DNA from: Chitinophagaceae bacterium
Lineage (GTDB): Bacteria; Bacteroidota; Bacteroidia; Chitinophagales; Chitinophagaceae
DNA length: 64,000 nt
Assembly (NCBI GenBank): GCA_947381435.1
Contig: CANCVE010000002.1
Span: 1 to 64,000, forward strand
Direction of reading: 5' to 3'
In this document: piece after piece, positions 1 through 64,000 of the stretch
Layout of the letters: each line of letters starts with the position of its first letter
How positions within the stretch are numbered: the first letter of the stretch is position 1
Made by a program: the position numbers and the translations under genes
The notes under the pieces: model-generated
The model's input: the letters and a program-made list of their open reading frames with translations, nothing else
Databases searched by the model: none
Told to the model about the DNA's origin: nothing

Positions 1-498
1 GGTATCAGTAATACACTGATCTAGGTCTATCTCATTTTTGGTAATATAAGATGCCAAAGGACTGATATTTAAACCCTCATAAGTATCATTCTCTGCCTTA
101 AAGGCAATAAGAAAGGTTAAAAACAACTCAGGATCGGTGGCAATGGTCACTTTTCCTCCATCAGTAACCTCCACATCCCAATCTCCCATTTTTTTGTATT
201 CCGGTTGATAATATCCTTTTAAAACCTGAACAAGTCCGGTTACAATTTTTATTACAGGGTTAAACAATTTATCGCGCTGTGCACACTTTTTCTCACTATC
301 TTTTTTATACGCCAGAAAGCTGTTATATTTTAGTGCAGCAGCATCTATAAGCACTTTTTCATCGGCCAAATCTATTTTCTGCTCGTCTAAATAAGCAACC
401 AACTCGCCACTTTCGGCATCAAAATCTACTTTTTTCTTAATACCCTTATGCAATAACTTTAAACCAAGAAAGGTTGTAGGTAATTCTTTGTGTGCCAT
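1..498 (-). CDS. Unknown protein, N-terminal part (runs off the left edge)
   Basis: The minus strand is open from an ATG at 498 to the first base of the window, giving the first 166 residues (MAHKELPTTFLGLKLLHKG...). There is no signal peptide or membrane segment. The visible part is rich in Lys, Asp and Glu and holds a middle region with LFNPVIKIVTGLVQVLKGYY and a WDVEVTDGGK segment, suggesting a soluble alpha/beta protein. I do not recognise the family. It somewhat resembles, in general character, the unrecognised cytoplasmic-looking protein at 60986-61669, but I cannot show homology. It faces away from the response regulator gene at 1104, with 600 bp of palindrome-rich DNA between them. 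Confidence 0.75.
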   Translation of the reverse strand, partial: MAHKELPTTFLGLKLLHKGIKKKVDFDAESGELVAYLDEQKIDLADEKVLIDAAALKYNSFLAYKKDSEKKCAQRDKLFNPVIKIVTGLVQVLKGYYQPEYKKMGDWDVEVTDGGKVTIATDPELFLTFLIAFKAENDTYEGLNISPLASYITKNEIDLDQCITDT

Positions 499-1103
499 AG
501 TAATTTTATTTAACCATTAATCTAATAAAATATTTATTAGAGATGTAATGTACCTTTTAGTTGAAGTATTAGGCTGAAAACGAAATCTATTTTGCTAAAG
601 GCAGCCTATTTGGAGCTTTTGGGGATAAGTAAATGATGTATTTGCATTTAAATAGAGAAGAATGAAGAAATAGTCGCTAAAAATGTTTTTTGACTGATTG
701 AAAAAAGCATTTTAATAATTCATAAAAATGAGGGTATCACTTTAAATAATAGCACTTTAATGACTATCCGTTATTTGGTAATTCGATTATAAACCAAATT
801 GCTATTAAACCAAAAATCTTCATCACCTATATATAGGTATGCATCACTGTGATGAGGATTATCTTAACAAAACACGCAGTTCTGATAAGCAAAAAACAGA
901 AACATTGGGACAATTGGGCTATTTGAAGAAGTTTTCTCAATACTTTACATAAGGTTTTTGGCCGAAACCGCCAAATATTTATAGCCATTTTTCAAAAAAG
1001 TATACTGTAGTATACTTTTTTGAAACAATGATGTTAATTGGAAACTACTATCTACTTTTGACAAGTAGTATTACCGCTTAAACGCAAAACATAGAATATA
1101 AAT
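499..1103. promoter_or_regulatory. Divergent intergenic region with three palindromes upstream of the response regulator
   Basis: This 605-bp gap separates two divergently read genes. It holds a perfect 14-bp palindrome ACCTATATATAGGT at 825-838, an immediately adjacent CATCAC-T-GTGATG at 842-854, and a perfect inverted repeat with 17-bp arms and a 2-base centre at 990-1025 (core AAAGTATACT-GT-AGTATACTTT). The last ends about 80 bp before the TTG start of the response regulator. The symmetry and clustering suggest operator sites, possibly for the regulator itself. The 990-1025 repeat ends in a T-run, so it could instead act as a terminator, but no gene precedes it on the plus strand. Confidence 0.4.
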
Positions 1104-1772
1104 TTGACACCGATAGCATTTGTAGATGACCATGAAGGATTGAGAACAAGCATTGTAAAGCTCCTTACACTTACTAATCCTGGTAATTACGAATTCTATG
1201 AGTATAACCACGGCGAAGATTTTGTAAATCGGTTTCCTACTCAGAACTATACACCTGCATTGGTAATTATGGATTTGAGTATGCCTTACATGAATGGTTT
1301 TGAAGCCACAACTTGGTTGAAACAACATTATCCTTCGGTGCCGGTATTGGTTTTGAGCGATATTGTGAAGGCAGATGCAATTGTTTTGTTGGTACGCTGC
1401 GGCGCAAATGGGTATACTAGCAAACAATTGATAAACAATGATAATCACCTAGCCAATGTGATTAAACAAATGCTAGAAGGAAAAGAATATTTTGACGACC
1501 CGGCTATTCATTCGTTTGCAAAGGAAAGAATGGCAATGAATAAGAAAGAATTATTTGATGGAATAGATTCTTTGACAAATAGAGAAATGGCTATAGTGCG
1601 GCATCTTAGTCTAGAAAAGACGCATGATCAAAAAGCGAAGGAAGAATTTATATCGCCAAGTGGTTATAAGAAAAGATTGGGGAAGGTGTTTAAGAAGTTA
1701 GGCTTAGAATCATCTTCATCGTTGTTAGAATACGCAACTTCTATAGGAATAATCCAGCGAAAGCAGGAGTAA
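1104..1772 (+). CDS. LuxR/NarL-type response regulator (orphan)
   Basis: A two-domain transcription regulator of 222 residues. The receiver domain (about 1-120) has the acidic pair D8-D9, phospho-acceptor D57 in VIMDLSMP, S85 and K107, all expected positions. The C-terminal part (about 150-215) begins LTNREMAIVRHL and looks like a LuxR-type helix-turn-helix, although the usual second half of the LuxR motif is diverged (EEFISPSGYKKRLGKVFKKLG). The start is TTG at 1104: an in-frame TAG lies four codons upstream and the protein already starts flush with the receiver fold. No sensor kinase is next to it, so its partner must be encoded elsewhere. The palindromes just upstream may be its own operators (inference). 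Confidence 0.88.
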   Translation: MTPIAFVDDHEGLRTSIVKLLTLTNPGNYEFYEYNHGEDFVNRFPTQNYTPALVIMDLSMPYMNGFEATTWLKQHYPSVPVLVLSDIVKADAIVLLVRCGANGYTSKQLINNDNHLANVIKQMLEGKEYFDDPAIHSFAKERMAMNKKELFDGIDSLTNREMAIVRHLSLEKTHDQKAKEEFISPSGYKKRLGKVFKKLGLESSSSLLEYATSIGIIQRKQE

Positions 1773-1957
1773 AATAATATTTTCTTTTGAGTTACCTATA
1801 AATTCCTTCAACTTATTAAAACGATCCAATAACCTTTTGATTGCCATTTTACACTAATAAAACAGTGTAATGATGTATGGCAAAACTGTTAGCAAAATAT
1901 GCTGATAGTTTGCCAACATCATAAATAAAAAAGGAACTAGTTGTTTGTTTAAAATAT

Positions 1958-1995
1958 AAAAAAGCCCCTTGGAACATTCGTTTCGGGGGCTTTTT
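1958..1995. terminator. Bidirectional intrinsic terminator
   Basis: GCCCC at 1964-1968 pairs with GGGGC at 1986-1990, flanked by an A-run on the left and a T-run on the right, so it can terminate transcripts from both sides. It lies between the convergent response regulator (+) and glycosidase (-) genes. The stretch 1773-2127 otherwise shows no convincing gene. Confidence 0.75.
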
Positions 1996-2127
1996 CAAAA
2001 CAAAACGCTGTAATTGAAGGGATTTAGAGAAATATCTTTGATTAATGAACTTACTATTATCATCAAAACAAACAAGGCTACTGGCTTTCATTTTACAAAA
2101 GCCCCCGTTTTTAAAACAGTATCCCAT

Positions 2128-3546
2128 TTATTTCTTATCGTAGTACTGTATCAGCTGATAAACGTTTTTATTTAGCTGCGTCATCTTATCTGCTAAAGGC
2201 AAATAAGGCTCATAGTTGGTGTTTATTAGTCCTTTATTAGAATCCTTGTTCGAAAAATCGGCTGCGGCATCATCGGGGGCATTATCTTGGTAACGAAACC
2301 AATGCCAGCCTACACAATTTTTTATTTGTAACAAATCCAAACAGAAATTTTGGTAGTGAAAGCCCCTATCCTCCTGTGTTTTTACTAACCAGCCCGCACC
2401 AGTAACATTTCCCATCTTACTATCTTCTCCTTTGGTATAAAACTCAGTTATTATAAAGGGCTTTTGAAGTTTATTCCATTGATTTGCATGTTTTTGTACC
2501 ACAGCCCACTCTCCATAATAGTTAATAGAAATAATATCGAGGTATTTATCTGCAGCGGCCAATATTATATCATTGCTTTTTGCAGAAGCATGTAGCCTAC
2601 TACCTATATATAGGTGGTTTGGATCGTTTTCTTTGATGGCTTCACTAACTGTTTTATAATATACTTCGGCAACATAGCCAGAAAAGGCAAGCTTTTGCTC
2701 CTTAGTGGTATTAGTAGTATCTATTTTCTGATCAGTAACCCATTTAGTGGCAATTTTAAAAGCCTCGTCGCCAGCATCATTTATATCGAGGAAAGATTTA
2801 ATCAGATTCTCTTGAAAAGGCAATTCATTATCGGAAAAATGACCAAAAAGATTGGGGTCGTTCTTATAATTTGCTAAGTCTTTTGTTTTTTCAAGGCAAT
2901 AGTCTTTAAAATCAGCGCTAAACACACATGCTAGCTCAGGATAGTCCTTCTTTTTACCGAGCTTTTTCTTTGTCTTCTGAGAAAAATTGCCCAATAAACT
3001 CAACTGAGTGGTATAAACCAACGGAGATTGAGGATTTGCAACGTTGAGTGCCCTAATAGTTTCTATGTCAGACCAAGAGCCTGTCATATTAAAGCCAGTA
3101 TTTGAGAAAAGTTTCTTTGTTTCGCTTATCCAAATCTCTTTTGTATGGAACTTTTCACCGAAAGCCTTTTCATTACTAGGCGCTTTGCCTAGCCTCACGC
3201 CATTTATTGCTACATTATAAAAAGGATGCCCATCAGGATCGACAATCCAGCTCCTACCCTCATTCTTGATGGTATAAAAAATACCAGTAGCTTTAAATTT
3301 AGCCTCCATGCTACCCCCAAACTTATCAATTTTATCATCGCCCATGCTTTTATAGCCAGCCAAAAGCGGTATTGTTTTGCATCCAAAGGTCTTCCAATCT
3401 GTGTATTGTATTACATGGTTATTATCTCTGTACCAAATCTTAGATTGTACAAAAACACTATCCCCTTTTTGTTGTGCAAACAAAAAGGGGATAGTGAAAC
3501 AACAAAAAAACATTATGAGAGAACCAAGTTTAATGAACTTATTCAT
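2128..3546 (-). CDS. Secreted agarase-like glycoside hydrolase (clan GH-A type)
   Basis: A 472-residue protein with an N-terminal signal peptide (MNKFIKLG, hydrophobic LIMFFCCFTIPFLF, cleavage near AQQ). The start at 3546 is preferred over an upstream ATG at 3615 because it gives a normal signal peptide. The body has the features of agarase-like TIM-barrel enzymes: WIVDPDGHPFYNVAINGVR near the start, SDNELPF with candidate acid/base E241, DIISINYYGEW, and ITEFYTKG with candidate nucleophile E368, then GWHWFRYQDN near the end. These suggest hydrolysis of a galactan or another polysaccharide in the periplasm or outside the cell; the actual substrate cannot be read from sequence. It stands alone, without SusC/D genes. 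Terminated probably by the hairpin at 1958. Confidence 0.75.
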   Translation of the reverse strand: MNKFIKLGSLIMFFCCFTIPFLFAQQKGDSVFVQSKIWYRDNNHVIQYTDWKTFGCKTIPLLAGYKSMGDDKIDKFGGSMEAKFKATGIFYTIKNEGRSWIVDPDGHPFYNVAINGVRLGKAPSNEKAFGEKFHTKEIWISETKKLFSNTGFNMTGSWSDIETIRALNVANPQSPLVYTTQLSLLGNFSQKTKKKLGKKKDYPELACVFSADFKDYCLEKTKDLANYKNDPNLFGHFSDNELPFQENLIKSFLDINDAGDEAFKIATKWVTDQKIDTTNTTKEQKLAFSGYVAEVYYKTVSEAIKENDPNHLYIGSRLHASAKSNDIILAAADKYLDIISINYYGEWAVVQKHANQWNKLQKPFIITEFYTKGEDSKMGNVTGAGWLVKTQEDRGFHYQNFCLDLLQIKNCVGWHWFRYQDNAPDDAAADFSNKDSNKGLINTNYEPYLPLADKMTQLNKNVYQLIQYYDKK

Positions 3547-4009
3547 GAAAACACTACTATTATTCACCTGCAAAAAATTAAACAACACCAAAAAGACACA
3601 AAAAAGTATTGACACCCTTAGTTTAATATAAAATAAATTAAAAATTAAATAGCCACTTTTAAGAATATTGAATTGAAATATAGTACAACACCCAAATTTT
3701 GGACTATTTTAATAATTACCAAGAATCATAGACAACCTGTTTTCTATTTACAAGACTAATGTACTCCAAAACGCAAAATACAATGTAATATTTTGAGCAC
3801 TTTTGTGTCATTATTATCAATTTATTTGAACTTCAAAAACAAGCATTATAAATTAAAATGCAAACGTTATCAATTGACAACCACGTTGACCGATTACTGG
3901 GTAAAATAATGAATAACATGAGAAATACTACAACGATTATCAAAGTTTATTATGTTTCTTTGACACACAATAAAATTAGCTGTGCTTTTAAACTTTACCC
4001 GTTGCCAAC
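3547..4009. other. Divergent intergenic region, possible small coupled ORF
   Basis: This 463-bp gap separates the divergent glycosidase and acyltransferase genes and must hold both promoters; I cannot assign them firmly. A 51-codon ORF (ATG 3858, stop 4011-4013) overlaps the acyltransferase ATG as ATGA. Its product (MQTLSIDNHVDRLLGKIMN...) is not recognised and could be chance. Confidence 0.3.
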
Positions 4010-5149
4010 ATGAGTCCATTTTTAAAGTCTAAGATTAACCTTTACTACTTCATTAGCATGGCTGCTTTGTTATTTGTTCATAACTACGGCTATTCTCCTT
4101 TTGTTATAAAACCATCCACTCGCTCAGAAGAATTAACCACCATTACTGTTTTCATAGAACTGCTTTTCTCTAATTCCTTACTCCGTTTTAGAATGGGTTT
4201 GCTAATGGCAGTTTCAGGTTACTTGATGGCAAATTCAAAGGTTATACCATACAAAGAATTAATTGTAAAAAAAACTAAGACGTTATTGATACCTTATGTA
4301 CTGATAAGTATCATTGGCTTAGTGTTAACATTTATATTCGAAAATGCCATCTTTGGATGGCACAACCTACAAACCAAAGGCATGATTGGTAAGAGCATGT
4401 GGAACTTTAGCCTAAAGGACTTTGCATCTTACATATTTATAAAGCCAGTTTCTTTTCAGCTATGGTACCTGAAAACAATATTTATGATGGCTGCACTTAC
4501 CCCAATCATACGTTATGTGCTTATAAAAGTACCGGGGCCTGCATTCGCCATCACCTTTGTTATTTGGATGTTTACCAACTACCTAGATGGCGAAACAAGG
4601 GATAGATGCTTTATATTTTATGGCTTAGGTTACTATCTAAGGCTCTATAATAAAGACGTACTAAAACCCATTAGTTGGCTTAGCCCTTACTTGGCATTGG
4701 GTATTTTTATAGCAATCTCCCTTTTTAGGGCTACCATTGCCACGTTTCCTATTTCATTCATTGGAGACACAAAATACATCCTCACCATAACTTTTAAAAT
4801 AGACGAAATAATAAGTTTATATGCCGTGTGGTTTTGCTTTCAGGGCTTGGTAAAGAAAATAATAGCAAACCCCTTTTACCTTAAATACTGCAACTGTTCG
4901 TTCTTTATCTATGCTTTTCATGCGCCCCTCATAAACTACATTTCTCAATACCTACGGTGGCTGGGCTGGTACGAAATTACGGGAGTGCACTTACTATTAT
5001 ACTTGCTACTTCCTGCTTTTGTGTTGCCGTTGATGATGCTACTAGATCTGGAAGTAAAAAAATACTTCCCTAGGTTCTTTATGCTGATATCAGGTGGCAG
5101 AGGAAACTTTAAGAAGAAAGAAACACAAACTGTTCAAGCAGCCATTTAG
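4010..5149 (+). CDS. Acyltransferase 3 family membrane protein (OafA/YrhL-like)
   Basis: A 379-residue polytopic membrane protein with about ten hydrophobic segments. The first helix carries the family's conserved histidine (LLFVHNYGY) and is followed by LLRFRMGLLMAVSGYLM, matching the arginine-containing segment of acyltransferase 3 proteins. Members move acyl groups, usually acetyl, onto extracytoplasmic sugars such as O-antigen, exopolysaccharide or peptidoglycan. The substrate is unknown here; neighbours are glycosidases on both sides, which is compatible with envelope polysaccharide metabolism but not proof. It ends in a basic cytoplasmic tail (GRGNFKKKETQ). Confidence 0.8.
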   Translation: MSPFLKSKINLYYFISMAALLFVHNYGYSPFVIKPSTRSEELTTITVFIELLFSNSLLRFRMGLLMAVSGYLMANSKVIPYKELIVKKTKTLLIPYVLISIIGLVLTFIFENAIFGWHNLQTKGMIGKSMWNFSLKDFASYIFIKPVSFQLWYLKTIFMMAALTPIIRYVLIKVPGPAFAITFVIWMFTNYLDGETRDRCFIFYGLGYYLRLYNKDVLKPISWLSPYLALGIFIAISLFRATIATFPISFIGDTKYILTITFKIDEIISLYAVWFCFQGLVKKIIANPFYLKYCNCSFFIYAFHAPLINYISQYLRWLGWYEITGVHLLLYLLLPAFVLPLMMLLDLEVKKYFPRFFMLISGGRGNFKKKETQTVQAAI

Positions 5150-5298
5150 TAAGCGTTTCATAAAGTTAATTCTTCTCATATTGCTTAACCAGAAGTAGGA
5201 TGCTAATGCCTTATTAATCAAATTAAAAAGTTGCTTTTACAATAAATAGATTCCTTACTGTTACAATTAGCTTTATTTTGTGTTTATAATTTTGATTA

Positions 5299-7029
5299 AT
5301 GAACAGAAAGTTTATTGTAGTTTGCTTACTATTATCAATAATCCATAGTGGATTCTCGCAAGATTTTTACAAACAATCAAGGGCTGCCAAACGATGGGTT
5401 AAACAACAGTTTGACTCACTAACAGAAGATGAAAAGATTGCCCAGCTGATGGTTATAAGGGCGCATAGCAACCTTGGCCCCGAGCATGTGCAACAGGTTA
5501 CAGACATCATAAAGAAGTATAATGTAGGATCGCTTTGCTTTTTTCAGGGTGGCCCAGCAAGACAAGTAAACCTGACCAACTATTACCAAAGTATTGCCAA
5601 GACTCCACTGATGATTTGCATTGATGCAGAATGGGGTTTGGGTATGAGGCTAGATAGCATCATCAACTTTCCACATCAGCTGATGATGGGGGCAACAAAA
5701 GACCCTAATCTTATTTATCAAATGGGTAATACCGTAGGTTTTCAGTGTAAAAGGATGGGCATTAACGTTAACTACGCCCCCGTAGTTGATGTAAACAATA
5801 ACCCAGAAAACCCAGTGATTAATGATAGGAGCTTTGGAGAAAACAAGTATAAAGTGGCAACATTTGGGGTTCAATACATGAAGGGCTTACAAGCCGAAAA
5901 CGTGATGGCCTGTGCAAAACACTTTCCTGGGCATGGCGATGTAGCAGTGGATAGTCACTTGGATTTGCCTGTGATTAATAAATCAATAAAATCGTTGGAT
6001 TCATTAGAGCTTTATCCTTTTAAAGAGATGATTAAAGCAGGAGTAGGAAGTGTGATGATGGCTCATTTATACATTCCAGCGATAGATACCACCGCTCATT
6101 TGGCCACATCCCTATCGAGCAAAGCGGTAGAAGGATTGCTCAAAAAACAATTAGGCTTTAAAGGAATAACTGTTACTGACGGACTAGAAATGAAGGGCAT
6201 TAGCAAGTTCTTTCCAGATGGAGAGGCTAGCATGATGGCGCTAGTAGCGGGCAACGATATGCTTTGTTTGCCTACCGACATAGAAGGAACGATTGCTAAA
6301 ACTAAACAGGCCATTGCCGACAAAAAACTTAGCTGGAAACAAATAGATGCTAGCGTAAAAAAGATATTATTGGTTAAATATAACATGGGGCTAAACCACT
6401 ATCAGCCTGTAGATAAACGTAACCTAGTAGCAGACCTAAACGTAGAAACTAAATATATTAAAACAGAAGTGGCGCGCAATGCCATTACACTACTAAATGA
6501 AAATAGCAAAGTTATACCCTTGAAAACCGAGAGGAAAATTGCCTATATAGCCATTGGGGTGAGCAAGGAAAACGCAATAACTTCCCGATTAAAATCTGAG
6601 GTAAATAGTGATACTTATTTTTTCTCGGGAGAGGCTAATGCGGTAATCACCAAAGAGACCATTGAGCCTCAAACAGGTGCTAAGAAGATAGATACCATTG
6701 GGGATAGGCAAAGTGCGGAAGAATTAATTACGCTTCTGAAACATAAAACTTACGATGCCATCGTAATTGGTGTGCACAACTACAGTCGCCGCCCAGCAAA
6801 TAATTATGGATTGAGCAAGGCTTCTGTTTATTTGATTAATCAGTTGCAACAGCAAGCAAATACTGCAACTCTCTTTTTCGGTAATCCCTATGCAATGAAG
6901 GTTTCTAGCAATGCACCAAACCTGATAGCATGTTATGAAGACGATGAAATAGTTCAGCAAGCCGCAGCAGATATACTAGTAGGCAAGGCAAAAGCGGTGG
7001 GAACATTGCCTGTAAGTATAGGTTATTAG
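5299..7029 (+). CDS. Glycoside hydrolase family 3, beta-N-acetylhexosaminidase (NagZ-like)
   Basis: A 576-residue secreted enzyme with a signal peptide (MNRKFIVVCLLLSIIHSGFSQ). The GH3 TIM barrel shows the NagZ-type motif KHFPGHGDVAVDSHLDLP (K207, H208, the H212-D214 loop that supplies the acid/base dyad) and nucleophile D294 in VTDGLEMKGI. A C-terminal alpha/beta domain follows (about 390-576). The family removes N-acetylglucosamine from muropeptides or chitin-type substrates. Longer Bacteroidota relatives carry an additional C-terminal serine hydrolase (beta-lactamase-like) domain; this one stops without it at a TAG followed by purine-rich repeat DNA. No obvious partner gene is adjacent. 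Confidence 0.88.
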   Translation: MNRKFIVVCLLLSIIHSGFSQDFYKQSRAAKRWVKQQFDSLTEDEKIAQLMVIRAHSNLGPEHVQQVTDIIKKYNVGSLCFFQGGPARQVNLTNYYQSIAKTPLMICIDAEWGLGMRLDSIINFPHQLMMGATKDPNLIYQMGNTVGFQCKRMGINVNYAPVVDVNNNPENPVINDRSFGENKYKVATFGVQYMKGLQAENVMACAKHFPGHGDVAVDSHLDLPVINKSIKSLDSLELYPFKEMIKAGVGSVMMAHLYIPAIDTTAHLATSLSSKAVEGLLKKQLGFKGITVTDGLEMKGISKFFPDGEASMMALVAGNDMLCLPTDIEGTIAKTKQAIADKKLSWKQIDASVKKILLVKYNMGLNHYQPVDKRNLVADLNVETKYIKTEVARNAITLLNENSKVIPLKTERKIAYIAIGVSKENAITSRLKSEVNSDTYFFSGEANAVITKETIEPQTGAKKIDTIGDRQSAEELITLLKHKTYDAIVIGVHNYSRRPANNYGLSKASVYLINQLQQQANTATLFFGNPYAMKVSSNAPNLIACYEDDEIVQQAAADILVGKAKAVGTLPVSIGY

Positions 7030-7278
7030 GGAAGGAGGAGATAGGATAAGAGGGGAAAAGAAGGAAAAGAGGAGATAGGAAAGGATGATAAGAGTAGGGG
7101 GAAGGGAAAGTGGAGAGAGGATAAGAGTGCTAAAAATAGATACACACCAAGTTTTTGTAGCTTCAATAGTTCTATCCCTATTTTTTTATACTCCAATACT
7201 CTTATCCGCTTATCCTCCAATACTTCTTCCTTCTATTCCACCACCACTCATATCCTCCTTTCCTATCTCCTCTTTCCC
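7030..7278. repeat. Purine/pyrimidine mirror region forming a long imperfect hairpin
   Basis: Downstream of the GH3 gene the plus strand is almost pure purine (words such as AGGATAAGAG and GGAGATAGGAAAGG, 7030-7130), and 100 bp later almost pure pyrimidine (7190-7278). GAGATAGGAAAGGAT near 7071-7085 is complementary to ATCCTCCTTTCCTATCTC-like sequence at 7249-7270, so the region can fold back. It lies between convergent genes and may work as a terminator. Short ORFs read through it only because of its composition. Confidence 0.6.
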
Positions 7279-7953
7279 TCACTCCAAAATATCAGGTCTT
7301 CTTTCTTTGGTGCGTTGCAGGCTTTGCTCCATACGCCAATCTTCTATCTTTAATGGATGCCCGGTAAGCAATATATCAGGTACTTTCAATCCCTTGAACT
7401 CAGCCGGACGGGTATAAACAGGGGGAGCCAATAAGTTATCCTGAAAGCTATCAAACAAAGCAGAAGTTTCATCATTTAGCACACCGGGTATCAATCTACC
7501 AATAGCATCCACTACCACGGCAGCGGCTAGTTCGCCACCACTCAATACATAATCTCCAATAGAAATTTCCTTGGTAACATACAAATCACGGATACGCTGA
7601 TCAATGCCTTTGTAGTGCCCACAGATGATGAGTAATTTCTCCGCCATCGACAATTGGTTAGCCATCTGCTGCTGAAAAGTAGGGCCATCCGGCGTCATGT
7701 AAATGATTTCATCGTAAGTAGTCGTCTTTTGCAAGTACTCAATAGCATTAGCCAAAGGCTCGCACATCATCACCATACCCGCACCACCACCATATTGATA
7801 ATCGTCTACCTGACCATGTTTATTAATTGCCCACTCTCTAAGGTTGTGAGTACGAACAGTAAGCAAGCCTTTGTCCTGTGCCCTCTTCATAATACTATGA
7901 CTAAAGGGGCTATCCAATAATTCGGGTGCTACAGTAATAATGTCTATTTGCAT
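7279..7953 (-). CDS. trmD: tRNA (guanine-N1)-methyltransferase TrmD
   Basis: A 224-residue SPOUT methyltransferase that makes m1G37 in tRNAs with G at position 36, preventing +1 frameshifts. The start at ATG 7953 ([17 protein letters not shown]) fits the family; an upstream ATG at 8028 would add an atypical extension. The trefoil-knot signatures are present: [37 protein letters not shown] and [15 protein letters not shown]. Length is normal. The gene is separated from the minus-strand gene upstream (Hsp15-like) by a 21-bp tandem array at 8040-8260, so its promoter must lie in or next to that array. Confidence 0.97.
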
Positions 7954-8039
7954 GTGAGTGTAAGACTTATTTATAATGAAACAGTAGGGATATTTCCTAA
8001 TAGATACAAAGAAAAGGGTTTTCATCACTTAATGTTTAT

Positions 8040-8260
8040 CAGTCTGTTCGTCCTCAGGTGATAATTGGTTGTCCTCAGATGACTATTGGACGTCCTACTG
8101 TAAGAAAAGGAACTCCTCCGGTAATAAAAGGACGTCCTCCGAAAGAAAAAGGACGTCCGATTTAATTAAAAGGGCGTCCTACAGAAAAAATTGGTCGTCC
8201 TTTTATCACCCGAGGAGCTCCTACTAAAGAAAAAGGACGTCCAAAAATGAGTCGCGGAGT
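8040..8260. repeat. 21-bp-period intergenic array with palindromic GGACGTCC cores
   Basis: Ten units repeat with an exact 21-bp period: the GTCC/CTCC core falls at 8050, 8071, 8092, 8113, 8134, 8155, 8176, 8197, 8218 and 8239. Several cores are perfect palindromes (GGACGTCC at 8088, 8130, 8151 and 8235; GGAGCTCC at 8214) separated by A-rich spacers such as AAAGAAAAA. The array fills the gap between trmD and the Hsp15-like gene and is not coding in a convincing way. Confidence 0.85.
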
Positions 8261-8273
8261 AGATTATTAGACC

Positions 8274-8657
8274 CTATTCCATATATCCATCCCAATCCCT
8301 ACGTTCTTTCTTGGTAGGTCTGCCCACCTTACTAAGGCGTTTGCCCGTATGAAAAGAAGAAGGCTGAAACTTGGTAATATCCAATTCTTCCTCAGGCGTT
8401 ATATCAATGTAAAAGTTGAGAGACTCGGCATAAGCAACCCTATTATGTACCAATCCGGCAACCTTTATCAGCCACTTTCTTGCTTCGGTTTTCACTTCGT
8501 ATTCATCACCAACATTTACTGTTTTGGCAGGTTTAACCGAACCACCATTCAGCTTCACCTTTCCTTTTTCGCAGGCTTCCGAAGCTAAACTTCTTGTTTT
8601 AAATAGCCTTATCGACCACAAATATTTATCTATCCTAAGTTTTTCTTTTGTAACCAT
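8274..8657 (-). CDS. S4-domain RNA-binding protein, Hsp15-like
   Basis: A 127-residue protein with an N-terminal S4 RNA-binding domain (about 6-65: LRIDKYLWSIRLFKTRSLASEACEKG...VKLNG...VKPAKTVNVGDEYEV) and a basic C-terminal tail (VGRPTKKERRDWDGY) typical of the Hsp15 family. E. coli Hsp15 binds stalled 50S subunits carrying nascent chain-tRNA and helps recycle them; that role is carried over by family only. Start at ATG 8657. The stop is followed directly by the 21-bp array. Confidence 0.88.
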   Translation of the reverse strand: MVTKEKLRIDKYLWSIRLFKTRSLASEACEKGKVKLNGGSVKPAKTVNVGDEYEVKTEARKWLIKVAGLVHNRVAYAESLNFYIDITPEEELDITKFQPSSFHTGKRLSKVGRPTKKERRDWDGYME

Positions 8658-8699
8658 GAATTATGATTAGTGTGATTTGACTGATTTAATGATGCTCAC

Positions 8700-8768
8700 T
8701 TTATACGCTAAACTTACGACTCTCGACTTTCAACTCACGACTTTCAACTCCCGACTTTCGACTTACAC
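8700..8768. repeat. Heptameric (7-bp) repeat, CGACTTT type
   Basis: About eight consecutive 7-mers related to CGACTTT/CAACTCA/CGACTCT run from about 8706 to 8760, immediately after the stop codon of the IPExxxVDY gene on the minus strand. The same heptad core occurs at 28172-28320, 47939-47984 and 60336-60400. Confidence 0.75.
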
Positions 8769-8769
8769 C

Positions 8770-9219
8770 TTACTCAAACACCAAATTGCCTTTACTTTTT
8801 ATCTGCTCGGGATAGATCTCGGCAACCATTTGTACGCCACTGATAGATTTTATCCCTTGTTTAATGAAGTTAAAATGATCCTCTTCGATAGCATTACCAC
8901 GAATGAGCCACAGATAATCTGTATGTTTCAACTCTGGAAGTAGATACTCTCCATCATATTGTGTATGATAAATAATGTATTCCATAAATGGATTGGTAGG
9001 CTCCGTAGATTGAAAGATGGAGAAATAATACTTCCTGTTTTTCTTCTCCACTGGAACTTCCTTCTCGCTGCAAAGCTTAAAGTTAAGGTTGAGCAGATTG
9101 TTCAACTTCAAACAGAACTGGTGCTTTTTCAGCGGGGCAGTAATAGCTATTAAACGAGTTCCTTTCAAGAAGTCCTCGTTCAATCCATCTATGTTAAGTA
9201 TAATGTTTTTCCCTGCCAT
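8770..9219 (-). CDS. IPExxxVDY family protein
   Basis: A 149-residue Bacteroidota-specific protein. It has the family's name-giving motif in a slightly altered form, LPELKHTDYLWLI (LPExxxTDY), preceded by the ESTEPTNP/YHTQYDG-like middle region and the N-terminal AITAPLKKHQFCLKLNNLL segment. There is no signal peptide or membrane helix, so it should be cytoplasmic. No biochemical function is known for the family; in relatives it is often close to pyruvate kinase, which is not seen here. It lies between the Hsp15-like gene and the UvrD/PcrA helicase, all on the minus strand. Confidence 0.75.
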   Translation of the reverse strand: MAGKNIILNIDGLNEDFLKGTRLIAITAPLKKHQFCLKLNNLLNLNFKLCSEKEVPVEKKNRKYYFSIFQSTEPTNPFMEYIIYHTQYDGEYLLPELKHTDYLWLIRGNAIEEDHFNFIKQGIKSISGVQMVAEIYPEQIKSKGNLVFE

Positions 9220-9232
9220 TTTATATTAATTT

Positions 9233-9362
9233 ACCACAAAGTACACGAGGAAAAACACAATGTGCACTAAGTTTTAGAGTCTACACTGGTAACTATGAAC
9301 AAAAATAGATACCTCACAATCCTTGTGTCCCTTGTGAAATCCTTTGTGTTCCTTGTGGTTAA
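9233..9362. repeat. CCACAAAG...CTTGTGGTTAAG inverted repeat
   Basis: ACCACAAAGTACACGAGG near 9232-9250 is roughly complementary to a pyrimidine-rich run of TTGTGT-type words ending CCTTGTGGTTAAG at about 9350-9363. Variants of this CTTTGTGxCCTTGTGGTT element are scattered in many bacterial genomes. It sits between two minus-strand genes, just after the helicase stop. Confidence 0.6.
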
Positions 9363-9368
9363 GTACTC

Positions 9369-11696
9369 TTACTCCACAATCCGAAGCTTTGCATAATTCA
9401 GCATTATCTTCTTCTCTCCATTCTGCTTAAAGTCGATATTAGCAATTGGATTATGCCCCGAACCTTCCACCTTCAATACTATTCCAAAGCCAAACTTCTG
9501 ATGTTCTACCTGTTGACCAGCCTGCAAATTGCTAGTATCACTCGCCACAAAGTTTTCCGATGGCACATGTTCTTTTACCTTAGGTGCTACTGGCGGTGGC
9601 ATGTAACTTGGCTTCGGTTTAGGCCCTCCCGGATTTCCGTTACCCGCATTTGGTGTACCCATTCCTTTGTGCATACGCTCGAAAGGAATACCTGTACTTG
9701 TACCACTTCCTTGATTTCGCATGCCGCCACCAGAGTTTGTTCTATCCAGAAACTGCTCTGGCATCTCATCTAAGAAACGGCTAGGATCATTCTGTACTAA
9801 CTGTCCAAAACGATAGCGAGAGTTAGAAAACGTCAACCACAACTTATCCTTTGCACGTGTAACCGCTACATAAAACAACCGTCTTTCTTCCTCAAGTTCT
9901 TCGCGCGTATTCACCGCCATTGCATTAGGAAAAAGGTTTTCCTCTACGCCGCCCACAAACACACACCCAAATTCTAATCCTTTTGCAGCGTGAATGGTCA
10001 TTAGTTTCACCACATCACCATTTTCTTTATCATCATCTGCATCAGTAAACAGGGTAACCTGTTGCAAGAAAGCACCCAATGTTTTGGCCATCACTTCGCC
10101 ATCTTCATTATCCGGCATCTCCGTCCAGTTCTTGATGGAGTTTAGTAACTCTTGTACGTTTTCGTATCGGGCTAGTCCTTCGGTTGTTTTATCGGCAAAT
10201 AATTCTTTTACTAAGTTGGTATGTTTGCCTACTTGTACTGCTACATCGTAAGCATTTTTATCGTTCAATAAGGTTTGAAAATATCGAACCATTGTAACAA
10301 AGTTCTGAATAGCTTCCAATGTGCCGCCTTTAAAACCAATTTCGCCAGCACGTTGCAAAGCTTCGAACATGCTGATGTTTTGTTCGTTGGCAACAATTAC
10401 TAGCTTTTCAATGCTTGTTTTACCAATTCCTCTTACCGGATAATTGATAATACGTTTTAGGGCTTCCTCATCACGTTGGTTTACAATAACCCGCAAATAA
10501 GCAAGCATATCTTTCACTTCCTTACGTTGATAAAAGCTTACACCCCCATAAATGCGGTAAGTAATTCCCATCCGGCGTAGGCTTTCTTCATAAGCCCGGC
10601 TTTGGGCATTGGTTCTGTAAAGGATGGCAAAGTCTCTATTAAAATAATGATTGCGTAGTTTTTGTTCCTGAATAACATCGGCCACAAACTTACCTTCATC
10701 ATTATCGGTCATGGTACGCACCACTTTTATTTTCTCTCCAGTCTTGTTATCCGTCCATAATTGTTTAGGAATCTGCCCTTTATTATTCCCAATTATCTCA
10801 TTGGCAACCTTCAATATACTTTGTGTGCTACGGTAGTTCTGCTCTAGTTTCACCACCTTTACATCGTCATAATCCTTTTGAAACTGCAGAATATTCTCTA
10901 TAGTAGCCCCTCTAAAGCTATAAATACTCTGTGCATCATCACCCACCACACAGACGTTTTCGTTCATAGCACCCAATAGTTTGGTTATTTGATACTGCAC
11001 CGCATTGGTATCCTGATACTCATCAATCATGATGTATTTAAACTTGCGCTGGTATTTTATCAATGCTTCTGGCTGTGTATTCAGCATCTCATACATTTTC
11101 AGTAGCAAATCATCAAAATCCATGGCACCATTCTTAAAACAGCGTGCGGTATAGGCTAGATAAATTTGCCCCAAAGCCGGACGGTTTGCCCTAATATCTT
11201 CCTGCTGGATGTAGGTGTCCAACATATATTCTCTTGGACCCATCAATGCATTCTTTGCCGACGAAATCCTATTTCCTACTATATTGGGTTTGTAGGTTTT
11301 ATCATCCAAATGCAATTCGTTTATTACTGTCTTTATCACACTACGGCTATCATCCGTATCATAAATAGTAAAGTTATTTGGATAGCCAATTCTGTGTGCC
11401 TCGCCACGTAATATTCTGGCAAACACACTATGAAATGTTCCTATGTAAAGATTGCGGGCTTCGCTATTATTTAGTATTTTCTCAATCCGCTCCTTCATTT
11501 CGGCGGCCGCCTTATTGGTAAAAGTTAAGGCAAGTATATTAAATGCATCAACGCCTTGCGCCATCAAGTGCGCTATTCTGGTGGTAAGCACCTTGGTTTT
11601 ACCGCTTCCCGCTCCTGCCACAATCATTAGTGGGCCATCTTTATGTGTAACTGCTTCTCGTTGGGGTTCGTTTAATCCTAATAAATAATCCTGCAT
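9369..11696 (-). CDS. UvrD/PcrA-type superfamily 1 DNA helicase
   Basis: A 775-residue ATP-dependent 3'-5' helicase. The start at ATG 11696 (MQDYLLGLNEPQREAV) is where the Q-motif begins; an upstream ATG at 11810 adds an unrelated extension. Motifs in order: GAGSGKTKVL (Walker A), LTFTNKAAAEMKERI, IGTFHS, DEYQDTNAVQ (Walker B), VVGDDAQSIYSFRGA, LEQNYRS, MTIHAAKGLEFGCVFVGG, and VAVTRAK. A Gly/Pro-rich linker (about 660-715) precedes a PcrA-type C-terminal domain (EHQKFGFGIVLKVEGSG...), the part that in PcrA contacts RNA polymerase. Roles in the family are nucleotide excision repair, removal of RecA and conflict resolution. Whether it is best named uvrD or pcrA cannot be decided here. Confidence 0.95.
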   Translation of the reverse strand: MQDYLLGLNEPQREAVTHKDGPLMIVAGAGSGKTKVLTTRIAHLMAQGVDAFNILALTFTNKAAAEMKERIEKILNNSEARNLYIGTFHSVFARILRGEAHRIGYPNNFTIYDTDDSRSVIKTVINELHLDDKTYKPNIVGNRISSAKNALMGPREYMLDTYIQQEDIRANRPALGQIYLAYTARCFKNGAMDFDDLLLKMYEMLNTQPEALIKYQRKFKYIMIDEYQDTNAVQYQITKLLGAMNENVCVVGDDAQSIYSFRGATIENILQFQKDYDDVKVVKLEQNYRSTQSILKVANEIIGNNKGQIPKQLWTDNKTGEKIKVVRTMTDNDEGKFVADVIQEQKLRNHYFNRDFAILYRTNAQSRAYEESLRRMGITYRIYGGVSFYQRKEVKDMLAYLRVIVNQRDEEALKRIINYPVRGIGKTSIEKLVIVANEQNISMFEALQRAGEIGFKGGTLEAIQNFVTMVRYFQTLLNDKNAYDVAVQVGKHTNLVKELFADKTTEGLARYENVQELLNSIKNWTEMPDNEDGEVMAKTLGAFLQQVTLFTDADDDKENGDVVKLMTIHAAKGLEFGCVFVGGVEENLFPNAMAVNTREELEEERRLFYVAVTRAKDKLWLTFSNSRYRFGQLVQNDPSRFLDEMPEQFLDRTNSGGGMRNQGSGTSTGIPFERMHKGMGTPNAGNGNPGGPKPKPSYMPPPVAPKVKEHVPSENFVASDTSNLQAGQQVEHQKFGFGIVLKVEGSGHNPIANIDFKQNGEKKIMLNYAKLRIVE

Positions 11697-11889
11697 GGGG
11701 CGAAGATAAGGCTGTGTAATGAAGGAAAGAAAATGAGTTATTCCATTATTAAAATGAGTTGAATGAATAGTTTGATTTGGACTGTAGCTAAACGTAAAAT
11801 TACCCACCAATTGATTTCATTATATTTTATTCTAATAGTTGGTATAAAATATCTATATATTTATTGCTCAAAAAAATAATAAAGCTGTT

Positions 11890-12330
11890 ATGGGAATGAT
11901 TAAAGAGTTTAAGGAATTTGCATTACGCGGTAATTTAATAGATACAGCAGTAGCATTTGTAATGGGTGCATCCTTCGGAAAGATTACTTCTTCTTTTATA
12001 GAAGGGATTGTGATGCCAATAATTAGTATGCTAACGGGTGGGGTAAATTTCAATTTACAAAAAATAGTCTTAAAAGATGCAGTTCCAGAAGTAAAAGATG
12101 CCGCAGGAAAAGTAATTACCAAAGCTGTTGAGGAGGTTGCTATTAAATATGGCACTTTTATTACTTCCGTTATTGACTTTGTGGTAATTGCATTCGTAGT
12201 TTTTCTTTTTATAAAAGGAATTAATTCTATGAAGAAAAAAGAGGCAGAAGCTGCTCCTGCTGCTCCACCAGAACCATCAAGCACAGATAAATTATTGATT
12301 GAAATAAGAGATGCATTGAATAAGAAATAA
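11890..12330 (+). CDS. mscL: Large-conductance mechanosensitive channel MscL
   Basis: A 146-residue inner-membrane channel that opens under extreme membrane tension and releases solutes after osmotic downshock. The N-terminal amphipathic helix and TM1 are classical (KEFKEFALRGNLIDTAVAFVMGASFGKITSSFIEGIVMP), a periplasmic loop follows (about 48-92), then TM2 (FVVIAFVVFLFIKGIN) and the KKKE cytoplasmic cluster. The C-terminal tail has an Ala/Pro spacer (APAAPPEPSST) and the helical bundle end LLIEIRDAL. Start is ATG 11890, with a second in-frame ATG at 11896. It is divergent from the helicase gene and single in its transcription unit. Confidence 0.97.
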   Translation: MGMIKEFKEFALRGNLIDTAVAFVMGASFGKITSSFIEGIVMPIISMLTGGVNFNLQKIVLKDAVPEVKDAAGKVITKAVEEVAIKYGTFITSVIDFVVIAFVVFLFIKGINSMKKKEAEAAPAAPPEPSSTDKLLIEIRDALNKK

Positions 12331-12845
12331 TTAACATCCAATTTACGGCAATTATCACTACTTGAAAAATTTAGGAATTGAGTTAATAGTATCAGTTATA
12401 GTTTGCAATTAATGAGATAGAAATAACATGTACATGCCTGTAATCATCACGTTTATAGGCTTGTACATGTGTATTATGACATAAACATCACGTTTATAGG
12501 CTTGTACACTTGTATTATGCCATAATCATCACGTTTATAGGTTCGTACACTTGTATTATGCAATAAACATCACGTTTATAGGCTCATACACTTGTATTAT
12601 GCCATAATCATTTCGTTTATAGGCTTGTTGATAAGTACTATTTCATAAAAATTTTATTTTTGGGTAAAGGGATTTCGGCTGAATAACAATCCAAATAAGG
12701 ATTAATATTAGAAGACATTTTACATTAGTGATTTAGTATTTTCTTCAACATTGTGTTCCCGTATTAGAAAATTAACAAGTAGATAGTTTGCATTGAATAT
12801 TTATTTCCGCTCTTTAAGTTACTTTCGTCACATTATAAAATAAGC
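12331..12845. repeat. 41-bp tandem array (five units) between mscL and the PorV-like gene
   Basis: CATCACGTTTATAGGC-type units start at 12445, 12486, 12527, 12568 and 12609, an exact 41-bp period. The unit continues with TTGTACACTTGTATTATGCC. The first unit is preceded by ACATGTACATGC and the last decays. The remaining bases of this 515-bp gap (12650-12845) hold the PorV gene's promoter; a TTGAATATT...TACTTTCG arrangement near 12791-12832 approximates the Bacteroidota -33/-7 pattern. Confidence 0.8.
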
Positions 12846-14030
12846 ATGAAATTGACTAGATTATTTTTTGCAATATTGACTACGCTGATAATTTCAGGCA
12901 AAGTATCAGCACAATTTGTGAAATATGCCAATGAATTTCTAAATATTGGGGCAGGCGCAAGGGGTTTAGGCATGGGGAGCGCACAAATAGCAAGTGTAAA
13001 TGATGCCACTGCAGGCTACTGGAATCCTGCTGGACTTACTGCTGTAAAAGACAAACCACAACTTAGTTTAATGCACGCTTCTTACTTTTCGGGCATTGCT
13101 CAATACGAATTTGGGGCGCTTGCTTTACCCTCAAAAGATGGTAAAAAAACTTTTGGCATTACGTTCTTACGCTTCGGTGTAGACGATATACCAAACACTC
13201 TTTATTTGGTACAGCCTGATGGAAGCATAAATTACAATAACATAACAACCTTTTCCTCGGCCGATAATGCCTTATTATTGAGTTATGCTCAAAAACTAAA
13301 CAATTTTCATGGTTACCAACTTAGCCTTGGGGGAACAACAAAAATAATTTATAGAAATGTAGGCACATTTGCAAACGCTTGGGGCTTTGGTTTCGATGCA
13401 GGAGCACAATTATCTAAAGGGAATTTTAGATTGGGCGCGGTATTAAAAGATGTAACTACCACTTTTACTGCTTGGAGTTTTAGTTTTACAGATCAGGAAA
13501 AAGAAGTTTTATATTTAACCAATAATGATATCCCAACAAAGAGCAGCGAAATGACTGCGCCTAATCTGGTTGTTGCTGGTGGCTATAATTTTAAACTGAA
13601 TAATAAGTTAGATTTATTAGCCGAAGCAAACCTAAGACTCACTTTTGATGGAAGGGCTAATACCTTAATTAGCTCTAATTTATTGAACGTTGACCCAAGT
13701 GTTGGGATGGAATTAAATTATAATAAGAACCTGTTTTTGCGAGCAGGTATTACAAATTTTCAAAGAGCATTGAGTGATGGTGATTTAACCAATCAAAAGA
13801 AGGTTTGGATTTATCAGCCGAGTCTTGGAGCAGGATTCAGGGTTGGAGCAGTTGTTATAGACTATGCTTTCACTAGTTTAGAAAACCAATCTAATCCATT
13901 ATATACTAATATATTTTCTTTAAAATGGGACATATCGAAGATTGAAAACAAGGTTGCTCCTAAAAAATACACCAATAAACCTAAGAAAACAGGTAGTTAC
14001 GGTCTACCAAAAAGTTTCAGAAGATATTAA
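12846..14030 (+). CDS. PorV/PorQ-family outer-membrane protein
   Basis: A 394-residue predicted outer-membrane beta-barrel with a signal peptide (MKLTRLFFAILTTLIISGKVSAQ). The start of the mature protein, YANEFLNIGAGARGLGMGSAQIASVNDATAGYWNPAGL, is the typical N-terminal motif of the PorV/PorQ (FadL-like) family, and alternating hydrophobic strands follow to the end. In T9SS, PorV carries cargo from the translocon to the attachment complex; paralogues exist in most Bacteroidota, so this may be PorV itself or a PorV-like paralogue. Its neighbours are mscL and bshA, not T9SS genes, although gldKLMN lies 8 kb away. Confidence 0.8.
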   Translation: MKLTRLFFAILTTLIISGKVSAQFVKYANEFLNIGAGARGLGMGSAQIASVNDATAGYWNPAGLTAVKDKPQLSLMHASYFSGIAQYEFGALALPSKDGKKTFGITFLRFGVDDIPNTLYLVQPDGSINYNNITTFSSADNALLLSYAQKLNNFHGYQLSLGGTTKIIYRNVGTFANAWGFGFDAGAQLSKGNFRLGAVLKDVTTTFTAWSFSFTDQEKEVLYLTNNDIPTKSSEMTAPNLVVAGGYNFKLNNKLDLLAEANLRLTFDGRANTLISSNLLNVDPSVGMELNYNKNLFLRAGITNFQRALSDGDLTNQKKVWIYQPSLGAGFRVGAVVIDYAFTSLENQSNPLYTNIFSLKWDISKIENKVAPKKYTNKPKKTGSYGLPKSFRRY

Positions 14031-14117
14031 TGAGCTAGTGATTGTGTAAAACACTAGTTCTTCAAATCTGTATATTATCTTATAATCCTTTTATTTTAAA
14101 TATAATAATTGAACGTC

Positions 14118-15257
14118 ATGCGCATTGGAATTGTTTGTTATCCAACATTTGGAGGTAGTGGAGTTTTAGCTACAGAACTAGGTAAAGCATTGGCAGATAA
14201 AGGCCATTCCGTACATTTTATTACCTATCAACAACCAGTAAGGCTTAACGTATTTAATACAAATATTTACTACCATGAGGTAAGGGTTCCAACGTATCCA
14301 TTATTCGATTACCCTCCATACGAAATTGCATTGGCTAGCACCATGGTGGATGTTATTATCAATCAAGATTTAGATTTATTACACGTTCATTATGCCATTC
14401 CACATGCTTCTGCGGCTTATATGGCCAAGCAAATAGTGAAGCAAAAGACTGGAAGAAGTATTCCTGTTATCACCACACTTCATGGCACAGATATTACTTT
14501 AGTAGGAAAAGACAAAACTTATGAACCTGTTGTAACATTTTCAATCAATGAAAGTGATGCCATTACGGCTGTTTCCGAGAACTTAAGAGAAGAGACTTTT
14601 AAAAACTTTGCAATCGTAAAGCCTATAGAAGTAATTACAAACTTTGTAGATGTAAGTCGATTTAATAAGAAACCAATAGACGCATTTAGACAAGTAATTG
14701 CCCCTAATGGAGAGAAAGTATTGGTACATGCAAGCAACTTCAGGAAGGTGAAACGTGTGAATGATGTGATTAAAATATTTAGTGAAGTACGAAAACATGT
14801 ACCCTCGAAATTATTAATGGTAGGGGATGGTCCAGAGAGATTTGCCAGCGAAGAACTAGCAAGGGAACTTGGAGTAATGGAAGATATCCGCTTTTTAGGA
14901 AAGCAAGAACAGATAGAAGAAATATTAGTGGTGAGTGATATTTTTATATTGCCGAGTGAATATGAAAGCTTTGGGTTAGCTGCCTTAGAAGCAATGGCTG
15001 CCAGAAATATTGTTATAAGTACCAATGCAGGTGGTTTACCTGAAATAAATATTCAAGGAGTAACTGGTTTTATGGCAAATGTTGGAGATGTGGCTGCAAT
15101 GAGTGAATTTGCTATAAATGTATTGAAGAATGAAGATGCACTAGAAAAAATGAAAGAAGCTGCTTATTACCATGCTGAAAGTTTTGACATAAGTAAGATA
15201 GTGCCGCTTTATGAAATAATTTATAAGCGATTTTGCAGATTAGATACTTGTAGTTAA
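14118..15257 (+). CDS. bshA: N-acetyl-alpha-D-glucosaminyl L-malate synthase BshA
   Basis: A 379-residue GT4 glycosyltransferase that joins GlcNAc from UDP-GlcNAc to L-malate, the first step of bacillithiol synthesis. The N-terminus MRIGIVCYPTFGGSGVLATELG is characteristic; a TTG three codons earlier (14109) is a possible but less likely start. Further family marks are HFITYQQPVRL, YALPHA-like HYAIPHASAAYMA, TTLHGTDITLVG, SNFRKVKRV and the GT4 donor-site EX7E segment (LPSEYESFGLAALEAMA). Length is normal. bshB and bshC are not in the window. The cytoplasmic enzyme implies this bacterium makes bacillithiol as its low-molecular-weight thiol. Confidence 0.95.
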   Translation: MRIGIVCYPTFGGSGVLATELGKALADKGHSVHFITYQQPVRLNVFNTNIYYHEVRVPTYPLFDYPPYEIALASTMVDVIINQDLDLLHVHYAIPHASAAYMAKQIVKQKTGRSIPVITTLHGTDITLVGKDKTYEPVVTFSINESDAITAVSENLREETFKNFAIVKPIEVITNFVDVSRFNKKPIDAFRQVIAPNGEKVLVHASNFRKVKRVNDVIKIFSEVRKHVPSKLLMVGDGPERFASEELARELGVMEDIRFLGKQEQIEEILVVSDIFILPSEYESFGLAALEAMAARNIVISTNAGGLPEINIQGVTGFMANVGDVAAMSEFAINVLKNEDALEKMKEAAYYHAESFDISKIVPLYEIIYKRFCRLDTCS

Positions 15258-15276
15258 TTAGTCTAGCTTGCACAAA

Positions 15277-16653
15277 TTACTTTCCGATACAGAATTTACT
15301 GAATATGAGATCCAGTTGTTCTTCATTGGTAATTTCACCAGTTATTAAACCCAGATAATACAAACACTGACGAATATCTAAACTCAATAAGTCGCCAGGT
15401 AAGTTATTTTTAATACCCATTTGAACATCCGTTAAAGAAACAGATAGATTCTTCAATGCCTCATAATGCCTACTATTAGTAATAATAGTAGATTCAGAAT
15501 CTATATCGCCTTCAACCGTTAGCTCTACAAGCCTATCCTTAAGATTATCAAGATTAATCTTGCTTTTAGCGGATATGAGAATTAGGTTAGGAATTTCATT
15601 ATAAAGATTTTGATCAGAAATAGAAATGCAGTCAACTTTATTTCCTACTAAAAGAAATTTGATAGCTTGCTGGTTAAAATCATCTATAATTAATAAAAGA
15701 TCATCAATAGGAGTATTAGACGAATCAAAGAGATAAAGAACTAAATCAGAGTTTTTCATTTTCTCAAGACTCTTCTCTATACCTAAATTTTCTATTAAAT
15801 CAATTGAATGGTCTCTAATACCAGCCGTATCAATTAATCTGAATAAAACACCATTAATGTTTAAAACTTCTTCAATGGTATCTCGGGTTGTTCCAGCAAT
15901 ATCAGAAACAATTGCCCTATTTTCATTTAATAAAGTATTTAGTAAGGTAGATTTACCAGTGTTTGGCTTTCCTATAATGGCCACTTGAATACCATTCTTT
16001 AAAACATTACCAAGTTTAAAAGAATTCAATAAAGCATTATTAGCCAGAATAAGTTCATCGACAAGATGTATAAAGGTAGTTCGATCAATAAACTCTACAT
16101 CTTCAGTTGCAAAATCAAGTTCCAATTCAATCATCGCAGAAATATGAACCAATCGTTGACGTAAAGAAGATAAATCAGATTTAAAACCACCCCTAATGTT
16201 TCTAATGGCATTATTCTTACTTGCAAGTGTATTACTTTCTATTAAATCAGCTACTGCCTCTGCCTGAGTTAAATCCAATTTGCCATTTAAAAAGGCACGC
16301 ATCGTAAATTCACCAGGTTTAGCTAACCTACAGCCACTTTCAATTAATACATCAATAATTCTAGACTGAATATAAGTAGAACCATGACAACTAATTTCAA
16401 CAGTATTTTCCCCTGTAAAGGATTTAGGCGTTTTGTATAAAGAAACAACCACTTCATCAATAATTTCACCCTCAAAAATGAAAGAGCCCACATACAATGT
16501 ATGGGAATCTTTATTTAATAACTTTTTAGAGGGAAATAAACGATCAACTAATGCAATAGAATTTGTGCCTGAAATTCTAATCAAACTAATTGCGCCAATA
16601 CCCTTAGGACTAGATAATGCAACTATAGTATCAGTATTTTGAGAAAAAAACAT
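15277..16653 (-). CDS. mnmE: tRNA modification GTPase MnmE
   Basis: A 458-residue GTPase that, with MnmG, places carboxymethylaminomethyl groups on U34 of certain tRNAs. Start at ATG 16653 (MFFSQNTDTIVALSSPKGIGAISLIRISG) fits the tetrahydrofolate-binding N-domain; an upstream ATG is less likely. The G domain shows IIGKPNTGKSTLLN (G1), DIAGTTRDTIEE (G2), DTAGIRDHS (G3), and VGNKVD (G4). The chain ends FSKFCIGK, the conserved CxGK C-terminus. It lies convergent to bshA with only 19 bp between the stops, and downstream of the gld-exb operon terminator. Confidence 0.97.
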   Translation of the reverse strand: MFFSQNTDTIVALSSPKGIGAISLIRISGTNSIALVDRLFPSKKLLNKDSHTLYVGSFIFEGEIIDEVVVSLYKTPKSFTGENTVEISCHGSTYIQSRIIDVLIESGCRLAKPGEFTMRAFLNGKLDLTQAEAVADLIESNTLASKNNAIRNIRGGFKSDLSSLRQRLVHISAMIELELDFATEDVEFIDRTTFIHLVDELILANNALLNSFKLGNVLKNGIQVAIIGKPNTGKSTLLNTLLNENRAIVSDIAGTTRDTIEEVLNINGVLFRLIDTAGIRDHSIDLIENLGIEKSLEKMKNSDLVLYLFDSSNTPIDDLLLIIDDFNQQAIKFLLVGNKVDCISISDQNLYNEIPNLILISAKSKINLDNLKDRLVELTVEGDIDSESTIITNSRHYEALKNLSVSLTDVQMGIKNNLPGDLLSLDIRQCLYYLGLITGEITNEEQLDLIFSKFCIGK

Positions 16654-16670
16654 AAACACAAATAAAATAA

Positions 16671-16698
16671 AAAAAGCTTCCACTAAAGGGAAGCTTTT
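16671..16698 (-). terminator. Intrinsic terminator of the gld-exb-tonB operon
   Basis: On the minus strand AAAAGCTTCC pairs with GGAAGCTTTT around a six-base loop and runs into a T-rich tail. It lies 22 bp after the tonB stop and just before mnmE. Confidence 0.85.
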
Positions 16699-16719
16699 GA
16701 TTCTATGACAATAAATTAA

Positions 16720-17547
16720 TTATTCTTCAGAAACTACGAAAGTAATTACCTGTTTTGCTCTGTAAGCCACATTGTGACCATTCTGAACAGCTGGTTTCCA
16801 AGGTGGCCCTTTTTTAATTACTCGTATAGCTTCTTCCCTTGTTCCATAAGGGGATGGATCAGCTTGTATATCACTAATATTACCATTCTTATCAACTTGA
16901 AAATTTAAGACTACAGGATATCTACCTGGAGGAGCCCCATTTTCGGAAGGTAAATTTTGATTTAAATTACGCTCTAAATATCTTTTCCAAGCACTAGCAC
17001 CTCCAGGAAATTCAGCTTCTATCTGAACTGAAGTAAATACCTTATCGTAGTCCTCATCTTGTTTAGGAGCTTCTACTACACCTGTACCTTTACTTTCAAC
17101 TGGAGGAGCTACAATCCCATCATCTTTAGTACCTTCCTGATTGGCTGTACCAATTTTAGTATCCTCCATTTTGGCCACTTCTGGAGGAGGTTCTTTTACT
17201 TCCTCATCTTTCACAATTTTAGGAGGTGTAAATTTTGTAATTTCTACTTTCGGAGGTTCCTGTTTTGGAGGTGGAGGCGGAGGTGGAGGTTCAGCCTTTT
17301 TTTCTTCCTTTTTCAAATCAGCTAATGAAACATCTTGAACGATAATTTCATTCTTTTTTTCTTTTTTAAAATTATTGGCTAAAAAGTTTATGAAAAAAAC
17401 AAGTAAACAAATAACCACTGTACCTACCAAAGCAATAGTAATTCTTTTATTATAAGACTTACGTAAATCATAAGCACCATATTCTTTATTCTTACCATCA
17501 AAAAGTATATCTAATATATCAGCAGATAATATTTTATTAGCGTCCAT
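16720..17547 (-). CDS. TonB family energy transducer
   Basis: A 275-residue inner-membrane protein with a cytoplasmic N-terminus typical of Bacteroidota TonB proteins (ADILDILFDGKNKEYGAYDLRKSYNKR), one TM helix (about 35-57), a Pro/Glu/Lys-rich periplasmic spanner (EPPPPPPPPKQEPPK, KEPPPEVAK), and a C-terminal TonB domain (VEAEFPGG-type EAEFPGGASAWKRYLERNL, VVLNFQVDKNGNISDIQ, PPWKPAVQNG). It transmits proton-motive force from ExbB/ExbD to outer-membrane receptors. It is the last gene of the operon beginning with gldK, behind exbB and two exbD genes. Confidence 0.93.
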   Translation of the reverse strand: MDANKILSADILDILFDGKNKEYGAYDLRKSYNKRITIALVGTVVICLLVFFINFLANNFKKEKKNEIIVQDVSLADLKKEEKKAEPPPPPPPPKQEPPKVEITKFTPPKIVKDEEVKEPPPEVAKMEDTKIGTANQEGTKDDGIVAPPVESKGTGVVEAPKQDEDYDKVFTSVQIEAEFPGGASAWKRYLERNLNQNLPSENGAPPGRYPVVLNFQVDKNGNISDIQADPSPYGTREEAIRVIKKGPPWKPAVQNGHNVAYRAKQVITFVVSEE

Positions 17548-17573
17548 AATTGCTACATTGTTCTTTAAATAAA

Positions 17574-18116
17574 TTAATTACCTACACCTGCTTTTTCAGT
17601 AGCTAAAACTAATTGATTTTCACCTTCGGAAATATCAACTAATGCATATCTTTTAACAACATTAATAGCCATCTCGTCAAGTATATCAATTACATTTTTA
17701 TAATTACATTCATCATTAGGTTTTATCACAACAAAAAAATCTCTATCATCAGTAGAATGTTTCTTTTGAATAATTTCATCTCTTATTGTTTTAAAAGTAG
17801 AACTCTTGAAGTTCTTTCCAGCTGGATCTAAAATACCTTCATAATAAAAAACATTATCGTCTTTACCCAATAAAATTGTCAGAGCTCCACTATTCTTAAT
17901 TTTAGTATCATCCTGAGGTTTATCAGACTCTTTAGGAAGATTCAACTTAAAAGCAGTTGGTTGACTCATTGTAGTAGTAAAAATAAAAAATGTAATCAAC
18001 AGGAAACCTAAATCAACCATCGGGGTAAGGTCAATCCTAGTAGATAATTTTTTACTTTTTTTTACTCCAGAACCCTTTTTGTGGCCACCGCCACCTGAGG
18101 TATCCATTTCTGCCAT
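17574..18116 (-). CDS. Biopolymer transport protein ExbD/TolR family (second copy)
   Basis: A 180-residue protein with a Lys/Gly-rich cytoplasmic start (GGGGHKKGSGVKKSKK), then STRIDLTPMVDLGFLLITFFIFTT, the ExbD/TolR transmembrane signature with the proton-path aspartate in PMVDLGFLL. The periplasmic part follows to the C-terminus. It works with ExbB as a proton-driven stator. Tandem exbD genes are common in Bacteroidota. It is read between the first exbD and tonB with 26-27 bp gaps. Confidence 0.93.
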   Translation of the reverse strand: MAEMDTSGGGGHKKGSGVKKSKKLSTRIDLTPMVDLGFLLITFFIFTTTMSQPTAFKLNLPKESDKPQDDTKIKNSGALTILLGKDDNVFYYEGILDPAGKNFKSSTFKTIRDEIIQKKHSTDDRDFFVVIKPNDECNYKNVIDILDEMAINVVKRYALVDISEGENQLVLATEKAGVGN

Positions 18117-18143
18117 AACCGTATATTTAGTTGTAAGCGAATA

Positions 18144-18797
18144 TTATTCAGGTTTTATTGCATCACTCTTAGACTGATGCAATTTCCATAAATCGGTTCC
18201 TAAAGGAACGCTTTCAGGATTAGTAACCATTTGAAATTTAAGGAAATCATTCTTTTTGAATGCATAAAGAACAGACTTAAAAGAAGGATATTTAGATAAA
18301 TTATCACCTTTTAGTAATAGGTTCATCTTTTGACCTTGATAAGCGTCGTTAATCAATTTTAACCATTCTACTAATTCATTATTAATAGAATCTTTAACAG
18401 GAATACCAGGTAATAAATTACCTTTTCTATCTGCCTCTGGAATAACTAAAAAAGATGGCAACTGACTAAAACTAGTTCCAAAGAAAGTGGACTTTACAAA
18501 TGCCTTAGTGTCCAAATTAAGATTCTTAGTTGAATTAAGAGTATTTACAAGATATTGTTTTTTAGCTTCATCATCAAGTGATAAAAAAACTTTTCCACTC
18601 TTATCAATAGTAATTAAAACAATATCTTTATCAGGAGCTACTTTAGAAGCAACAGAACTAGGTGTAACAACTGTAATTGCTTCGGATGGTTTAAACTTAG
18701 TTGTTAAAATAAAGAAACTAAGCAAAAGAAAAGCAACATCACACATTGCAGTCATATCAATTGACGTACTCTTTCGAGGTAACTTTGGACGAGACAT
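18144..18797 (-). CDS. Biopolymer transport protein ExbD/TolR family (first copy)
   Basis: A 217-residue ExbD-type protein. Near the N-terminus it has STSIDMTAMCDVAFLLLSFFILTTKFK, the single transmembrane helix with the conserved aspartate (MCDVAFLL). The periplasmic domain is longer than in the second copy. Partner of ExbB at 18820. The two ExbD proteins are different enough to be functional variants rather than a recent duplication. Confidence 0.93.
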   Translation of the reverse strand: MSRPKLPRKSTSIDMTAMCDVAFLLLSFFILTTKFKPSEAITVVTPSSVASKVAPDKDIVLITIDKSGKVFLSLDDEAKKQYLVNTLNSTKNLNLDTKAFVKSTFFGTSFSQLPSFLVIPEADRKGNLLPGIPVKDSINNELVEWLKLINDAYQGQKMNLLLKGDNLSKYPSFKSVLYAFKKNDFLKFQMVTNPESVPLGTDLWKLHQSKSDAIKPE

Positions 18798-18819
18798 GTG
18801 GAAAATTCTAAGTTAAATA

Positions 18820-19680
18820 CTATTTGTACATTGAGGCAAAACTTTGAGTCAAAGTAAAACCAGACTCATCGATACCATAAGTAATTGAATCAATTTTAGT
18901 AGTAAAAATATTGTACATAATAATAGAAATAGCAGAAGTACCAATACCTAAAGCGGTATTATAAAGAGCTTCAGAAATACCTTGAGATAATTTCTGGGCA
19001 GCTTCTCCTCCTCCACTGTCACCAAGTGCAGCAAAAGAACGAATCATACCCAATACAGTACCTAAAAGACCTAACAAAGTTGCAACGGAAGCAATTGTTG
19101 ATAGAAATACAAGATTTTTTTCAAGCATAGGTAATTCAAGAGTTGTAGCTTCTTCAACTTCCTTTTGAATGTTTAAAATCTTTTGCTCTGTAGTTAAATC
19201 AGAATTAGTAATCATTTCTTTATACTTATGCAAACCACCCTTCATAACATTTCCAACAGCACCTTTTTGTTTGTCACATTCAGCAATAGCCTTATCAACA
19301 TCCTTATTAGCAAGATGAAATTGAACTTTACGAATAAATTCAGAAATATTACCAGTTCCTGATGCCTTTGTAACAGTCAAAAGTCTTTCAATAACAAACG
19401 TTAATACAGTTAAGAAACAACCAATCAAAATTGGAACGATAATTCCACCCAAATACATTCTAGGTAAATCTCCAATAGGACCTTCATGCTTAGGCATAAA
19501 ACCGCCATTTAAATCAGGTTTAGAAAAATTTGAGGCATTACCAATCACAAATCTCCAAATTATATATCCTAATAAAATACAAGCGATAGGAGCGATTGTA
19601 GCAATCACATTTGAACTTTTCTTTTGTTGAACATTTGTAGATTGACTTAGATTTTTAGAGTCAATTTTAACTTCTGGCAT
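18820..19680 (-). CDS. MotA/TolQ/ExbB proton channel family protein
   Basis: A 286-residue inner-membrane protein with an N-terminal TM helix (about 25-45), a second at about 76-96 (IVPILIGCFLTVLTFVIERLL) and two more in the C-terminal half, where LSTIASVATLLGLLGTVLGMIRSF and ISEALYNTALGIGTSAISIIMYN carry the conserved ExbB/TolQ/MotA signature. It forms the proton channel with the two ExbD proteins encoded downstream. Its position straight after gldN suggests the operon supplies both the T9SS motor and TonB energisation; whether they share subunits is not known. Confidence 0.93.
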   Translation of the reverse strand: MPEVKIDSKNLSQSTNVQQKKSSNVIATIAPIACILLGYIIWRFVIGNASNFSKPDLNGGFMPKHEGPIGDLPRMYLGGIIVPILIGCFLTVLTFVIERLLTVTKASGTGNISEFIRKVQFHLANKDVDKAIAECDKQKGAVGNVMKGGLHKYKEMITNSDLTTEQKILNIQKEVEEATTLELPMLEKNLVFLSTIASVATLLGLLGTVLGMIRSFAALGDSGGGEAAQKLSQGISEALYNTALGIGTSAISIIMYNIFTTKIDSITYGIDESGFTLTQSFASMYK

Positions 19681-19722
19681 AAAAACAAATTTAAAATTTA
19701 TATTATTAATTACAACGCAAAC

Positions 19723-20763
19723 TTAATAAGACCAAAGATTTTGTTCATAATTGAAAATCTTTTCTTTAACACCCTCTCCTTCTAAAAGGACAAAAAGAGA
19801 ATTTTTTCCATATTTATCTTTAAGGGATTGATCAAAAGGATTGTCTAATGTAGTTTTTGTAATATAACTACTAAACATACGACTTTCGAATAAATCTTCC
19901 CAACTCATTCTAGCACCAAAGTTTTTTGGATTATAAACTTCATATTTGGCTAGAGTTTGTCTTAAATCAGGATAATAAATCCAAAATAATTTGCGCATTG
20001 TTCCAAGTGAAGTACCATCAGATAGTGTTAAGGGCATTTCAGGAGCAATTCCTAAAATACGAGTATAAAGTCTTGAAGATTCTTTATCGAAAACTACTTC
20101 TTCTTTAATTAAATATTTGTAAACAGAATCTAAACTAGGTTCTTTAGTCATAACATTATACTTAATAACATTTCCATCTAAATCGGTTACAGGAATAGTA
20201 TCAGGTTTACCAGTAGAAAGTGCACCCAAAGCTTGTTGAGTAGTTAAAGCTATTGTGAATCTATCATCAAGAGGATCAAAAGCTGTAACACCTCCTTTGA
20301 TTGCATTAATAAGTATCGAAATAAAACGTTGACTACCATTATCCTCAATTAGAGAATATCTAAAAGGCAAATTAATTTTCTCTCTTGTATCAATTTCTCT
20401 CCAAATTCTTTGTTTGTAAACTGCATCATCCTCACGTATATTTTTATATTGTAGAGGGTTCCTATCTTTAACAAGGTTTCTCTCTATAATATTATCATTA
20501 CGTAATGAGACTTTTGCAGTATCATTTATACCTGAACCATTTCCACTTGAAGTAGAACTTGTAACATATGGTATAGAAGATGCAGGTTTCTTTTCAGGTT
20601 GCGTAGATACTTGTGGGTTAGCAGAAACGGTACCTGTGGTAGAATTCGAAGTCTTCGGACGACTAGTAGATTTCTTTGGGGCAGGTCGCTTTTTCTGTGC
20701 AATAGAATCTAGTGTCTGTACCAAAAAAGCAATAAATAGAATTGAAAAAATAATCTTCTTCAT
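19723..20763 (-). CDS. gldN: T9SS ring/gliding protein GldN (PorN)
   Basis: A 346-residue periplasmic protein with a signal peptide (MKKIIFSILFIAFLVQTLDSIAQ) followed by a Lys/Pro/Ser-rich linker (about 24-75). The folded domain contains family-typical KQRIWREIDTREKINLPFRY, IINAIKGG-like ILINAIKGGVTAFDPLDDRF, YTRILGIAP and FWIYYPDLRQTLAKYEVYNPKN. GldN binds the lipoprotein GldK to form the ring under the outer membrane to which the GldLM motor connects. The gene starts 3 bp after the gldM stop, so the two are almost certainly co-translated. Confidence 0.95.
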   Translation of the reverse strand: MKKIIFSILFIAFLVQTLDSIAQKKRPAPKKSTSRPKTSNSTTGTVSANPQVSTQPEKKPASSIPYVTSSTSSGNGSGINDTAKVSLRNDNIIERNLVKDRNPLQYKNIREDDAVYKQRIWREIDTREKINLPFRYSLIEDNGSQRFISILINAIKGGVTAFDPLDDRFTIALTTQQALGALSTGKPDTIPVTDLDGNVIKYNVMTKEPSLDSVYKYLIKEEVVFDKESSRLYTRILGIAPEMPLTLSDGTSLGTMRKLFWIYYPDLRQTLAKYEVYNPKNFGARMSWEDLFESRMFSSYITKTTLDNPFDQSLKDKYGKNSLFVLLEGEGVKEKIFNYEQNLWSY

Positions 20764-20766
20764 ATA

Positions 20767-22314
20767 TTAATTTGTTAAGTTAAAGCCAATCAAAGGAAGG
20801 CTTCTTGTTCTTCCATCAGGACCAACGGCTTTTATATCGTCAAAAGTAACAGTTGTACCATTGATGCAACGATCAATAATTCTTCTAGAATCTGGAGTAA
20901 AAGCAGCCCCATTGTTTTGAGCAATTCCTGGGTTTTCAGTAAACCCTTTACCAGTAGCATATAATGTATAACTTACTACATTATACTTTACACCTTCAAA
21001 AATAAAGTTTTCAAGATCAGCTCTTAACCCTTGTTGAGATTTAAACATATTTGCTGAAATTTTACCGCCCTTACTATTACCAACTTTAGCAACTGGATCT
21101 GGAATAGGTTTAACCCGGAAATGGAAAGGAGTAGATTTTCCATCAACAGTAACAGTAACATTAGCTTCCGTACCACTAGTAACAGTAACATCATATTTAC
21201 CAGGGTTGGTTTTGCTGAGAGACCCATTATCTATAGAAACTTGAGTAGCTTCATCACCTTTTGTACCACCAGAAACACTAATTGGATTTGGTAACCCAAT
21301 GTAGAAAATTTTAGTAGCATCAGCGCTAACACTAGCACCAGTAGGGGAACCAACTGTATATTTTATTTCTTTTTCCAATGACCCAACTTCCCCATTAGGT
21401 TTTTTGAAACTAATGTGAACTTTTTTAGAATATGACCCAGGCCCACCAACGGTAGTCTTATAAAGAGCAGTCCCATCAGGAGTAAGTGGTACTGTAGCAC
21501 CATCTACAGATACAGAGGGTTGAGCTGCACTACTAAAAGCACCTACACCACCAGTGATAGTCAATTCCTGTCCAGGCATTAGATATTCTGAACTTTGACT
21601 TGCAATAGCTTGAAATTTGTCATACACAATTTTTACAGCACCAATTTGTTTGTGGCAATAGTCAACAACTTGTGCTTCACAGTTCTTTACGTCATTTTGA
21701 AATTTACTCAAAATAGTTATAGAAGCAATAATTGGAGTCATGTGAAAATAAGAGAATGCCCAATCTTTTTTTCCAAGTTCACTTTTAGTCTCAGGAATTG
21801 ATAAATCTAAAGGCAAAGAAGCTTCTAATTCAGCAGCCATTTTAGGGTCAATAGCTAAAAGTTGTTCTTTAAAATCTTTTAACTTATTAAATAGTTCTTC
21901 TCCATTTTTCTTACCTTCTCCCTCAACAAAAAGTTTAGTAGAGGCATCTAAATTGTCTAATGAGAATTGTTCTTTTCCATCCTTATCTATAATCAACTTA
22001 CCTGCTTTTTTTAATTTTAGTTTGTAGTCTTCAAGATAAGAAGTAACTTGATCTGCTAACTCTTGAGCTTTGTGTGCTTTGGGAGCCCAAATTGCAGCTG
22101 AATCTTTGGTCTCAGCTTTAGTTAACAAATCTTTGAATGAATCAAATAAGGTTTTATTTTTTCCATCAATAGCACCATTCGAATTCTCCAAACTCTTATT
22201 TACAGTTTTAAAAGCATTCAATATTTCCGATGATACATTCAGTGCTAACAACGCGGTCAACACCAAGTACATCACATTTATCATTTTCTGCCGCGGCTCT
22301 TTGGGTAATGACAT
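20767..22314 (-). CDS. gldM: T9SS motor protein GldM (PorM)
   Basis: A 515-residue inner-membrane protein with one N-terminal TM helix (KEPRQKMINVMYLVLTALLALNVSSEILNAF) and a long periplasmic arm of four domains, D1 (about 30-225) largely helical and D2-D4 beta-rich. This helix carries the glutamate (SSEIL) that in GldM couples proton flow to rotation. The arm reaches to the GldK/GldN ring. Normal length for the family. Translation is probably coupled with gldN. Confidence 0.96.
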   Translation of the reverse strand: MSLPKEPRQKMINVMYLVLTALLALNVSSEILNAFKTVNKSLENSNGAIDGKNKTLFDSFKDLLTKAETKDSAAIWAPKAHKAQELADQVTSYLEDYKLKLKKAGKLIIDKDGKEQFSLDNLDASTKLFVEGEGKKNGEELFNKLKDFKEQLLAIDPKMAAELEASLPLDLSIPETKSELGKKDWAFSYFHMTPIIASITILSKFQNDVKNCEAQVVDYCHKQIGAVKIVYDKFQAIASQSSEYLMPGQELTITGGVGAFSSAAQPSVSVDGATVPLTPDGTALYKTTVGGPGSYSKKVHISFKKPNGEVGSLEKEIKYTVGSPTGASVSADATKIFYIGLPNPISVSGGTKGDEATQVSIDNGSLSKTNPGKYDVTVTSGTEANVTVTVDGKSTPFHFRVKPIPDPVAKVGNSKGGKISANMFKSQQGLRADLENFIFEGVKYNVVSYTLYATGKGFTENPGIAQNNGAAFTPDSRRIIDRCINGTTVTFDDIKAVGPDGRTRSLPLIGFNLTN

Positions 22315-22367
22315 AATTATTTAATTGTGTTTAGTATATAAATTAATCAATTCGATGCAATGTGAAA

Positions 22368-23120
22368 TTAAGCACGACCCTGCATTGCAGTTAGCATATT
22401 GCCGTAAACTTGATTTAATTTGCTTAAATTATTAGCCAAAGCAGAAATTTGTTCTTTTGCTTTTACAGCATCAGCAGCAGTACCCTGCATAGTAGCAGCT
22501 ACTTGTTCCAATTTACCATAGAAAGAATTAATTGACTTCAAGTGATTATTACTTTCTTGCAATTCCAATTCATATATAGTATTGATTGAGGCAAGATTTT
22601 TAGTTAATGTTTGTACTTGAGTGTGGAATTGTTTAGTAGACTCAGCAGCTCCGCTCAATGAAGAGAAGGAAGCACTTGCTTGATTTACAACACCAGTAAT
22701 AGCAGATAGAGAATCACCAGCAGCCTTTGTTTTTGCGCTGAAATCGGCAGTTGATTTAACAACATCACCAATTTCACCCATGTTAGAGACTGTACCACCT
22801 AATTTCTTAAAACTATCACCTAACTTAGCTAAGTTAGTTGGAGTTATGTCAGCTTCTTGTAACATTTTCTCCATAGTTTTAAGTGCAGTATTTCCTTTGA
22901 CTTGCTCAATTGGAGCTGCAGCATGTTCTGCATCAGGAGGAGGAAGAATTGCGTAAACTAAGAATATGAGAGCTTCTGTACCCAATCCTATAGGTAAAGT
23001 AATATCAGCTAAAGCATAGTGTTGAATTTTAAATAATGCTCCGACAATAACGATTGCTGCACCCACGCATACGAAAATGTTTAATAATCTGTTCCCTAAA
23101 GGAGAAAGTCCTGCTGCCAT
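22368..23120 (-). CDS. gldL: T9SS motor protein GldL (PorL)
   Basis: A 250-residue inner-membrane protein with two N-terminal TM helices (NRLLNIFVCVGAAIVIVGALFKIQHY and TLPIGLGTEALIFLVYAILPP) and a mostly helical cytoplasmic domain (about 80-250). The second helix has the conserved glutamate (GTEALIF) that takes part in proton movement through the GldLM motor. Located between gldK and gldM in the usual order. Confidence 0.96.
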   Translation of the reverse strand: MAAGLSPLGNRLLNIFVCVGAAIVIVGALFKIQHYALADITLPIGLGTEALIFLVYAILPPPDAEHAAAPIEQVKGNTALKTMEKMLQEADITPTNLAKLGDSFKKLGGTVSNMGEIGDVVKSTADFSAKTKAAGDSLSAITGVVNQASASFSSLSGAAESTKQFHTQVQTLTKNLASINTIYELELQESNNHLKSINSFYGKLEQVAATMQGTAADAVKAKEQISALANNLSKLNQVYGNMLTAMQGRA

Positions 23121-23194
23121 TTTTTTTAATTTTTGAATTAATGATTATTGTTGTTGTTGTTAAAAGAGATACTAATTTAATTAATTTATTTTGA

Positions 23195-24466
23195 TTATCT
23201 TCTAGGTACTAGGTCGATCACACATCTGAAACCGATATATGATTTAGATGTATCTTGATACTCATAGTTTCTAGTACTTGTTTGAAGATAATAACCTACA
23301 TCTTTCCAACTTCCCCCTCTTACTACTTTTCTTTTCATTCGTGGAGGATCAGATTCGCTGGCTTCATAACGTAAATCTGGGCTTAGATCGTGTATAAAGT
23401 TATATGCCCCTTCGTTGAAATAAGAGTTTGTCCATTCAGAAACATTTCCTGCCATGTTATAAAGGCCATAACCGTTAGGCCAATAAGCGTCAACACGTAC
23501 AGTGTAAAGTCCACCATCTTCAGCGTAGTTACCTCTACCTGGTTTGAAGTTAGCCAAAAGGCAACCTTTCTTATTTCTAAGGTAATAGTTACCCCACGGA
23601 TACATTGAATTTGATCTGCCACCTCTTGCAGCATATTCCCATTCAGCTTCACTTGGTAATCTAAAATCACTTTCGGTTGCCATTTTCTTAGATTCAAGAA
23701 ATAAATTCAACTTCTTGGTTCTCCAATTACAAAATGCTACAGCTTGTTTCCAATTTACCCCAACAACTGGATAATTGCCAAAAGAAGGGTGAGCAAAATA
23801 TCTCTGCATCATAGGTTCATTGTAAGAATAAGAAAAGTCTCTTATCCAAACTGTTGTATCAGGGTATGCACCAACTTTTCTTGTTTCAAAGTATTTTAAA
23901 GGATTCTTTTTAAAGTCCTCTTTATTTTCTCTTTTAGTTACCTCATCTTTTTTAATGATAGGATAAGAATAGACCAATTTTTCAGGATTGAAGAAAGGCT
24001 TTGTTCCTTGAGCATCAACTTTAATGAAGTAACCCGAACCAGCTAGTTGATCTTTAATCTTAGGATCCTCGTACTTTACTTTACTCAATTGTTTCCAATG
24101 GACAGAAGTATCGTAATAGGGAGCTCCTAACATAACAGCTACTGTTGAATCTCTTACCCAATTCACAAACTCACGATATTTGTTGTTTGTTAATTCGGTA
24201 GCGTCCATCCAAAAACCTGGTATAGATACTTCTCTATTCCTTGAGGTAAATGTGAAATTGATATCCTCATCACTTGGTCCCATGTGAAATGTTCCTGGTG
24301 GAACATACACCATACCCAAAGGCATCGACATACTTGGCTTAGCATTTGGTGAAATGCCATGAACCTGTCCGTCATTTATTATACCACCTTGTGATTTGTT
24401 TTTACAACTAACCAACCCTATAGAGAGAGCAGCTACTAGTATTAGAAATAACGAATTTTTTATCAT
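23195..24466 (-). CDS. gldK: T9SS/gliding lipoprotein GldK (PorK)
   Basis: A 423-residue outer-membrane lipoprotein. ATG 24466 gives MIKNSLFLILVAALSIGLVSC, a lipoprotein signal with lipobox LVSC. The rest is an FGE-sulfatase-like (formylglycine-generating enzyme-type) fold: MVYVPPGTFHMGPSDEDINF, PGFWMDATELTNNKYREFVNW, PVVGVNWKQAVAFCNWRTKKL, RLPSEAEWEYAARGG, NMAGNVSEWTNSYF and VVRGGSWKDVGYYLQTSTRNY. GldK uses this fold structurally, as part of the ring with GldN, rather than as an oxidase. It is the first gene of the operon; a good promoter lies 20-50 bp upstream. Confidence 0.96.
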   Translation of the reverse strand: MIKNSLFLILVAALSIGLVSCKNKSQGGIINDGQVHGISPNAKPSMSMPLGMVYVPPGTFHMGPSDEDINFTFTSRNREVSIPGFWMDATELTNNKYREFVNWVRDSTVAVMLGAPYYDTSVHWKQLSKVKYEDPKIKDQLAGSGYFIKVDAQGTKPFFNPEKLVYSYPIIKKDEVTKRENKEDFKKNPLKYFETRKVGAYPDTTVWIRDFSYSYNEPMMQRYFAHPSFGNYPVVGVNWKQAVAFCNWRTKKLNLFLESKKMATESDFRLPSEAEWEYAARGGRSNSMYPWGNYYLRNKKGCLLANFKPGRGNYAEDGGLYTVRVDAYWPNGYGLYNMAGNVSEWTNSYFNEGAYNFIHDLSPDLRYEASESDPPRMKRKVVRGGSWKDVGYYLQTSTRNYEYQDTSKSYIGFRCVIDLVPRR

Positions 24467-24486
24467 AAAAAACAATTACTGTGTGG

Positions 24487-24515
24487 CAAATATATATTTA
24501 AGTTCGAAATACCAA
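24487..24515 (-). promoter_or_regulatory. Bacteroidota-type promoter of the gldKLMN operon
   Basis: On the minus strand TTG (24513-24515) is followed 18 bp later by TATATTTG (24487-24494), an exact match to the TAnnTTTG -7 consensus of Bacteroidota sigma-A promoters with nearly ideal spacing. Transcription would begin near 24480, giving a short leader before the gldK ATG at 24466. Confidence 0.65.
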
Positions 24516-24614
24516 ACAAATAAGAAAAATAATTTAAATTGACCATAAATGCAGCTAGTTTGCAATTTGACTTTACATTCTAACTTAATTAGATATGAAA
24601 TGGTTAGACTTCAC

Positions 24615-26663
24615 TCACAACCTTTCTGCAAATTCATCAATTGAAGATACTGGGCTTAAGCAAGAATAATGCTCGCACAAATAAAACCAAGTTTTTCTAT
24701 CGACTAATTTGGCTGCAAGTAAAGGATATTTTTCCATTGTTACGTTTGTTGATTGCAAAATTTTATTTGGAATATACTTTTTTAACATTTGAGTTAAATC
24801 TTTTGATAATTCTTGGCCAACTATAACGATTTCTTTTAACCCATTTGTAACTAATTGAACACTAAGACTCCAATTGCAGAAAGAATTAGAATGTTTCAGA
24901 ATAACTGGCCCAAGTGAATCTATCATGTTCAAAGAGTTTTGTTTCCATTCTGGATTGTCGAAAATTAAAGACAAGTAAACTAAATTGAATACCATTACAG
25001 CGTTTCCGGAAGGCACAGCACCATCATATACTTCCTTTTTTCTAACTATAACGTTTTTCTGGTGTTTATGTGTGTAATAAAAAAATGGGTTATCCTCCTC
25101 TCTAAAATTTACAATAACAAAATCAGTTAATTCTTTTGCCTTTTCTAGATAGTTTTGGTTACTTGTAATCTCTTGCAAGTGTATATAAGACTGAATCAAG
25201 TAGGCATAATCATCGAAGAAGGCATCCACTTTTGCAACTCCAGCTTTGTAGGTATGGTAATAACCACCATTGTTATCTCTAAATCTATTCTCAATAAAAT
25301 TAATTACCTTCTCGGCCGTTGTTTTATAAGACTCCTCCCCTGTTGCTGCATACGCTTTACTATAAGCAGTAACCATTAAGGCATTCCAACCAAGCAAAAT
25401 TTTATCATCTAAACTAGGTCTAATTCTTTTATCCCTTGCATCCATCAATTGCTTGTTTGCCTTGTTGATCAGTTTTTCAAACTCATTTTGATCAAGATTA
25501 TTTCTTTTACAAAACTCTTCCAATGGTACTTTAACATTCAAAATGTTTCCTTCTTCCCAGTTTCCATGATTGCTTACATCATAATAGGCACAGTATAAAC
25601 TACTATCATCCCCCAAAATATCTTCTATCTCTCTCTTATCCCAAACATAAAATTTACCTTCTACCCCTTCGCTATCTGCATCGAGTGCACTGTAGAAGCC
25701 GCCTTCTTTGTCAGTCAATTCTCTGTCTATGAACCCCAAAGTTTGGCGTATTGTTCTCTCATAAAGTGGATTTCCAGTAAGCTGATATGCTTCGGCAATC
25801 ACTCCAATCAGTAGTGCATTATCATATAACATCTTCTCAAAATGGGGTACAAGCCACTCGCTATCTGTGCTATATCGAGCAAATCCTCCACCCAATTGGT
25901 CATAAATTCCTCCATAAATCATTTTTTCTAAACTTAATAAAGCATGTTTCAACGCCTTTTCGTCCTTTGCAAAATGATAATGTCTTAGTAAATATTGAAT
26001 AGAAAATGTTTGTGGAAACTTCGGTGCATTGCCAAATCCACCATCTTTTGTATCGGCTTGCTTTAATAAATTATCTGCAATCAACTGCAAATTTTCTTGC
26101 GTAAAAAGTTCCTTCTCCTTATTTCCAACGGTTTTTGATGCACCAAAAGAATTTGAATCAATCAAATGAACCGTCAAATTTTCGGCTTGCGCCTCTACTT
26201 CATGCCTTTTTTCGGTATACAAATGATGCACATTTTGCAATACTTCTTTCCAGCTTGCCCTATTGTAAGCCCTTATTGGCGGAAAATAAGTGCCCCCATA
26301 AAATGGTTTAGCCTCAGGCGTTAAAAACACATTCAGCGGCCATCCACCATTGCCAGCAATGGCCTGAACCGCATCCATATATATATGGTCTAAATCTGGG
26401 CGTTCTTCCCGATCAATTTTTATATTGATATAGTGTTGGTTCATTACTTCGGCAGTACTTTCATCTTCAAAACTTTCCCGCTCCATCACATGACACCAAT
26501 GGCAGGCCGAATACCCAATACTTACCAAAATTGGCTTGTCCTCCTGCTTTGCTTTCTGCAAAGCTTCTTCTCCCCAAGCATACCAGTTTACCGGATTGTG
26601 TGCATGTTGCAACAGGTAAGGGCTTGTTTCATTGATTAACTGATTAGTGAATTTATGTTCCAT
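24615..26663 (-). CDS. DUF255 thioredoxin-domain protein (YyaL/SPATA20 family)
   Basis: A 682-residue protein with an N-terminal thioredoxin-like domain (about 1-165: [37 protein letters not shown] with C54-x-x-C57, [25 protein letters not shown]) followed by an alpha/alpha-barrel (six-hairpin-like) region with [25 protein letters not shown] and [13 protein letters not shown]. The family occurs from bacteria to mammals; its true reaction is unsettled, though a redox or sugar-handling role has been suggested. No signal peptide, so cytoplasmic. Alone in its transcription unit, in the same direction as gldK. Confidence 0.92.
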
Positions 26664-26792
26664 AATTATTATTGATGTGAAAATAAGGGTTATAACAATC
26701 TATAGAGCTTATTAGGTGTTTTCAATGATAAAATGTTTCTGTTTGAGGATAATGGGCTATTACTTTTATAGCGATTTAATCCTTCAATATTT

Positions 26793-26922
26793 ACGATTCG
26801 ATGTTAGGAGAGTCACGGTTCGATCCTACAAATTGTAGGTTCTATGTTACATGAGTTACGGTTCGATGTTACATGAGTTATGGTTCAATCCTACTCAGGT
26901 AACGGATTAATCCATTAAAATA
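26793..26922. repeat. 22-bp tandem array (six units)
   Basis: Units of the type ACGGTTCGATGTTACATGAGTT start at 26793, 26815, 26836, 26858, 26880 and 26902, a period of 21-22 bp. It lies between the divergent DUF255 and SPFH genes. Some units contain GGTTCGATCC, which looks like a tRNA T-loop, but no tRNA can be folded. Confidence 0.75.
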
Positions 26923-26961
26923 GAGAGTCTAACATTAAACTAAGCCTCTCATCACAATCTT

Positions 26962-27217
26962 TTTACAGGGCAAACGCATTTAATTTTTTTTATACCACAT
27001 AGCCACAGTAGGCACATAGCTTTTATTATTTCAGGCAGATAAAACGCTTCGCTTTAAGTAAAAAATTAGGGTTACTGTTTCCAAGTTATATAACTTGGAA
27101 ACAGTAACCCTAATTTTTTACTTAAAGCGAAGCGTTTCCTTACTGAACACTATGTGGCTATGTGACTATGTGGTATATTTTATCCAATTAATTTTAGTGC
27201 GTTTGCCCTGAATCTTT
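26962..27217. repeat. Composite inverted repeat with a 96-bp perfect palindrome at its centre
   Basis: The core 27042-27137 is a perfect palindrome: two 48-bp arms (left arm starts AAACGCTTCGCTTTAAG, centre AAGTTAT/ATAACTT) without a loop. Outside it, ACCACATAGCCAC (26996) matches the complement of GTGACTATGTGGTAT (27160-27175), and CAGGGCAAACGCA (26966-26978) matches the complement of GTGCGTTTGCCCTG (27197-27210). The whole ~255-bp block is therefore nested inverted repeats, like a MITE or a cruciform-forming element. No ORF is present. Confidence 0.85.
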
Positions 27218-27238
27218 TTACCCCATAACAATTAACTA

Positions 27239-27246
27239 TAACTTTG
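27239..27246 (+). promoter_or_regulatory. Candidate -7 box (TAACTTTG) of the SPFH gene
   Basis: TAACTTTG matches TAnnTTTG exactly and is 20 bp upstream of the ATG at 27266. A well-spaced -33 TTG is not seen, so the assignment is moderate. Confidence 0.4.
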
Positions 27247-27265
27247 ACCACTAAATCTATCAATT

Positions 27266-28171
27266 ATGTTTATTATCATTTTGGGCATCATCATTTTCTT
27301 TGCTGCCTTTTCATTAAAGAAAACAAATACACCGTTTAGCCAGTTTGCAGGTGCTATCCGCATTGCCGGTATCGCATTTATGTTTCTTGGATTTTTTACT
27401 TCTTGCATTAAACAAATAGGCGCTGGAGAAATAGGCGTTCTTTCTTTGTTTGGAAAGGTACAAGACAAGGTACTTCCTAGTGGTCTACACGTGGTGAGCC
27501 CATTGATGGAGGTAAGTAAAATGGATATTAGAACGCAGAACTACACTATGAGTGCCGTACACACCGAGGGAGAAGTTGCTGGCGACGACGCGATTAGAGC
27601 TTTAACGGCTGATGGACTTGAAGTAGTGATTGACCTTACAGTATTGTATAGGGTACTATCTACAGAAGCCCCGAAGATTGTGCAAGAAACAGGTTTGGAT
27701 TATAAAGAAAAGATTGTGCGCCCAATAACTAGAACTAAGATTAGGGATAATGCCGTTTATTTTACCGCTGTGGATTTGTATAGCAAAAGAAGGGATGAAT
27801 TTCAGGGCAAGATTTACAAGAGTATTGAAGAAAGCTTTAAACAACGTGGATTGGTGTTGGAACAATTATTAGTGAGAAACATTTCTCTACCTGCGATGGT
27901 GAAGACTTCTATTGAAGAAAAGATTAAGGCTGAACAAGATGCACAAAAGATGGAGTTTGTGCTTCAGAAAGAAAAACAAGAAGCAGAACGTAAGAGAGTG
28001 GAAGCTCAAGGTATTGCCGATTATCAACGTATTATGAGCTCTGGATTGACTGACAAACAGTTGCAATACGAACAAATACAAGTGATGAAAGGATTGGTTA
28101 CTTCACCAAATAGTAAGGTGATTGTGATGGGTGGAAGTAAAACGCCTGTGATATTGAACGGGGAGAAATAG
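27266..28171 (+). CDS. SPFH/prohibitin family membrane protein
   Basis: A 301-residue protein with two hydrophobic segments near the N-terminus (FIIILGIIIFFAAFSL; AIRIAGIAFMFLGFFTSC), then an SPFH/Band 7 domain (about 45-220: EIGVLSLFGKVQDKVLPSGLHVVSPLMEV, DGLEVVIDLTVLYRV, YTMSAVHTEGEV) and a charged coiled-coil helix (EEKIKAEQDAQKMEFVLQKEKQEAERKRVEAQG). Prohibitin-type proteins assemble into large membrane-bound rings or caps and act as scaffolds, often with AAA proteases such as FtsH. It is alone, flanked by repeat arrays on both sides. Confidence 0.9.
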   Translation: MFIIILGIIIFFAAFSLKKTNTPFSQFAGAIRIAGIAFMFLGFFTSCIKQIGAGEIGVLSLFGKVQDKVLPSGLHVVSPLMEVSKMDIRTQNYTMSAVHTEGEVAGDDAIRALTADGLEVVIDLTVLYRVLSTEAPKIVQETGLDYKEKIVRPITRTKIRDNAVYFTAVDLYSKRRDEFQGKIYKSIEESFKQRGLVLEQLLVRNISLPAMVKTSIEEKIKAEQDAQKMEFVLQKEKQEAERKRVEAQGIADYQRIMSSGLTDKQLQYEQIQVMKGLVTSPNSKVIVMGGSKTPVILNGEK

Positions 28172-28320
28172 TTCATTTAGTCGAGAGTCGAAAGAGAAAA
28201 GTCGAAAGTCGTAAGTCAAAAGTTAAGAGTTAAAAGTCGGGAGTACAAAAAGTCGAAAGTCGTAAGTTAGAAACTTGAGTTCTTAATTTACGACTTTCGA
28301 CTTTTTATTTTCAACTTTCG
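28172..28320. repeat. Heptameric AGTCGAA repeat ending in a terminator-like hairpin
   Basis: About ten 7-mers of the type AGTCGAA/AGTCGTA/AGTTAAG run from 28180 to 28265. The last three and their inverted copies form a hairpin with perfect 19-bp arms (28247-28265 and 28288-28306; arm starts AAAAAGTCGAAAGTCG) and a 22-base loop, with A- and T-runs outside. It lies between the convergent SPFH and DegT genes and probably terminates both. Confidence 0.8.
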
Positions 28321-28321
28321 A

Positions 28322-29524
28322 CTATTTACTTATTGCTTTTTTTATTGCTGCGGCCATTTTTGCACCTTTATCATGAATTTGGTCCTCTGTCCAAGCCAAA
28401 CTAATAGCTGTAGAAATACAACGACTCATGATGGCATCACTTGCACTAAAGTCTTGCGTTTGTAGTTTTAGTAAAGCAGCTTTCTGTTCATTGCTAATAT
28501 TATTTAGCGTATGGACTTCTTTTAGGTGCTGCCACTTTTTGATATAATGCCAGTTATTATTGAACCAATAAAAGTTACCTGCCAATATCCCTTGCTCTTT
28601 TAGTTCCTCTATTGCTGCTTGCATTAAAGCTTCTGTAGGTAAAAACCAACTAATAAAACTATAGCTATCGCCTTCGGCATCTGGCACAGACCTAAAAGTA
28701 ACTTCAGGTATCTGTTCTAGATAGCTTTTAAGGATAAGGTTATTATTCTTTTGGATAGATAGAATCTTGTCTAATTTACCAATCTGAGCCAATCCTAAAG
28801 CCGCATGAAGTTCACTAATACGATAATTGTACCCAATGAATGGGTGTAAATCTGCCCCTCTGTCTACGCCCAAATGATCGTGACCATGATCGGTGTATCC
28901 ATCACATTTAATATAAACATCCTTATTATTGGTCATCACTACACCACCTTCTCCGCAAGTAATTGTCTTCACAAAATCGAAGCTAAAGGTACCGGCATCA
29001 CCAATAGTGCCTAAAGCCTTTCCTTTATAGGTGCCACCAATTGCTTGGCAAGCATCTTCTATCAAAATCAGGTTATGTTCCTTACAAATTGCTTTTAAAG
29101 CATCTAAATCTGCCATGCTACCACACATGTGAACAGGCATTACGCATTTAGTCTTTGGGGTAATTGCCGCCCTAACTGCTACAGGGTTAAGGGTAAGGGT
29201 TTCATCAATATCTACCAAAACCGGTATAGCTCCTACGCTTAGTACTGCCTCGAAACTTGCCACAAAAGTGAATGCAGGCATGATAATTTCGTCTCCATAA
29301 CCAATATTCAATGCTGCCATTGCTGTAGTAAGAGCAGCGGTGCCACTACTTGCCAACTGGGCATAACTACAACCAAAAGTTTCTGTTATTTTCTTTTCTA
29401 ACTCTACTGATTTAAATATTCCTTTTCTTGGCCCATCAAAACCATAACGCATGATGATGCCAGTTTCCATTACATCATTAATGTGTTTCCTTTCTTCTTC
29501 TCCAAATAATTCAAAGCCTGGCAT
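28322..29524 (-). CDS. DegT/DnrJ/EryC1/StrS family PLP-dependent aminotransferase
   Basis: A 400-residue fold-type I enzyme. Family features: LASSGTAALTTAMAAL near residue 60, VDIDETLTLNPVAV (PLP-pyridine aspartate region), LIEDACQAIGGTYKGKALG, and the PLP lysine K186 in SFDFVKTITCGEGGVVMTNN. The C-terminal half includes GYNYRISELHAALGLAQI. Such enzymes aminate keto-sugars for surface polysaccharides or dehydrate deoxysugars; the substrate is unknown because no sugar cluster is adjacent. The stop overlaps the heptameric repeat, and zapA lies upstream in the same direction. Confidence 0.92.
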   Translation of the reverse strand: MPGFELFGEEERKHINDVMETGIIMRYGFDGPRKGIFKSVELEKKITETFGCSYAQLASSGTAALTTAMAALNIGYGDEIIMPAFTFVASFEAVLSVGAIPVLVDIDETLTLNPVAVRAAITPKTKCVMPVHMCGSMADLDALKAICKEHNLILIEDACQAIGGTYKGKALGTIGDAGTFSFDFVKTITCGEGGVVMTNNKDVYIKCDGYTDHGHDHLGVDRGADLHPFIGYNYRISELHAALGLAQIGKLDKILSIQKNNNLILKSYLEQIPEVTFRSVPDAEGDSYSFISWFLPTEALMQAAIEELKEQGILAGNFYWFNNNWHYIKKWQHLKEVHTLNNISNEQKAALLKLQTQDFSASDAIMSRCISTAISLAWTEDQIHDKGAKMAAAIKKAISK

Positions 29525-29554
29525 AAACTATATTTTTATCGATGATAAATTGAT

Positions 29555-29605
29555 TTTAATGATACCCCCCCATTCCCTAAAGGGGCTAAGAAAGCCTCCG
29601 TTTTT
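29555..29605. repeat. CCCCC...AGGGGC repeat-like sequence
   Basis: A C-run followed by CCCTAAAGGGGCTAAG lies between zapA and the DegT gene. Variants of this C-rich/G-rich hairpin are scattered in many Bacteroidota genomes. Short and degenerate here. Confidence 0.35.
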
Positions 29606-29627
29606 AAGGATTGCAATATATATTGAA

Positions 29628-29948
29628 TCAGTTTGTTGTTTCCGATTCTTCAGGAATCAGGATTTTATCAAGATGACGCTCTAAAGATGCTATTTTATCT
29701 GTGGCATTTTGTATATCTACAATATGGCTTGCAGTCTTGGTTTCTTCTGTGGCCAACCAAATCAATACCATACTTATATAGTCTTGCATGTCTTTGCCGG
29801 CAAATTCTCGCTTATATTCTACAATCTTGTCGTTGATTATTTTAATGGTACCACGCAATACGCCTTCATCTTCTGCGGCAACCTTTAGGCGATAAGTCCT
29901 ATCGGCAATGGCAATGTTTACGGGTAATAATTCTTTATTTTCTTCCAT
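29628..29948 (-). CDS. zapA: Cell division protein ZapA
   Basis: A 106-residue protein: N-terminal beta-hairpin domain (LPVNIAIADRTYRLKVAAEDEGVLRGTIKIINDKI) and a C-terminal coiled coil (about 65-100). ZapA crosslinks FtsZ filaments. It lies next to a ZapB-like small coiled-coil gene and pheT, an arrangement that is frequent in Bacteroidota. Cytoplasmic. Confidence 0.9.
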   Translation of the reverse strand: MEENKELLPVNIAIADRTYRLKVAAEDEGVLRGTIKIINDKIVEYKREFAGKDMQDYISMVLIWLATEETKTASHIVDIQNATDKIASLERHLDKILIPEESETTN

Positions 29949-29954
29949 TCTTTT

Positions 29955-30037
29955 TTATTTGTCGGGAGTCGGGAGTAACGGGAATCGAGGGTTTGTAGGT
30001 TTTACTTCTGATTCTCGTAACTAACGATTCGCGGTTA
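29955..30037. repeat. Heptad-type GTCGGGA repeat between zapA and the coiled-coil gene
   Basis: GTCGGGA, GTCGGGA, GTAACGG, GAATCGA and GGGTTTG follow each other with a 7-bp step from 29959, and CTCGTAACTAACGATTCGCGG (split here as two parts) further on is related. It is a degenerate member of the heptameric family. Confidence 0.5.
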
Positions 30038-30337
30038 TTACTTCTTAGGCATTGAATTTAAAAGAACCAAGCATTTATCAATATCTTTTACATAAGAATT
30101 TATTTTCTTGCCTAATTGTTTCTTTTCTTCATCCGAGAAAGAACCTTTACTCAACCGAAGGGCTGCTAGCTTTTCTTCAAGGTCTTTGAGCAATGTTTCT
30201 TTATTCGTTAAAAGCAAATCTTTCTTGGCCAATTCCTTTTTCAAGCGAGCATTCTCGCGATGCAATACATCGTGTTGCTTTATTACACGCATCAGCTTTT
30301 GCTGAAACTGTACCAATTGGTTACCTAATGTAGTCAT
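30038..30337 (-). CDS. Small coiled-coil protein (ZapB-like)
   Basis: A 99-residue protein that is almost entirely one predicted coiled coil (residues about 5-65: QLVQFQQKLMRVIKQHDVL, RENARLKKELAKKD, LLTNKETLLKDLEEKLAAL), followed by a second helix (EEKKQLGKKINSYVKDID). No signal peptide. Its place between pheT and zapA suggests it acts with ZapA in cell division, as small coiled-coil partners do elsewhere, but sequence alone cannot prove it. Confidence 0.75.
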   Translation of the reverse strand: MTTLGNQLVQFQQKLMRVIKQHDVLHRENARLKKELAKKDLLLTNKETLLKDLEEKLAALRLSKGSFSDEEKKQLGKKINSYVKDIDKCLVLLNSMPKK

Positions 30338-30394
30338 TTCCTTAATTGATAATTATTAATTGATAATTGACAGTTGCAAATTATCAATTACAAT

Positions 30395-32815
30395 CTATTT
30401 TCTTATTTCTGCATTCAACTCGCTTTCAAAAGAGCTTATTATCTTGCCCATCATGGCATCCGTTTCTTTGTCAGTAAGCGTTTTTTCTTCATCTAAGAAA
30501 GTAAAGTTAACAGCCATCGACTTTTTGCCAACACCTAGTTTATCACTTTCAAAAACATCAAACAAACGCATAGATTGCAATTTAGTCAGATTTGCCTTCT
30601 TCAACACCGTTTCGAGGGCATTATAGGTTGTGTTTTTATCCACCACCAATGCTAAGTCTCTCTGTACAGCTGGGAACTTAGAAACTTCCTTGTAAACAAT
30701 CTTGTTCTTTTCTACCAGTTGTAATAAGGCAGTATAGTTGACATCAACAAAATATACAGCCTGTTTTAAACTGAATGCCTTCAAGGTTGCTGTATTAACA
30801 ACCGTAATGCTAGCAATGTTTTGCTTTGCAACAGATACAGAAATAGAATCGCTTCCTTCGGCTTTAGAAAACTTTAGTTTATCCAATCCGCAAAGGTTTA
30901 TGATGGCTTCTGCAATACCCTTAGCTCTGTAGAAATCGAAAGACTTAGCCTTTTCTTGCCAAGTATCTTCATGGTTATCTCCTGTGATATAGATTGCTAG
31001 ATGTTCATCTTCGCGATAAGAACCTACACCTTTGGTATGATAGGTCTTGCCGTATTCGAATAATTGTAGGTTATTGTTCCTACGGTTATTGTTGTAGGCA
31101 ATACATTCCAAACCTGTTTCCAACATTGAAGGACGTAGTACATCCAAATCGGCACTTAGGTTATTCATCATCTTTACCGTTCCAGCAAGAGTTTCTTCAT
31201 TAAAGTATTTACTGTTGGTAATAGAGTTGGTTACAATTTCATTAAAGCCTTGACCTGCCAAGTAACTTGCAATCTTTTCTTTTAAAGACTCTTTAAAGCC
31301 TAAAGAATTAATAGACGGAGAGATGGTGATAGTAGTCGGGATTCCAATATTATCCAATCCATCTATGCGGATAATCTCCTCTACCAAATCGGCTGGAAGA
31401 CTGATATCCGGTTTACTGAACGGAACGGTAACAGATATTTCATCAATCCCTTCTCTATTTATCTCGAAGCCTAGGGCTACCAATATCTTTTTAACAGTAT
31501 CTGGATGATAGTTCTTGCCACTTAGTTTCTTAAGGTATTGATACTTTAAGGATACAAGCGTCTTTTCTTTCGGTGTAGGATAAACATCAATAATGTCACT
31601 ACTAATTGAGCCACCTGCCACTTCTTTTATCAATAAGGCTGCACGCTTTAGTACGTTAATGGCATTAGAGATATCAACTCCTTTCTCAAATCTTGTGGCA
31701 GCATCGGTTCTTAATCCATGCTTCAAAGAAGTTTTTCTGATGCCTGATGAGGCAAAGACTGCACTCTCTAAAAAGATATTGGTAGTTGAGGATGACACGC
31801 CACTGTGCAAACCACCGAATACACCGGCAATACACATTGGTTGTTTATTGGCATCGCATATCAATAAATCTTCTGCAAAAAGCTTTCTTTCTTTCTCATC
31901 AAGTGTTGTAAATAAGGTATCTGCCGCTGCTTTCTTTACCACAATGCTTTTACCTTCTATTTTGTCAGCATCAAAAGCATGTAGTGGTTGCCCGGTTTCA
32001 TTCAGGATGAAGTTGGTAATATCCACCACATTATTAATGCTTCGCTGACCAATGGCTTTCAGTTTATTCTTCAACCATTCTGGCGATTCCTTTACCTCAA
32101 TACCACTAATACTAACCCCTGCATAGCGTGGACAAGCATCAGTATCTTCTACAGAAACAGGTATTAGCAGGTTCTTATTTTCCACTTTAAAAGAATTATT
32201 GAAGGGACTCTTCACCTTGGCTTCTCCAGAAAAATGATGCGTTAAATAAGCGCAAACATCCTTTGCCACGCCGAGGTGACTCATGGCATCCATACGATTT
32301 GGCGTGAGGCCTATTTCGTAGATGATGTCGTTGTATGGCTTAAAGTATTCAGCAGCAGGCGTACCCACCTTCACATCGGCTGGCAATACTAAGATGCCTT
32401 CATGACTAGTTCCTAAACCTATTTCGTCTTCGGCGCAAATCATTCCAAAGCTTTCTTCACCCCTAATCTTCGCAACGCGCATAGTTAACGGATTGCCAGA
32501 AGCTGGATAGATAGTAGTACCCACGGTAGCCACCACCACTTTTTGCCCCGCAGCCACATTGGCCGCACCGCAAACAACCTTTAGTGGTTCGGCAGCACCT
32601 ACATTAACCGTTGTTATCTTCAATTTATCTGCATTAGGGTGTTGGGTGCAGGTAAGCACCTCTCCTATTACCAATCCTTCTAGCCCACCTTTTACACTTT
32701 GGTAAGGCTCCATACTTTCTACTTCTAATCCAATGCTGGTAAGTATCTTAGAAAGCTTTTCGGGTTCTATTATTTCAGGTAAATATTCTTGTAACCAATT
32801 GTAGCTGATAGTCAT
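30395..32815 (-). CDS. pheT: Phenylalanine-tRNA ligase beta subunit PheT
   Basis: An 806-residue subunit of the alpha2-beta2 enzyme that charges tRNA-Phe. Domains in order: start MTISYNWLQEYLPE, tRNA-binding EMAP/OB domain (about 40-150: VIGEVLTCTQHPNADKLKITTVNVG), B3/B4 editing domain (TPNRMDAMSHLGVAKDVCAYL, ESPEWLKNKLKAIGQRSINNVVDITN, GLRTDAATRFEKGVD), B5, and the C-terminal ferredoxin-fold anticodon-binding domain (SKFPAVQRDLALVVDKNTTY). Normal full length. Probably heads a minus-strand unit with the ZapB-like gene and zapA. pheS is not in the window. Confidence 0.97.
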   Translation of the reverse strand: MTISYNWLQEYLPEIIEPEKLSKILTSIGLEVESMEPYQSVKGGLEGLVIGEVLTCTQHPNADKLKITTVNVGAAEPLKVVCGAANVAAGQKVVVATVGTTIYPASGNPLTMRVAKIRGEESFGMICAEDEIGLGTSHEGILVLPADVKVGTPAAEYFKPYNDIIYEIGLTPNRMDAMSHLGVAKDVCAYLTHHFSGEAKVKSPFNNSFKVENKNLLIPVSVEDTDACPRYAGVSISGIEVKESPEWLKNKLKAIGQRSINNVVDITNFILNETGQPLHAFDADKIEGKSIVVKKAAADTLFTTLDEKERKLFAEDLLICDANKQPMCIAGVFGGLHSGVSSSTTNIFLESAVFASSGIRKTSLKHGLRTDAATRFEKGVDISNAINVLKRAALLIKEVAGGSISSDIIDVYPTPKEKTLVSLKYQYLKKLSGKNYHPDTVKKILVALGFEINREGIDEISVTVPFSKPDISLPADLVEEIIRIDGLDNIGIPTTITISPSINSLGFKESLKEKIASYLAGQGFNEIVTNSITNSKYFNEETLAGTVKMMNNLSADLDVLRPSMLETGLECIAYNNNRRNNNLQLFEYGKTYHTKGVGSYREDEHLAIYITGDNHEDTWQEKAKSFDFYRAKGIAEAIINLCGLDKLKFSKAEGSDSISVSVAKQNIASITVVNTATLKAFSLKQAVYFVDVNYTALLQLVEKNKIVYKEVSKFPAVQRDLALVVDKNTTYNALETVLKKANLTKLQSMRLFDVFESDKLGVGKKSMAVNFTFLDEEKTLTDKETDAMMGKIISSFESELNAEIRK

Positions 32816-33863
32816 TCGTCAAAATTAAAGAGGTGCAAATATATACTTCACAAAAAGGAAACACATCTAAATTTTGTTTTTTAAAAGTTGCGGTACTGTT
32901 AAGAACATAACATTAGTAATGCTCTAACATTCGAAGTTTAATTATGTGATAGATTAGATAACTCATGGAGAAATAAAGGGATTTAACAAATAGTTAAAAA
33001 TTAGAGGGTTAATGTAGCTTATGGAGAAGTAAAGGCTTAAACACATAGGGTTCATAGTATCATAGATCACATAGGTTTTATTTACAAATGGTTTAAGAAA
33101 AAGGGCACATAGGGAATGCCACTTCGTAGCATTGACCAACCTATTTTTTGAAGAAAATTATATAGTAGATTTGAGGGTAATGTTTCCTAGTTATATAATT
33201 TATGGAGAAATAAAGGCTTAAACACATAGGGTTCATAGTATCATAGATCACATAGGTTTTATTTGCAAATGGTTTAAGAAAAAGGACACATAGAGAATGC
33301 AACTTTGTAGCATAGACCAACCTATTTTTTGAAGAAAATTATATAGTAGATTCTTGGTGAAAATTAGGTTGATAATAGAAATTAAAGTCAAGCAATGTTT
33401 TGTTTTATTAACTATTTTATACCGCCCTTATCTATCGAATGCTCATTCTATTATCTTCGTTGCCCGTTTTATTATTCTCAAGGCATGAAGCAACCTTTTT
33501 TAGGTCTATTAAGCTTAAACTTATTGAAAAGGGTTGTTTCGTACCTCGCAATGACGTGGGTTTAGTTTATAATAGACACAAAGAAAATCGACGTGTCACC
33601 CTGAGTCTGTCGAAGGGTAGGAAATTGTACAAACCTGCTAAAGGACATAGGTAAATTGTTTGCCCTTCGACAGGCTCAGGGTGACAATCTTGCCGTTTGT
33701 TGAGATTAAAAAGCACATCATTCCCATTTTTTTCTGGTGCGCCAGATAAACTATTCGCAATGACCGATTGACCTAAGCTAATTTAAAAGCTGTAAAAAGA
33801 AGAAGAAATGGTTAAATGCTGTTAGTGAACTATTAATAAACCTTCAATTATAAAAATATTGCC
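32816..33863. repeat. Gene-free 1-kb region with 154-bp direct repeats and two REP-like hairpins
   Basis: Two direct copies of about 154 bp lie at 33019-33172 and 33200-33352 (offset 181 bp; each begins TTATGGAGAA and ends ATATAGTAGATT) with some 93% identity by eye; a shorter third start is at about 32955. A fold-back from TGAAGCAACCTTTTTT (33485) to AAAAGGGTTGTTTCGTACC (33536) is followed by CTCGCAATGAC. At 33595-33617 and 33663-33685, GTCACCCTGAGTCTGTCGA and its inverted complement form a 23-bp arm hairpin with one mismatch. I see no credible gene; the region lies between the divergent pheT and outer-membrane protein genes. Confidence 0.75.
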
Positions 33864-36638
33864 TTGAAAAAGAACATTTCCTATCTGTACAACCTACTAA
33901 TTGTGGTGCTATTTGCTTGCTTGTCTGTTCGGGGATACTCCCAGAAAGCAAGTATTAAGGGCGTTATTACCGATACAAGCATCAGGAAAAAGCTAGAATA
34001 TGCAGTAGTGGCTTTAATTAATAACAACGATTCTTCTCTTGTCACCTTTACCCGTACCCACGTGGATGGAAGCTTTTTGATGGAAGGATTGCATGCCGGC
34101 AATTACACTTTAATGATTACTGCCCCTCAAGCGGCTGACTTTATTCAGCCAATCCGTTTACAAGATACTAGTGCAAAAAACATTGGCAACATTAATATGA
34201 CGTCTCGGGTTGCCTTACTGCAAGAGGTAATTGTACTTTCGGCAGCTGCAATCAGAATGAAGGGAGATACGCTTGAATATAAGGCTGATAGTTTTGCTAC
34301 CAAACAGGGGGCAACGCTAGAAGACTTATTAAAACGGTTGCCAGGCATTGAAGTTAGCAGAGATGGCAAAATAAAAGCCCAAGGGGAAGACGTAACCACC
34401 GTATTGGTAGATGGAGATGAGTTTTTTGGCGATGACCCTTTGTTGGCAACAAAATATTTGCAAGCAAAAAGTGTAGATAAGGTGCAAGTGTTTAATAAAA
34501 AGAGCGACCAAGCCACATTTACGGGTATAGATGATGGAAAACATTCTAAAACAATCAATATAAAACTAAAGGAAAACAGTAAACAGGGATATTTTGGAAA
34601 ACTATCTAGCGGAACTAATGCTAAGAACTTTTATAACCAAGAGGGCATGTTTAATAAGTTTAGCCATAACCTAAAAGTGAGTGTATTTGGCATAGCATCC
34701 AATACCGGACAAATTGGGCTTAGCTACCAAGACAGATCGCAATATGTAGGCAACGATTTAGAAAGAATAGATGACGATGGAGGAACCTTGCTTTTTGGTA
34801 ACGACAGCTACGAATCGAGTACGTTTTACAGTTCTGGCCTGCCTACAAGTACCTATGCTGGCGCCCAATTTTCGGACAAATGGAATAGTGCTAAACAAAA
34901 GGTAAACGGAAACTATCGATACAAAAACTTATCTACGGTTGGATGGCAGAAAAGTAATTACACCCAAATTCTTCCAGATAGTTCTGTTAGGGTAAGTAGT
35001 AGTAGCAGCAATACCAACTCTTGGCAAATAGACCATAAAATAGGTGGCACATTCGATGCAGCAATAGACTCTTTTGCTTCTATTAAAGTAACGATACAAG
35101 GTAGTCAAAGAGATAAAAACAGCACGGAAGAAGAGTATTCTGAAACTAAAAATGGAAAAGACGGAAACTTTCTGAATACAAGTAATAGAGAAAACAGTAC
35201 CGTTGGTAATGGCAAGCACTTAAACGTGGGTGTGCTTTGGAGACAAAAATTTAGGAAAGAAAGAAGGACTCTTTCGCTAAACCTGCAAGAAAGCAATGAT
35301 AACAACACAAATAGTTTAACCACAAACGCAGTTAACCAACTATTTGATGCTACCACTCACATTGCCACCAACGAAAACCCCAACCAATTGCAGAAGAACC
35401 TTTCTACAACCAATGCTTATGCTGGAAAGTTGGCTTATACCGAGCCATTATCTAAAGCGTGGAGTGCAGAAATTTCTTATGCTTTTAAACTTACTGATTT
35501 AGAAAAAGATAGGACAGTTTTTAGTAAGGATACTAATAAAATTTATAATTTATTGGTAGATAGTTTAAGTAGTAAGTACCATTACATTACCAGCTCGCAC
35601 ATGCCCGGGCTGATGCTTCAATACGCTCAAAAGAAATTTAATTTTTCCGCAGGAGGAAAACTTTCTTTCACAGATCTTAAGCAAGAGTCTGTAGCTACGG
35701 CAACCAATAGTAGAACCTTTGTCAACTTTTTTCCGCAAGCAAGGCTTACAATACCTTTTAAAATGAGTAGGAATTTTAGCTTAAATTACAATGGTAGAAC
35801 AAGGCAACCTTCTATAAATGAGTTGCAACCATTGAAAGACAAAAGCAATTCTTTAACCGAATACTTAGGCAATCCAGATTTGGTTCCCTCATTCACCCAT
35901 ACGCTTTCTGCTAATTTCTTCGACTATAATTTCTTATCTGGAAAAAGCTTTTTTTTCGGGTTAAACTATTCGTTAACACAGAATGAAATTATTACTACAA
36001 CAGATTATGCCGCCTTTAATAAAACAGTTGTTCATTACACAAATAAAAATGGCAACTCTAATATATCTGGGTATTTTAGTTTTGACAAATCAATTGGCAA
36101 AAAAGGATTAAAATGGGGCATCAATGGTAATGCTTATTTGTCCAATTCGGTAAGCATCGTTAATAAAGTAAACATCATTAATAAAAGTAGGAATCTCGGT
36201 TTTGGACCAAGCCTTAGTTTCAATAAAACAGATAAATATTCTATAGAAATAAGGTCTACCCTCAACTATATGAATTCAGTATCTAGCTCAAGTAGCACGG
36301 GATCAGTAACCAATTTGTCGCATAATCATACTATTACAGGAACAGTGTATTTACCTTGGAAGATAGACCTAACTACAGATGCAGATTTGAGGTTTCAACC
36401 AGCAAACCGCTCATTTAATACAAGTAATAATATCTTTAAATGGAATGCCTCCATAACTAAAAAATGGAATAAAGCAGGCACTTTAGAAACAAAGGCATCC
36501 GTCATTGATATTCTGAATCAAGCAACTGGCTACTCGAGATATTCTAGCGGAAACTCTCTTTCAGAAACAACTAGTAATTATATCCCGAGATATTTTCTAC
36601 TAACCGCAACATGGAATTTTTCACATACACACAAATAA
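33864..36638 (+). CDS. Outer-membrane beta-barrel protein with carboxypeptidase-regulatory-like N-domain (TonB-receptor-like)
   Basis: A 924-residue protein with a signal peptide (MKKNISYLYNLLIVVLFACLSVRGYSQ), a carboxypeptidase-regulatory-like domain (about 28-115: KASIKGVITDTSIRKKLEYAVVALIN, DGSFLMEGLHAGNYTLMI), a plug-like domain (about 120-230: DTLEYKADSFATKQGATLEDLLKRLPGIEVSRDGKIKAQGEDV, VLVDGDEFFGDDP) and a large C-terminal barrel with many aromatic-ended strands. It belongs to the OMP_b-brl_3/TonB-dependent-receptor-like group whose ligands are unknown. TTG at 33864 is the best start since no in-frame ATG precedes the signal peptide. It is read together with the GLPGLI gene 4 bp downstream. 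Confidence 0.85.
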   Translation: MKKNISYLYNLLIVVLFACLSVRGYSQKASIKGVITDTSIRKKLEYAVVALINNNDSSLVTFTRTHVDGSFLMEGLHAGNYTLMITAPQAADFIQPIRLQDTSAKNIGNINMTSRVALLQEVIVLSAAAIRMKGDTLEYKADSFATKQGATLEDLLKRLPGIEVSRDGKIKAQGEDVTTVLVDGDEFFGDDPLLATKYLQAKSVDKVQVFNKKSDQATFTGIDDGKHSKTINIKLKENSKQGYFGKLSSGTNAKNFYNQEGMFNKFSHNLKVSVFGIASNTGQIGLSYQDRSQYVGNDLERIDDDGGTLLFGNDSYESSTFYSSGLPTSTYAGAQFSDKWNSAKQKVNGNYRYKNLSTVGWQKSNYTQILPDSSVRVSSSSSNTNSWQIDHKIGGTFDAAIDSFASIKVTIQGSQRDKNSTEEEYSETKNGKDGNFLNTSNRENSTVGNGKHLNVGVLWRQKFRKERRTLSLNLQESNDNNTNSLTTNAVNQLFDATTHIATNENPNQLQKNLSTTNAYAGKLAYTEPLSKAWSAEISYAFKLTDLEKDRTVFSKDTNKIYNLLVDSLSSKYHYITSSHMPGLMLQYAQKKFNFSAGGKLSFTDLKQESVATATNSRTFVNFFPQARLTIPFKMSRNFSLNYNGRTRQPSINELQPLKDKSNSLTEYLGNPDLVPSFTHTLSANFFDYNFLSGKSFFFGLNYSLTQNEIITTTDYAAFNKTVVHYTNKNGNSNISGYFSFDKSIGKKGLKWGINGNAYLSNSVSIVNKVNIINKSRNLGFGPSLSFNKTDKYSIEIRSTLNYMNSVSSSSSTGSVTNLSHNHTITGTVYLPWKIDLTTDADLRFQPANRSFNTSNNIFKWNASITKKWNKAGTLETKASVIDILNQATGYSRYSSGNSLSETTSNYIPRYFLLTATWNFSHTHK

Positions 36639-36642
36639 GAAG

Positions 36643-37404
36643 ATGAAAAACAAAAAGATTTGGTTGCCGCTATTTATCATTATTTCAATGATTAAAACGG
36701 TAACCGCACAGGATTATATTACGAAAGTGAAAATAGAGTTTGAGAAAAAGGTAAATATTTATCGTTCGCTAGAAGGAGGCGGAGGAAACATGGAAGAGTT
36801 TAAGGCGAAAATACCTAAATACAATGTTTCGTACTTTAGTTTTACGTATGCCAATGGTCAGTCGTTGTACAAATTCGATCATGATAATTCTCAGGGTACG
36901 CCAATGGGTTTTAGTATGACTAGTCCTAGTAATAGCATTTTTGTTGATTACAATACCAAACAGACGGTAACAAGAAAATCAATTATTGGGCAAGACTATC
37001 TGATAAAAGATAGTTTATCAAATGTAAAATGGCGGATTACAAAGGAAACCAGAACAATAGCGGGTTATGAATGCCGAAAGGCGATTGGAGTAATATATGA
37101 CACTGTATATGTTGTTGCCTTTTATTGCGAACAATTTGTAATGCCCGCAGGCCCTGAGGCTGTACAAGGTTTGCCAGGAATGATACTTGGCTTGGGGATA
37201 CCAAGGTATAATACAACTTGGTTTGCCACAAAAGTAGAGCTCGCAAACTTTAATGAAACCGAGATAGTACCGCCTGCAAAAGGTAAAAAGACTACGAAAA
37301 AAGAGTTAGTAGATGAGTACATACAGAAGCTAAAGGGTTATGGCATGAAAGATTTTAAACTAAATGAAATAGAAGGGCAATTGTTTAACAAGTATGTACT
37401 TTAG
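36643..37404 (+). CDS. GLPGLI family secreted protein
   Basis: A 253-residue protein with a signal peptide (MKNKKIWLPLFIIISMIKTVTAQ) and the family's name-giving motif as GLPGMILGLGI (residues about 183-193), preceded by the invariant-looking IAGYECRKA stretch. These periplasmic or surface proteins are often encoded beside outer-membrane beta-barrel proteins exactly as here (4-bp gap), so the pair should function together, but the process is unknown. Confidence 0.9.
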   Translation: MKNKKIWLPLFIIISMIKTVTAQDYITKVKIEFEKKVNIYRSLEGGGGNMEEFKAKIPKYNVSYFSFTYANGQSLYKFDHDNSQGTPMGFSMTSPSNSIFVDYNTKQTVTRKSIIGQDYLIKDSLSNVKWRITKETRTIAGYECRKAIGVIYDTVYVVAFYCEQFVMPAGPEAVQGLPGMILGLGIPRYNTTWFATKVELANFNETEIVPPAKGKKTTKKELVDEYIQKLKGYGMKDFKLNEIEGQLFNKYVL

Positions 37405-38014
37405 GGAAATGGATTGTTAAAAGTTGAAGGCAAAGTTGCTCAATTTATTTTGACTCTAAGATATTTAGGTATCAATTTGTCAACCTTTTAAGTGCCATCC
37501 CTATAAGAGTTTGAAACCCTTGTGTGGAATTGATGATTTGCGAAAACCGAGCATAAAACGGCTTTAAGTGACCAAATAATATCAAACAGATGCTAAATAA
37601 TACCACACTGTAACGCATTTACACCTCTTGGAAGCGTGGTTATACCTCTTAGAAGTGAAGTTATACCTCTTGGGAGTGAAGTTATACCTCTTGGGGGTGC
37701 AGTTACACCTCTTAGATGCGCAGTTACACCTCTTGGAAGAGTATTTATACCTCTTAGATGTGCAGTTATACCTTTTGGGGGCGTAGTTACACTTCTTGGA
37801 TGTGCAGTTACACCTCTTGGGGGCGTAGTTACACCTCTTGGATGTGCAGTTACATCTCTTGGATGCGCAGTTACCCCTTTTGGAGGCACAGTTAATATAG
37901 ACTTGCAACGAAATGTATCTTTTTGGTACTTTAAGTGAACTCTTTTGTCCTATAAAACAAACCTGAGAAGTGTTAATTTCAGGCATTGAGGTCATACTAC
38001 TCAGTGTACCCAAT
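37405..38014. repeat. Intergenic region with a 21-bp tandem array of thirteen units
   Basis: From 37621 to 37893 a unit of the type ACACCTCTTGGATGTGCAGTT repeats with an exact 21-bp period: the A[CT]ACCTCTT start falls at 37621, 37642, 37663 and so on to 37873. The spacer varies among GAAGCGTGGTT, GGGGGCGTAGTT and GATGTGCAGTT. Because 21 is a multiple of three, frames stay open on both strands, giving seven-residue protein repeats, but these have no start context, signal or family. It lies between convergent genes; 37405-37617 shows nothing else. Confidence 0.9.
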
Positions 38015-38015
38015 A

Positions 38016-38046
38016 AAAAAGCCGCCACAGATAAACTGTGACGGCT
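38016..38046 (-). terminator. Intrinsic terminator of the anchor-A surface protein gene
   Basis: AGCCG-C-CACAG and CTGTG-A-CGGCT pair around ATAAA with one central mismatch; on the minus strand the stem is followed by a T-run. It is 29 bp after the stop of the 38075-41869 gene. Confidence 0.8.
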
Positions 38047-38074
38047 GTATTCTTGGGGTGTCGGTAATTAGTTA

Positions 38075-41000
38075 CTATTTACCTTGAAACATTACTTTTT
38101 GTGTATCATAACGTGTTCCTGCTCCTTGTAGAGAAACGAAGTACAATCCTTTCTTCATTGTCTCGTTTAGGCTTACAGATACTGTGTTATTCCCTTGAGT
38201 AGCATTTACTTGTTTGGTACTTACTACTCTTCCTAGGTTATCAATAATAGTTAATTGTAATTGTGCAGCTGCAGGGCTTGCAAAGCTTACCTTAAAGTTA
38301 CCATTACTTGGGTTAGGGCTGATGCCTACTGCTTTAGCTTGTAAACTTCTTTCGTAAGCGATATCTACTTTACTAAATGCTGCGTTGCTGATACCTGCAT
38401 TGAAGCTGATGGTTTGTCCTGTTGGGTTCTCGATGTTGTACACCACAGAAGTAACATCTGACAAATCCATCGTTGCTGGCAAACCATTATCGGTAGACTT
38501 AAACTCGCTTGTACCTATTTGGTAAGTTTGTCCGTCTTGTAAGCCTGTAATGTAGTAAGTATATTGACTCTTCCAGTTGTTTACCCCTTCTTTTGTGATG
38601 GTAATCTTCATGTTTAATCCTTCGGTATTTGTATTGGCAGTAAACTTGAAAGACTTATATCCACTTAGGTTTACAGCACTTGCACCACCTCTTAGGTATT
38701 TATAAACAGACACATAGCTTGGTGTGGTCACTTGCACTTTTACATCTCTTAGTAAAGCATATTCATCTGCACTAGCTACACGGCTACTGTTGTTTGCCAC
38801 ATTAAACTGAGCAACCGAAGTATTGTTGTCGCCACTTGTTCCCCAGATACCATCAGCAATGTATAACATGTCTGTAGTGGTATTATTGAACACCATACTG
38901 ATGTTGGCATCGTAAGTATCGCCTACTGGGATAGACACTGTAGACCTTCCATTTGCACCGATAGTGAATGGAACAATTACTTTGTTATCTATTGTAGTGT
39001 TTTCGGTAGCATGTTGGGTTAAAGTGAAATAACCACTTGTGTTTGCTGTTCTGTTGTTGATGGTAAGGTTAAGGTTTGCACCTTTTCTGTTAGCCGCAGA
39101 AACATACGCACTTGGAAGGTCGTTGCCATTGCTTAATTCAGATACAGGCATGGTAGCTTGAAGTCTGTTCAATATTTCTTTTACCATTGTAGTTACATCT
39201 GTTGGTGTAGAAGCCCACAATTGATAATTTATCATGGTGTCTTCGCTAACGTAATCTGGCATTAACCAATTGCTCTGTAGAGAATAAGTACTTCTACCAG
39301 CTTTTTGTCCTGCAGAGAAGCTTACAGCGTATTCTTTGCTTCCATCAGCTTGAAGGATAGTGTAGCGGATGAATGAATGACTTGCTATTTGTACATTCTC
39401 TATGTTCAACAATTGTGCACCCTTCAATCTATCACAGATTGGTTTAGTATGAGAATAGATACCGCCTACAGTTTTAGTAGCAAAGGCAACTGCTTTAGGA
39501 GAATTATTCAATGTAAAATCTATAGTTCTTACATCTATTGCATTAGTAATGCTAGTAAGATCTGCTACTGCTGCCGATTTATCATAAGCAGTATAAGCAC
39601 TATTTACTTGGTAAGGCATCACAGAATAGAGTGTCTTAGCAGTAATACCGAAAGTAGCAATGCTTCCTTTTTTAGGAGCCACTATCTGCTCGGAAGCAGT
39701 GTATTGCACCGCACCATTTTGTCCACTCTTATATAGGTTAAAGTTTCTTGTTCCTATTGCAGCACCAAGAGGTTTACTTTCTAGGCCTCCTGTACCACCA
39801 GAAGTAACAGAACCTGTATCGCAACTTACTACAAAGGGTAGGGTTGCAACAGCAGAACATCCACTATTGGTAACAGTGTAAGTAATGTTTGCTTTACCAT
39901 CTGCTATGGCAGTAACTGTTCCAGAAGCATCTACTGTAGCTACACTATTATTTGATGAAGCCCATATACCACCTAAAGTAGCTTCAGAAAGCGATGTTGT
40001 TGTTGTAGCACAAATAGTATCAGTACCAACTATTGGTGCAACTGTAGGAAGAGGATTAACCGTTAATACCAAACTAGCCGCACTATCGCAACCTGCTGCA
40101 TTGGTAAGATGTGCTGTGTATGTACCAGCAGCACTGTAAGAAGTTCCATTGAATGTATAAGAACCTCCATCACAGATACTTGCATTGGTAGTTGAAGTAG
40201 AAGATGATTTCTTTGTTAGTACCAAGGTAGCTGCACTATCGCAACCTGCCGCATTGGTAAGGTGAATAGTATAAGAACCTGCTGCATTGTAGCTTGTGCC
40301 ATTCCAAACATAAGGAAGGCTACAAACACTTACTGCTGTGCTAGAAGTAGTTTTTGCTTTAACCGTTAATACCAAACTAGCCGCGCTATCGCAACCTGCT
40401 GCATTGGTAAGATGTGCTGTGTATGTACCAGCAGCACTGTAAGAAGTTCCGTTGAATGTGTAAGAACTTCCATCACAAATACTTGCATTGGTAGTAGATG
40501 TTGAAGATGATTTCTTTGTTAGTACCAAAGTAGCTGCACTATCGCAACCTGCCGCATTGGTAAGGTGAATAGTATAAGAACCTGCTGCATTGTAGCTAGT
40601 GCCATTCCATACGTAAGGAAAACTGCAAACACTTACTGGCGTGCTAGAGGTAGTTTTTGCTTTAACCGTTAATACTAAACTAGCCGCACTATCGCAACCT
40701 GCTGCATTGGTAAGATGTGCTGTGTATGTACCAGCAGTACTGTATGAAGTTCCGTTGAATGTATAAGAACCTCCGTCACAAATACTTGCATTGGTAGTAG
40801 AAGAAGTGGCAGTACATGCTACTGCACAACCAGTTACACTAGGCGTAAAAGGATAATAGTGTAGTTCGCCACCATTTTGAGAGAATGACTTACCAATAAC
40901 TTGTCCTTCTATGTTTGATTGATTAACTGTTTTGGTGATGTCGGCATTAGGTGCAAAAACAGTTCCTTCGATGGTGCTGTTGCCCGCAATATTTATTGAT

Positions 41001-41869
41001 GATGCATTGTAGAAATTGTAGATGATATATGGTGCGTTATTACCGCTAATACCTGCTTGGTTCCAAACATTCCATGTAAAACTGCCCGAAGCATTTACAT
41101 TAATCACCAATACATGGCTTGCATCGGGGCTATTGGTAAAAGTGATTCCGTTGGTTACACTGTTCAAATCGCTACCAGTTATGTTCAACACATTTGTACC
41201 ACTTGCCAAAGTAATTTTTATCTGTCCAGAAGTAAGTACATCGCCACATTGAGAACTGTGCTTGTCTTGGTTAGGATTAGATAATATATTGGCAGTGCCA
41301 GAACATGCAGCCAAGCTAGTAGCAGTGGCTTTAAAGGTAGTAAATGCAGTAGAGAAGTTAATTTCTGTACTTGTATTTGCATCGCAAATAGGATTGTTTG
41401 ATGCAGACACTTCTGTACCCCAAGCAAAGGCATTTGAATTGATATTGATATTTGGCGTAGAAGCATAAGATGCCGAGCTGCCAGTAATGTAGATGTTTGA
41501 AGAGGCATTATTGTTGTCGCGGTACCATGTTTTGATGTTAGAACCACTACAGTTGCCAATTTTTACATATCTGCCACTATTAACCTGCAAAGAACCAGAA
41601 GATAGGTTAACCTTACCACCTACAAATAAACCAATTGGCACGCTACTTACCGTAAAAGTACCATTGTTGTGAATGTTTACTTGATAATTACCCGCAACAG
41701 TAAGGTCGCCGCCAATAGCTATTGGGCCTTCAGACTCATTAGTAGTGAGCGTTGCATTGTTTTGCAAAAAAGCATTGAAGCCTATAGCAGGTGCTGTGGG
41801 ACTTTGTGCAGATGCACCAATAATTAACATGGTAATTGATGCAGCGAGAGATAGTAACTTCTTTATCAT
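38075..41869 (-). CDS. Large T9SS-secreted surface protein: choice-of-anchor A domain, tandem repeats, Ig-like domain, C-terminal sorting domain
   Basis: A 1264-residue protein starting at ATG 41869 with a signal peptide (MIKKLLSLAASITMLIIGASAQS). Next is a choice-of-anchor A/collagen-binding-like beta-helix domain (about 22-350: IGFNAFLQNNATLTTNESEGPIAIGGDLTVAGNY ... IEGTVFAPNADI). Five Cys-containing repeats of about 50 residues (SICDGGSYTFNGTSYS...AHLTNAAGCDSAASLVLTV) follow, then a Big_2-type Ig domain, an unrecognised beta-rich region, and a type A T9SS sorting domain (GISPNPSNGNFKVSF ... KKGLYFVSLQGAGTRYDTQKVMFQGK). It should be secreted by the T9SS encoded at 16.7-24.5 kb and attached to the cell surface, likely in adhesion (inference). 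Confidence 0.85.
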   Translation of the reverse strand: MIKKLLSLAASITMLIIGASAQSPTAPAIGFNAFLQNNATLTTNESEGPIAIGGDLTVAGNYQVNIHNNGTFTVSSVPIGLFVGGKVNLSSGSLQVNSGRYVKIGNCSGSNIKTWYRDNNNASSNIYITGSSASYASTPNININSNAFAWGTEVSASNNPICDANTSTEINFSTAFTTFKATATSLAACSGTANILSNPNQDKHSSQCGDVLTSGQIKITLASGTNVLNITGSDLNSVTNGITFTNSPDASHVLVINVNASGSFTWNVWNQAGISGNNAPYIIYNFYNASSINIAGNSTIEGTVFAPNADITKTVNQSNIEGQVIGKSFSQNGGELHYYPFTPSVTGCAVACTATSSTTNASICDGGSYTFNGTSYSTAGTYTAHLTNAAGCDSAASLVLTVKAKTTSSTPVSVCSFPYVWNGTSYNAAGSYTIHLTNAAGCDSAATLVLTKKSSSTSTTNASICDGSSYTFNGTSYSAAGTYTAHLTNAAGCDSAASLVLTVKAKTTSSTAVSVCSLPYVWNGTSYNAAGSYTIHLTNAAGCDSAATLVLTKKSSSTSTTNASICDGGSYTFNGTSYSAAGTYTAHLTNAAGCDSAASLVLTVNPLPTVAPIVGTDTICATTTTSLSEATLGGIWASSNNSVATVDASGTVTAIADGKANITYTVTNSGCSAVATLPFVVSCDTGSVTSGGTGGLESKPLGAAIGTRNFNLYKSGQNGAVQYTASEQIVAPKKGSIATFGITAKTLYSVMPYQVNSAYTAYDKSAAVADLTSITNAIDVRTIDFTLNNSPKAVAFATKTVGGIYSHTKPICDRLKGAQLLNIENVQIASHSFIRYTILQADGSKEYAVSFSAGQKAGRSTYSLQSNWLMPDYVSEDTMINYQLWASTPTDVTTMVKEILNRLQATMPVSELSNGNDLPSAYVSAANRKGANLNLTINNRTANTSGYFTLTQHATENTTIDNKVIVPFTIGANGRSTVSIPVGDTYDANISMVFNNTTTDMLYIADGIWGTSGDNNTSVAQFNVANNSSRVASADEYALLRDVKVQVTTPSYVSVYKYLRGGASAVNLSGYKSFKFTANTNTEGLNMKITITKEGVNNWKSQYTYYITGLQDGQTYQIGTSEFKSTDNGLPATMDLSDVTSVVYNIENPTGQTISFNAGISNAAFSKVDIAYERSLQAKAVGISPNPSNGNFKVSFASPAAAQLQLTIIDNLGRVVSTKQVNATQGNNTVSVSLNETMKKGLYFVSLQGAGTRYDTQKVMFQGK
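40058..40820 (-). repeat. 303-bp tandem coding repeats inside the surface protein gene
   Basis: AACCGTTAAT marks recur at 40058, 40361 and 40664, an exact 303-bp (101-codon) period. Each period holds two different repeats, one with CDGGSYTFNGTSYS and one with CSFPYVWNGTSYNAAGS. The copies are about 97% alike at the nucleotide level by eye, so they were duplicated or homogenised recently. Confidence 0.85.
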
Positions 41870-41952
41870 AATGTGTGTTTTTGTGTCGTTAGAAAACAAT
41901 AAAATATCCCCTTTCGTACGCTGTAAAAATGAAGTAGACACACTGGTACACA

Positions 41953-42122
41953 TATCCCTAAGATTAGGGGGTACGACTAAATAATGATAATATCAGCTGT
42001 TTTTACGTTTGCCTAACAGTAAGGAGGCAAGGGTATTCCCCTAATTTAAGGGATACGAAACCGATAGTTCTGGAGGGCTAAAGCGTTACTAATCCCCCTA
42101 ATTATTTGCTATTGTAGGGATA
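41953..42122. promoter_or_regulatory. Three related inverted sites upstream of the surface protein gene
   Basis: Site 1 (41953-41974) TATCCCTAAGATTAGGGGGTAC, read on the other strand as GTACCCCCTAAT-CTTAGGGATA, is nearly identical to site 2 (42033-42056) GTATTCCCCTAAT-TTAAGGGATAC. A looser site 3 with the half-sites CCCCCTAAT (42094) and TAGGGATA (42115) is further out. They lie 84-250 bp upstream of the ATG at 41869 and look like binding sites for a dimeric regulator. Confidence 0.45.
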
Positions 42123-42354
42123 AAGCAATTATTAGTTTTGAATTAATAAGTATCAAACATTGGTCAAAAATCAGGGGTCAATGACATCTATTATTGAGCA
42201 TCTTTTAAGAATATTTTGATTAAATGGATTAACAGACTCAAGTGTTTTAACAGGCTTTTGGGGGATGTCTGTTTTTGTTGATTAATATAAAAGATAGGAG
42301 GGTTAAATAGGACAATTTGATTGAGAATTTAGAGCCAGTTACAAATGGAAGAAA

Positions 42355-42648
42355 TAATTTGCTGCCAATGGATCAATAGCTTTAGGACGAATTAAGTACT
42401 TTGCTCCTTATTGATTAATGTACTGCCAGCAAATCAGTTGTTTTGCTCCCTATTGATTGATATACTGCCAGCAAATTAGTTGCTTTGCCCCGTGTTGATT
42501 GATCCACTGCCAGCAAATCAGTTGCTTTGCTCCTTGTTGATTAATCTACTGCCAGTAAATAATCTAATTTGCCCCGTGTTGATTAATCAACTGCCCCCAA
42601 ATTGAATAATTCGTCCCAAAGCTATTAATCCAGTGGTAGCAAATTATT
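42355..42648. repeat. 42-bp tandem array closed by inverted end units
   Basis: Five units start with ACTGCC at 42422, 42464, 42506, 42548 and 42590, an exact 42-bp period (unit ACTGCCAGCAAATCAGTTG plus TTTGCTCCTTGTTGATTAATCT-like second half). The left flank (42355-42396, AATTTGCTGCCAATGG...) and right flank (42604-42646) are near-perfect inverted complements of each other over about 40 bp. The rest of 41870-42916 is the divergent promoter region of the two large secreted-protein genes; I see no gene in it. Confidence 0.85.
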
Positions 42649-42916
42649 TTATTCAATCATTATTCTACCATGATTAGTCATAAAATAAAACAACCTGTCC
42701 GTTCATAAAGCACTTATTAATCACCAAAGGAATAGTTTGGCAACATCGTTACTTACATTGATTTATACTTTTTATTGATTAATGAGAACAGTAGCTAACT
42801 ATTTCATCTTTCAGCATAGACTATGACAGTTGTAGCTACTTAATATCTACGTTTGCTAGCTTTCTACAACGATGTAGTAACACATTTATCAAGCAATAAC
42901 GTAAGCTTTTAGCAAT

Positions 42917-45900
42917 ATGAAAAATAACTTCACCCTAACGTGCATCTGCCTATTCTTTTTCTTTTCCCTCAACGCACAAACAAACTATACCAGCAAGATT
43001 GTAAACCCAAGTTTTGAAACGGGAGACTATACAGGTTGGAACTGGACGGGCAGAACGGGCGGTTGGACCACCGTAAACACCGATGGAGACAATACTAAAA
43101 ACGGACAATACATTGCGGGCTATTGGAACACTACCATTGCCGATGTGGAGTGTTCGCAAACCATTACTGGGCTTCCCAATGGTTATTATCAGCTAAAAGC
43201 CCTCTTAACCGTAAGCAATAACCGCTCTGGCAATGAGCGTTTGTTTGTAAACAATGGCGCTGCCACCACTTCAAAGCTATATGGCACATCAACCAACCCT
43301 GCCTATAGCGTCAAGAACCTAACTATATTGGGAAATACAGAACAGTATTCTTTTGGTGGCAATACAGAATCGGCTAGCGAAGCAGGTCCTTTCTATAAAG
43401 TATCGGTAGTAAGTCATGTAACCAATGGAACACTCACAATCGGGGTGCGCACTAGTGGTAAGGCAACTGCCAATGGATACGACTTTTCTTATTCCCCTTC
43501 GGGTGATGTAGGATTTTTCAAGTTCGACAATTTTACATTGGCAGAAGTATCAAGCGTAGCTACTCTCGATAATATTACATTGAGTACTGGATCGCTTGAT
43601 GCCGCTTTCGATGCTGCAACCACTACCTACAATGCTACCCTACAGCCCGGCGCTACAACCGTTACCCCCATTGCGTTCCCCACGGTTGATGGTGTTACCA
43701 TTACGGGCAATACCCCCGTTGATGTTTCATCGGGCAGTGGCAGTTCTACCATCACCATAACTGCGTTGGATGGTTCTACCCAAAAAACGTATACCATTAA
43801 TTATACGGTTCGCAAGTTTGACGCTTCCGCACAGCAAGCAAATCTGTACACCAACAACTTTCCTTTGTCGGACGTAACCTTGCTTGATGGTCCTTTTAAA
43901 CATGCAAGAGATTTAAATACACAAACACTTCTAAAATATGATGTTGACAGATTGTTGTCTCCATACAGAAAAGAAGCGGGCTTGGCAGCAAAAGCAACAA
44001 GCTATAACGGTTGGATAGGACTTGATGGACACATTGGTGGGCACTATTTAACTGCTTTGGCCATGAATTATGCAGCCACAGGAGACACGGCCTGCAGAAA
44101 CAGGATGAACTATATGGTGTCCGAGTTAAAGGCTTGTCAAGATGCCAATGCCATCAACAATGCCTCGTGGGGAGTTGGTTATGCAGGTGGCGTACCTAAT
44201 AGTAAAAGTGTTTGGAGTACATTTAAAGTAGGCACCTTTACCTCATTTCATGCGGCATGGGTTCCTTGGTATAACCTTCATAAAACCTATGCTGGACTGC
44301 GCGATGCATGGCTTTATGGTGGCAACGACACAGCTAAGACCGTATTTCTTGCTTTTTGCGATTGGGGCATTAATATAACGTCAAACCTTACCGACGCACA
44401 AATAGAAACCATGCTAGGCATAGAACATGGCGGTATGAACGAAATATTTGCCGATGCTTATGCCATAACCAACAATGCTAAATACCTCACGGCGGCAAAA
44501 CGTTTCTCGCACAAAGTAATATTCAATAGCATGTCTGCCGGGGTAGATAATCTGGATAACAAACACGCCAATACGCAAGTGCCCAAGGCGGTAGGCTTTC
44601 AGCGTATTGCAGAGGTATCTAATGATGCCAGCTATGCCAAAGCGGGATCTTTCTTTTGGCAAACAATTACGGACAAACGAACACTTGCATTGGGCGGAAA
44701 CAGCCGTAAGGAATACTTTCCGCAAGCATCTGCTTACTCCGATTATGTTAATGATGTGCAAGGGCCTGAGTCGTGCAATACCAACAACATGCTAAAGCTT
44801 ACCGAGGATTTGTTTAGGATACATCCCGATGCCGCTTATGCCGATTTCTACGAGAAAGCGTTGTTCAACCATATACTATCTACCCAGCATCCCGATCATG
44901 GCGGCTTTGTTTACTTTACTTCCACCCGTCCGCGCCACTACCGTGTTTACTCGGCACCCAACGAAGCCATGTGGTGTTGTGTGGGTACAGGCATGGAGAA
45001 CCATTGTAAATATGGGGAGTTTATATACACACATACTGCCGATACTTTGTACTTGAATCTATTTATTGCTTCACAATTGAATTGGAAAAGTAAGGGGATT
45101 ACCATTCGACAAGAAACAGCCTTCCCCGAAGAAGAGAAAACTACCTTGCGCATCTATACCACAACGCCTACTGCTTTTACCTTAAAAGTTCGTTCGCCAA
45201 AGTGGGTACAAGATAGTGCCTTAAAGATTGTGGTAAACACTGATACACTAAAGGTTATTGCGCAAGCCGAAAGCTATGTCTCCATCAACCGTGTGTGGAA
45301 TAATAACGACTCTGTGCGCATTTTACTTCCCATGCACAACAGCATTGAGCCATTGCCAAATGTGCCCAATTATGTTGCATTAATGCACGGACCCATATTG
45401 CTTAGTGCCAAAACCGGCACAGAAGATTTGGCAGGACTGATAGCCGACGATAGTCGGTTGGCACACATAGCTAGTGGTACACTTTTACCTTTGGATAAGG
45501 CCCCAATTATTGTTACCGAAAGCAGTAATGCGGTTGCAGCCAACGTTGTTGCGGTTGCCAATGTGCCACTCAATTTTAAATATAAGGGCGTGTTTGCCAA
45601 TAGCGCAGATTCATCCTTGCTGTTACAACCTTTTTACAAGGTTCACGATGCCCGATATATGATGTATTGGCTTACCATTAGTCAGTCGCAATACCAACAC
45701 ATGCTAGATAGTGTTGCCGCTGCGCAAAAGACTGCATTAGACTTAGAATCGCGTACAATAGACCAAGTGGCTCCGGGAGAGCAGCAACCAGAATCGGATC
45801 ATCAGATACATAGTTCAAACTCTAATACAGGAAATTATCAAAATGAGTTCTGGCGCGATGCGAATGGTGGCTATATCAGCTACCGATTAAAGACTGCTAA

Positions 45901-46708
45901 GAAGACAGACCTATCACTGATGGTTCGCTATTGGGGCAATGAGGTTGGGGCAAGAACTTTTAATATTTATGTGGACGATTCACTGCTTGTTACGGAGAAT
46001 ATTAGTGGCAAATGGAAACTTAATCAGTTTGAGAATGTGGAATATACCCTCCCGATTGCCATGACTGCTGGCAAAGATACGGTAACAGTTAGGTTTCAGG
46101 CAATTGATGCAAAGAACTATGCAGGAGGCATCTTTTATGTAAGGATATTGCAGCCTTTAAGTGTGGTTACACCAGTAGGCTTATCCAATTTTTTGGCACA
46201 GAAAGAAAGAAATACAGTATCTCTTGCTTGGCAAACTGCCAACGAAACCAATGCAGCCTACTTTGTGGTGGAACGTAGTAACAATGGACAGCAATTTGGC
46301 GAAGTAGGCAAACAGGCTGCTGCGGGTAACAGTTCCTCAATCAAAAACTATAATCTTATAGATAATCATCCCGCAAACGGGAGCAACTACTACCGCCTGA
46401 AGATGGTAGACAAAACAGGAAAGTTTACTTTTAGTAAGATAATATATATGCAGTTTACAGTAAACAGTAATCAGTTATCAGCGTATCCAAATCCTGGTAA
46501 GGATATGGTGAAGGTTTTTATCAATGTAGTAAAAGGAGGCAATACCCGTTTTGAGTTGTATAATTCAGTAGGGAAAAGGCAATTATCCTTCAATAAAACA
46601 TTGAAAGAAGGCAACAATACCTTCAATATGGGCGTAAATCAATTACCCAAAGGAATTTATTATTTAAAAGCCGAAGGAAATGCAACTATAAGTTTGGTAG
46701 TGGAGTAG
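42917..46708 (+). CDS. T9SS-secreted GH127-type beta-L-arabinofuranosidase-like protein
   Basis: A 1263-residue protein. Signal peptide (MKNNFTLTCICLFFFFSLNAQ); a galactose-binding-like beta-sandwich (about 25-210: NPSFETGDYTGWNWTG); a cadherin-like beta-sandwich (about 213-295); then the GH127/DUF1680 alpha/alpha-barrel (about 310-860: SDVTLLDGPFKHARDLN, GWIGLDGHIGGHYLTALA, GVGYAGGVPNS, FVPWYNLHKTYAGLRD). E618 and C620 (PESCN) with C687-C688 (MWCCVGTGMENHCKYGEF) correspond to the zinc and nucleophile-cysteine site known for GH127. A further beta-rich region and a T9SS sorting domain (LSAYPNPGKDMVKVF ... LPKGIYYLKAEG) end the chain. It should cleave arabinofuranosides of plant or bacterial polysaccharides on the cell surface. 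Confidence 0.9.
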   Translation: MKNNFTLTCICLFFFFSLNAQTNYTSKIVNPSFETGDYTGWNWTGRTGGWTTVNTDGDNTKNGQYIAGYWNTTIADVECSQTITGLPNGYYQLKALLTVSNNRSGNERLFVNNGAATTSKLYGTSTNPAYSVKNLTILGNTEQYSFGGNTESASEAGPFYKVSVVSHVTNGTLTIGVRTSGKATANGYDFSYSPSGDVGFFKFDNFTLAEVSSVATLDNITLSTGSLDAAFDAATTTYNATLQPGATTVTPIAFPTVDGVTITGNTPVDVSSGSGSSTITITALDGSTQKTYTINYTVRKFDASAQQANLYTNNFPLSDVTLLDGPFKHARDLNTQTLLKYDVDRLLSPYRKEAGLAAKATSYNGWIGLDGHIGGHYLTALAMNYAATGDTACRNRMNYMVSELKACQDANAINNASWGVGYAGGVPNSKSVWSTFKVGTFTSFHAAWVPWYNLHKTYAGLRDAWLYGGNDTAKTVFLAFCDWGINITSNLTDAQIETMLGIEHGGMNEIFADAYAITNNAKYLTAAKRFSHKVIFNSMSAGVDNLDNKHANTQVPKAVGFQRIAEVSNDASYAKAGSFFWQTITDKRTLALGGNSRKEYFPQASAYSDYVNDVQGPESCNTNNMLKLTEDLFRIHPDAAYADFYEKALFNHILSTQHPDHGGFVYFTSTRPRHYRVYSAPNEAMWCCVGTGMENHCKYGEFIYTHTADTLYLNLFIASQLNWKSKGITIRQETAFPEEEKTTLRIYTTTPTAFTLKVRSPKWVQDSALKIVVNTDTLKVIAQAESYVSINRVWNNNDSVRILLPMHNSIEPLPNVPNYVALMHGPILLSAKTGTEDLAGLIADDSRLAHIASGTLLPLDKAPIIVTESSNAVAANVVAVANVPLNFKYKGVFANSADSSLLLQPFYKVHDARYMMYWLTISQSQYQHMLDSVAAAQKTALDLESRTIDQVAPGEQQPESDHQIHSSNSNTGNYQNEFWRDANGGYISYRLKTAKKTDLSLMVRYWGNEVGARTFNIYVDDSLLVTENISGKWKLNQFENVEYTLPIAMTAGKDTVTVRFQAIDAKNYAGGIFYVRILQPLSVVTPVGLSNFLAQKERNTVSLAWQTANETNAAYFVVERSNNGQQFGEVGKQAAAGNSSSIKNYNLIDNHPANGSNYYRLKMVDKTGKFTFSKIIYMQFTVNSNQLSAYPNPGKDMVKVFINVVKGGNTRFELYNSVGKRQLSFNKTLKEGNNTFNMGVNQLPKGIYYLKAEGNATISLVVE

Positions 46709-46741
46709 GTTTAATTGATGATTATTAATTTTTAGAGGATA

Positions 46742-47127
46742 TTATTCCTTCACAAATCCTACTCCACTCACATTGCCATCGGTAGTTTGAACACCTAATT
46801 ACTTCCTAGTGAAGTAAAAAGCCACTCCAATGAATTGATTCCCGCCTGCAACGGTAGTTTTTCTAAAGATCGTGGCGTTAAAACTAATTTTATTATCAGA
46901 AACCTCCTTCCATGCACTAACGCCCCATTTAGAGACATAGTTCCAACCAGAAAAATTTATGAAAGAACCTACCGGTAGATGTTATTCCCTGCATCATTGG
47001 CAATACCGTAGACTCAATAAAAAGTGGACTTGTTGCCACCAACTTCACTCCATTGGGCATTTGGTTTTGTAGTTGATAGAAGGATGCAAAGGATTGCTAC
47101 GAGACGCTTAAGTTTTAGAAGATTCAT
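46742..47127 (-). pseudogene. Decayed gene of a small secreted protein (frameshifts and stops)
   Basis: On the minus strand an ATG at 47127 begins a good signal peptide (MNLLKLKRLVAILCILLST) followed by AQWSEVGGNKSTFY and a stop. In another frame the text resumes as VYGIANDAGNNIYR, then SFINFSGWNYVSKWGVSAWKEV, ISFNATIFRKTTVAGGNQF and IGVAFYFTRK, stop at 46799-46801, then LGVQTTDGNVSGVGFVKE and a final stop at 46742-46744. WSEVGG and IYGIANDAGNNIYVAG-type phrases are typical of repeat-rich secreted Bacteroidota proteins. Several frame changes and stops mean it is no longer functional, or is the remnant of a larger gene. Confidence 0.6.
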
Positions 47128-47297
47128 GAATAAAAATTGATTGTTTTGAGAAATAATAATAATTGTTTGATAAAAGATTGTCTGAATCAAGATTTAAGCG
47201 ATATAAGGATTAGAAAGATAGGTAAGCTTAGTTAATCATACCTATCCTTAAATCCTACAAATTCTCTTTCATACTATCTCCCTACCCTTTCTCGTGC

Positions 47298-47575
47298 CAA
47301 AAAGGCACTTTTCTCTTCAAAACATACACTCTTTTTGGCAAAGACGACACTTTCAGCCTCAAAGACTACACGTTGGAGCTGAAAGACGTGTCTTTGTAGC
47401 GCAAAGTGTAGTCTTTCGCCTCCAAAGACATGTCTTTGCTCTTCAAAGTGTAGTCTTTGCGTTCAAAAAGGTAGTCTTTGGGCGGCAAAGTGTAGTCTTT
47501 GCGCCCCAAAGTGTAGTCTTTGAGGCTGAAAGTGTCGTCTTTGCCAAAAAAAGTGTATGTTTTGCCTTTCATTAC
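47298..47575. repeat. 21-bp array of palindromic units with inverted ends
   Basis: Twelve units of the type AAAGTGTAGTCTTTGCGCCC start at 47319, 47340, 47361 and so on to 47550, an exact 21-bp period. Single units are themselves palindromic, for example CAAAGACATGTCTTTG at 47423-47438. The left end (47318-47370, AAAACATACACTC... GGCAAAGACGACACTTTCAG) and the right end (47510-47572) are inverted complements of each other over about 55 bp. It lies between convergent genes. The ORFs across it are a consequence of the 21-bp period. Confidence 0.9.
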
Positions 47576-47976
47576 CATTTGTTTGTGCCAATTTATCTAT
47601 TTTGTATTGATAGTTCTCTACTTTATTAGAACTATTCGCTACGGTTATTTTTGATATAATTTTTTCAACTCAAAATAAAATTGTTTTATCCGTACAAAGT
47701 CTTATTTCACCATGTTATTAATAAATAATATTGAATACAAAATCAATCGCTAATTTTTTCTGATCTTACTTCTCCATCGGCAATGAAAGGATCTGTAGCA
47801 GGTTTTTAATACGGCTGGAATTGGTGCATTATCACATGCGGTAGAGATTAGATTAGTGAGCCTTTGTTGGTTATGCTTTAAAAGAGCGAGAGGCAGTAAT
47901 GAAGATAAAACTTCTTTACTGCCTCTTTTCTTTAATCTCAACTTTTGACTTATGACTTTCGACTTTAAACTTTCGA
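47576..47976. other. Gene-free region with a plus-strand terminator-like hairpin and heptads
   Basis: A strong hairpin at 47890-47925 (GAGGCAGTAA-T-GAAG / CTTC-T-TTACTGCCTC) is followed by TTTTCTTT on the plus strand, yet no plus-strand gene is visible ahead of it after the GH127 gene. At 47939-47984 the heptameric family returns (GACTTAT, GACTTTC, GACTTTA, AACTTTC, GACTATT), overlapping the last codons and stop of pyrD. A stretch at 47770-47860 may be remnant coding DNA but I cannot identify it. Confidence 0.5.
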
Positions 47977-49068
47977 CTATTGACTCAGTTCTTTACAGAT
48001 GCGCTTGGCAATGGCAGGTCCTTCATACACAAAGCCTGTCCATACCTGTACTAAGGTGGCACCAGCAGAAAGCTTCTCATTAGCATCGGCACCGGTAAAA
48101 ATACCTCCACTAGCTATAATGGGGATGCGACCATTTAATTGTTTAGCCAGATAAGTCACCACTTCCGTACTGCGCTTTTGAACGGGTTTACCACTCAATC
48201 CGCCCATACCAATAGCGGCAACTTCTGCCGATGGGGTACTTAAACCTTCTCTGCTAATGGTAGTGTTGGTTGCCACTAATCCGTCCAATTTTACTTCTAG
48301 TGCAAGGCTTACTATATCATCCAACTGCTCGTTGGTAAGGTCGGGCGCAATTTTTAAAAGAAGAGGTTTAGGATATTTCTTTAGTTGATTGATGGTTTGA
48401 AGATTGGACAATATCTTATGCAAAGAATCCTTTTCTTGTAGTTCTCGAAGACCTGGTGTATTGGGGCTACTCACATTAACCACAAAATAATCTACCACAT
48501 CAAATAAGGCATTAAAACAGATTTCATAATCCTTCCACGCATCTTCATTAGCTGTGACTTTATTTTTACCAATGTTTCCACCAATGATAATTTGGTTTAC
48601 AGTTGACCGTTGACCGTTGACCGATGTCGGTTGACGGTTATCGGTTAACGGTAAACTCTCCTTCCTCCACTGTCCTAGTCGCTTTGCTATCACCTCTACT
48701 CCATCGTTATTAAAGCCCATTCGGTTTATCAATGCCTTGTCTTTTGGCAATCTAAAGAGACGCGGCTGGTCATTACCAGACTGTGGACGAGGCGTTACGG
48801 TACCTATTTCTACAAAGCCAAAGCCTAGTGCCTGCAATTCGGTAAGATAGAGGGCATTTTTATCGAAGCCAGCCCCTAATCCAACAATGTTATTAAACTT
48901 CAATCCAAATACTTTTTTCTCTAATGATGGATGTTGAAAAGTGAATTGAGAAGAGAGAATCTTTCGTAAGAAACTAATCTTACAAACGGCAGAAAGACAT
49001 CCCATACTGAAATGATGGACGGCCTCGGTATTAAATCGGAACAGAATAGACCTTAATAGCTTATACAT
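47977..49068 (-). CDS. pyrD: Dihydroorotate dehydrogenase (quinone), class 2, with a repeat-derived insert
   Basis: A 363-residue FMN enzyme of the membrane, oxidising dihydroorotate to orotate in pyrimidine synthesis with a quinone as acceptor. Family features: N-terminal helices (about 1-45), NIVGLGAGFDKNALYL, VEIGTVTPRPQSGNDQPRLFRLPKDKALINRMGFNNDG, IIIGGNIGKNK, VNVSSPNTPGLRELQ with the class 2 catalytic Ser, LLKIAPDL, ATNTTISREGL, GGLSGKPV and IIASGGIFTGADANEKLSAGA. Residues about 139-158 (LPLTDNRQPTSVNGQRSTVN) are not part of the family core: they are encoded by heptameric repeat DNA at 48595-48654. The stop is also inside heptads. Confidence 0.95.
   Translation of the reverse strand: MYKLLRSILFRFNTEAVHHFSMGCLSAVCKISFLRKILSSQFTFQHPSLEKKVFGLKFNNIVGLGAGFDKNALYLTELQALGFGFVEIGTVTPRPQSGNDQPRLFRLPKDKALINRMGFNNDGVEVIAKRLGQWRKESLPLTDNRQPTSVNGQRSTVNQIIIGGNIGKNKVTANEDAWKDYEICFNALFDVVDYFVVNVSSPNTPGLRELQEKDSLHKILSNLQTINQLKKYPKPLLLKIAPDLTNEQLDDIVSLALEVKLDGLVATNTTISREGLSTPSAEVAAIGMGGLSGKPVQKRSTEVVTYLAKQLNGRIPIIASGGIFTGADANEKLSAGATLVQVWTGFVYEGPAIAKRICKELSQ
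48595..48660. repeat. Heptameric GTTGACC repeat inside pyrD
   Basis: On the plus strand GTTGACC, GTTGACC, GTTGACC, GATGTCG, GTTGACG, GTTATCG, GTTAACG and GTAAACT follow each other with a 7-bp step. The insert stays in frame and adds about 20 residues between the MGFNNDG helix and the IIIGGNIGKNK strand. Confidence 0.8.
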
Positions 49069-49254
49069 GGCTGCAAAGAACCAAGATTTGTAGGATTTAT
49101 ACGAAAGATTTTATAAACAAATGACATATTGGTTAGCAAGAAAGACAATCAACGATTATACGCCAAGAAGGAAAGTATCAATAAGTAAAAAGGCACACTA
49201 GGATCGCCTAAACCTGGTGTGCCTCGTGAAAAACCTTTGGTAATTTGTTGTTAT

Positions 49255-50298
49255 CTATTTTATAAACAGGTTCAATGTATAGTAGATAATTCCTGCCATT
49301 AAGGCTGAGATTGGAATAGTTATAACCCAAGCCCATAAAAGGTTAATGGTTACACCCCAACGTACAGCACTCAAACGCTTGGTAGCACCCACACCAATGA
49401 TAGACCCAGTGATGGTGTGCGTAGTGGAAACAGGTATTTTAAAATGTTCAGTAAGAAACAAGGTGATAGCACCGGCAGTTTCGGCAGCAACACCTTCTAG
49501 TGGCGTTACTTTGGTAATCTTGGTTCCCATTGTTTTTACAATCTTCCAACCACCACTTAATGTGCCTAAGGCTATTGCCAAGAAACTACAAAATGGTACC
49601 CATGGATACTCTTCAGCAAACTGATTGAAGGTTAGTTTATGCCCCAATGTACCTTGATAAAATATAATTGCAGCACCAATGATACCCATTACTTTTTGTG
49701 CATCATTACCGCCATGACCAAGGCTAAAGGCAGCACTAGATAGCAATTGCAGCTTCTTAAACCACTTTTCTGCTTTGTAAGGATTGCTCCTTTTGCAGAT
49801 ATGAACAATCATGACTGTGATAAAGAAAGCAATGATCATCCCAATGAGTGGCGCAAAGAAAATGAACATGAAAGTTGGAACCACCTTAGCATAATTGATT
49901 ACATCGTGACCTGCATTTGAAAATCCACCGGCATGTGCCAAGGCTGCACCCACAAATCCCCCCATCAAAGTGTGAGAAGAACTAGAGGGGATACCAAACC
50001 ACCACGTAATCAAATTCCAGATGATGGCGGCGATGATACCTGCCAATATAACTTGTAGGTTTACAAACTCGGGTGTAACCCATTTTGCTACTGTGTTACC
50101 AATACCGAACTCGTGGTAAACATATTTTGAAATAAAGAAGGCTGCAAAGTTGAAGAAAGCAGCCCAAACAACTGCTTGAAATGGGGTAAGAACTTTGGTA
50201 GAAACGATGGTAGCAATAGAGTTAGCCGAATCGTGAAAACCATTTATAAAATCAAAAATAAAAGAGAGTACTATTATAACAATAAGTAACGTGCACAT
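49255..50298 (-). CDS. Inorganic phosphate transporter, PiT family
   Basis: A 347-residue inner-membrane protein with about ten TM segments. Both halves carry the PiT signatures: DFINGFHDSANSIATIVSTKVLTP with GIPSSSSHTLMGGFVGAALAH, and GHGGNDAQKVMGIIGAAII with VSTTHTITGSIIGVGATKR. It moves phosphate with a cation. The DUF47 gene 76 bp upstream on the same strand is the usual accessory partner of bacterial PiT, so the two are probably one transcription unit. Confidence 0.95.
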   Translation of the reverse strand: MCTLLIVIIVLSFIFDFINGFHDSANSIATIVSTKVLTPFQAVVWAAFFNFAAFFISKYVYHEFGIGNTVAKWVTPEFVNLQVILAGIIAAIIWNLITWWFGIPSSSSHTLMGGFVGAALAHAGGFSNAGHDVINYAKVVPTFMFIFFAPLIGMIIAFFITVMIVHICKRSNPYKAEKWFKKLQLLSSAAFSLGHGGNDAQKVMGIIGAAIIFYQGTLGHKLTFNQFAEEYPWVPFCSFLAIALGTLSGGWKIVKTMGTKITKVTPLEGVAAETAGAITLFLTEHFKIPVSTTHTITGSIIGVGATKRLSAVRWGVTINLLWAWVITIPISALMAGIIYYTLNLFIK

Positions 50299-50374
50299 AA
50301 GGGGAGATTGTTTTTAATTAAATTCAATCAATTCAATGCTGTTTAATTAAACATTGACAATAGGATTAAATCAA

Positions 50375-51022
50375 TTAAGAGTATTTAATAATAATACTTT
50401 CAATAACATTGGCAGCATCCTCACATTTATCAGTAGCGATTTCTAGTGCTTGGTATATTTCCCTTTTCTTAATAACTTCTTTTGCATCAGGTTCTAATTC
50501 GAACAACTTTTCAATTGATTGATCGTACACATCATCTGCTTGATTTTCTATGCTATTTACTTTAACTAAAGCCTCGGTCATTCTACGAAGGTTGTTCATG
50601 TCTCTTAGTCCATAAACAGCCGTTTTTATTTCTGCACAACCAAGGTCTATCAATTCTGCCATTCTTTGAATACCTGGATCACTAGGATTGATATTGTAGA
50701 AATTAATTTTCTTAACGGAACTATAGATAAAATCGCAGATATCATCTAAAGAGGTGGCGAGATAATGTATGTCTTCACGATCGAAAGGGGTGATAAAGTT
50801 TCTACCCAATTCAGTAAATAACCTGTGTGTATGGTCGTCGTTTTTGTGTTCTAGGTCTTCTACATACTTAATGAGTGGGGCTCGTTTGTCACGGTCAGGT
50901 TCAGCAACTATTTTCTTCAATACGCCTGCCATTTCTACTACAGTATCTGCTACTTGTTCAAACAATTCGTAGAAAATCTTATTCTTCGGCATAAAGAAAC
51001 TGCCAATTGTATTTAATCCCAT
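50375..51022 (-). CDS. DUF47 (PhoU-like) family protein, PiT accessory
   Basis: A 215-residue all-helical protein. ATG 51022 (MGLNTIGSFFMPKNKIFYELFEQVADTVVEMA) is chosen over an upstream TTG. Conserved pieces are FMPKNKIFYELFEQ, DRDKRAPLIKYVEDLEHKNDDHTHRLFTELGRNFITPFDREDIHYLATSLDDICDFI, and IENQADDVYDQS. DUF47 proteins resemble PhoU and are encoded with pit, where they are thought to modulate phosphate uptake. Cytoplasmic. Confidence 0.93.
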   Translation of the reverse strand: MGLNTIGSFFMPKNKIFYELFEQVADTVVEMAGVLKKIVAEPDRDKRAPLIKYVEDLEHKNDDHTHRLFTELGRNFITPFDREDIHYLATSLDDICDFIYSSVKKINFYNINPSDPGIQRMAELIDLGCAEIKTAVYGLRDMNNLRRMTEALVKVNSIENQADDVYDQSIEKLFELEPDAKEVIKKREIYQALEIATDKCEDAANVIESIIIKYS

Positions 51023-51127
51023 TGTGATTATTTTGTCGGGCAAAAATAGAGGTATAGTTCGATTTTGAATCGAAACAAAAAATAAGTTAACAATAAGATA
51101 ATATGGTCATGTGAATAAAATTCCTTA

Positions 51128-51157
51128 TTGCACCGCCCAAATAGTAACGTAAAGTTG
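51128..51157 (+). promoter_or_regulatory. Candidate promoter for an orphan transcript
   Basis: TTG at 51128-51130, 19 bp, then TAAAGTTG at 51150-51157 (seven of the eight positions, counting the two free ones, fit TAnnTTTG). No coding gene follows for 400 bp, but an intrinsic terminator does, at 51253-51280. Confidence 0.35.
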
Positions 51158-51163
51158 ATGTTG

Positions 51164-51283
51164 TATTAATAAAAACTTAACACCTAATAGTGAGCTTTGC
51201 CAAACTTTAAATGAAGATAGTTACACAACGCATCAAAGTTTTCTCATGTTACGGCCCTTGTTTTTACAGGGGCCTTTTTTTAG
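51164..51283 (+). ncRNA. Candidate small RNA (~120 nt) with its own promoter and terminator
   Basis: From the promoter at 51128 a transcript would start near 51164 and end at the strong terminator GGCCCTTGT-TTTT-ACAGGGGCC plus T-run (51253-51282). Within it TGAG...AAACTTT (51191-51207) can pair with AAAGTTTTCTCA (51234-51246), giving a long stem ahead of the terminator. No ORF of note is inside. The terminator cannot serve an annotated plus-strand gene, since DUF47 upstream is on the minus strand. This is a structural argument only. Confidence 0.35.
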
Positions 51284-51348
51284 TCTGTGAAAAACTCAAG
51301 AGAATTTGGAATAATAAGGATGGGTGGATGGTAAAGGGTGCCTAAAAG

Positions 51349-51417
51349 ATTTTCGCTTTTAAGACGCATTGATATGCGTCTCTACATTTGCAACATAATT
51401 TATAGAGCGAAAAACTT
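51349..51417. repeat. REP-like palindrome AGACGCAT-TGAT-ATGCGTCT
   Basis: A perfect 8-bp-arm hairpin at 51362-51381 sits between TTTTCGCTTTT (51350) and GAGCGAAAAAC (51405), also roughly inverted. Related AGACGC...GCGTCTCTAC elements are dispersed in many Bacteroidota genomes. The 51284-51553 stretch has no gene otherwise. Confidence 0.6.
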
Positions 51418-51553
51418 TTATGCGCCCATGGTAAATGGCTCACACGAGATTCAAATCGTTAAATGAGTAGAATTATTAAACAAATTTTAATGCTATTTAT
51501 CGTTTTGTAAATAAAATATCCTTACCTTGAACTTTAATTAAATTGCTACCATT

Positions 51554-51955
51554 ATGATTAAGTTTCAAGACATTAAAATCGGCGATTATGTACAAGCCGA
51601 ATACGAAGGAAAACGCTGGGATGGCGAAGTAATTGGCCTTCAAAAGGATCAACATTTAGTACAAGTATTAACCGATGTTCAGGACTTCTGGTTTGAACCT
51701 GAGCACCTTTTCCCCATCCCTCTCACCATTCAGGCACTTCTGAAATTGAATTTCAAGCCTACGATGGTAGATGATGGATCTGTAAAGTATATGAAGGGTG
51801 CATTCCGCTTAGTAACCCCCACTGTGCATGATGACTTCTCACATTTTGAAATGTGGTATCGCGAAGACAGGCGCCATAACCCACATGTTCATTATGTACA
51901 TGAGTTACAAAATCACTATTATGATATGACTAAGGTGCATCTTACAGCAGAATAA
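51554..51955 (+). CDS. Unknown protein, conserved in Bacteroidota
   Basis: A 133-residue soluble protein (MIKFQDIKIGDYVQAEYEGKRWDGEVIGL...). The first 55 residues look like a small beta-barrel of SH3/Tudor type (GDYVQAEYEGKRWDGEVIGLQKD, LVQVLTDVQDFWFEPEHLFPI), and the C-terminal part has many aromatic, His and Arg residues (FEMWYREDRRHNPHVHYVHELQNHYYDMTKV). I have the impression of a family often called hypothetical in Bacteroidota; no function is known to me. It is a single-gene unit with a clear terminator after it. Confidence 0.8.
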   Translation: MIKFQDIKIGDYVQAEYEGKRWDGEVIGLQKDQHLVQVLTDVQDFWFEPEHLFPIPLTIQALLKLNFKPTMVDDGSVKYMKGAFRLVTPTVHDDFSHFEMWYREDRRHNPHVHYVHELQNHYYDMTKVHLTAE

Positions 51956-51976
51956 GAGTTCTTTCTTTCATCGTAC

Positions 51977-52014
51977 AAAGCAGCTATTAATTAATTTTAG
52001 TAGCTGCTTTTTTT
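51977..52014 (+). terminator. Intrinsic terminator after the 51554 gene
   Basis: AAAGCAGCTA and TAGCTGCTTT pair around a 14-base loop, followed by a T-run. It begins 22 bp after the stop. Confidence 0.85.
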
Positions 52015-52667
52015 GTGAGATGGAGTGACTTATGAAGTAAGGATTATACTTTCATTTGAGCAAATAGAAGACGGACTATTGATCGGCTATCTATATATGA
52101 ATTTAAATTCTTGTCGCGTCTTCACAATTGGTGTTTTATTGATTAAAATTTTGAATTAGACGGAAATAATGGCGTAATAGATGAAGTTTTTGTGAAGTGA
52201 GGTATTGCCTTTTTGAAGTTGGCAGGGTTTTATTTGTCAAATTGTATGCTACCCTGTCACACAAAAATGCTTCCCGCTAACGTGTGTATGCTACCCTGTC
52301 ACGTGAGAGAGGTTTTTTTGATGTAATCTGGGGTTTATTTGAAGAAGCTTGTTGTTTATTTAGTGCGAAGTGAATGAAATTTACTAGTAAATGGCTACTA
52401 GAAAGTAGATTAAATGAGTAATAACAACCCTATACTCAAATAATTTAAACTTGCCATAACGTTTAAATACTATCAAATGGTTTTAAACGTAGCAAAGGTT
52501 ACTCTTAATTTCAACGGCTATCGTTTGACTATTTAATCAACCTAAACCCTCACTAAATGATCCTTATCTAAATTGTGGGTAAATTAAAATGACTTTTTTA
52601 GTTTAAAATCCGTTTGTAATCGCAACTTTACAGCGTTTTATAATAGTACTCTTTCACCTGACAAATT
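52015..52667. repeat. Long leader of mrdA with a three-unit 21-bp repeat
   Basis: TGTATGCTACCCTGTCAC occurs perfectly at 52243-52260 and 52285-52302, 42 bp apart; exactly half-way (52264-52281) a degenerate copy ATGCTTCCCGCTAAC sits, so the period is 21 bp. No gene is visible in this 653-bp gap, and the mrdA promoter must lie in its last 150 bp. Confidence 0.65.
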
Positions 52668-54785
52668 ATGTCTGTATTCAATCAAAGTCGTAGCGGTATC
52701 ATACAAATAGCATTTGGATTTGTATTTCTTATCATCATTGGACAATTGGTTAACCTTCAGGTTTTCTCGTCCAAATACAAACTCGCTGCCGAAAACAATG
52801 CTATCTTCAGAAAAATAATCTATCCTGATCGCGGAATAATCTATGACAGAAATGGCAAAAGCATTCTCGAAAATACCATCATGTACGACTTAGTAGTTAC
52901 CCCTGTGGAATGTAAGGGTGTAGACACACTTAGCCTTTGCGAGTTGATGGGCATTGATACGGCTGAGTACAAAAAACGCATAAAGGAAATTTCTTTTAGA
53001 AATGGAACGGTTCGCCCTAGTGTATTTGAACCTTTACTATCGCCAGATATGTATGCTAGGCTAAACGAAAACATGTTTAAGTTTCCGGGATTTGTACTTA
53101 GCGAGCGTTCGGCAAGAAGCTATCCATATAGTGCCGCCGCTAATGTGCTAGGTTATATTGCGGAAGTGGATTCTTCTTTTCTGAGAAAACATAAAGATGA
53201 AGGCTACGAAAATGGCGACTATGCTGGGATAACAGGCTTGGAGCGAAGTTATGAAAAGATATTGATGGGCAGACGAGGCGTAAAACGTTTTATCCGCGAT
53301 AATAAAAGCCGTATTCAAGGGCCTTTTGAAAATGGGGCTTATGATACAGTAGCAGTAGCCGGCAAAAACTTACACCTAAGCCTCGATGTGGAATTGCAAA
53401 AGCTTGGCGAGAAGCTGATGAATAATAAAGTGGGAAGTATTGTAGCCATTAATCCTAAAACAGGAGGCATACTTTGCATGGTAAGTGCGCCCACTTATGA
53501 CCCCAATTACTTAACGGGTGGACAAAGAAGAAGACACTATGGCGAGCTTGCCCTTGACCCTAGACTTCCATTAATTAATAGAACTGTAAGTACAAAATAT
53601 TCTCCCGGATCAACCTTTAAAACTATTGTTGGTATCATTGGTCTTACTGAAGGCGTAATAAATGCCAATACCCGTATTGGTTGTTCGGGCGCTTATTATG
53701 GTTGTGGCAATGGCAAACCAAAATGCTTGGACCCAGGTTATTTTAATTTTAAAGAGGGAATTGCACACAGCTGTAATACATTCTTTGCTACCGTTTACAA
53801 GAGAATACTTGATCAACCAAGATTCCCGGATGCGGATAGTGGATTGAAAAACTTTAACCAGTATGCTTCTTCTTTTGGATTGGGTAGAAGACTTGGTGTT
53901 GATGTTCCATCAGAAAAAAATGGTAATCTGCCTATCTCCTCATATTACCGGAAAATATTTGGTCGCAAATGGAACTCTTGTAATATTATTTCAAATTCAA
54001 TTGGTCAGGGTGAGGTTCAAACAACCATTGTGCAGTTGGCAAATGTGATGGCTACCATTGCCAATAAGGGTTATTATTATACACCCCACCTAGTAGATTC
54101 TATTGAAGGAGGCGACCCGAATGGATTGTTGGATTCATTTAAAGTGAAACACGTAACGAGAGATGTGCCCGATAGTGTATTTACGCAAGTGCAAGATGGA
54201 ATGCAAGCGGTAATGGAGTTTGGAACAGGTGCTGCGGCTCAAGTGCCTGGCATTGTAGTTTGTGGCAAAACGGGTACAGTACAAAATTCTGCCAAAGTAA
54301 ATGGGGTAATGGTGAAGCAAAAAGACCATGCCTTTTTTGGTGCATTTGCGCCAAGGGATAATCCCAAAATTGCTATTGCTATTATTTGCGAGAATGCAGG
54401 TTTTGGTGCAGAATCTTCGGCGCCAATTGCTAGCCTAATGATTGAAAAATACCTTAGAGACTCAGTGGCAGGAGCAGAAAGACAGAAAAGAGTAGAAGTT
54501 TTAGCTAATAAAAATCTTATTCCACCAATAATGCGTTTGGCAATGGCGAGGATGGATTCCATTAAACAAGCAAAAATATTACTACTGCAACAACAAAGAA
54601 TGAAGGAGGACGAGGATACGATTGAAGAGGAAATAAAGATGGACACCCTTAATGAAGTAGTACCAAAGCAACTAAAGAATAAACCAATTAAGGATAGTGG
54701 TAAAAAGGCATTTACATTTCATAATGCCGAAATCCTTGTAGATGAGAAAAAACACAATTTGAACAAAAAAATCGCAAAGGCATAA
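52668..54785 (+). CDS. mrdA: Penicillin-binding protein 2
   Basis: A 705-residue bitopic inner-membrane transpeptidase of the elongasome. One TM helix (about 9-30), PBP dimerisation/pedestal domain (PDRGIIYDRNGKSILENT, VLGYIAEVD, YAGITGLERSYEKILMGRRG), and transpeptidase domain with S315 of SxxK (YSPGSTFKTIVG), SxN (IISNSIGQGE) and KTG (CGKTGTVQNS). The C-terminal about 90 residues form a charged extension (EEEIKMDTLNEV). It crosslinks peptidoglycan during rod elongation together with RodA, whose gene starts 4 bp after its stop. Confidence 0.95.
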   Translation: MSVFNQSRSGIIQIAFGFVFLIIIGQLVNLQVFSSKYKLAAENNAIFRKIIYPDRGIIYDRNGKSILENTIMYDLVVTPVECKGVDTLSLCELMGIDTAEYKKRIKEISFRNGTVRPSVFEPLLSPDMYARLNENMFKFPGFVLSERSARSYPYSAAANVLGYIAEVDSSFLRKHKDEGYENGDYAGITGLERSYEKILMGRRGVKRFIRDNKSRIQGPFENGAYDTVAVAGKNLHLSLDVELQKLGEKLMNNKVGSIVAINPKTGGILCMVSAPTYDPNYLTGGQRRRHYGELALDPRLPLINRTVSTKYSPGSTFKTIVGIIGLTEGVINANTRIGCSGAYYGCGNGKPKCLDPGYFNFKEGIAHSCNTFFATVYKRILDQPRFPDADSGLKNFNQYASSFGLGRRLGVDVPSEKNGNLPISSYYRKIFGRKWNSCNIISNSIGQGEVQTTIVQLANVMATIANKGYYYTPHLVDSIEGGDPNGLLDSFKVKHVTRDVPDSVFTQVQDGMQAVMEFGTGAAAQVPGIVVCGKTGTVQNSAKVNGVMVKQKDHAFFGAFAPRDNPKIAIAIICENAGFGAESSAPIASLMIEKYLRDSVAGAERQKRVEVLANKNLIPPIMRLAMARMDSIKQAKILLLQQQRMKEDEDTIEEEIKMDTLNEVVPKQLKNKPIKDSGKKAFTFHNAEILVDEKKHNLNKKIAKA

Positions 54786-54789
54786 TCCA

Positions 54790-56142
54790 ATGGCTACAAA
54801 TAAAAATAATAATCAGATTTCACCGGGCATAGATTGGGTTATAGTTTGGGTTTATGCTACCCTCGTGGCAATTGGTATACTATGTATTTTCATGGTAGAA
54901 TATAAACCGGGCATTAACATTTTACAATCATTCATTGCAGGCAAAACAAATTATAGTAAACAGCTTATGTTTAGTAGTATTTGTGTGGTGATGACGCTAT
55001 TTATTCTTTTAGCTGATAGTAAATTATTTACGGCTTTTGCCAACCTAATGTATGCATTTGGCATTACACTTATGCTTGCCACATTTGTGATAGGAAAAAG
55101 CATTAATGGCTCTAAAAGTTGGATTCCCCTTGGTGGTGGCTTCAATTTGCAACCTGCAGAGATTTGTAAAATATTTACTTCATTGGCATTAGCAAAGTTT
55201 TTGGCTAGGCAGGAAACCGATTTCTCTAAGTTGCGATCACAAATTATTGGTGGCTGCATTGCGCTAGCTCCTGCATTTTTATCTGTTTTACAAAATGAAA
55301 CAGGTCTTGCGCTAGTTTATTTTTCCTTTTTTATTGTGATGTACCGCGAAGGGCTTCCTCCAGGATTATTGATTATTGGCTTTTCGTTTGGCGCATTGGT
55401 AGTTGCAACGCTTGTTCTAGAACCCAATACATTAGCTATTGCGCTAACCGTTATTGCTGGAGGGGTAATTTATTTTACAAAAAGAGCGCGAAAAAGAAAT
55501 AAGAATTTATTGACCACGATAATTATCGTGTGGACTATTTGTGTGGGTATTCAGCGGTTTGCCGTACCTTATATTTTCAACAATGTTTTTCAGTGTTACC
55601 AGAGTACCCGCATTTTTAGCATGGTGGGAAAAGATTATGATTGTAGCCAAAACAAGAGTGCTATGCGCCGCACTGCAGATAAGGAAAAGGCAGCAAAGAA
55701 GCCCGATGATTACAATGTACGCCAAAGTAAAATAGCCATTGGCTCGGGCGGATTGATAGGCAGGGGTTTTTTGAAGGGCACACAAACAAGGGGTAAATAT
55801 GTACCTGAACAACATACCGACTTTATTTTTACGAGTATTGGCGAGGCATTTGGACTAACGGGTTCTGTCATTTTTCTAGGGCTTTGTCTGTTTTTATTAA
55901 TTAGAATAATAAATACTGCCGAGAAGCAGCGAAGTATTTTTAGCCGTGTTTATGCCTATTGTGTAGCCTGTATTATGTTTTTCCATATCGTGGTAAATGT
56001 TTGTATGACCATTGGGTTGTTTCCCATTATTGGTATCACATTGCCTTTCATAAGCTATGGAGGTTCCTCATTATTAAGCTTCACCATCTTATTATTTATC
56101 TTGGTAAGGCTTGATGCAGATAGACAAATGGTATTGAGATAG
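54790..56142 (+). CDS. rodA: Rod shape-determining peptidoglycan polymerase RodA
   Basis: A 450-residue SEDS-family glycosyltransferase with about ten TM segments. Family marks: GKSINGSKSWIPLGGGFNLQPAEICKIFTSLALAKFLA, LQNETGLALVYFSFFIVMYREGLP, KIAIGSGGLIGRGFLKGTQTRGKYVPEQHTDFIFTSIGEAFG, and GLFPIIGITLPFISYGGSSLLSF. It is longer than E. coli RodA because of a large periplasmic loop (about 250-305, with two Cys). Coupled with mrdA. Confidence 0.95.
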   Translation: MATNKNNNQISPGIDWVIVWVYATLVAIGILCIFMVEYKPGINILQSFIAGKTNYSKQLMFSSICVVMTLFILLADSKLFTAFANLMYAFGITLMLATFVIGKSINGSKSWIPLGGGFNLQPAEICKIFTSLALAKFLARQETDFSKLRSQIIGGCIALAPAFLSVLQNETGLALVYFSFFIVMYREGLPPGLLIIGFSFGALVVATLVLEPNTLAIALTVIAGGVIYFTKRARKRNKNLLTTIIIVWTICVGIQRFAVPYIFNNVFQCYQSTRIFSMVGKDYDCSQNKSAMRRTADKEKAAKKPDDYNVRQSKIAIGSGGLIGRGFLKGTQTRGKYVPEQHTDFIFTSIGEAFGLTGSVIFLGLCLFLLIRIINTAEKQRSIFSRVYAYCVACIMFFHIVVNVCMTIGLFPIIGITLPFISYGGSSLLSFTILLFILVRLDADRQMVLR

Positions 56143-56162
56143 ACTTAGATTACTTTCCCACG

Positions 56163-56393
56163 TCAGGGTACAGGGTCGTGACCATGACCACCCCAAGGAT
56201 GGCAACTACTTATTCGCTTTACAGCCAACCACAAACCTTTTAGAGGTCCATGTTTTTGTAAAGCTTCCAAAGCATAATGAGAACAGGTTGGGGTATAACG
56301 GCATTTTGGACCAAGAATAGGAGATATTACATATTGATAAAAACGTATCAACACAATAAAAGGGAAATTAACTATTTTGATTAATGCTTTCAC
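56163..56393 (-). CDS. yidD: Membrane protein insertion efficiency factor YidD
   Basis: A 76-residue protein with an N-terminal amphipathic helix ([26 protein letters not shown]) and the family's three-cysteine motif, [41 protein letters not shown]. It helps YidC insert membrane proteins. Its start overlaps the end of rnpA by 26 bp, the classical rpmH-rnpA-yidD order. Confidence 0.96.
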
Positions 56394-56781
56394 TCAGGGT
56401 ATTAATTAGTTTATCAATAATAAGTGGCATCTTCCTTTGAAGCAAGGCATTTTCGGGCAGGGCTTTATCAATATACATAAAAAAAACAACTAGTTGCTTA
56501 CCATTGCCATTTAAAAAATCGTGTAAAGGATGTTTGTTTACCCGGTAGTTTTCTTTAATAAGTCTCTTAATTCTATTTCTGTCAACGGCTCTTTTAAACT
56601 TCTTGCTGCTTGCACTTACACCAATTTTTAATGGCGAATCCATTGGATCCTCTACTAACAAAAAAACTACCTTAATAGGAAATATCAAGAATGTGCCACC
56701 TTTAGCAAATAGCTGTTCTATTAGCTTTCTGCTTTTTAGCATTTCTTTCCTCGAGAGATTGTATGATGGAGTATCTTCCAA
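56368..56781 (-). CDS. rnpA: Ribonuclease P protein component RnpA
   Basis: A 137-residue basic protein that binds RNase P RNA and helps process pre-tRNA 5' ends. It carries the conserved central helix motif [20 protein letters not shown], preceded by [11 protein letters not shown]. Length is normal. It follows rpmH and overlaps yidD. Confidence 0.95.
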
Positions 56782-56801
56782 TTGTGCTTGTAGATTTCAT
56801 T

Positions 56802-56838
56802 AAAAAAAAAGACCGCTTCCAATAAGGAAACAGTCTTT
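56802..56838 (-). terminator. Terminator between rpmH and rnpA
   Basis: On the minus strand AAAGACTGTTTCC pairs with GGAAGCGGTCTTT, using G-U pairs in two places, and is followed by a run of nine Ts. It would end or attenuate rpmH transcripts before rnpA. Confidence 0.75.
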
Positions 56839-56867
56839 ATAATGATTTGAGAATAATTTATCTGTAA

Positions 56868-57023
56868 TTATTTTAAACCCTTTTCGCTGGAAACAGTAAG
56901 GTACTTACGGCCTTTTGCTCTACGGCTAGCCAATACTTTACGCCCATTAGCTGATTGCATACGCTTACGGAAACCATGAACCGTTTTACGACGCTTTTTA
57001 TGTGGTTGAAATGTTTGTTTCAT
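56868..57023 (-). CDS. rpmH: Large ribosomal subunit protein bL34
   Basis: A 51-residue very basic protein, [21 protein letters not shown], then [19 protein letters not shown] and a short tail [11 protein letters not shown]. The family is universally recognised by this pattern; the C-terminus is slightly longer than in E. coli, as is normal in this phylum. First gene of the rpmH-rnpA-yidD group. Confidence 0.98.
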
Positions 57024-57172
57024 CTTTTAAAAATTTTAATAACCCAATAATAATTTTCAACTTTATAGTAGTCACCATCACCACTATTTGCGAAAGGACG
57101 GCAAAAGTAGGGGATTAAGAATAATATAGTCCAAATTTATTGGCAGAAAAGGCATTTTATTTAAAAAAAGCA

Positions 57173-57574
57173 CTAAGAAAAGAAAGAATTAAGGGCAGGA
57201 AGAGACTTTATGTAGTTACAACTGTCCGATTTCAACGGTTTTTCAAGAAACGTTATAATTTGGGGATACTGTTGAGCTTGTACCTTATCGCCAGTATCAA
57301 CAGATGAAGTAACCATTATAATCGAAACATTATTAGCAAAAGGCATTGATTGAATAGCTTCCAAAAATTCCCAACCATTCATTACTGGCATATTGATATC
57401 TAGTAAAATCAAATAATGCTGATCCATTTTAAATTCAGTTTTCAAAAAGTCAAAAACTTCTCTCCCATTACTAAATGTTAATGGTCTTTCGCACAGACTA
57501 TTTTTTACTACTATTACCTTGTGCAACAGTATTATCATTTTATCATCGTCTACTATCAATACGTTTAGGCTCAT
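57173..57574 (-). CDS. Single-domain response regulator
   Basis: A 133-residue CheY-like receiver domain with D9-D10-D11, phospho-acceptor D59 in LLDINMPVMNGWEFL, TSS (MVTSSVD) and FLEKPL with the conserved lysine. There is no output domain, so it probably acts as a phosphate carrier or binds a partner. The ATG overlaps the end of the upstream multi-domain protein by 4 bp, so the two proteins are made together. Confidence 0.92.
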   Translation of the reverse strand: MSLNVLIVDDDKMIILLHKVIVVKNSLCERPLTFSNGREVFDFLKTEFKMDQHYLILLDINMPVMNGWEFLEAIQSMPFANNVSIIMVTSSVDTGDKVQAQQYPQIITFLEKPLKSDSCNYIKSLPALNSFFS

Positions 57575-58980
57575 TCTGTAGTTTGGTTATGGACATTTTC
57601 TGTCTTTTCAACAATTTGTCTTATGATTTTATCAAGTTCAACAGCCGAAGAAGAAATATTATCTATTATAGAAACATTCTCTATTTCGCTGACAATGTTT
57701 TGTTCAGTAAGCAGACTCGCCAATCCCATAATACGTGCTAAAGGAGCACGAACGATATGAGATTGCATCCAAGCAATTTCCTTTAGTCGCTTGTTTTGTT
57801 CCTCAATCGATTGCAAATAACTTCTTCTATCACTCACATCTCTCTGTATAAATATCCAATGTGTAAAGCCGCCCTTAGCATCAGAAACTGGCGTAACAGA
57901 AACATTTGCCCAATATTTTTTCCCATCTTTCTTTATATTAGACAAGACTAAGTTGCAGCTCTGCCAACTTTTTAAAGACTCGTCAAGCTTTTGTAATTCT
58001 TCTTCATCTAATTCAGATCCAAGAAAGTCTTTTGGTCCAGCACCCAATACCTCACTTCTTGCATAACCCGTCATCTTTATAAACGCTTCGTTTACATAGA
58101 TTATCTCATTGCCCCCATTTACAAATTCGTCTGCATCGGCAATTATGATTGCATCTGTAGCATTTGAAATAACAGATTCTAACAAACGCAGCTTTTCTTC
58201 CTCTTCTTTTTTTAGGGTAATATCCTGCATGGCACCAATCATCCTCGCTGGTTTATTTTTTGCATCTAGAATAAGATAGCCTCTATCTAAAACATATTTA
58301 TACTTACCATCTGCACACTTGAATCTATATTCTAATTGAAAAATAGGAATCCCTTTTTTAAAATTTGATGTCAAAGTTTTTATCAAGTTTCTATAATCAT
58401 CAGGGTGTATTTTTTCCCTCCACCAAGATTCTACCTCTTGCACCTCGTCCTCTTTGTACCCAAAAACCCTAGTTATACCTTGGTTAGAAACAATTTTTTT
58501 CTTCCCAATATTCCAATCCCAAATAGTATCACTTGTTGCTTTAGCTAATATTTCGTAACGCTCATTACTATGAACAAGCTTTCTTTCAATTCTTTTCCGC
58601 TCAATACTGTAAGTCAAACTTTTACTTAGTTGAGATAATGTAAGGTCATCTTTTACCAAATAATCTGAAACACCCAAGGAAAGTGTTTCGATGCCAAATT
58701 TTTCATCACTATAGCCTGTCAAAACAATTACAGGAATAAACCATGCCAATGCAATTACATCATTCACCAAATCTTTACCACTGTTATCTGGCAAAGAAAG
58801 ATCTAGAAAGATTGCATCAAATAACTTTTCGGTAGATAAAATTTCACTGGCTTCAGCAAAAGTTTGTGCAGTCATTACAGAAACACCAACAAATATTTCT
58901 TTCAGATACTCTTTCAATAGGATAGCATCCCCCAAATTATCTTCTATTATGAGCAAGTTCTCTATTTTCGGGGTAGACAT
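57571..58980 (-). CDS. REC-PAS-PAS signalling protein with a histidine-containing DHp-like end but no ATPase domain
   Basis: A 469-residue cytoplasmic protein. Receiver domain about 1-125 (LLIIEDNLGDAILL, D60 in FLDLSLPDNSG, VLTGYSD); a PAS domain about 140-262 (ATSDTIWDWNIGKKKIVSNQGITRVFGY, RFKCADGKYKYVLDRG); a second PAS about 268-385 (ISNATDAIIIADADEF, FLGSELDEEELQKLDESLKS, KKDGKKYWANVSVTPV, FIQRDVSDR). It ends in a helical hairpin with QSHIVRAPLARIMGLASLL, where H408 sits as in kinase DHp domains. The protein stops 61 residues later without the N, G1, F, G2 boxes of a catalytic domain. The next gene is a lone receiver. Confidence 0.88.
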   Translation of the reverse strand: MSTPKIENLLIIEDNLGDAILLKEYLKEIFVGVSVMTAQTFAEASEILSTEKLFDAIFLDLSLPDNSGKDLVNDVIALAWFIPVIVLTGYSDEKFGIETLSLGVSDYLVKDDLTLSQLSKSLTYSIERKRIERKLVHSNERYEILAKATSDTIWDWNIGKKKIVSNQGITRVFGYKEDEVQEVESWWREKIHPDDYRNLIKTLTSNFKKGIPIFQLEYRFKCADGKYKYVLDRGYLILDAKNKPARMIGAMQDITLKKEEEEKLRLLESVISNATDAIIIADADEFVNGGNEIIYVNEAFIKMTGYARSEVLGAGPKDFLGSELDEEELQKLDESLKSWQSCNLVLSNIKKDGKKYWANVSVTPVSDAKGGFTHWIFIQRDVSDRRSYLQSIEEQNKRLKEIAWMQSHIVRAPLARIMGLASLLTEQNIVSEIENVSIIDNISSSAVELDKIIRQIVEKTENVHNQTTE

Positions 58981-59309
58981 CTTAAAGTTTTAATATTGTT
59001 TGTAGAACAGATTGTTTCTAATTTAACCGATTGAGAATGAAAAACGCTCAATTTAACTTTGACTATTATGCTTTAGTCATCTATGCAGACGACATTAAAA
59101 TAATGAATAAATTTCATCATCTAAAAAGACGATTCTTACTATACATAAACTTAATTCGGATAAAATTAAAAACTTTTTATTCTAATTGTGTCAACACCTA
59201 CAAAAAATCATCGGAATTACTACAAAAACAACTATTCGATAATTAGTTAAATTTTGTACTTTCTGAGAATCTTGCCACTACATTGGTAGGTTTTAATTTA
59301 ATTCGTGCC

Positions 59310-60329
59310 ATGAAAAAAATTGTTTCTTTATTGTTCTTAGTGGTTTTATGGAGTTGCTCATCAAAGAAAAAGATACCTGATGTATCTCAAATTACGGTTG
59401 ATTTAAACACAATGCGGTTCGAGAAAGATTTCTTTTCAATTGATACAACTAAAATGGATGTTGGCCTTCAAAAGCTCTATTCAAAACAGGGTAACTTTAC
59501 TAGTGACTTTTTTTATAATATACTTGGTATTCCTCAGCATCCAGATACTGTTATGCACGATGCGAAACTATTCATTGTCTCTTATAAAAACATTTATGAT
59601 GCCTCAATTGAACCATTTAAAGATTTTCAGCCTATAGAATCCCAAGTAAAAGAAGGTTTAAAGTTTGTTCACTATTATTTTCCAAAATATCCTTTACCAA
59701 ATAAGTTAGTCACCTTCATCGGCCCCTTAAATAGCTATGCGGGCATCATTACTCCCGACAATGCCATTGCCATTGGTTTACAACTTTATATGGGCAAAAA
59801 CTTCTCAGTTTATCAATCGGACGAAATACAAAACCTTTATCCTTCGTATGTATCTAGAAGGTTTGAACCTGAATATATTCATGTAAACTGCATGAAAAAT
59901 ATTGTGGACGACCTTTTTGCCAGCTTTCAGCCTAAAAGAAATAGTACTCAACTGATTGAAAAAATGATTGATGAGGGCAAAAAACTGTATGTGCTCGATG
60001 CTTTCCTGCCAAACACACCCGACACATTAAAGACTGGTTATACCAAAGAGCAACTAAGCAATTGTTTTATATCTGAGAAAACTGTGTGGAGCTATTTTAT
60101 GGAGAGCGACCTGCTGTTTCAAACTGACCCTACTTTGATTAGTCCTTATGTAAATGATGGACCAAAAACTAGCGAATTGGGTGAAGGATCGCCAGGTAAT
60201 ATCGGTCTTTTTGTGGGATGGCAGATTGTAAAAAAGTATATGGAAAAGAATGACAAAATCACTTTACAACAACTAATAGCAACTCCTGCCAAACAAATAT
60301 TTGAAGAAGCTAAGTATAAACCGCACTAG
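59310..60329 (+). CDS. gldB: Gliding motility lipoprotein GldB
   Basis: A 339-residue lipoprotein from ATG 59310 (MKKIVSLLFLVVLWSC, lipobox VLWSC). The body matches GldB: RFEKDFFSIDTTKM, FFYNILGIPQHPDTV, FPKYPLPNKLVTFIGPLNSYAGIITPDNAIAIGLQLYMGKNF, YPSYVSRRFEPEYIHVNCMKNIVDDLF, EGKKLYVLDAFLPNTPDTLK, and EGSPGNIGLFVGWQIVKKYM, resembling a diverged metal-free zincin-like fold. In Flavobacterium johnsoniae GldB is required for gliding. It is not linked to the gldKLMN operon here. Confidence 0.9.
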   Translation: MKKIVSLLFLVVLWSCSSKKKIPDVSQITVDLNTMRFEKDFFSIDTTKMDVGLQKLYSKQGNFTSDFFYNILGIPQHPDTVMHDAKLFIVSYKNIYDASIEPFKDFQPIESQVKEGLKFVHYYFPKYPLPNKLVTFIGPLNSYAGIITPDNAIAIGLQLYMGKNFSVYQSDEIQNLYPSYVSRRFEPEYIHVNCMKNIVDDLFASFQPKRNSTQLIEKMIDEGKKLYVLDAFLPNTPDTLKTGYTKEQLSNCFISEKTVWSYFMESDLLFQTDPTLISPYVNDGPKTSELGEGSPGNIGLFVGWQIVKKYMEKNDKITLQQLIATPAKQIFEEAKYKPH

Positions 60330-60335
60330 AACTTA

Positions 60336-60400
60336 GTGGAAAGTCGAAAGTTAAGAGTTAAAAGTCCAGCTAAATACTTTTGACTATCGACTATCAACTT
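60336..60400. repeat. Heptameric repeat between gldB and apaG
   Basis: GAAAGTC, GAAAGTT, AAGAGTT, AAAAGTC (60340-60367) and the inverted TTTTGAC, TATCGAC, TATCAAC (60377-60398) form an imperfect hairpin between the two convergent genes, like the element at 28172-28320. Confidence 0.7.
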
Positions 60401-60401
60401 C

Positions 60402-60788
60402 TTAATTAAATTTACTTGGAGCTATCATTTCAAACGCTGGTATTTGTACCGTAAACTTCTGTTTGTTATTCTGGTTTTCCATGGTGTAAGTGCCATGCAT
60501 TTTACCCATCTCAGTTCGTAAGTTACACCCACTTGTATATTGAAATTGTTCGCCTGCCTCTATAAAAGGTTGCAAGCCTACAACACCCTCTCCTTCTACT
60601 TCTCTGTTTTCGCCGCTACTATCAAAAATATGCCAATGCCTTGTGAGTAATTTGATGGTAAAATTGTTATGATTCTCAATTATGATACGATAGGCAAACA
60701 TATACTCATTCCCAAGTGGATTACTGTAGGCAGGCTGAAAGAAAACTTCCACAGTAACCGATACTCCCGATGAAATTTTAGTAACCAT
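60402..60788 (-). CDS. apaG: Co2+/Mg2+ efflux protein ApaG family
   Basis: A 128-residue single-domain Ig-like protein. Its features are SNPLGNEYMFAYRIIIENH, IKLLTRHWHIFDSSGENREVEGEGVVGLQPFIEAGEQFQYTSGC and MHGTYTMENQ, as in the ApaG family (DUF525), of uncertain function despite the common name. Normal length. Confidence 0.93.
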   Translation of the reverse strand: MVTKISSGVSVTVEVFFQPAYSNPLGNEYMFAYRIIIENHNNFTIKLLTRHWHIFDSSGENREVEGEGVVGLQPFIEAGEQFQYTSGCNLRTEMGKMHGTYTMENQNNKQKFTVQIPAFEMIAPSKFN

Positions 60789-60920
60789 TTGCTTAAATAT
60801 TTTGCTAAAGATAAATGGAAATTAATTCAAACACTTTCTAGATGCAAAAAGTTTTATTGTATTGATGAAATATATTTAATGAAAAACTAACAGACGGTAA
60901 CATTGATGGATAAAACCCAT

Positions 60921-60958
60921 AAAAAATCCCTTGAAGCATTCACTCCAAGGGATTTTTT
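60921..60958 (-). terminator. Intrinsic terminator after the 60986 gene
   Basis: AAAAAATCCCTTG and CAAGGGATTTTTT pair around a 12-base loop; the A- and T-runs would allow termination in either direction. Confidence 0.8.
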
Positions 60959-60985
60959 CTTTAATAACTAATACCTAACCACTAT

Positions 60986-61669
60986 TTATCGTCCTATCAC
61001 ATTAATGCTTACTTCTGGGCTAAAGCTGCCTACTTCTACATCATCTACCACAAAAACTATCTTGTATTTATAATGCGCCGTAACACCCACTGCCGGCAAA
61101 TCGTAGTCTACAAAATGGCTTTTAGTCAATGTTTTATAGGGAGCCGTTCCATAACCAGCACCGGTATCACGGTAAAGATTGATGACCAAATAACCATGTT
61201 TTGTAAAAACAAGTTCAGGATGGCCAGCCTGTTCAGCCACCTTCAAATCGGGGATTACAGTAACCACAGCATCGGGTGCCGTATAAATGCCCAAGTCTTT
61301 CTGAACCGCCTCCGAACACTTTGTATTTGCCTTAGCCTTTGCAGCCTTCTGTGCAAAACGGCGCTGAATACCCGGCTCCACCAATGTTGGCGCAGCAGTA
61401 ATAACCATTGCGGCCGGCGGTATCAACACAGCAACATCCACAGAACCTTCTCTAGCCAATGTTTCGTAAGCCTTCCATGCTAGCTTGCTGGTAGCCACAT
61501 CATCATCCGTTTTTACAATCCAAGCCATATAGGCGGCATCATCAACGGCTTCTTTTTTTTCATCCACAGAAAATCCCAAATCGGCAGCATACGTTGGTAA
61601 TCTAGTAGCAAATTTGGTAAGCTGTGTACTAAAAAGGGAAACATTACTTTCAATAAAATAAACTGACAT
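60986..61669 (-). CDS. Unknown protein with a C-terminal beta-sandwich (fibronectin III-like) domain
   Basis: A 227-residue protein without signal peptide. The N-terminal half is helical (KFATRLPTYAADLGFSVDEKKEAVDDAAYMAWIVKTDDD, then RRFAQKAAKAKANTKCSEAVQKDLGI). The C-terminal part from about residue 140 (DLKVAEQAGHPELVFTKHGYLVINLYRDTGAGYG, DYDLPAVGVTAHYKYKIVFVVDDVEVGSFSPEVSINV) looks like a fibronectin type III-type sandwich. Proteins of this layout are found in many Bacteroidota without known function; I cannot name a family. Terminated by the hairpin at 60921; it is the last gene before the insertion sequence. Confidence 0.8.
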   Translation of the reverse strand: MSVYFIESNVSLFSTQLTKFATRLPTYAADLGFSVDEKKEAVDDAAYMAWIVKTDDDVATSKLAWKAYETLAREGSVDVAVLIPPAAMVITAAPTLVEPGIQRRFAQKAAKAKANTKCSEAVQKDLGIYTAPDAVVTVIPDLKVAEQAGHPELVFTKHGYLVINLYRDTGAGYGTAPYKTLTKSHFVDYDLPAVGVTAHYKYKIVFVVDDVEVGSFSPEVSINVIGR

Positions 61670-61765
61670 AACGGTAAGATTTAAAGTGTGGATTAATAAA
61701 ATTAGTATAGAAAACTCTTTTTAGCTGTGGGCTAAAATTATTTATTAGGAGGCTTATGAAACATT

Positions 61766-62795
61766 AGAGTTTATATCAATTAGAAATATTATACTCACAT
61801 GCGAAATAATTTGGCTAATGAATCGTTTAAATTAGCATGGAATTAGGTAAGTACGAAAATTGGTCAAGAAACCCAATTCGTTTTGTTGCAATGACAGGTT
61901 ATGTTCTTGAAGATTTTTTAGGGTTATTGCCCTATTTTGAAAAGGCTCACCATCAATATTTTAGCAAGCATGACACAACTGGCAAAAGGAAAAAGCAACA
62001 GAGGAAGTTTGTAATATATCATAACAGCCCTCTTCCGACAGTGGCGGACAGGCTTGCTTTTATATTGAGTTTTACAAAGCTGAACCCTATCCAGGAGCAA
62101 CATGCGGATTGGTTCAACATGACCCAAAAGCAGTGCAATGAATTTATACACAGCCTGACCATTGTACTGGAGGATGCCTTGGAAGATGCCTGCGCAATGC
62201 CTGCGACAACAGCGGAAGGACTTGTTGGGAAATTGGCTGTCGAGGGTGAAATATTGTTGATGCACGATGGCACGGAGCGGGAAATACCTCGTCCGGTGGA
62301 TGATGAGGGACAAAAAGAAAACTATAGTGGCAAAAAGAAAAGACACACCTTGAAAAACGGGGTGATCATCAGCACAATATGCCTGATACTGTTTGTAGGT
62401 GCCACGGTAAGCGGGGCAACGCATGACAAGAAAATTGCCGACCTGCAATATCTGGATGTACTTGCTGGCGCAGTGGCAAAAATCATACTGTTACAGGACA
62501 CCGGTTATCAAGGTTTTGCACCCGATGGAATCAGGATTGTACAGCCCCTGAAAAAGCCAAAGGGAAAAGAATTGACTCAAGCACAAAAAGATGAAAACAG
62601 GGCAATATCAACGGTAAGAATCATGGTAGAACACGCTATAGGAAGTACAAAAAGGTACAGAATTGTAAAGGATGAATGCAGGTTAAGAAAAAACAAATAT
62701 CCGTACAAGATATTTGCCATTTGTGCCGCCTTGCATAACTTTAGGGTGGAAAGAAAGCCGTTTAATTACCCTGTAATTAAACTGACATAAACTCT
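61766..62795 (+). mobile_element. IS5-type insertion sequence, complete
   Basis: A 1030-bp element bounded by inverted repeats AGAGTTTATATCAATTAG (61766-61783) and its counterpart TAAACTGACATAAACTCT (62778-62795), 14 of 18 bases matching. The flanks carry a direct ATT (61763-61765 and 62796-62798), consistent with a 3-bp target duplication, though a base-pair earlier boundary is not excluded. It encodes one intact transposase. Compared with neighbouring genes the coding region is richer in G+C, fitting recent arrival. Confidence 0.85.
61837..62790 (+). CDS. IS5 family DDE transposase (DDE_Tnp_4 type)
   Basis: A 317-residue transposase. The N-terminal part is a helix-turn-helix-like region (about 60-130: LADRLAF-like TVADRLAFILSFTKLNPIQEQHADWFNMTQKQCNEFIHSL). 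The catalytic triad is seen as D144 (LLMHDGTEREI), D221 (LLQDTGYQGF) and E265 (MVEHAIGSTKRYRIV), with YSGKKKRHTLKNGVIIS between the first two. The stop codon lies inside the right inverted repeat, usual for such small elements. No frameshift or internal stop is present, so the element may be active. Confidence 0.93.
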   Translation: MELGKYENWSRNPIRFVAMTGYVLEDFLGLLPYFEKAHHQYFSKHDTTGKRKKQQRKFVIYHNSPLPTVADRLAFILSFTKLNPIQEQHADWFNMTQKQCNEFIHSLTIVLEDALEDACAMPATTAEGLVGKLAVEGEILLMHDGTEREIPRPVDDEGQKENYSGKKKRHTLKNGVIISTICLILFVGATVSGATHDKKIADLQYLDVLAGAVAKIILLQDTGYQGFAPDGIRIVQPLKKPKGKELTQAQKDENRAISTVRIMVEHAIGSTKRYRIVKDECRLRKNKYPYKIFAICAALHNFRVERKPFNYPVIKLT

Positions 62796-62898
62796 ATTCA
62801 ACTTCTTCAATAAAATTCTTATTCTATTCCCGAGTAATGAGGGAGTGCCGATAATCTTACTTGGTCGAAATAAGCCTACAAACGGACAACTTTATTTA

Positions 62899-63087
62899 AT
62901 GGAAATAATAAGACTAGCAAAAGAACTTTCAGACTTATTTGGGCAAGACATTGATAGTTTGGGAGAAGTAAAAGAACATGAACTAAAAGAAGAAAATTGG
63001 ACAGGGAGACGATGGAAACTAGAAAATATAACTTTTAGCCTAGTAAGCACTAATAGACATATTCAACTTTATATTGATAGCCAATAA
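62899..63087 (+). CDS. Small unknown ORF next to the insertion sequence
   Basis: A 62-residue ORF from ATG 62899 (MEIIRLAKELSDLFGQDID...), or 80 residues from GTG 62845. It is acidic with a hydrophobic second half (ITFSLVSTNRHIQLYIDSQ). I do not recognise it. It could be a small gene of its own, or the downstream remnant of a gene disturbed by the insertion; joining the sequences across the element does not give a longer frame. Confidence 0.35.
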   Translation: MEIIRLAKELSDLFGQDIDSLGEVKEHELKEENWTGRRWKLENITFSLVSTNRHIQLYIDSQ

Positions 63088-63703
63088 TACAAAGTAGAAA
63101 CTGTATCCCAGTTGCCGCAAGTCAACCCATCATGTCGCACGGACTCGCTGCCACCACAAGTGTTTCACTTGTAGCTTCGCTTAGATGGTTTGCTAATGTT
63201 TTTCCAGCTGATCAAAATGTTTGAAATGCTGTTCGTTGATGTTAAGCGAAGTGCATCACGAACTGCTAGTAAAGGAGATTTCTAATCTCCATACGCTACA
63301 ATTATACTAAATAATTACGGACAACATGCTTTTGAAGGTTGTTGTCCGTAGCGGTAATCGCATTTATTTCCACTGCCGCAGGTCAAATCAGGGTTCTGCA
63401 CCAACTCCCCCAGCTAGTCCACATCAATCGCTAAAATCTACAAGGGCTAGTGTACACCTATGGCGTGTTGAGTTGCAAAATGTAAGTTGAGTATATTTTT
63501 GCTGGTCTTTTATTGTAGCGAATACCAGACCACAGGCGATGCGGTAGCAGCGAAGATTGTAACGCCTTTTGCGCGGAATAGCAGGAAAGTGTTCCATAAC
63601 ATCACTTGCGTATAAATCAAACTAGTTTGCAAATGGACTTCGCTCAGGTAAACCCATCTGCAGTACACTAATATTCATCCCCATACATTTCCTATTTTAT
63701 TTC
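63088..63703. repeat. Gene-free region with several hairpins, probably degenerate mobile or repeat DNA
   Basis: Within 616 bp there are at least four clear hairpins: CTTCGCTT (63174) with AAGCGAAG (63243), GGAGATT-TCT-AATCTCC at 63274-63290, TACGGACAAC (63316-63325) with GTTGTCCGTA (63341-63350), and CTGGT/ACCAG around 63504-63532. Phrases such as AACGCCTTTTGCGCGGAATAGC occur in dispersed repeats of related genomes as far as I remember. No ORF is convincing. Confidence 0.5.
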
Positions 63704-64000
63704 CTAACTCTTTTTTTGCGTTGCCTTTATTTTATCAACCATCTTATCCTCAGTATCTACATTTTCTCCCGAGGTTCTATTGCTTAGTCCACCTGTTTCC
63801 TTTCTTGAGGGGATAGTTTTTCTATAACTATCTATTTGTAAGCCTATCAATGGGAATATACTATTCAGGTTAGGGAATTTATCTAGTATTTGTTGGTTGT
63901 TGGTACGCAAATCCATATTGGCATAGTCGAAAAAAGCAGCATCAGTGATGGTAGCTATTGTTGTATTGTTACTAACCTCCACATTGCCAGTTCGCTTTAC
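63704..64000 (-). CDS. C-terminal part of an unknown protein (runs off the right edge)
   Basis: The minus strand is open from the right edge (VKRTGNVEVSNNTTIATITDAAFFDYANMDLRTNNQQILDKFPNLNSIFPLIGLQIDSYRK...) to a stop at 63704, at least 98 residues. The tail from about residue 65 is polar (SGENVDTEDKMVDKIKATQKKS). No start can be assigned, and an in-frame GTG at 63982 is probably not one. I do not recognise the family. Confidence 0.55.
   Translation of the reverse strand, partial: VKRTGNVEVSNNTTIATITDAAFFDYANMDLRTNNQQILDKFPNLNSIFPLIGLQIDSYRKTIPSRKETGGLSNRTSGENVDTEDKMVDKIKATQKKS

Follow-up and report, generated by a model that had tools for sequence, protein, structure and literature searches.

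Heptad arrays at the locus

Within the window, i.e. the whole stretch of 64,000 nt analysed here, genes for an SPFH/Band 7 protein (27266-28171, plus strand) and a DegT-type aminotransferase (28322-29524, minus strand) converge on a gap occupied by tandem heptads. One or more outward-pointing arms of the AGTCGAA family (28179-28267, plus strand) begin 7 nt past the stop codon of the former gene, and a facing arm that reads ACTTTCG on the plus strand (28286-28332, minus strand) enters the stop codon of the latter. Both arms pair into a hairpin; on either strand the stretch folds far better than shuffled sequence, with z values of -6.1 and -7.0. A similar pair resides between gldB (59283-60329, plus strand) and apaG (60402-60788, minus strand), with an AGTCGAA-family arm starting 5 nt past the gldB stop codon (60335-60365, plus strand) and a facing arm adjoining that of apaG (60376-60399, minus strand). 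At this site, the other of the two gaps for which hairpins were originally proposed, folding beats shuffling on one strand (z -4.8; other strand -1.5). Two further AGTCGAA-family arrays overlap stop codons, namely that of an ORF at 8770-9219 (array 8712-8773, minus strand, outward, single and lacking a facing arm) and that of pyrD (47977-49068, minus strand; array 47941-47985, minus strand), beyond which a separate terminator-like hairpin is recognizable by eye. These two (8.7 and 47.9 kb), each a single array, fold no better than shuffled sequence (z about -0.75).

All four places with a 7-bp step, together with their contacts to stop codons, had been noted in the original prediction and are correct. 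The altered run it placed at 29959 exists as well, as 2.3 copies of GTCGGGA (29961-29976, plus strand), but lies immediately upstream of the zapA start (29628-29948, minus strand) and touches no stop codon. Three arrays had been overlooked. TAATTGA-family heptads (30342-30376) sit in the gap between a pheT-like gene (30395-32815, minus strand) and an ORF at 30038-30337 (minus strand); in several relatives this array is missing or different. Two facing arms of GTTGACC/GTTAACG heptads (48595-48656) are situated in frame within pyrD, in a loop preceding IIIGGNIGKNK, and a GH127 gene (42917-46708) contains CAGTAAT-family heptads (46451-46481, plus strand), likewise in frame, within the linker that precedes its Por_Secre_tail domain.

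Places at which at least 25 of 35 positions match were found in the window at lag 7 (3), lag 14 (4), lag 21 (6), lag 22 (1) and lag 28 (2). None occurred at the remaining lags between 3 and 30, and three shuffles per lag yielded none either. Rfam gave no match at gathering score across the window. Longer tandem repeats are also present, i.e. 181-bp units in 1.8 copies that are 95% alike between genes (33019-33352) and 303/150-bp units within an ORF at 38075-41953 (40056-40803).

Abundance and families across the genome

With up to two mismatches, AGTCGAAAGTCGNAAGTC matches the 4.88-Mb genome 312 times (157 forward, 155 reverse), and the same sequence written backwards does not match it on either strand. 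For a motif-free scan we used 862 kb, consisting of the window and 40 stretches of 20 kb from 11 contigs, a non-random sample because it is drawn from the longest contigs. The loosest setting returned 74, 64 and 86 mostly intergenic arrays at lags 7, 14 and 21, respectively, and at most 7 at each of the other lags from 3 to 13. A stricter setting left 16, 15 and 46, and shuffled sequence gave none at lags 2 to 24 under that setting. Merging produced 75 heptad sites, of which 41 reside in co-oriented, 17 in convergent and 5 in divergent gaps and 12 mostly within called genes; genes were called with an ORF and hexamer-score caller or as plain longest ORFs, so that start positions are approximate. 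Being 7-nt tandem units that are mostly intergenic and present many times per genome, the arrays belong to the heptameric tandem repeats.

About ten families can be told apart. Besides AGTCGAA, their units include AGTTATT/AGTGGTT, CAGTTAT/CAGTGAA, AGTTATG, AATTGAT, AGATATT, GGTTACA, GTTGACC and ATCGGGA. A second family, TTAGTKR, has 377 matches in the genome (control 6); within the order, 66 of 248 genomes contain it, and a few distant genera do so in large numbers. AGTCGAA matches range from 0 to 212 in 12 other members of the genus. Of four other genera represented by 100-kb stretches, two contain 4 lag-7 arrays each and two none.

Placement at stop codons and outward orientation

The idea that heptads are placed at gene ends is borne out. 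No more than 10 nt separate 43 of 74 arrays from a stop codon, compared to a mean of 23.8 and a maximum of 35 in 2000 random placements within the same gaps; starts, in comparison, attract 16 arrays, with 15.2 simulated. Lag-7 coverage peaks 10-30 nt downstream of stop codons, where it reaches 9% of positions. An even spread relative to genes and absence from relatives would have spoken against the original prediction; the arrays are unevenly spread and present in relatives. At 41% of 51 array-bearing 3' ends the stop triplet is repeated 7 nt past the real stop (8% of 396 control ends), and all three frames are stopped within 30 nt at 51% of array ends versus 15% of controls, but the 7-nt recurrence mostly reflects the many arrays that open with the stop codon.

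The arrays are oriented. Among 36 stop-side arrays in co-oriented gaps, 34 are richer in G than in C on the coding strand and two are tied; all 15 start-side arrays are richer in C than in G. Viewed from the gene, the AGT-type strand thus heads outward at both ends. We tested this rule on sequence that had played no part in finding it, namely on 80 of at least 118 AGTCGWA stretches from named genomes, whose titles cover Bacteroidota, Cyanobacteria, Proteobacteria, Phycisphaerae, Patescibacteria and others. From 85 arrays, 34 in ORFs and 10 at contig edges were removed, leaving 41 intergenic ones, 25 of them within 15 nt of a coding edge. These 25 stem from 19 genomes by title, five of them from one Hydrococcus MAG, and 24 point outward (16/17 at stops, 8/8 at starts; p 1.5e-6). 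More than 60 nt from an edge the bias is absent in the same 80 stretches (5/9 outward). Other heptads in the 80 cross-phylum loci, scored by G over C, are outward in 23 of 33 untied cases (5 ties); the corresponding figure for genus relatives and other genera, taken from stretches of their genomes, is 17 of 18. From a second scan, 80 of 120 stretches were tested. Viral contigs follow the rule more weakly once duplicates, in-ORF and edge cases are excluded: 63 of 92 arrays are outward, made up of AGTKATC (28/39), AGTKRTT (33/45) and AGTCGWA (2/8). Viral AGTCGWA in fact runs contrary to the rule, both within 15 nt (2/8) and at 16-60 nt (1/5), and the two other viral sets lean inward beyond 60 nt (1/10 and 2/13 outward). 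The polarity in bacterial genomes does not arise purely from stop codons contained in sense arrays, as 13 of the 17 stop-side arrays in the 80 cross-phylum stretches begin after the stop, AGTCGAA is stop-free in every frame and start-side arrays follow the mirror rule.

Hairpins, terminators and 21-bp arrays

Facing arms are common. When the strongest array was taken from each of 57 gaps, 27 had an inverted partner within the gap; matched with other gaps the share was 9.2%, and with shuffled gaps 0 of 57. Gaps of 45-300 bp number 308; a strong inverted repeat is present in 88, and 32 of these repeats belong to the heptad type, with a median arm length of 29.5 and a mean arm G+C content of 0.26. 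Only 2 of the 32 are followed by a T-rich 3' tail, as opposed to 21 of the 56 other inverted repeats (p 0.001), although the heptad class was defined by a cut-off on lag-7 identity and some of the 56 also look heptad-like. Canonical terminator patterns were found behind 3 of 28 array ends compared to 64 of 282 control ends, and none overlapped an array; separate terminators can be made out by eye beyond the array or between its arms at C2:47977, C3:11320, C3:38097, C3:62971, C3:80667 and C4:12852. As a class, the heptad hairpins lack the G+C-rich stem and T run of intrinsic (Rho-independent) terminators, and the suggestion that the arrays serve as terminators has to be given up for the class as a whole, all the more as arrays also occur inside genes. 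The impression arose because the 28.2 kb hairpin is one of the two with a T-rich tail, and an individual site such as this one may terminate transcription.

In the 14 hairpins listed, 119 of 238 arm 14-mers are found elsewhere compared to 64 of 531 loop 14-mers. Neither the 862-kb sample nor the relatives' stretches contained a near-identical whole hairpin at a second site; with loops unshared as well, copying of whole hairpins is rejected on this evidence, and movement of whole elements is not indicated. The order of units agrees between both arms above permutation (mean score 20.9 versus 17.1 in 28 hairpins, 5 of them individually below 0.05), an agreement that carries little weight because the arms had been picked for matching. 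Two other repeats deserve mention. A second inverted family bounding gaps, AACCACAAAGAACACAAAG facing CTTTGTGTTCTTTGTGGTT, occurs at C1:59529, C1:75826, C1:95757 and C3:69877, with a fixed arm order in these listed examples, and a repeat of about 130 bp at C8:18714-18842 of our genome (G000) has 26 listed places in relative G005.

Intergenic 21-bp arrays reside at 8049-8179, 37615-37894 and 47390-47544 of the window and at many places across contigs C1-C11; in the window a 42-bp period (42393-42602) and a 41-bp one (12441-12649) go with them. The 46 arrays counted in 862 kb under the strict setting have nearly each their own unit, several with a palindromic core. It had been pointed out that seven is one third of 21. 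A kinship of the two kinds is unsupported: the trend of the 21-bp arrays is opposite to that of the heptads, as they are commoner farther from genes, and they were seen in stretches of G005, G006, G007 and the genome itself but in none of those from the four other genera, two of which contain heptads in their 100-kb stretches.

Arrays inside genes

Ten arrays in the 862-kb sample are wholly intragenic. They are distributed over nine called genes and contain no in-frame stop; the host genes that were scanned include pyrD (dihydroorotate dehydrogenase), hemC (porphobilinogen deaminase), an epimerase, a GHMP kinase, an AAA_28 protein and two with Por_Secre_tail. We compared hemC in 11 genomes, two more giving no match. 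In the loop preceding GTSSIRR, an AGTCGAA hairpin is present in G000 and G005, other heptads occupy the position in G006, G009, G010, G012 and G004 (in G010 by eye only), a CCCCTAAAGGGG palindrome is found in G001 and G007, and G008 and G011 are free of repeats. A 27-base piece of the CCCCTAAAGGGG palindrome has a 93% match elsewhere in the stretches of G005; the same palindrome family is also present between genes in the window (29559-29600). A scan of pyrD in 13 genomes revealed GTTAACC-type units in G000, G002, G003, G006 and G010 and AATCGAA units in G004; inspection by eye added a few units in G001, G005 and G012 and none in G007, G008, G009 and G011. In three large proteins a translated heptad array resides just before a C-terminal stretch of the YPNP/FPNP type (46451-46481, C4:38351-38371, C10:9823-9858), and the two of these that were scanned carry the Pfam domain Por_Secre_tail. 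A role limited to transcript ends cannot account for such intragenic arrays.

Turnover between relatives

Orthologous gaps were compared with those of relatives G003 and G005. In 71 comparisons, arrays were present in both genomes in 9 cases, only in ours in 9, only in the relative in 3 and in neither in 50 (odds ratio 17, p 9e-5). The pairs are partly non-independent, since one gap may be compared with both relatives, and a few arrays were scored as absent for falling short of the cut-off. By our reading, the 9 shared gaps comprise 4 with the same family, inherited at C9:33358, C10:36721, C1:62584 and C1:72994, 3 with different families and 2 that are mixed. The gap at C8:6083 features three families across three species, and that at C1:78342 two families in two species with the third empty. 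The array in the gldB-apaG gap at 60.3 kb is absent from the corresponding gap of G005.

Origin of the heptad arrays

The families of the arrays, their positions, orientation and pairing, their occurrence in frame and the differing families at one site across species are direct observations. The reading we favour, if tentatively, is that the arrays are products of DNA-level copying and slippage that persist where they are tolerated. Short arms of about four or five heptads would arise at a site and lengthen or shorten in 7-bp steps, often as a facing pair. The families that recur genome-wide are limited in number, and at some sites one would replace another over evolution. New arms may be copied from other arrays by template switching, for which short matches (TAG/TAA/TGA or AGT, for instance) would act as seeds; slippage within the array and inverted copying between arms would follow. 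Selection would then leave arrays at harmless positions, i.e. stop codons, co-oriented and convergent gaps, protein linkers, surface loops and, less often, divergent gaps. The 'targets of a copying mechanism' of the original prediction fare better in this light than its terminators, as arms recur more than loops and families differ among relatives, although copying itself was not observed. The four sites inherited with the same family, the failure to detect whole-hairpin copies and the weak orientation in viral contigs count against copying, and copying alone explains neither the outward orientation nor the preference for stops over starts.

A purely local origin is the rival that survives best, though we consider it rather unlikely. 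Replication slippage by 7 nt and foldback (quasi-palindrome) correction would act at each site separately, nothing would move between sites, and similar heptads would recur because some slip more easily. Slippage by 7 nt has been proposed for heptamers, as reported in MacGregor (2015, PMC4679880) and Rehm (2015, PMC4692102), and it agrees with the varying number of units among arrays, with the failure to find copies of whole hairpins and with the shared unit order of arms, picked for matching as these were. Such a process does not readily produce identical arm sequences at many sites, nor a hemC loop that carries heptads in some species and the unrelated CCCCTAAAGGGG palindrome in two others, a piece of which is matched elsewhere in G005.

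A more sweeping version is unlikely: one widespread process would write heptads 5' to 3' outward from coding edges, using whichever strand leads away from the gene, in a telomere-like manner in many bacterial phyla, with the TAACTGA and GGGAATC repeats and perhaps STRR sequences among its outputs, and genomes would keep rewriting their sites with current families. Where two edges extended in this way face each other, a hairpin would result.

It is improbable that the arrays are RNA elements under selection, with REP-like hairpins past stop codons either shielding the mRNA, defining its end or slowing down ribosomes as they reach the stop. Contact with stops, the preference for co-oriented and convergent gaps and the good folding at 28.2 and 60.3 kb agree with such a role, and REPs no more than 15 nt from a stop have been reported to stall ribosomes (PMC12306157). 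As many as 30 of the 57 arrays, however, fall below the cut-off for a partner (some fuse both arms), single arrays are unfolded, T-tails and terminator patterns are as rare as described above, similar arrays are found inside genes and presence differs between close relatives.

That a Y1 (HUH) transposase moves the arms in the form of single-stranded hairpins is very improbable. REP elements are thought to be moved by RAYTs. The genome contains seven matches to Y1_Tnp (PF01797), on C49, C81, C137, C142, C40, C28 and C86, six of them partial and RAYT-sized, yet only one of these loci has a heptad array nearby, of the CAGTTAT type. Numbers of Y1 genes and AGTCGAA matches do not run in parallel either (2 and 191 in G003, 7 and 3 in G004, 5 and 0 in G007), a rough comparison as AGTCGAA does not stand for all heptads, and the link is unsupported both at the seven loci and across 59 genomes.

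Least probable of all are fail-safe stop codons under selection, by which a repeated stop would hit all frames since 7 is not a multiple of 3: the enrichment of repeated stops past array-bearing ends fits, but largely restates that arrays begin at the stop codon, AGTCGAA and GGGAATC units are free of stops, starts obey the mirror rule and intragenic arrays lack in-frame stops.

Comparison with known systems

Palindromic DNA in frame inside protein-coding genes is known from the Rickettsia palindromic elements, the copies of which are related over their full length. The in-frame palindromic inserts in pyrD and hemC resemble them, so that these elements may be regarded as the nearest case of palindromes within genes; in the 862-kb sample and the relatives' stretches, in contrast, full-length likeness was not found and sharing is confined to the heptad arms. 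Cyanobacterial STRR sequences are intergenic tandem heptanucleotides, and the likening of the arrays to heptameric repeats of other bacteria, made at the outset, was apt; a Hydrococcus MAG does contain AGTCGWA arrays.

REP elements share with the arrays the palindromes in co-oriented or convergent gaps near stops, and GTAG REP termini often provide the TAG stop (PMC3733652, PMC12306157). Our 63 non-genic sites conform in location (41 co-oriented, 17 convergent, 5 divergent). Each REP family, however, has one conserved sequence of 20-40 bp (PMC3733652, PMC12306157), whereas here heptad arrays share arms without loops; the association with RAYT/Y1 genes is also missing, at six of seven Y1 loci.

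Heptamer repeats are already a known kind (PMC4679880, PMC4692102), so far reported piecemeal in connection with translation control, quadruplexes and slippage. Among the titles and abstracts surveyed, none describes an outward orientation shared across heptad families or the replacement of families at orthologous sites, though other papers could. An orientation common to several families and phyla, together with differing families at one site even in essential enzymes, points to a common cause. Such hairpins should not be read as terminators from one genome; the arrays look like fast-changing DNA insertions and not like signals that end transcription.

Published unit sequences recur here upon rotation (AGTTATC, ATCGGGA), AGTCGAA being a different heptamer. 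The GGGAATC repeats of Xanthomonas and the GGGGA(C/T)T repeats of Nostoc are described by Rehm (2015, PMC4692102). Rotation turns GGGAATC into ATCGGGA, a unit present here at C3:51637. In Xanthomonas GGGAATC is mostly intergenic, with few cases in divergent gaps, and lies nearer to the 5' neighbouring ORF (mean 28 versus 160 nt); facing pairs number 70 and 75 in two species, and prominent repeats are located at different genes in each. By our reading, placement and facing pairs amount to an outward orientation. GGGAATC repeats are called quadruplex-forming there, and most of our families are too G-poor for this. Nostoc differs in that facing pairs are few, 18% are same-strand versus 34% opposite-strand, and no clear outward rule is reported.

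Among the closest systems are the TAACTGA direct repeats that MacGregor (2015, PMC4679880) describes from Beggiatoaceae, Cyanobacteria and five Bacteroidetes. TAACTGA is the rotated reverse complement of AGTTATC/CAGTTAT, a family present here, and as in our case the heptamer is mostly intergenic, lies at gene edges and is patchy among relatives; indels of 7 nt are described in Cyanothece. The work deals with one heptamer, related ones being rare as repeats in its main genome, whereas the genome studied here holds many families. A sample of 22 intergenic sets from Microcystis is mixed and follows no strict rule, as 6 run forward to a start, 8 run in reverse to one and 8 lie between stops. In Maribeggiatoa and Flexibacter litoralis, in turn, most sets run forward into the start codon, which is outward as here, and one set in F. 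litoralis lies in reverse directly past a stop, which is again outward and matches the arrays described here.
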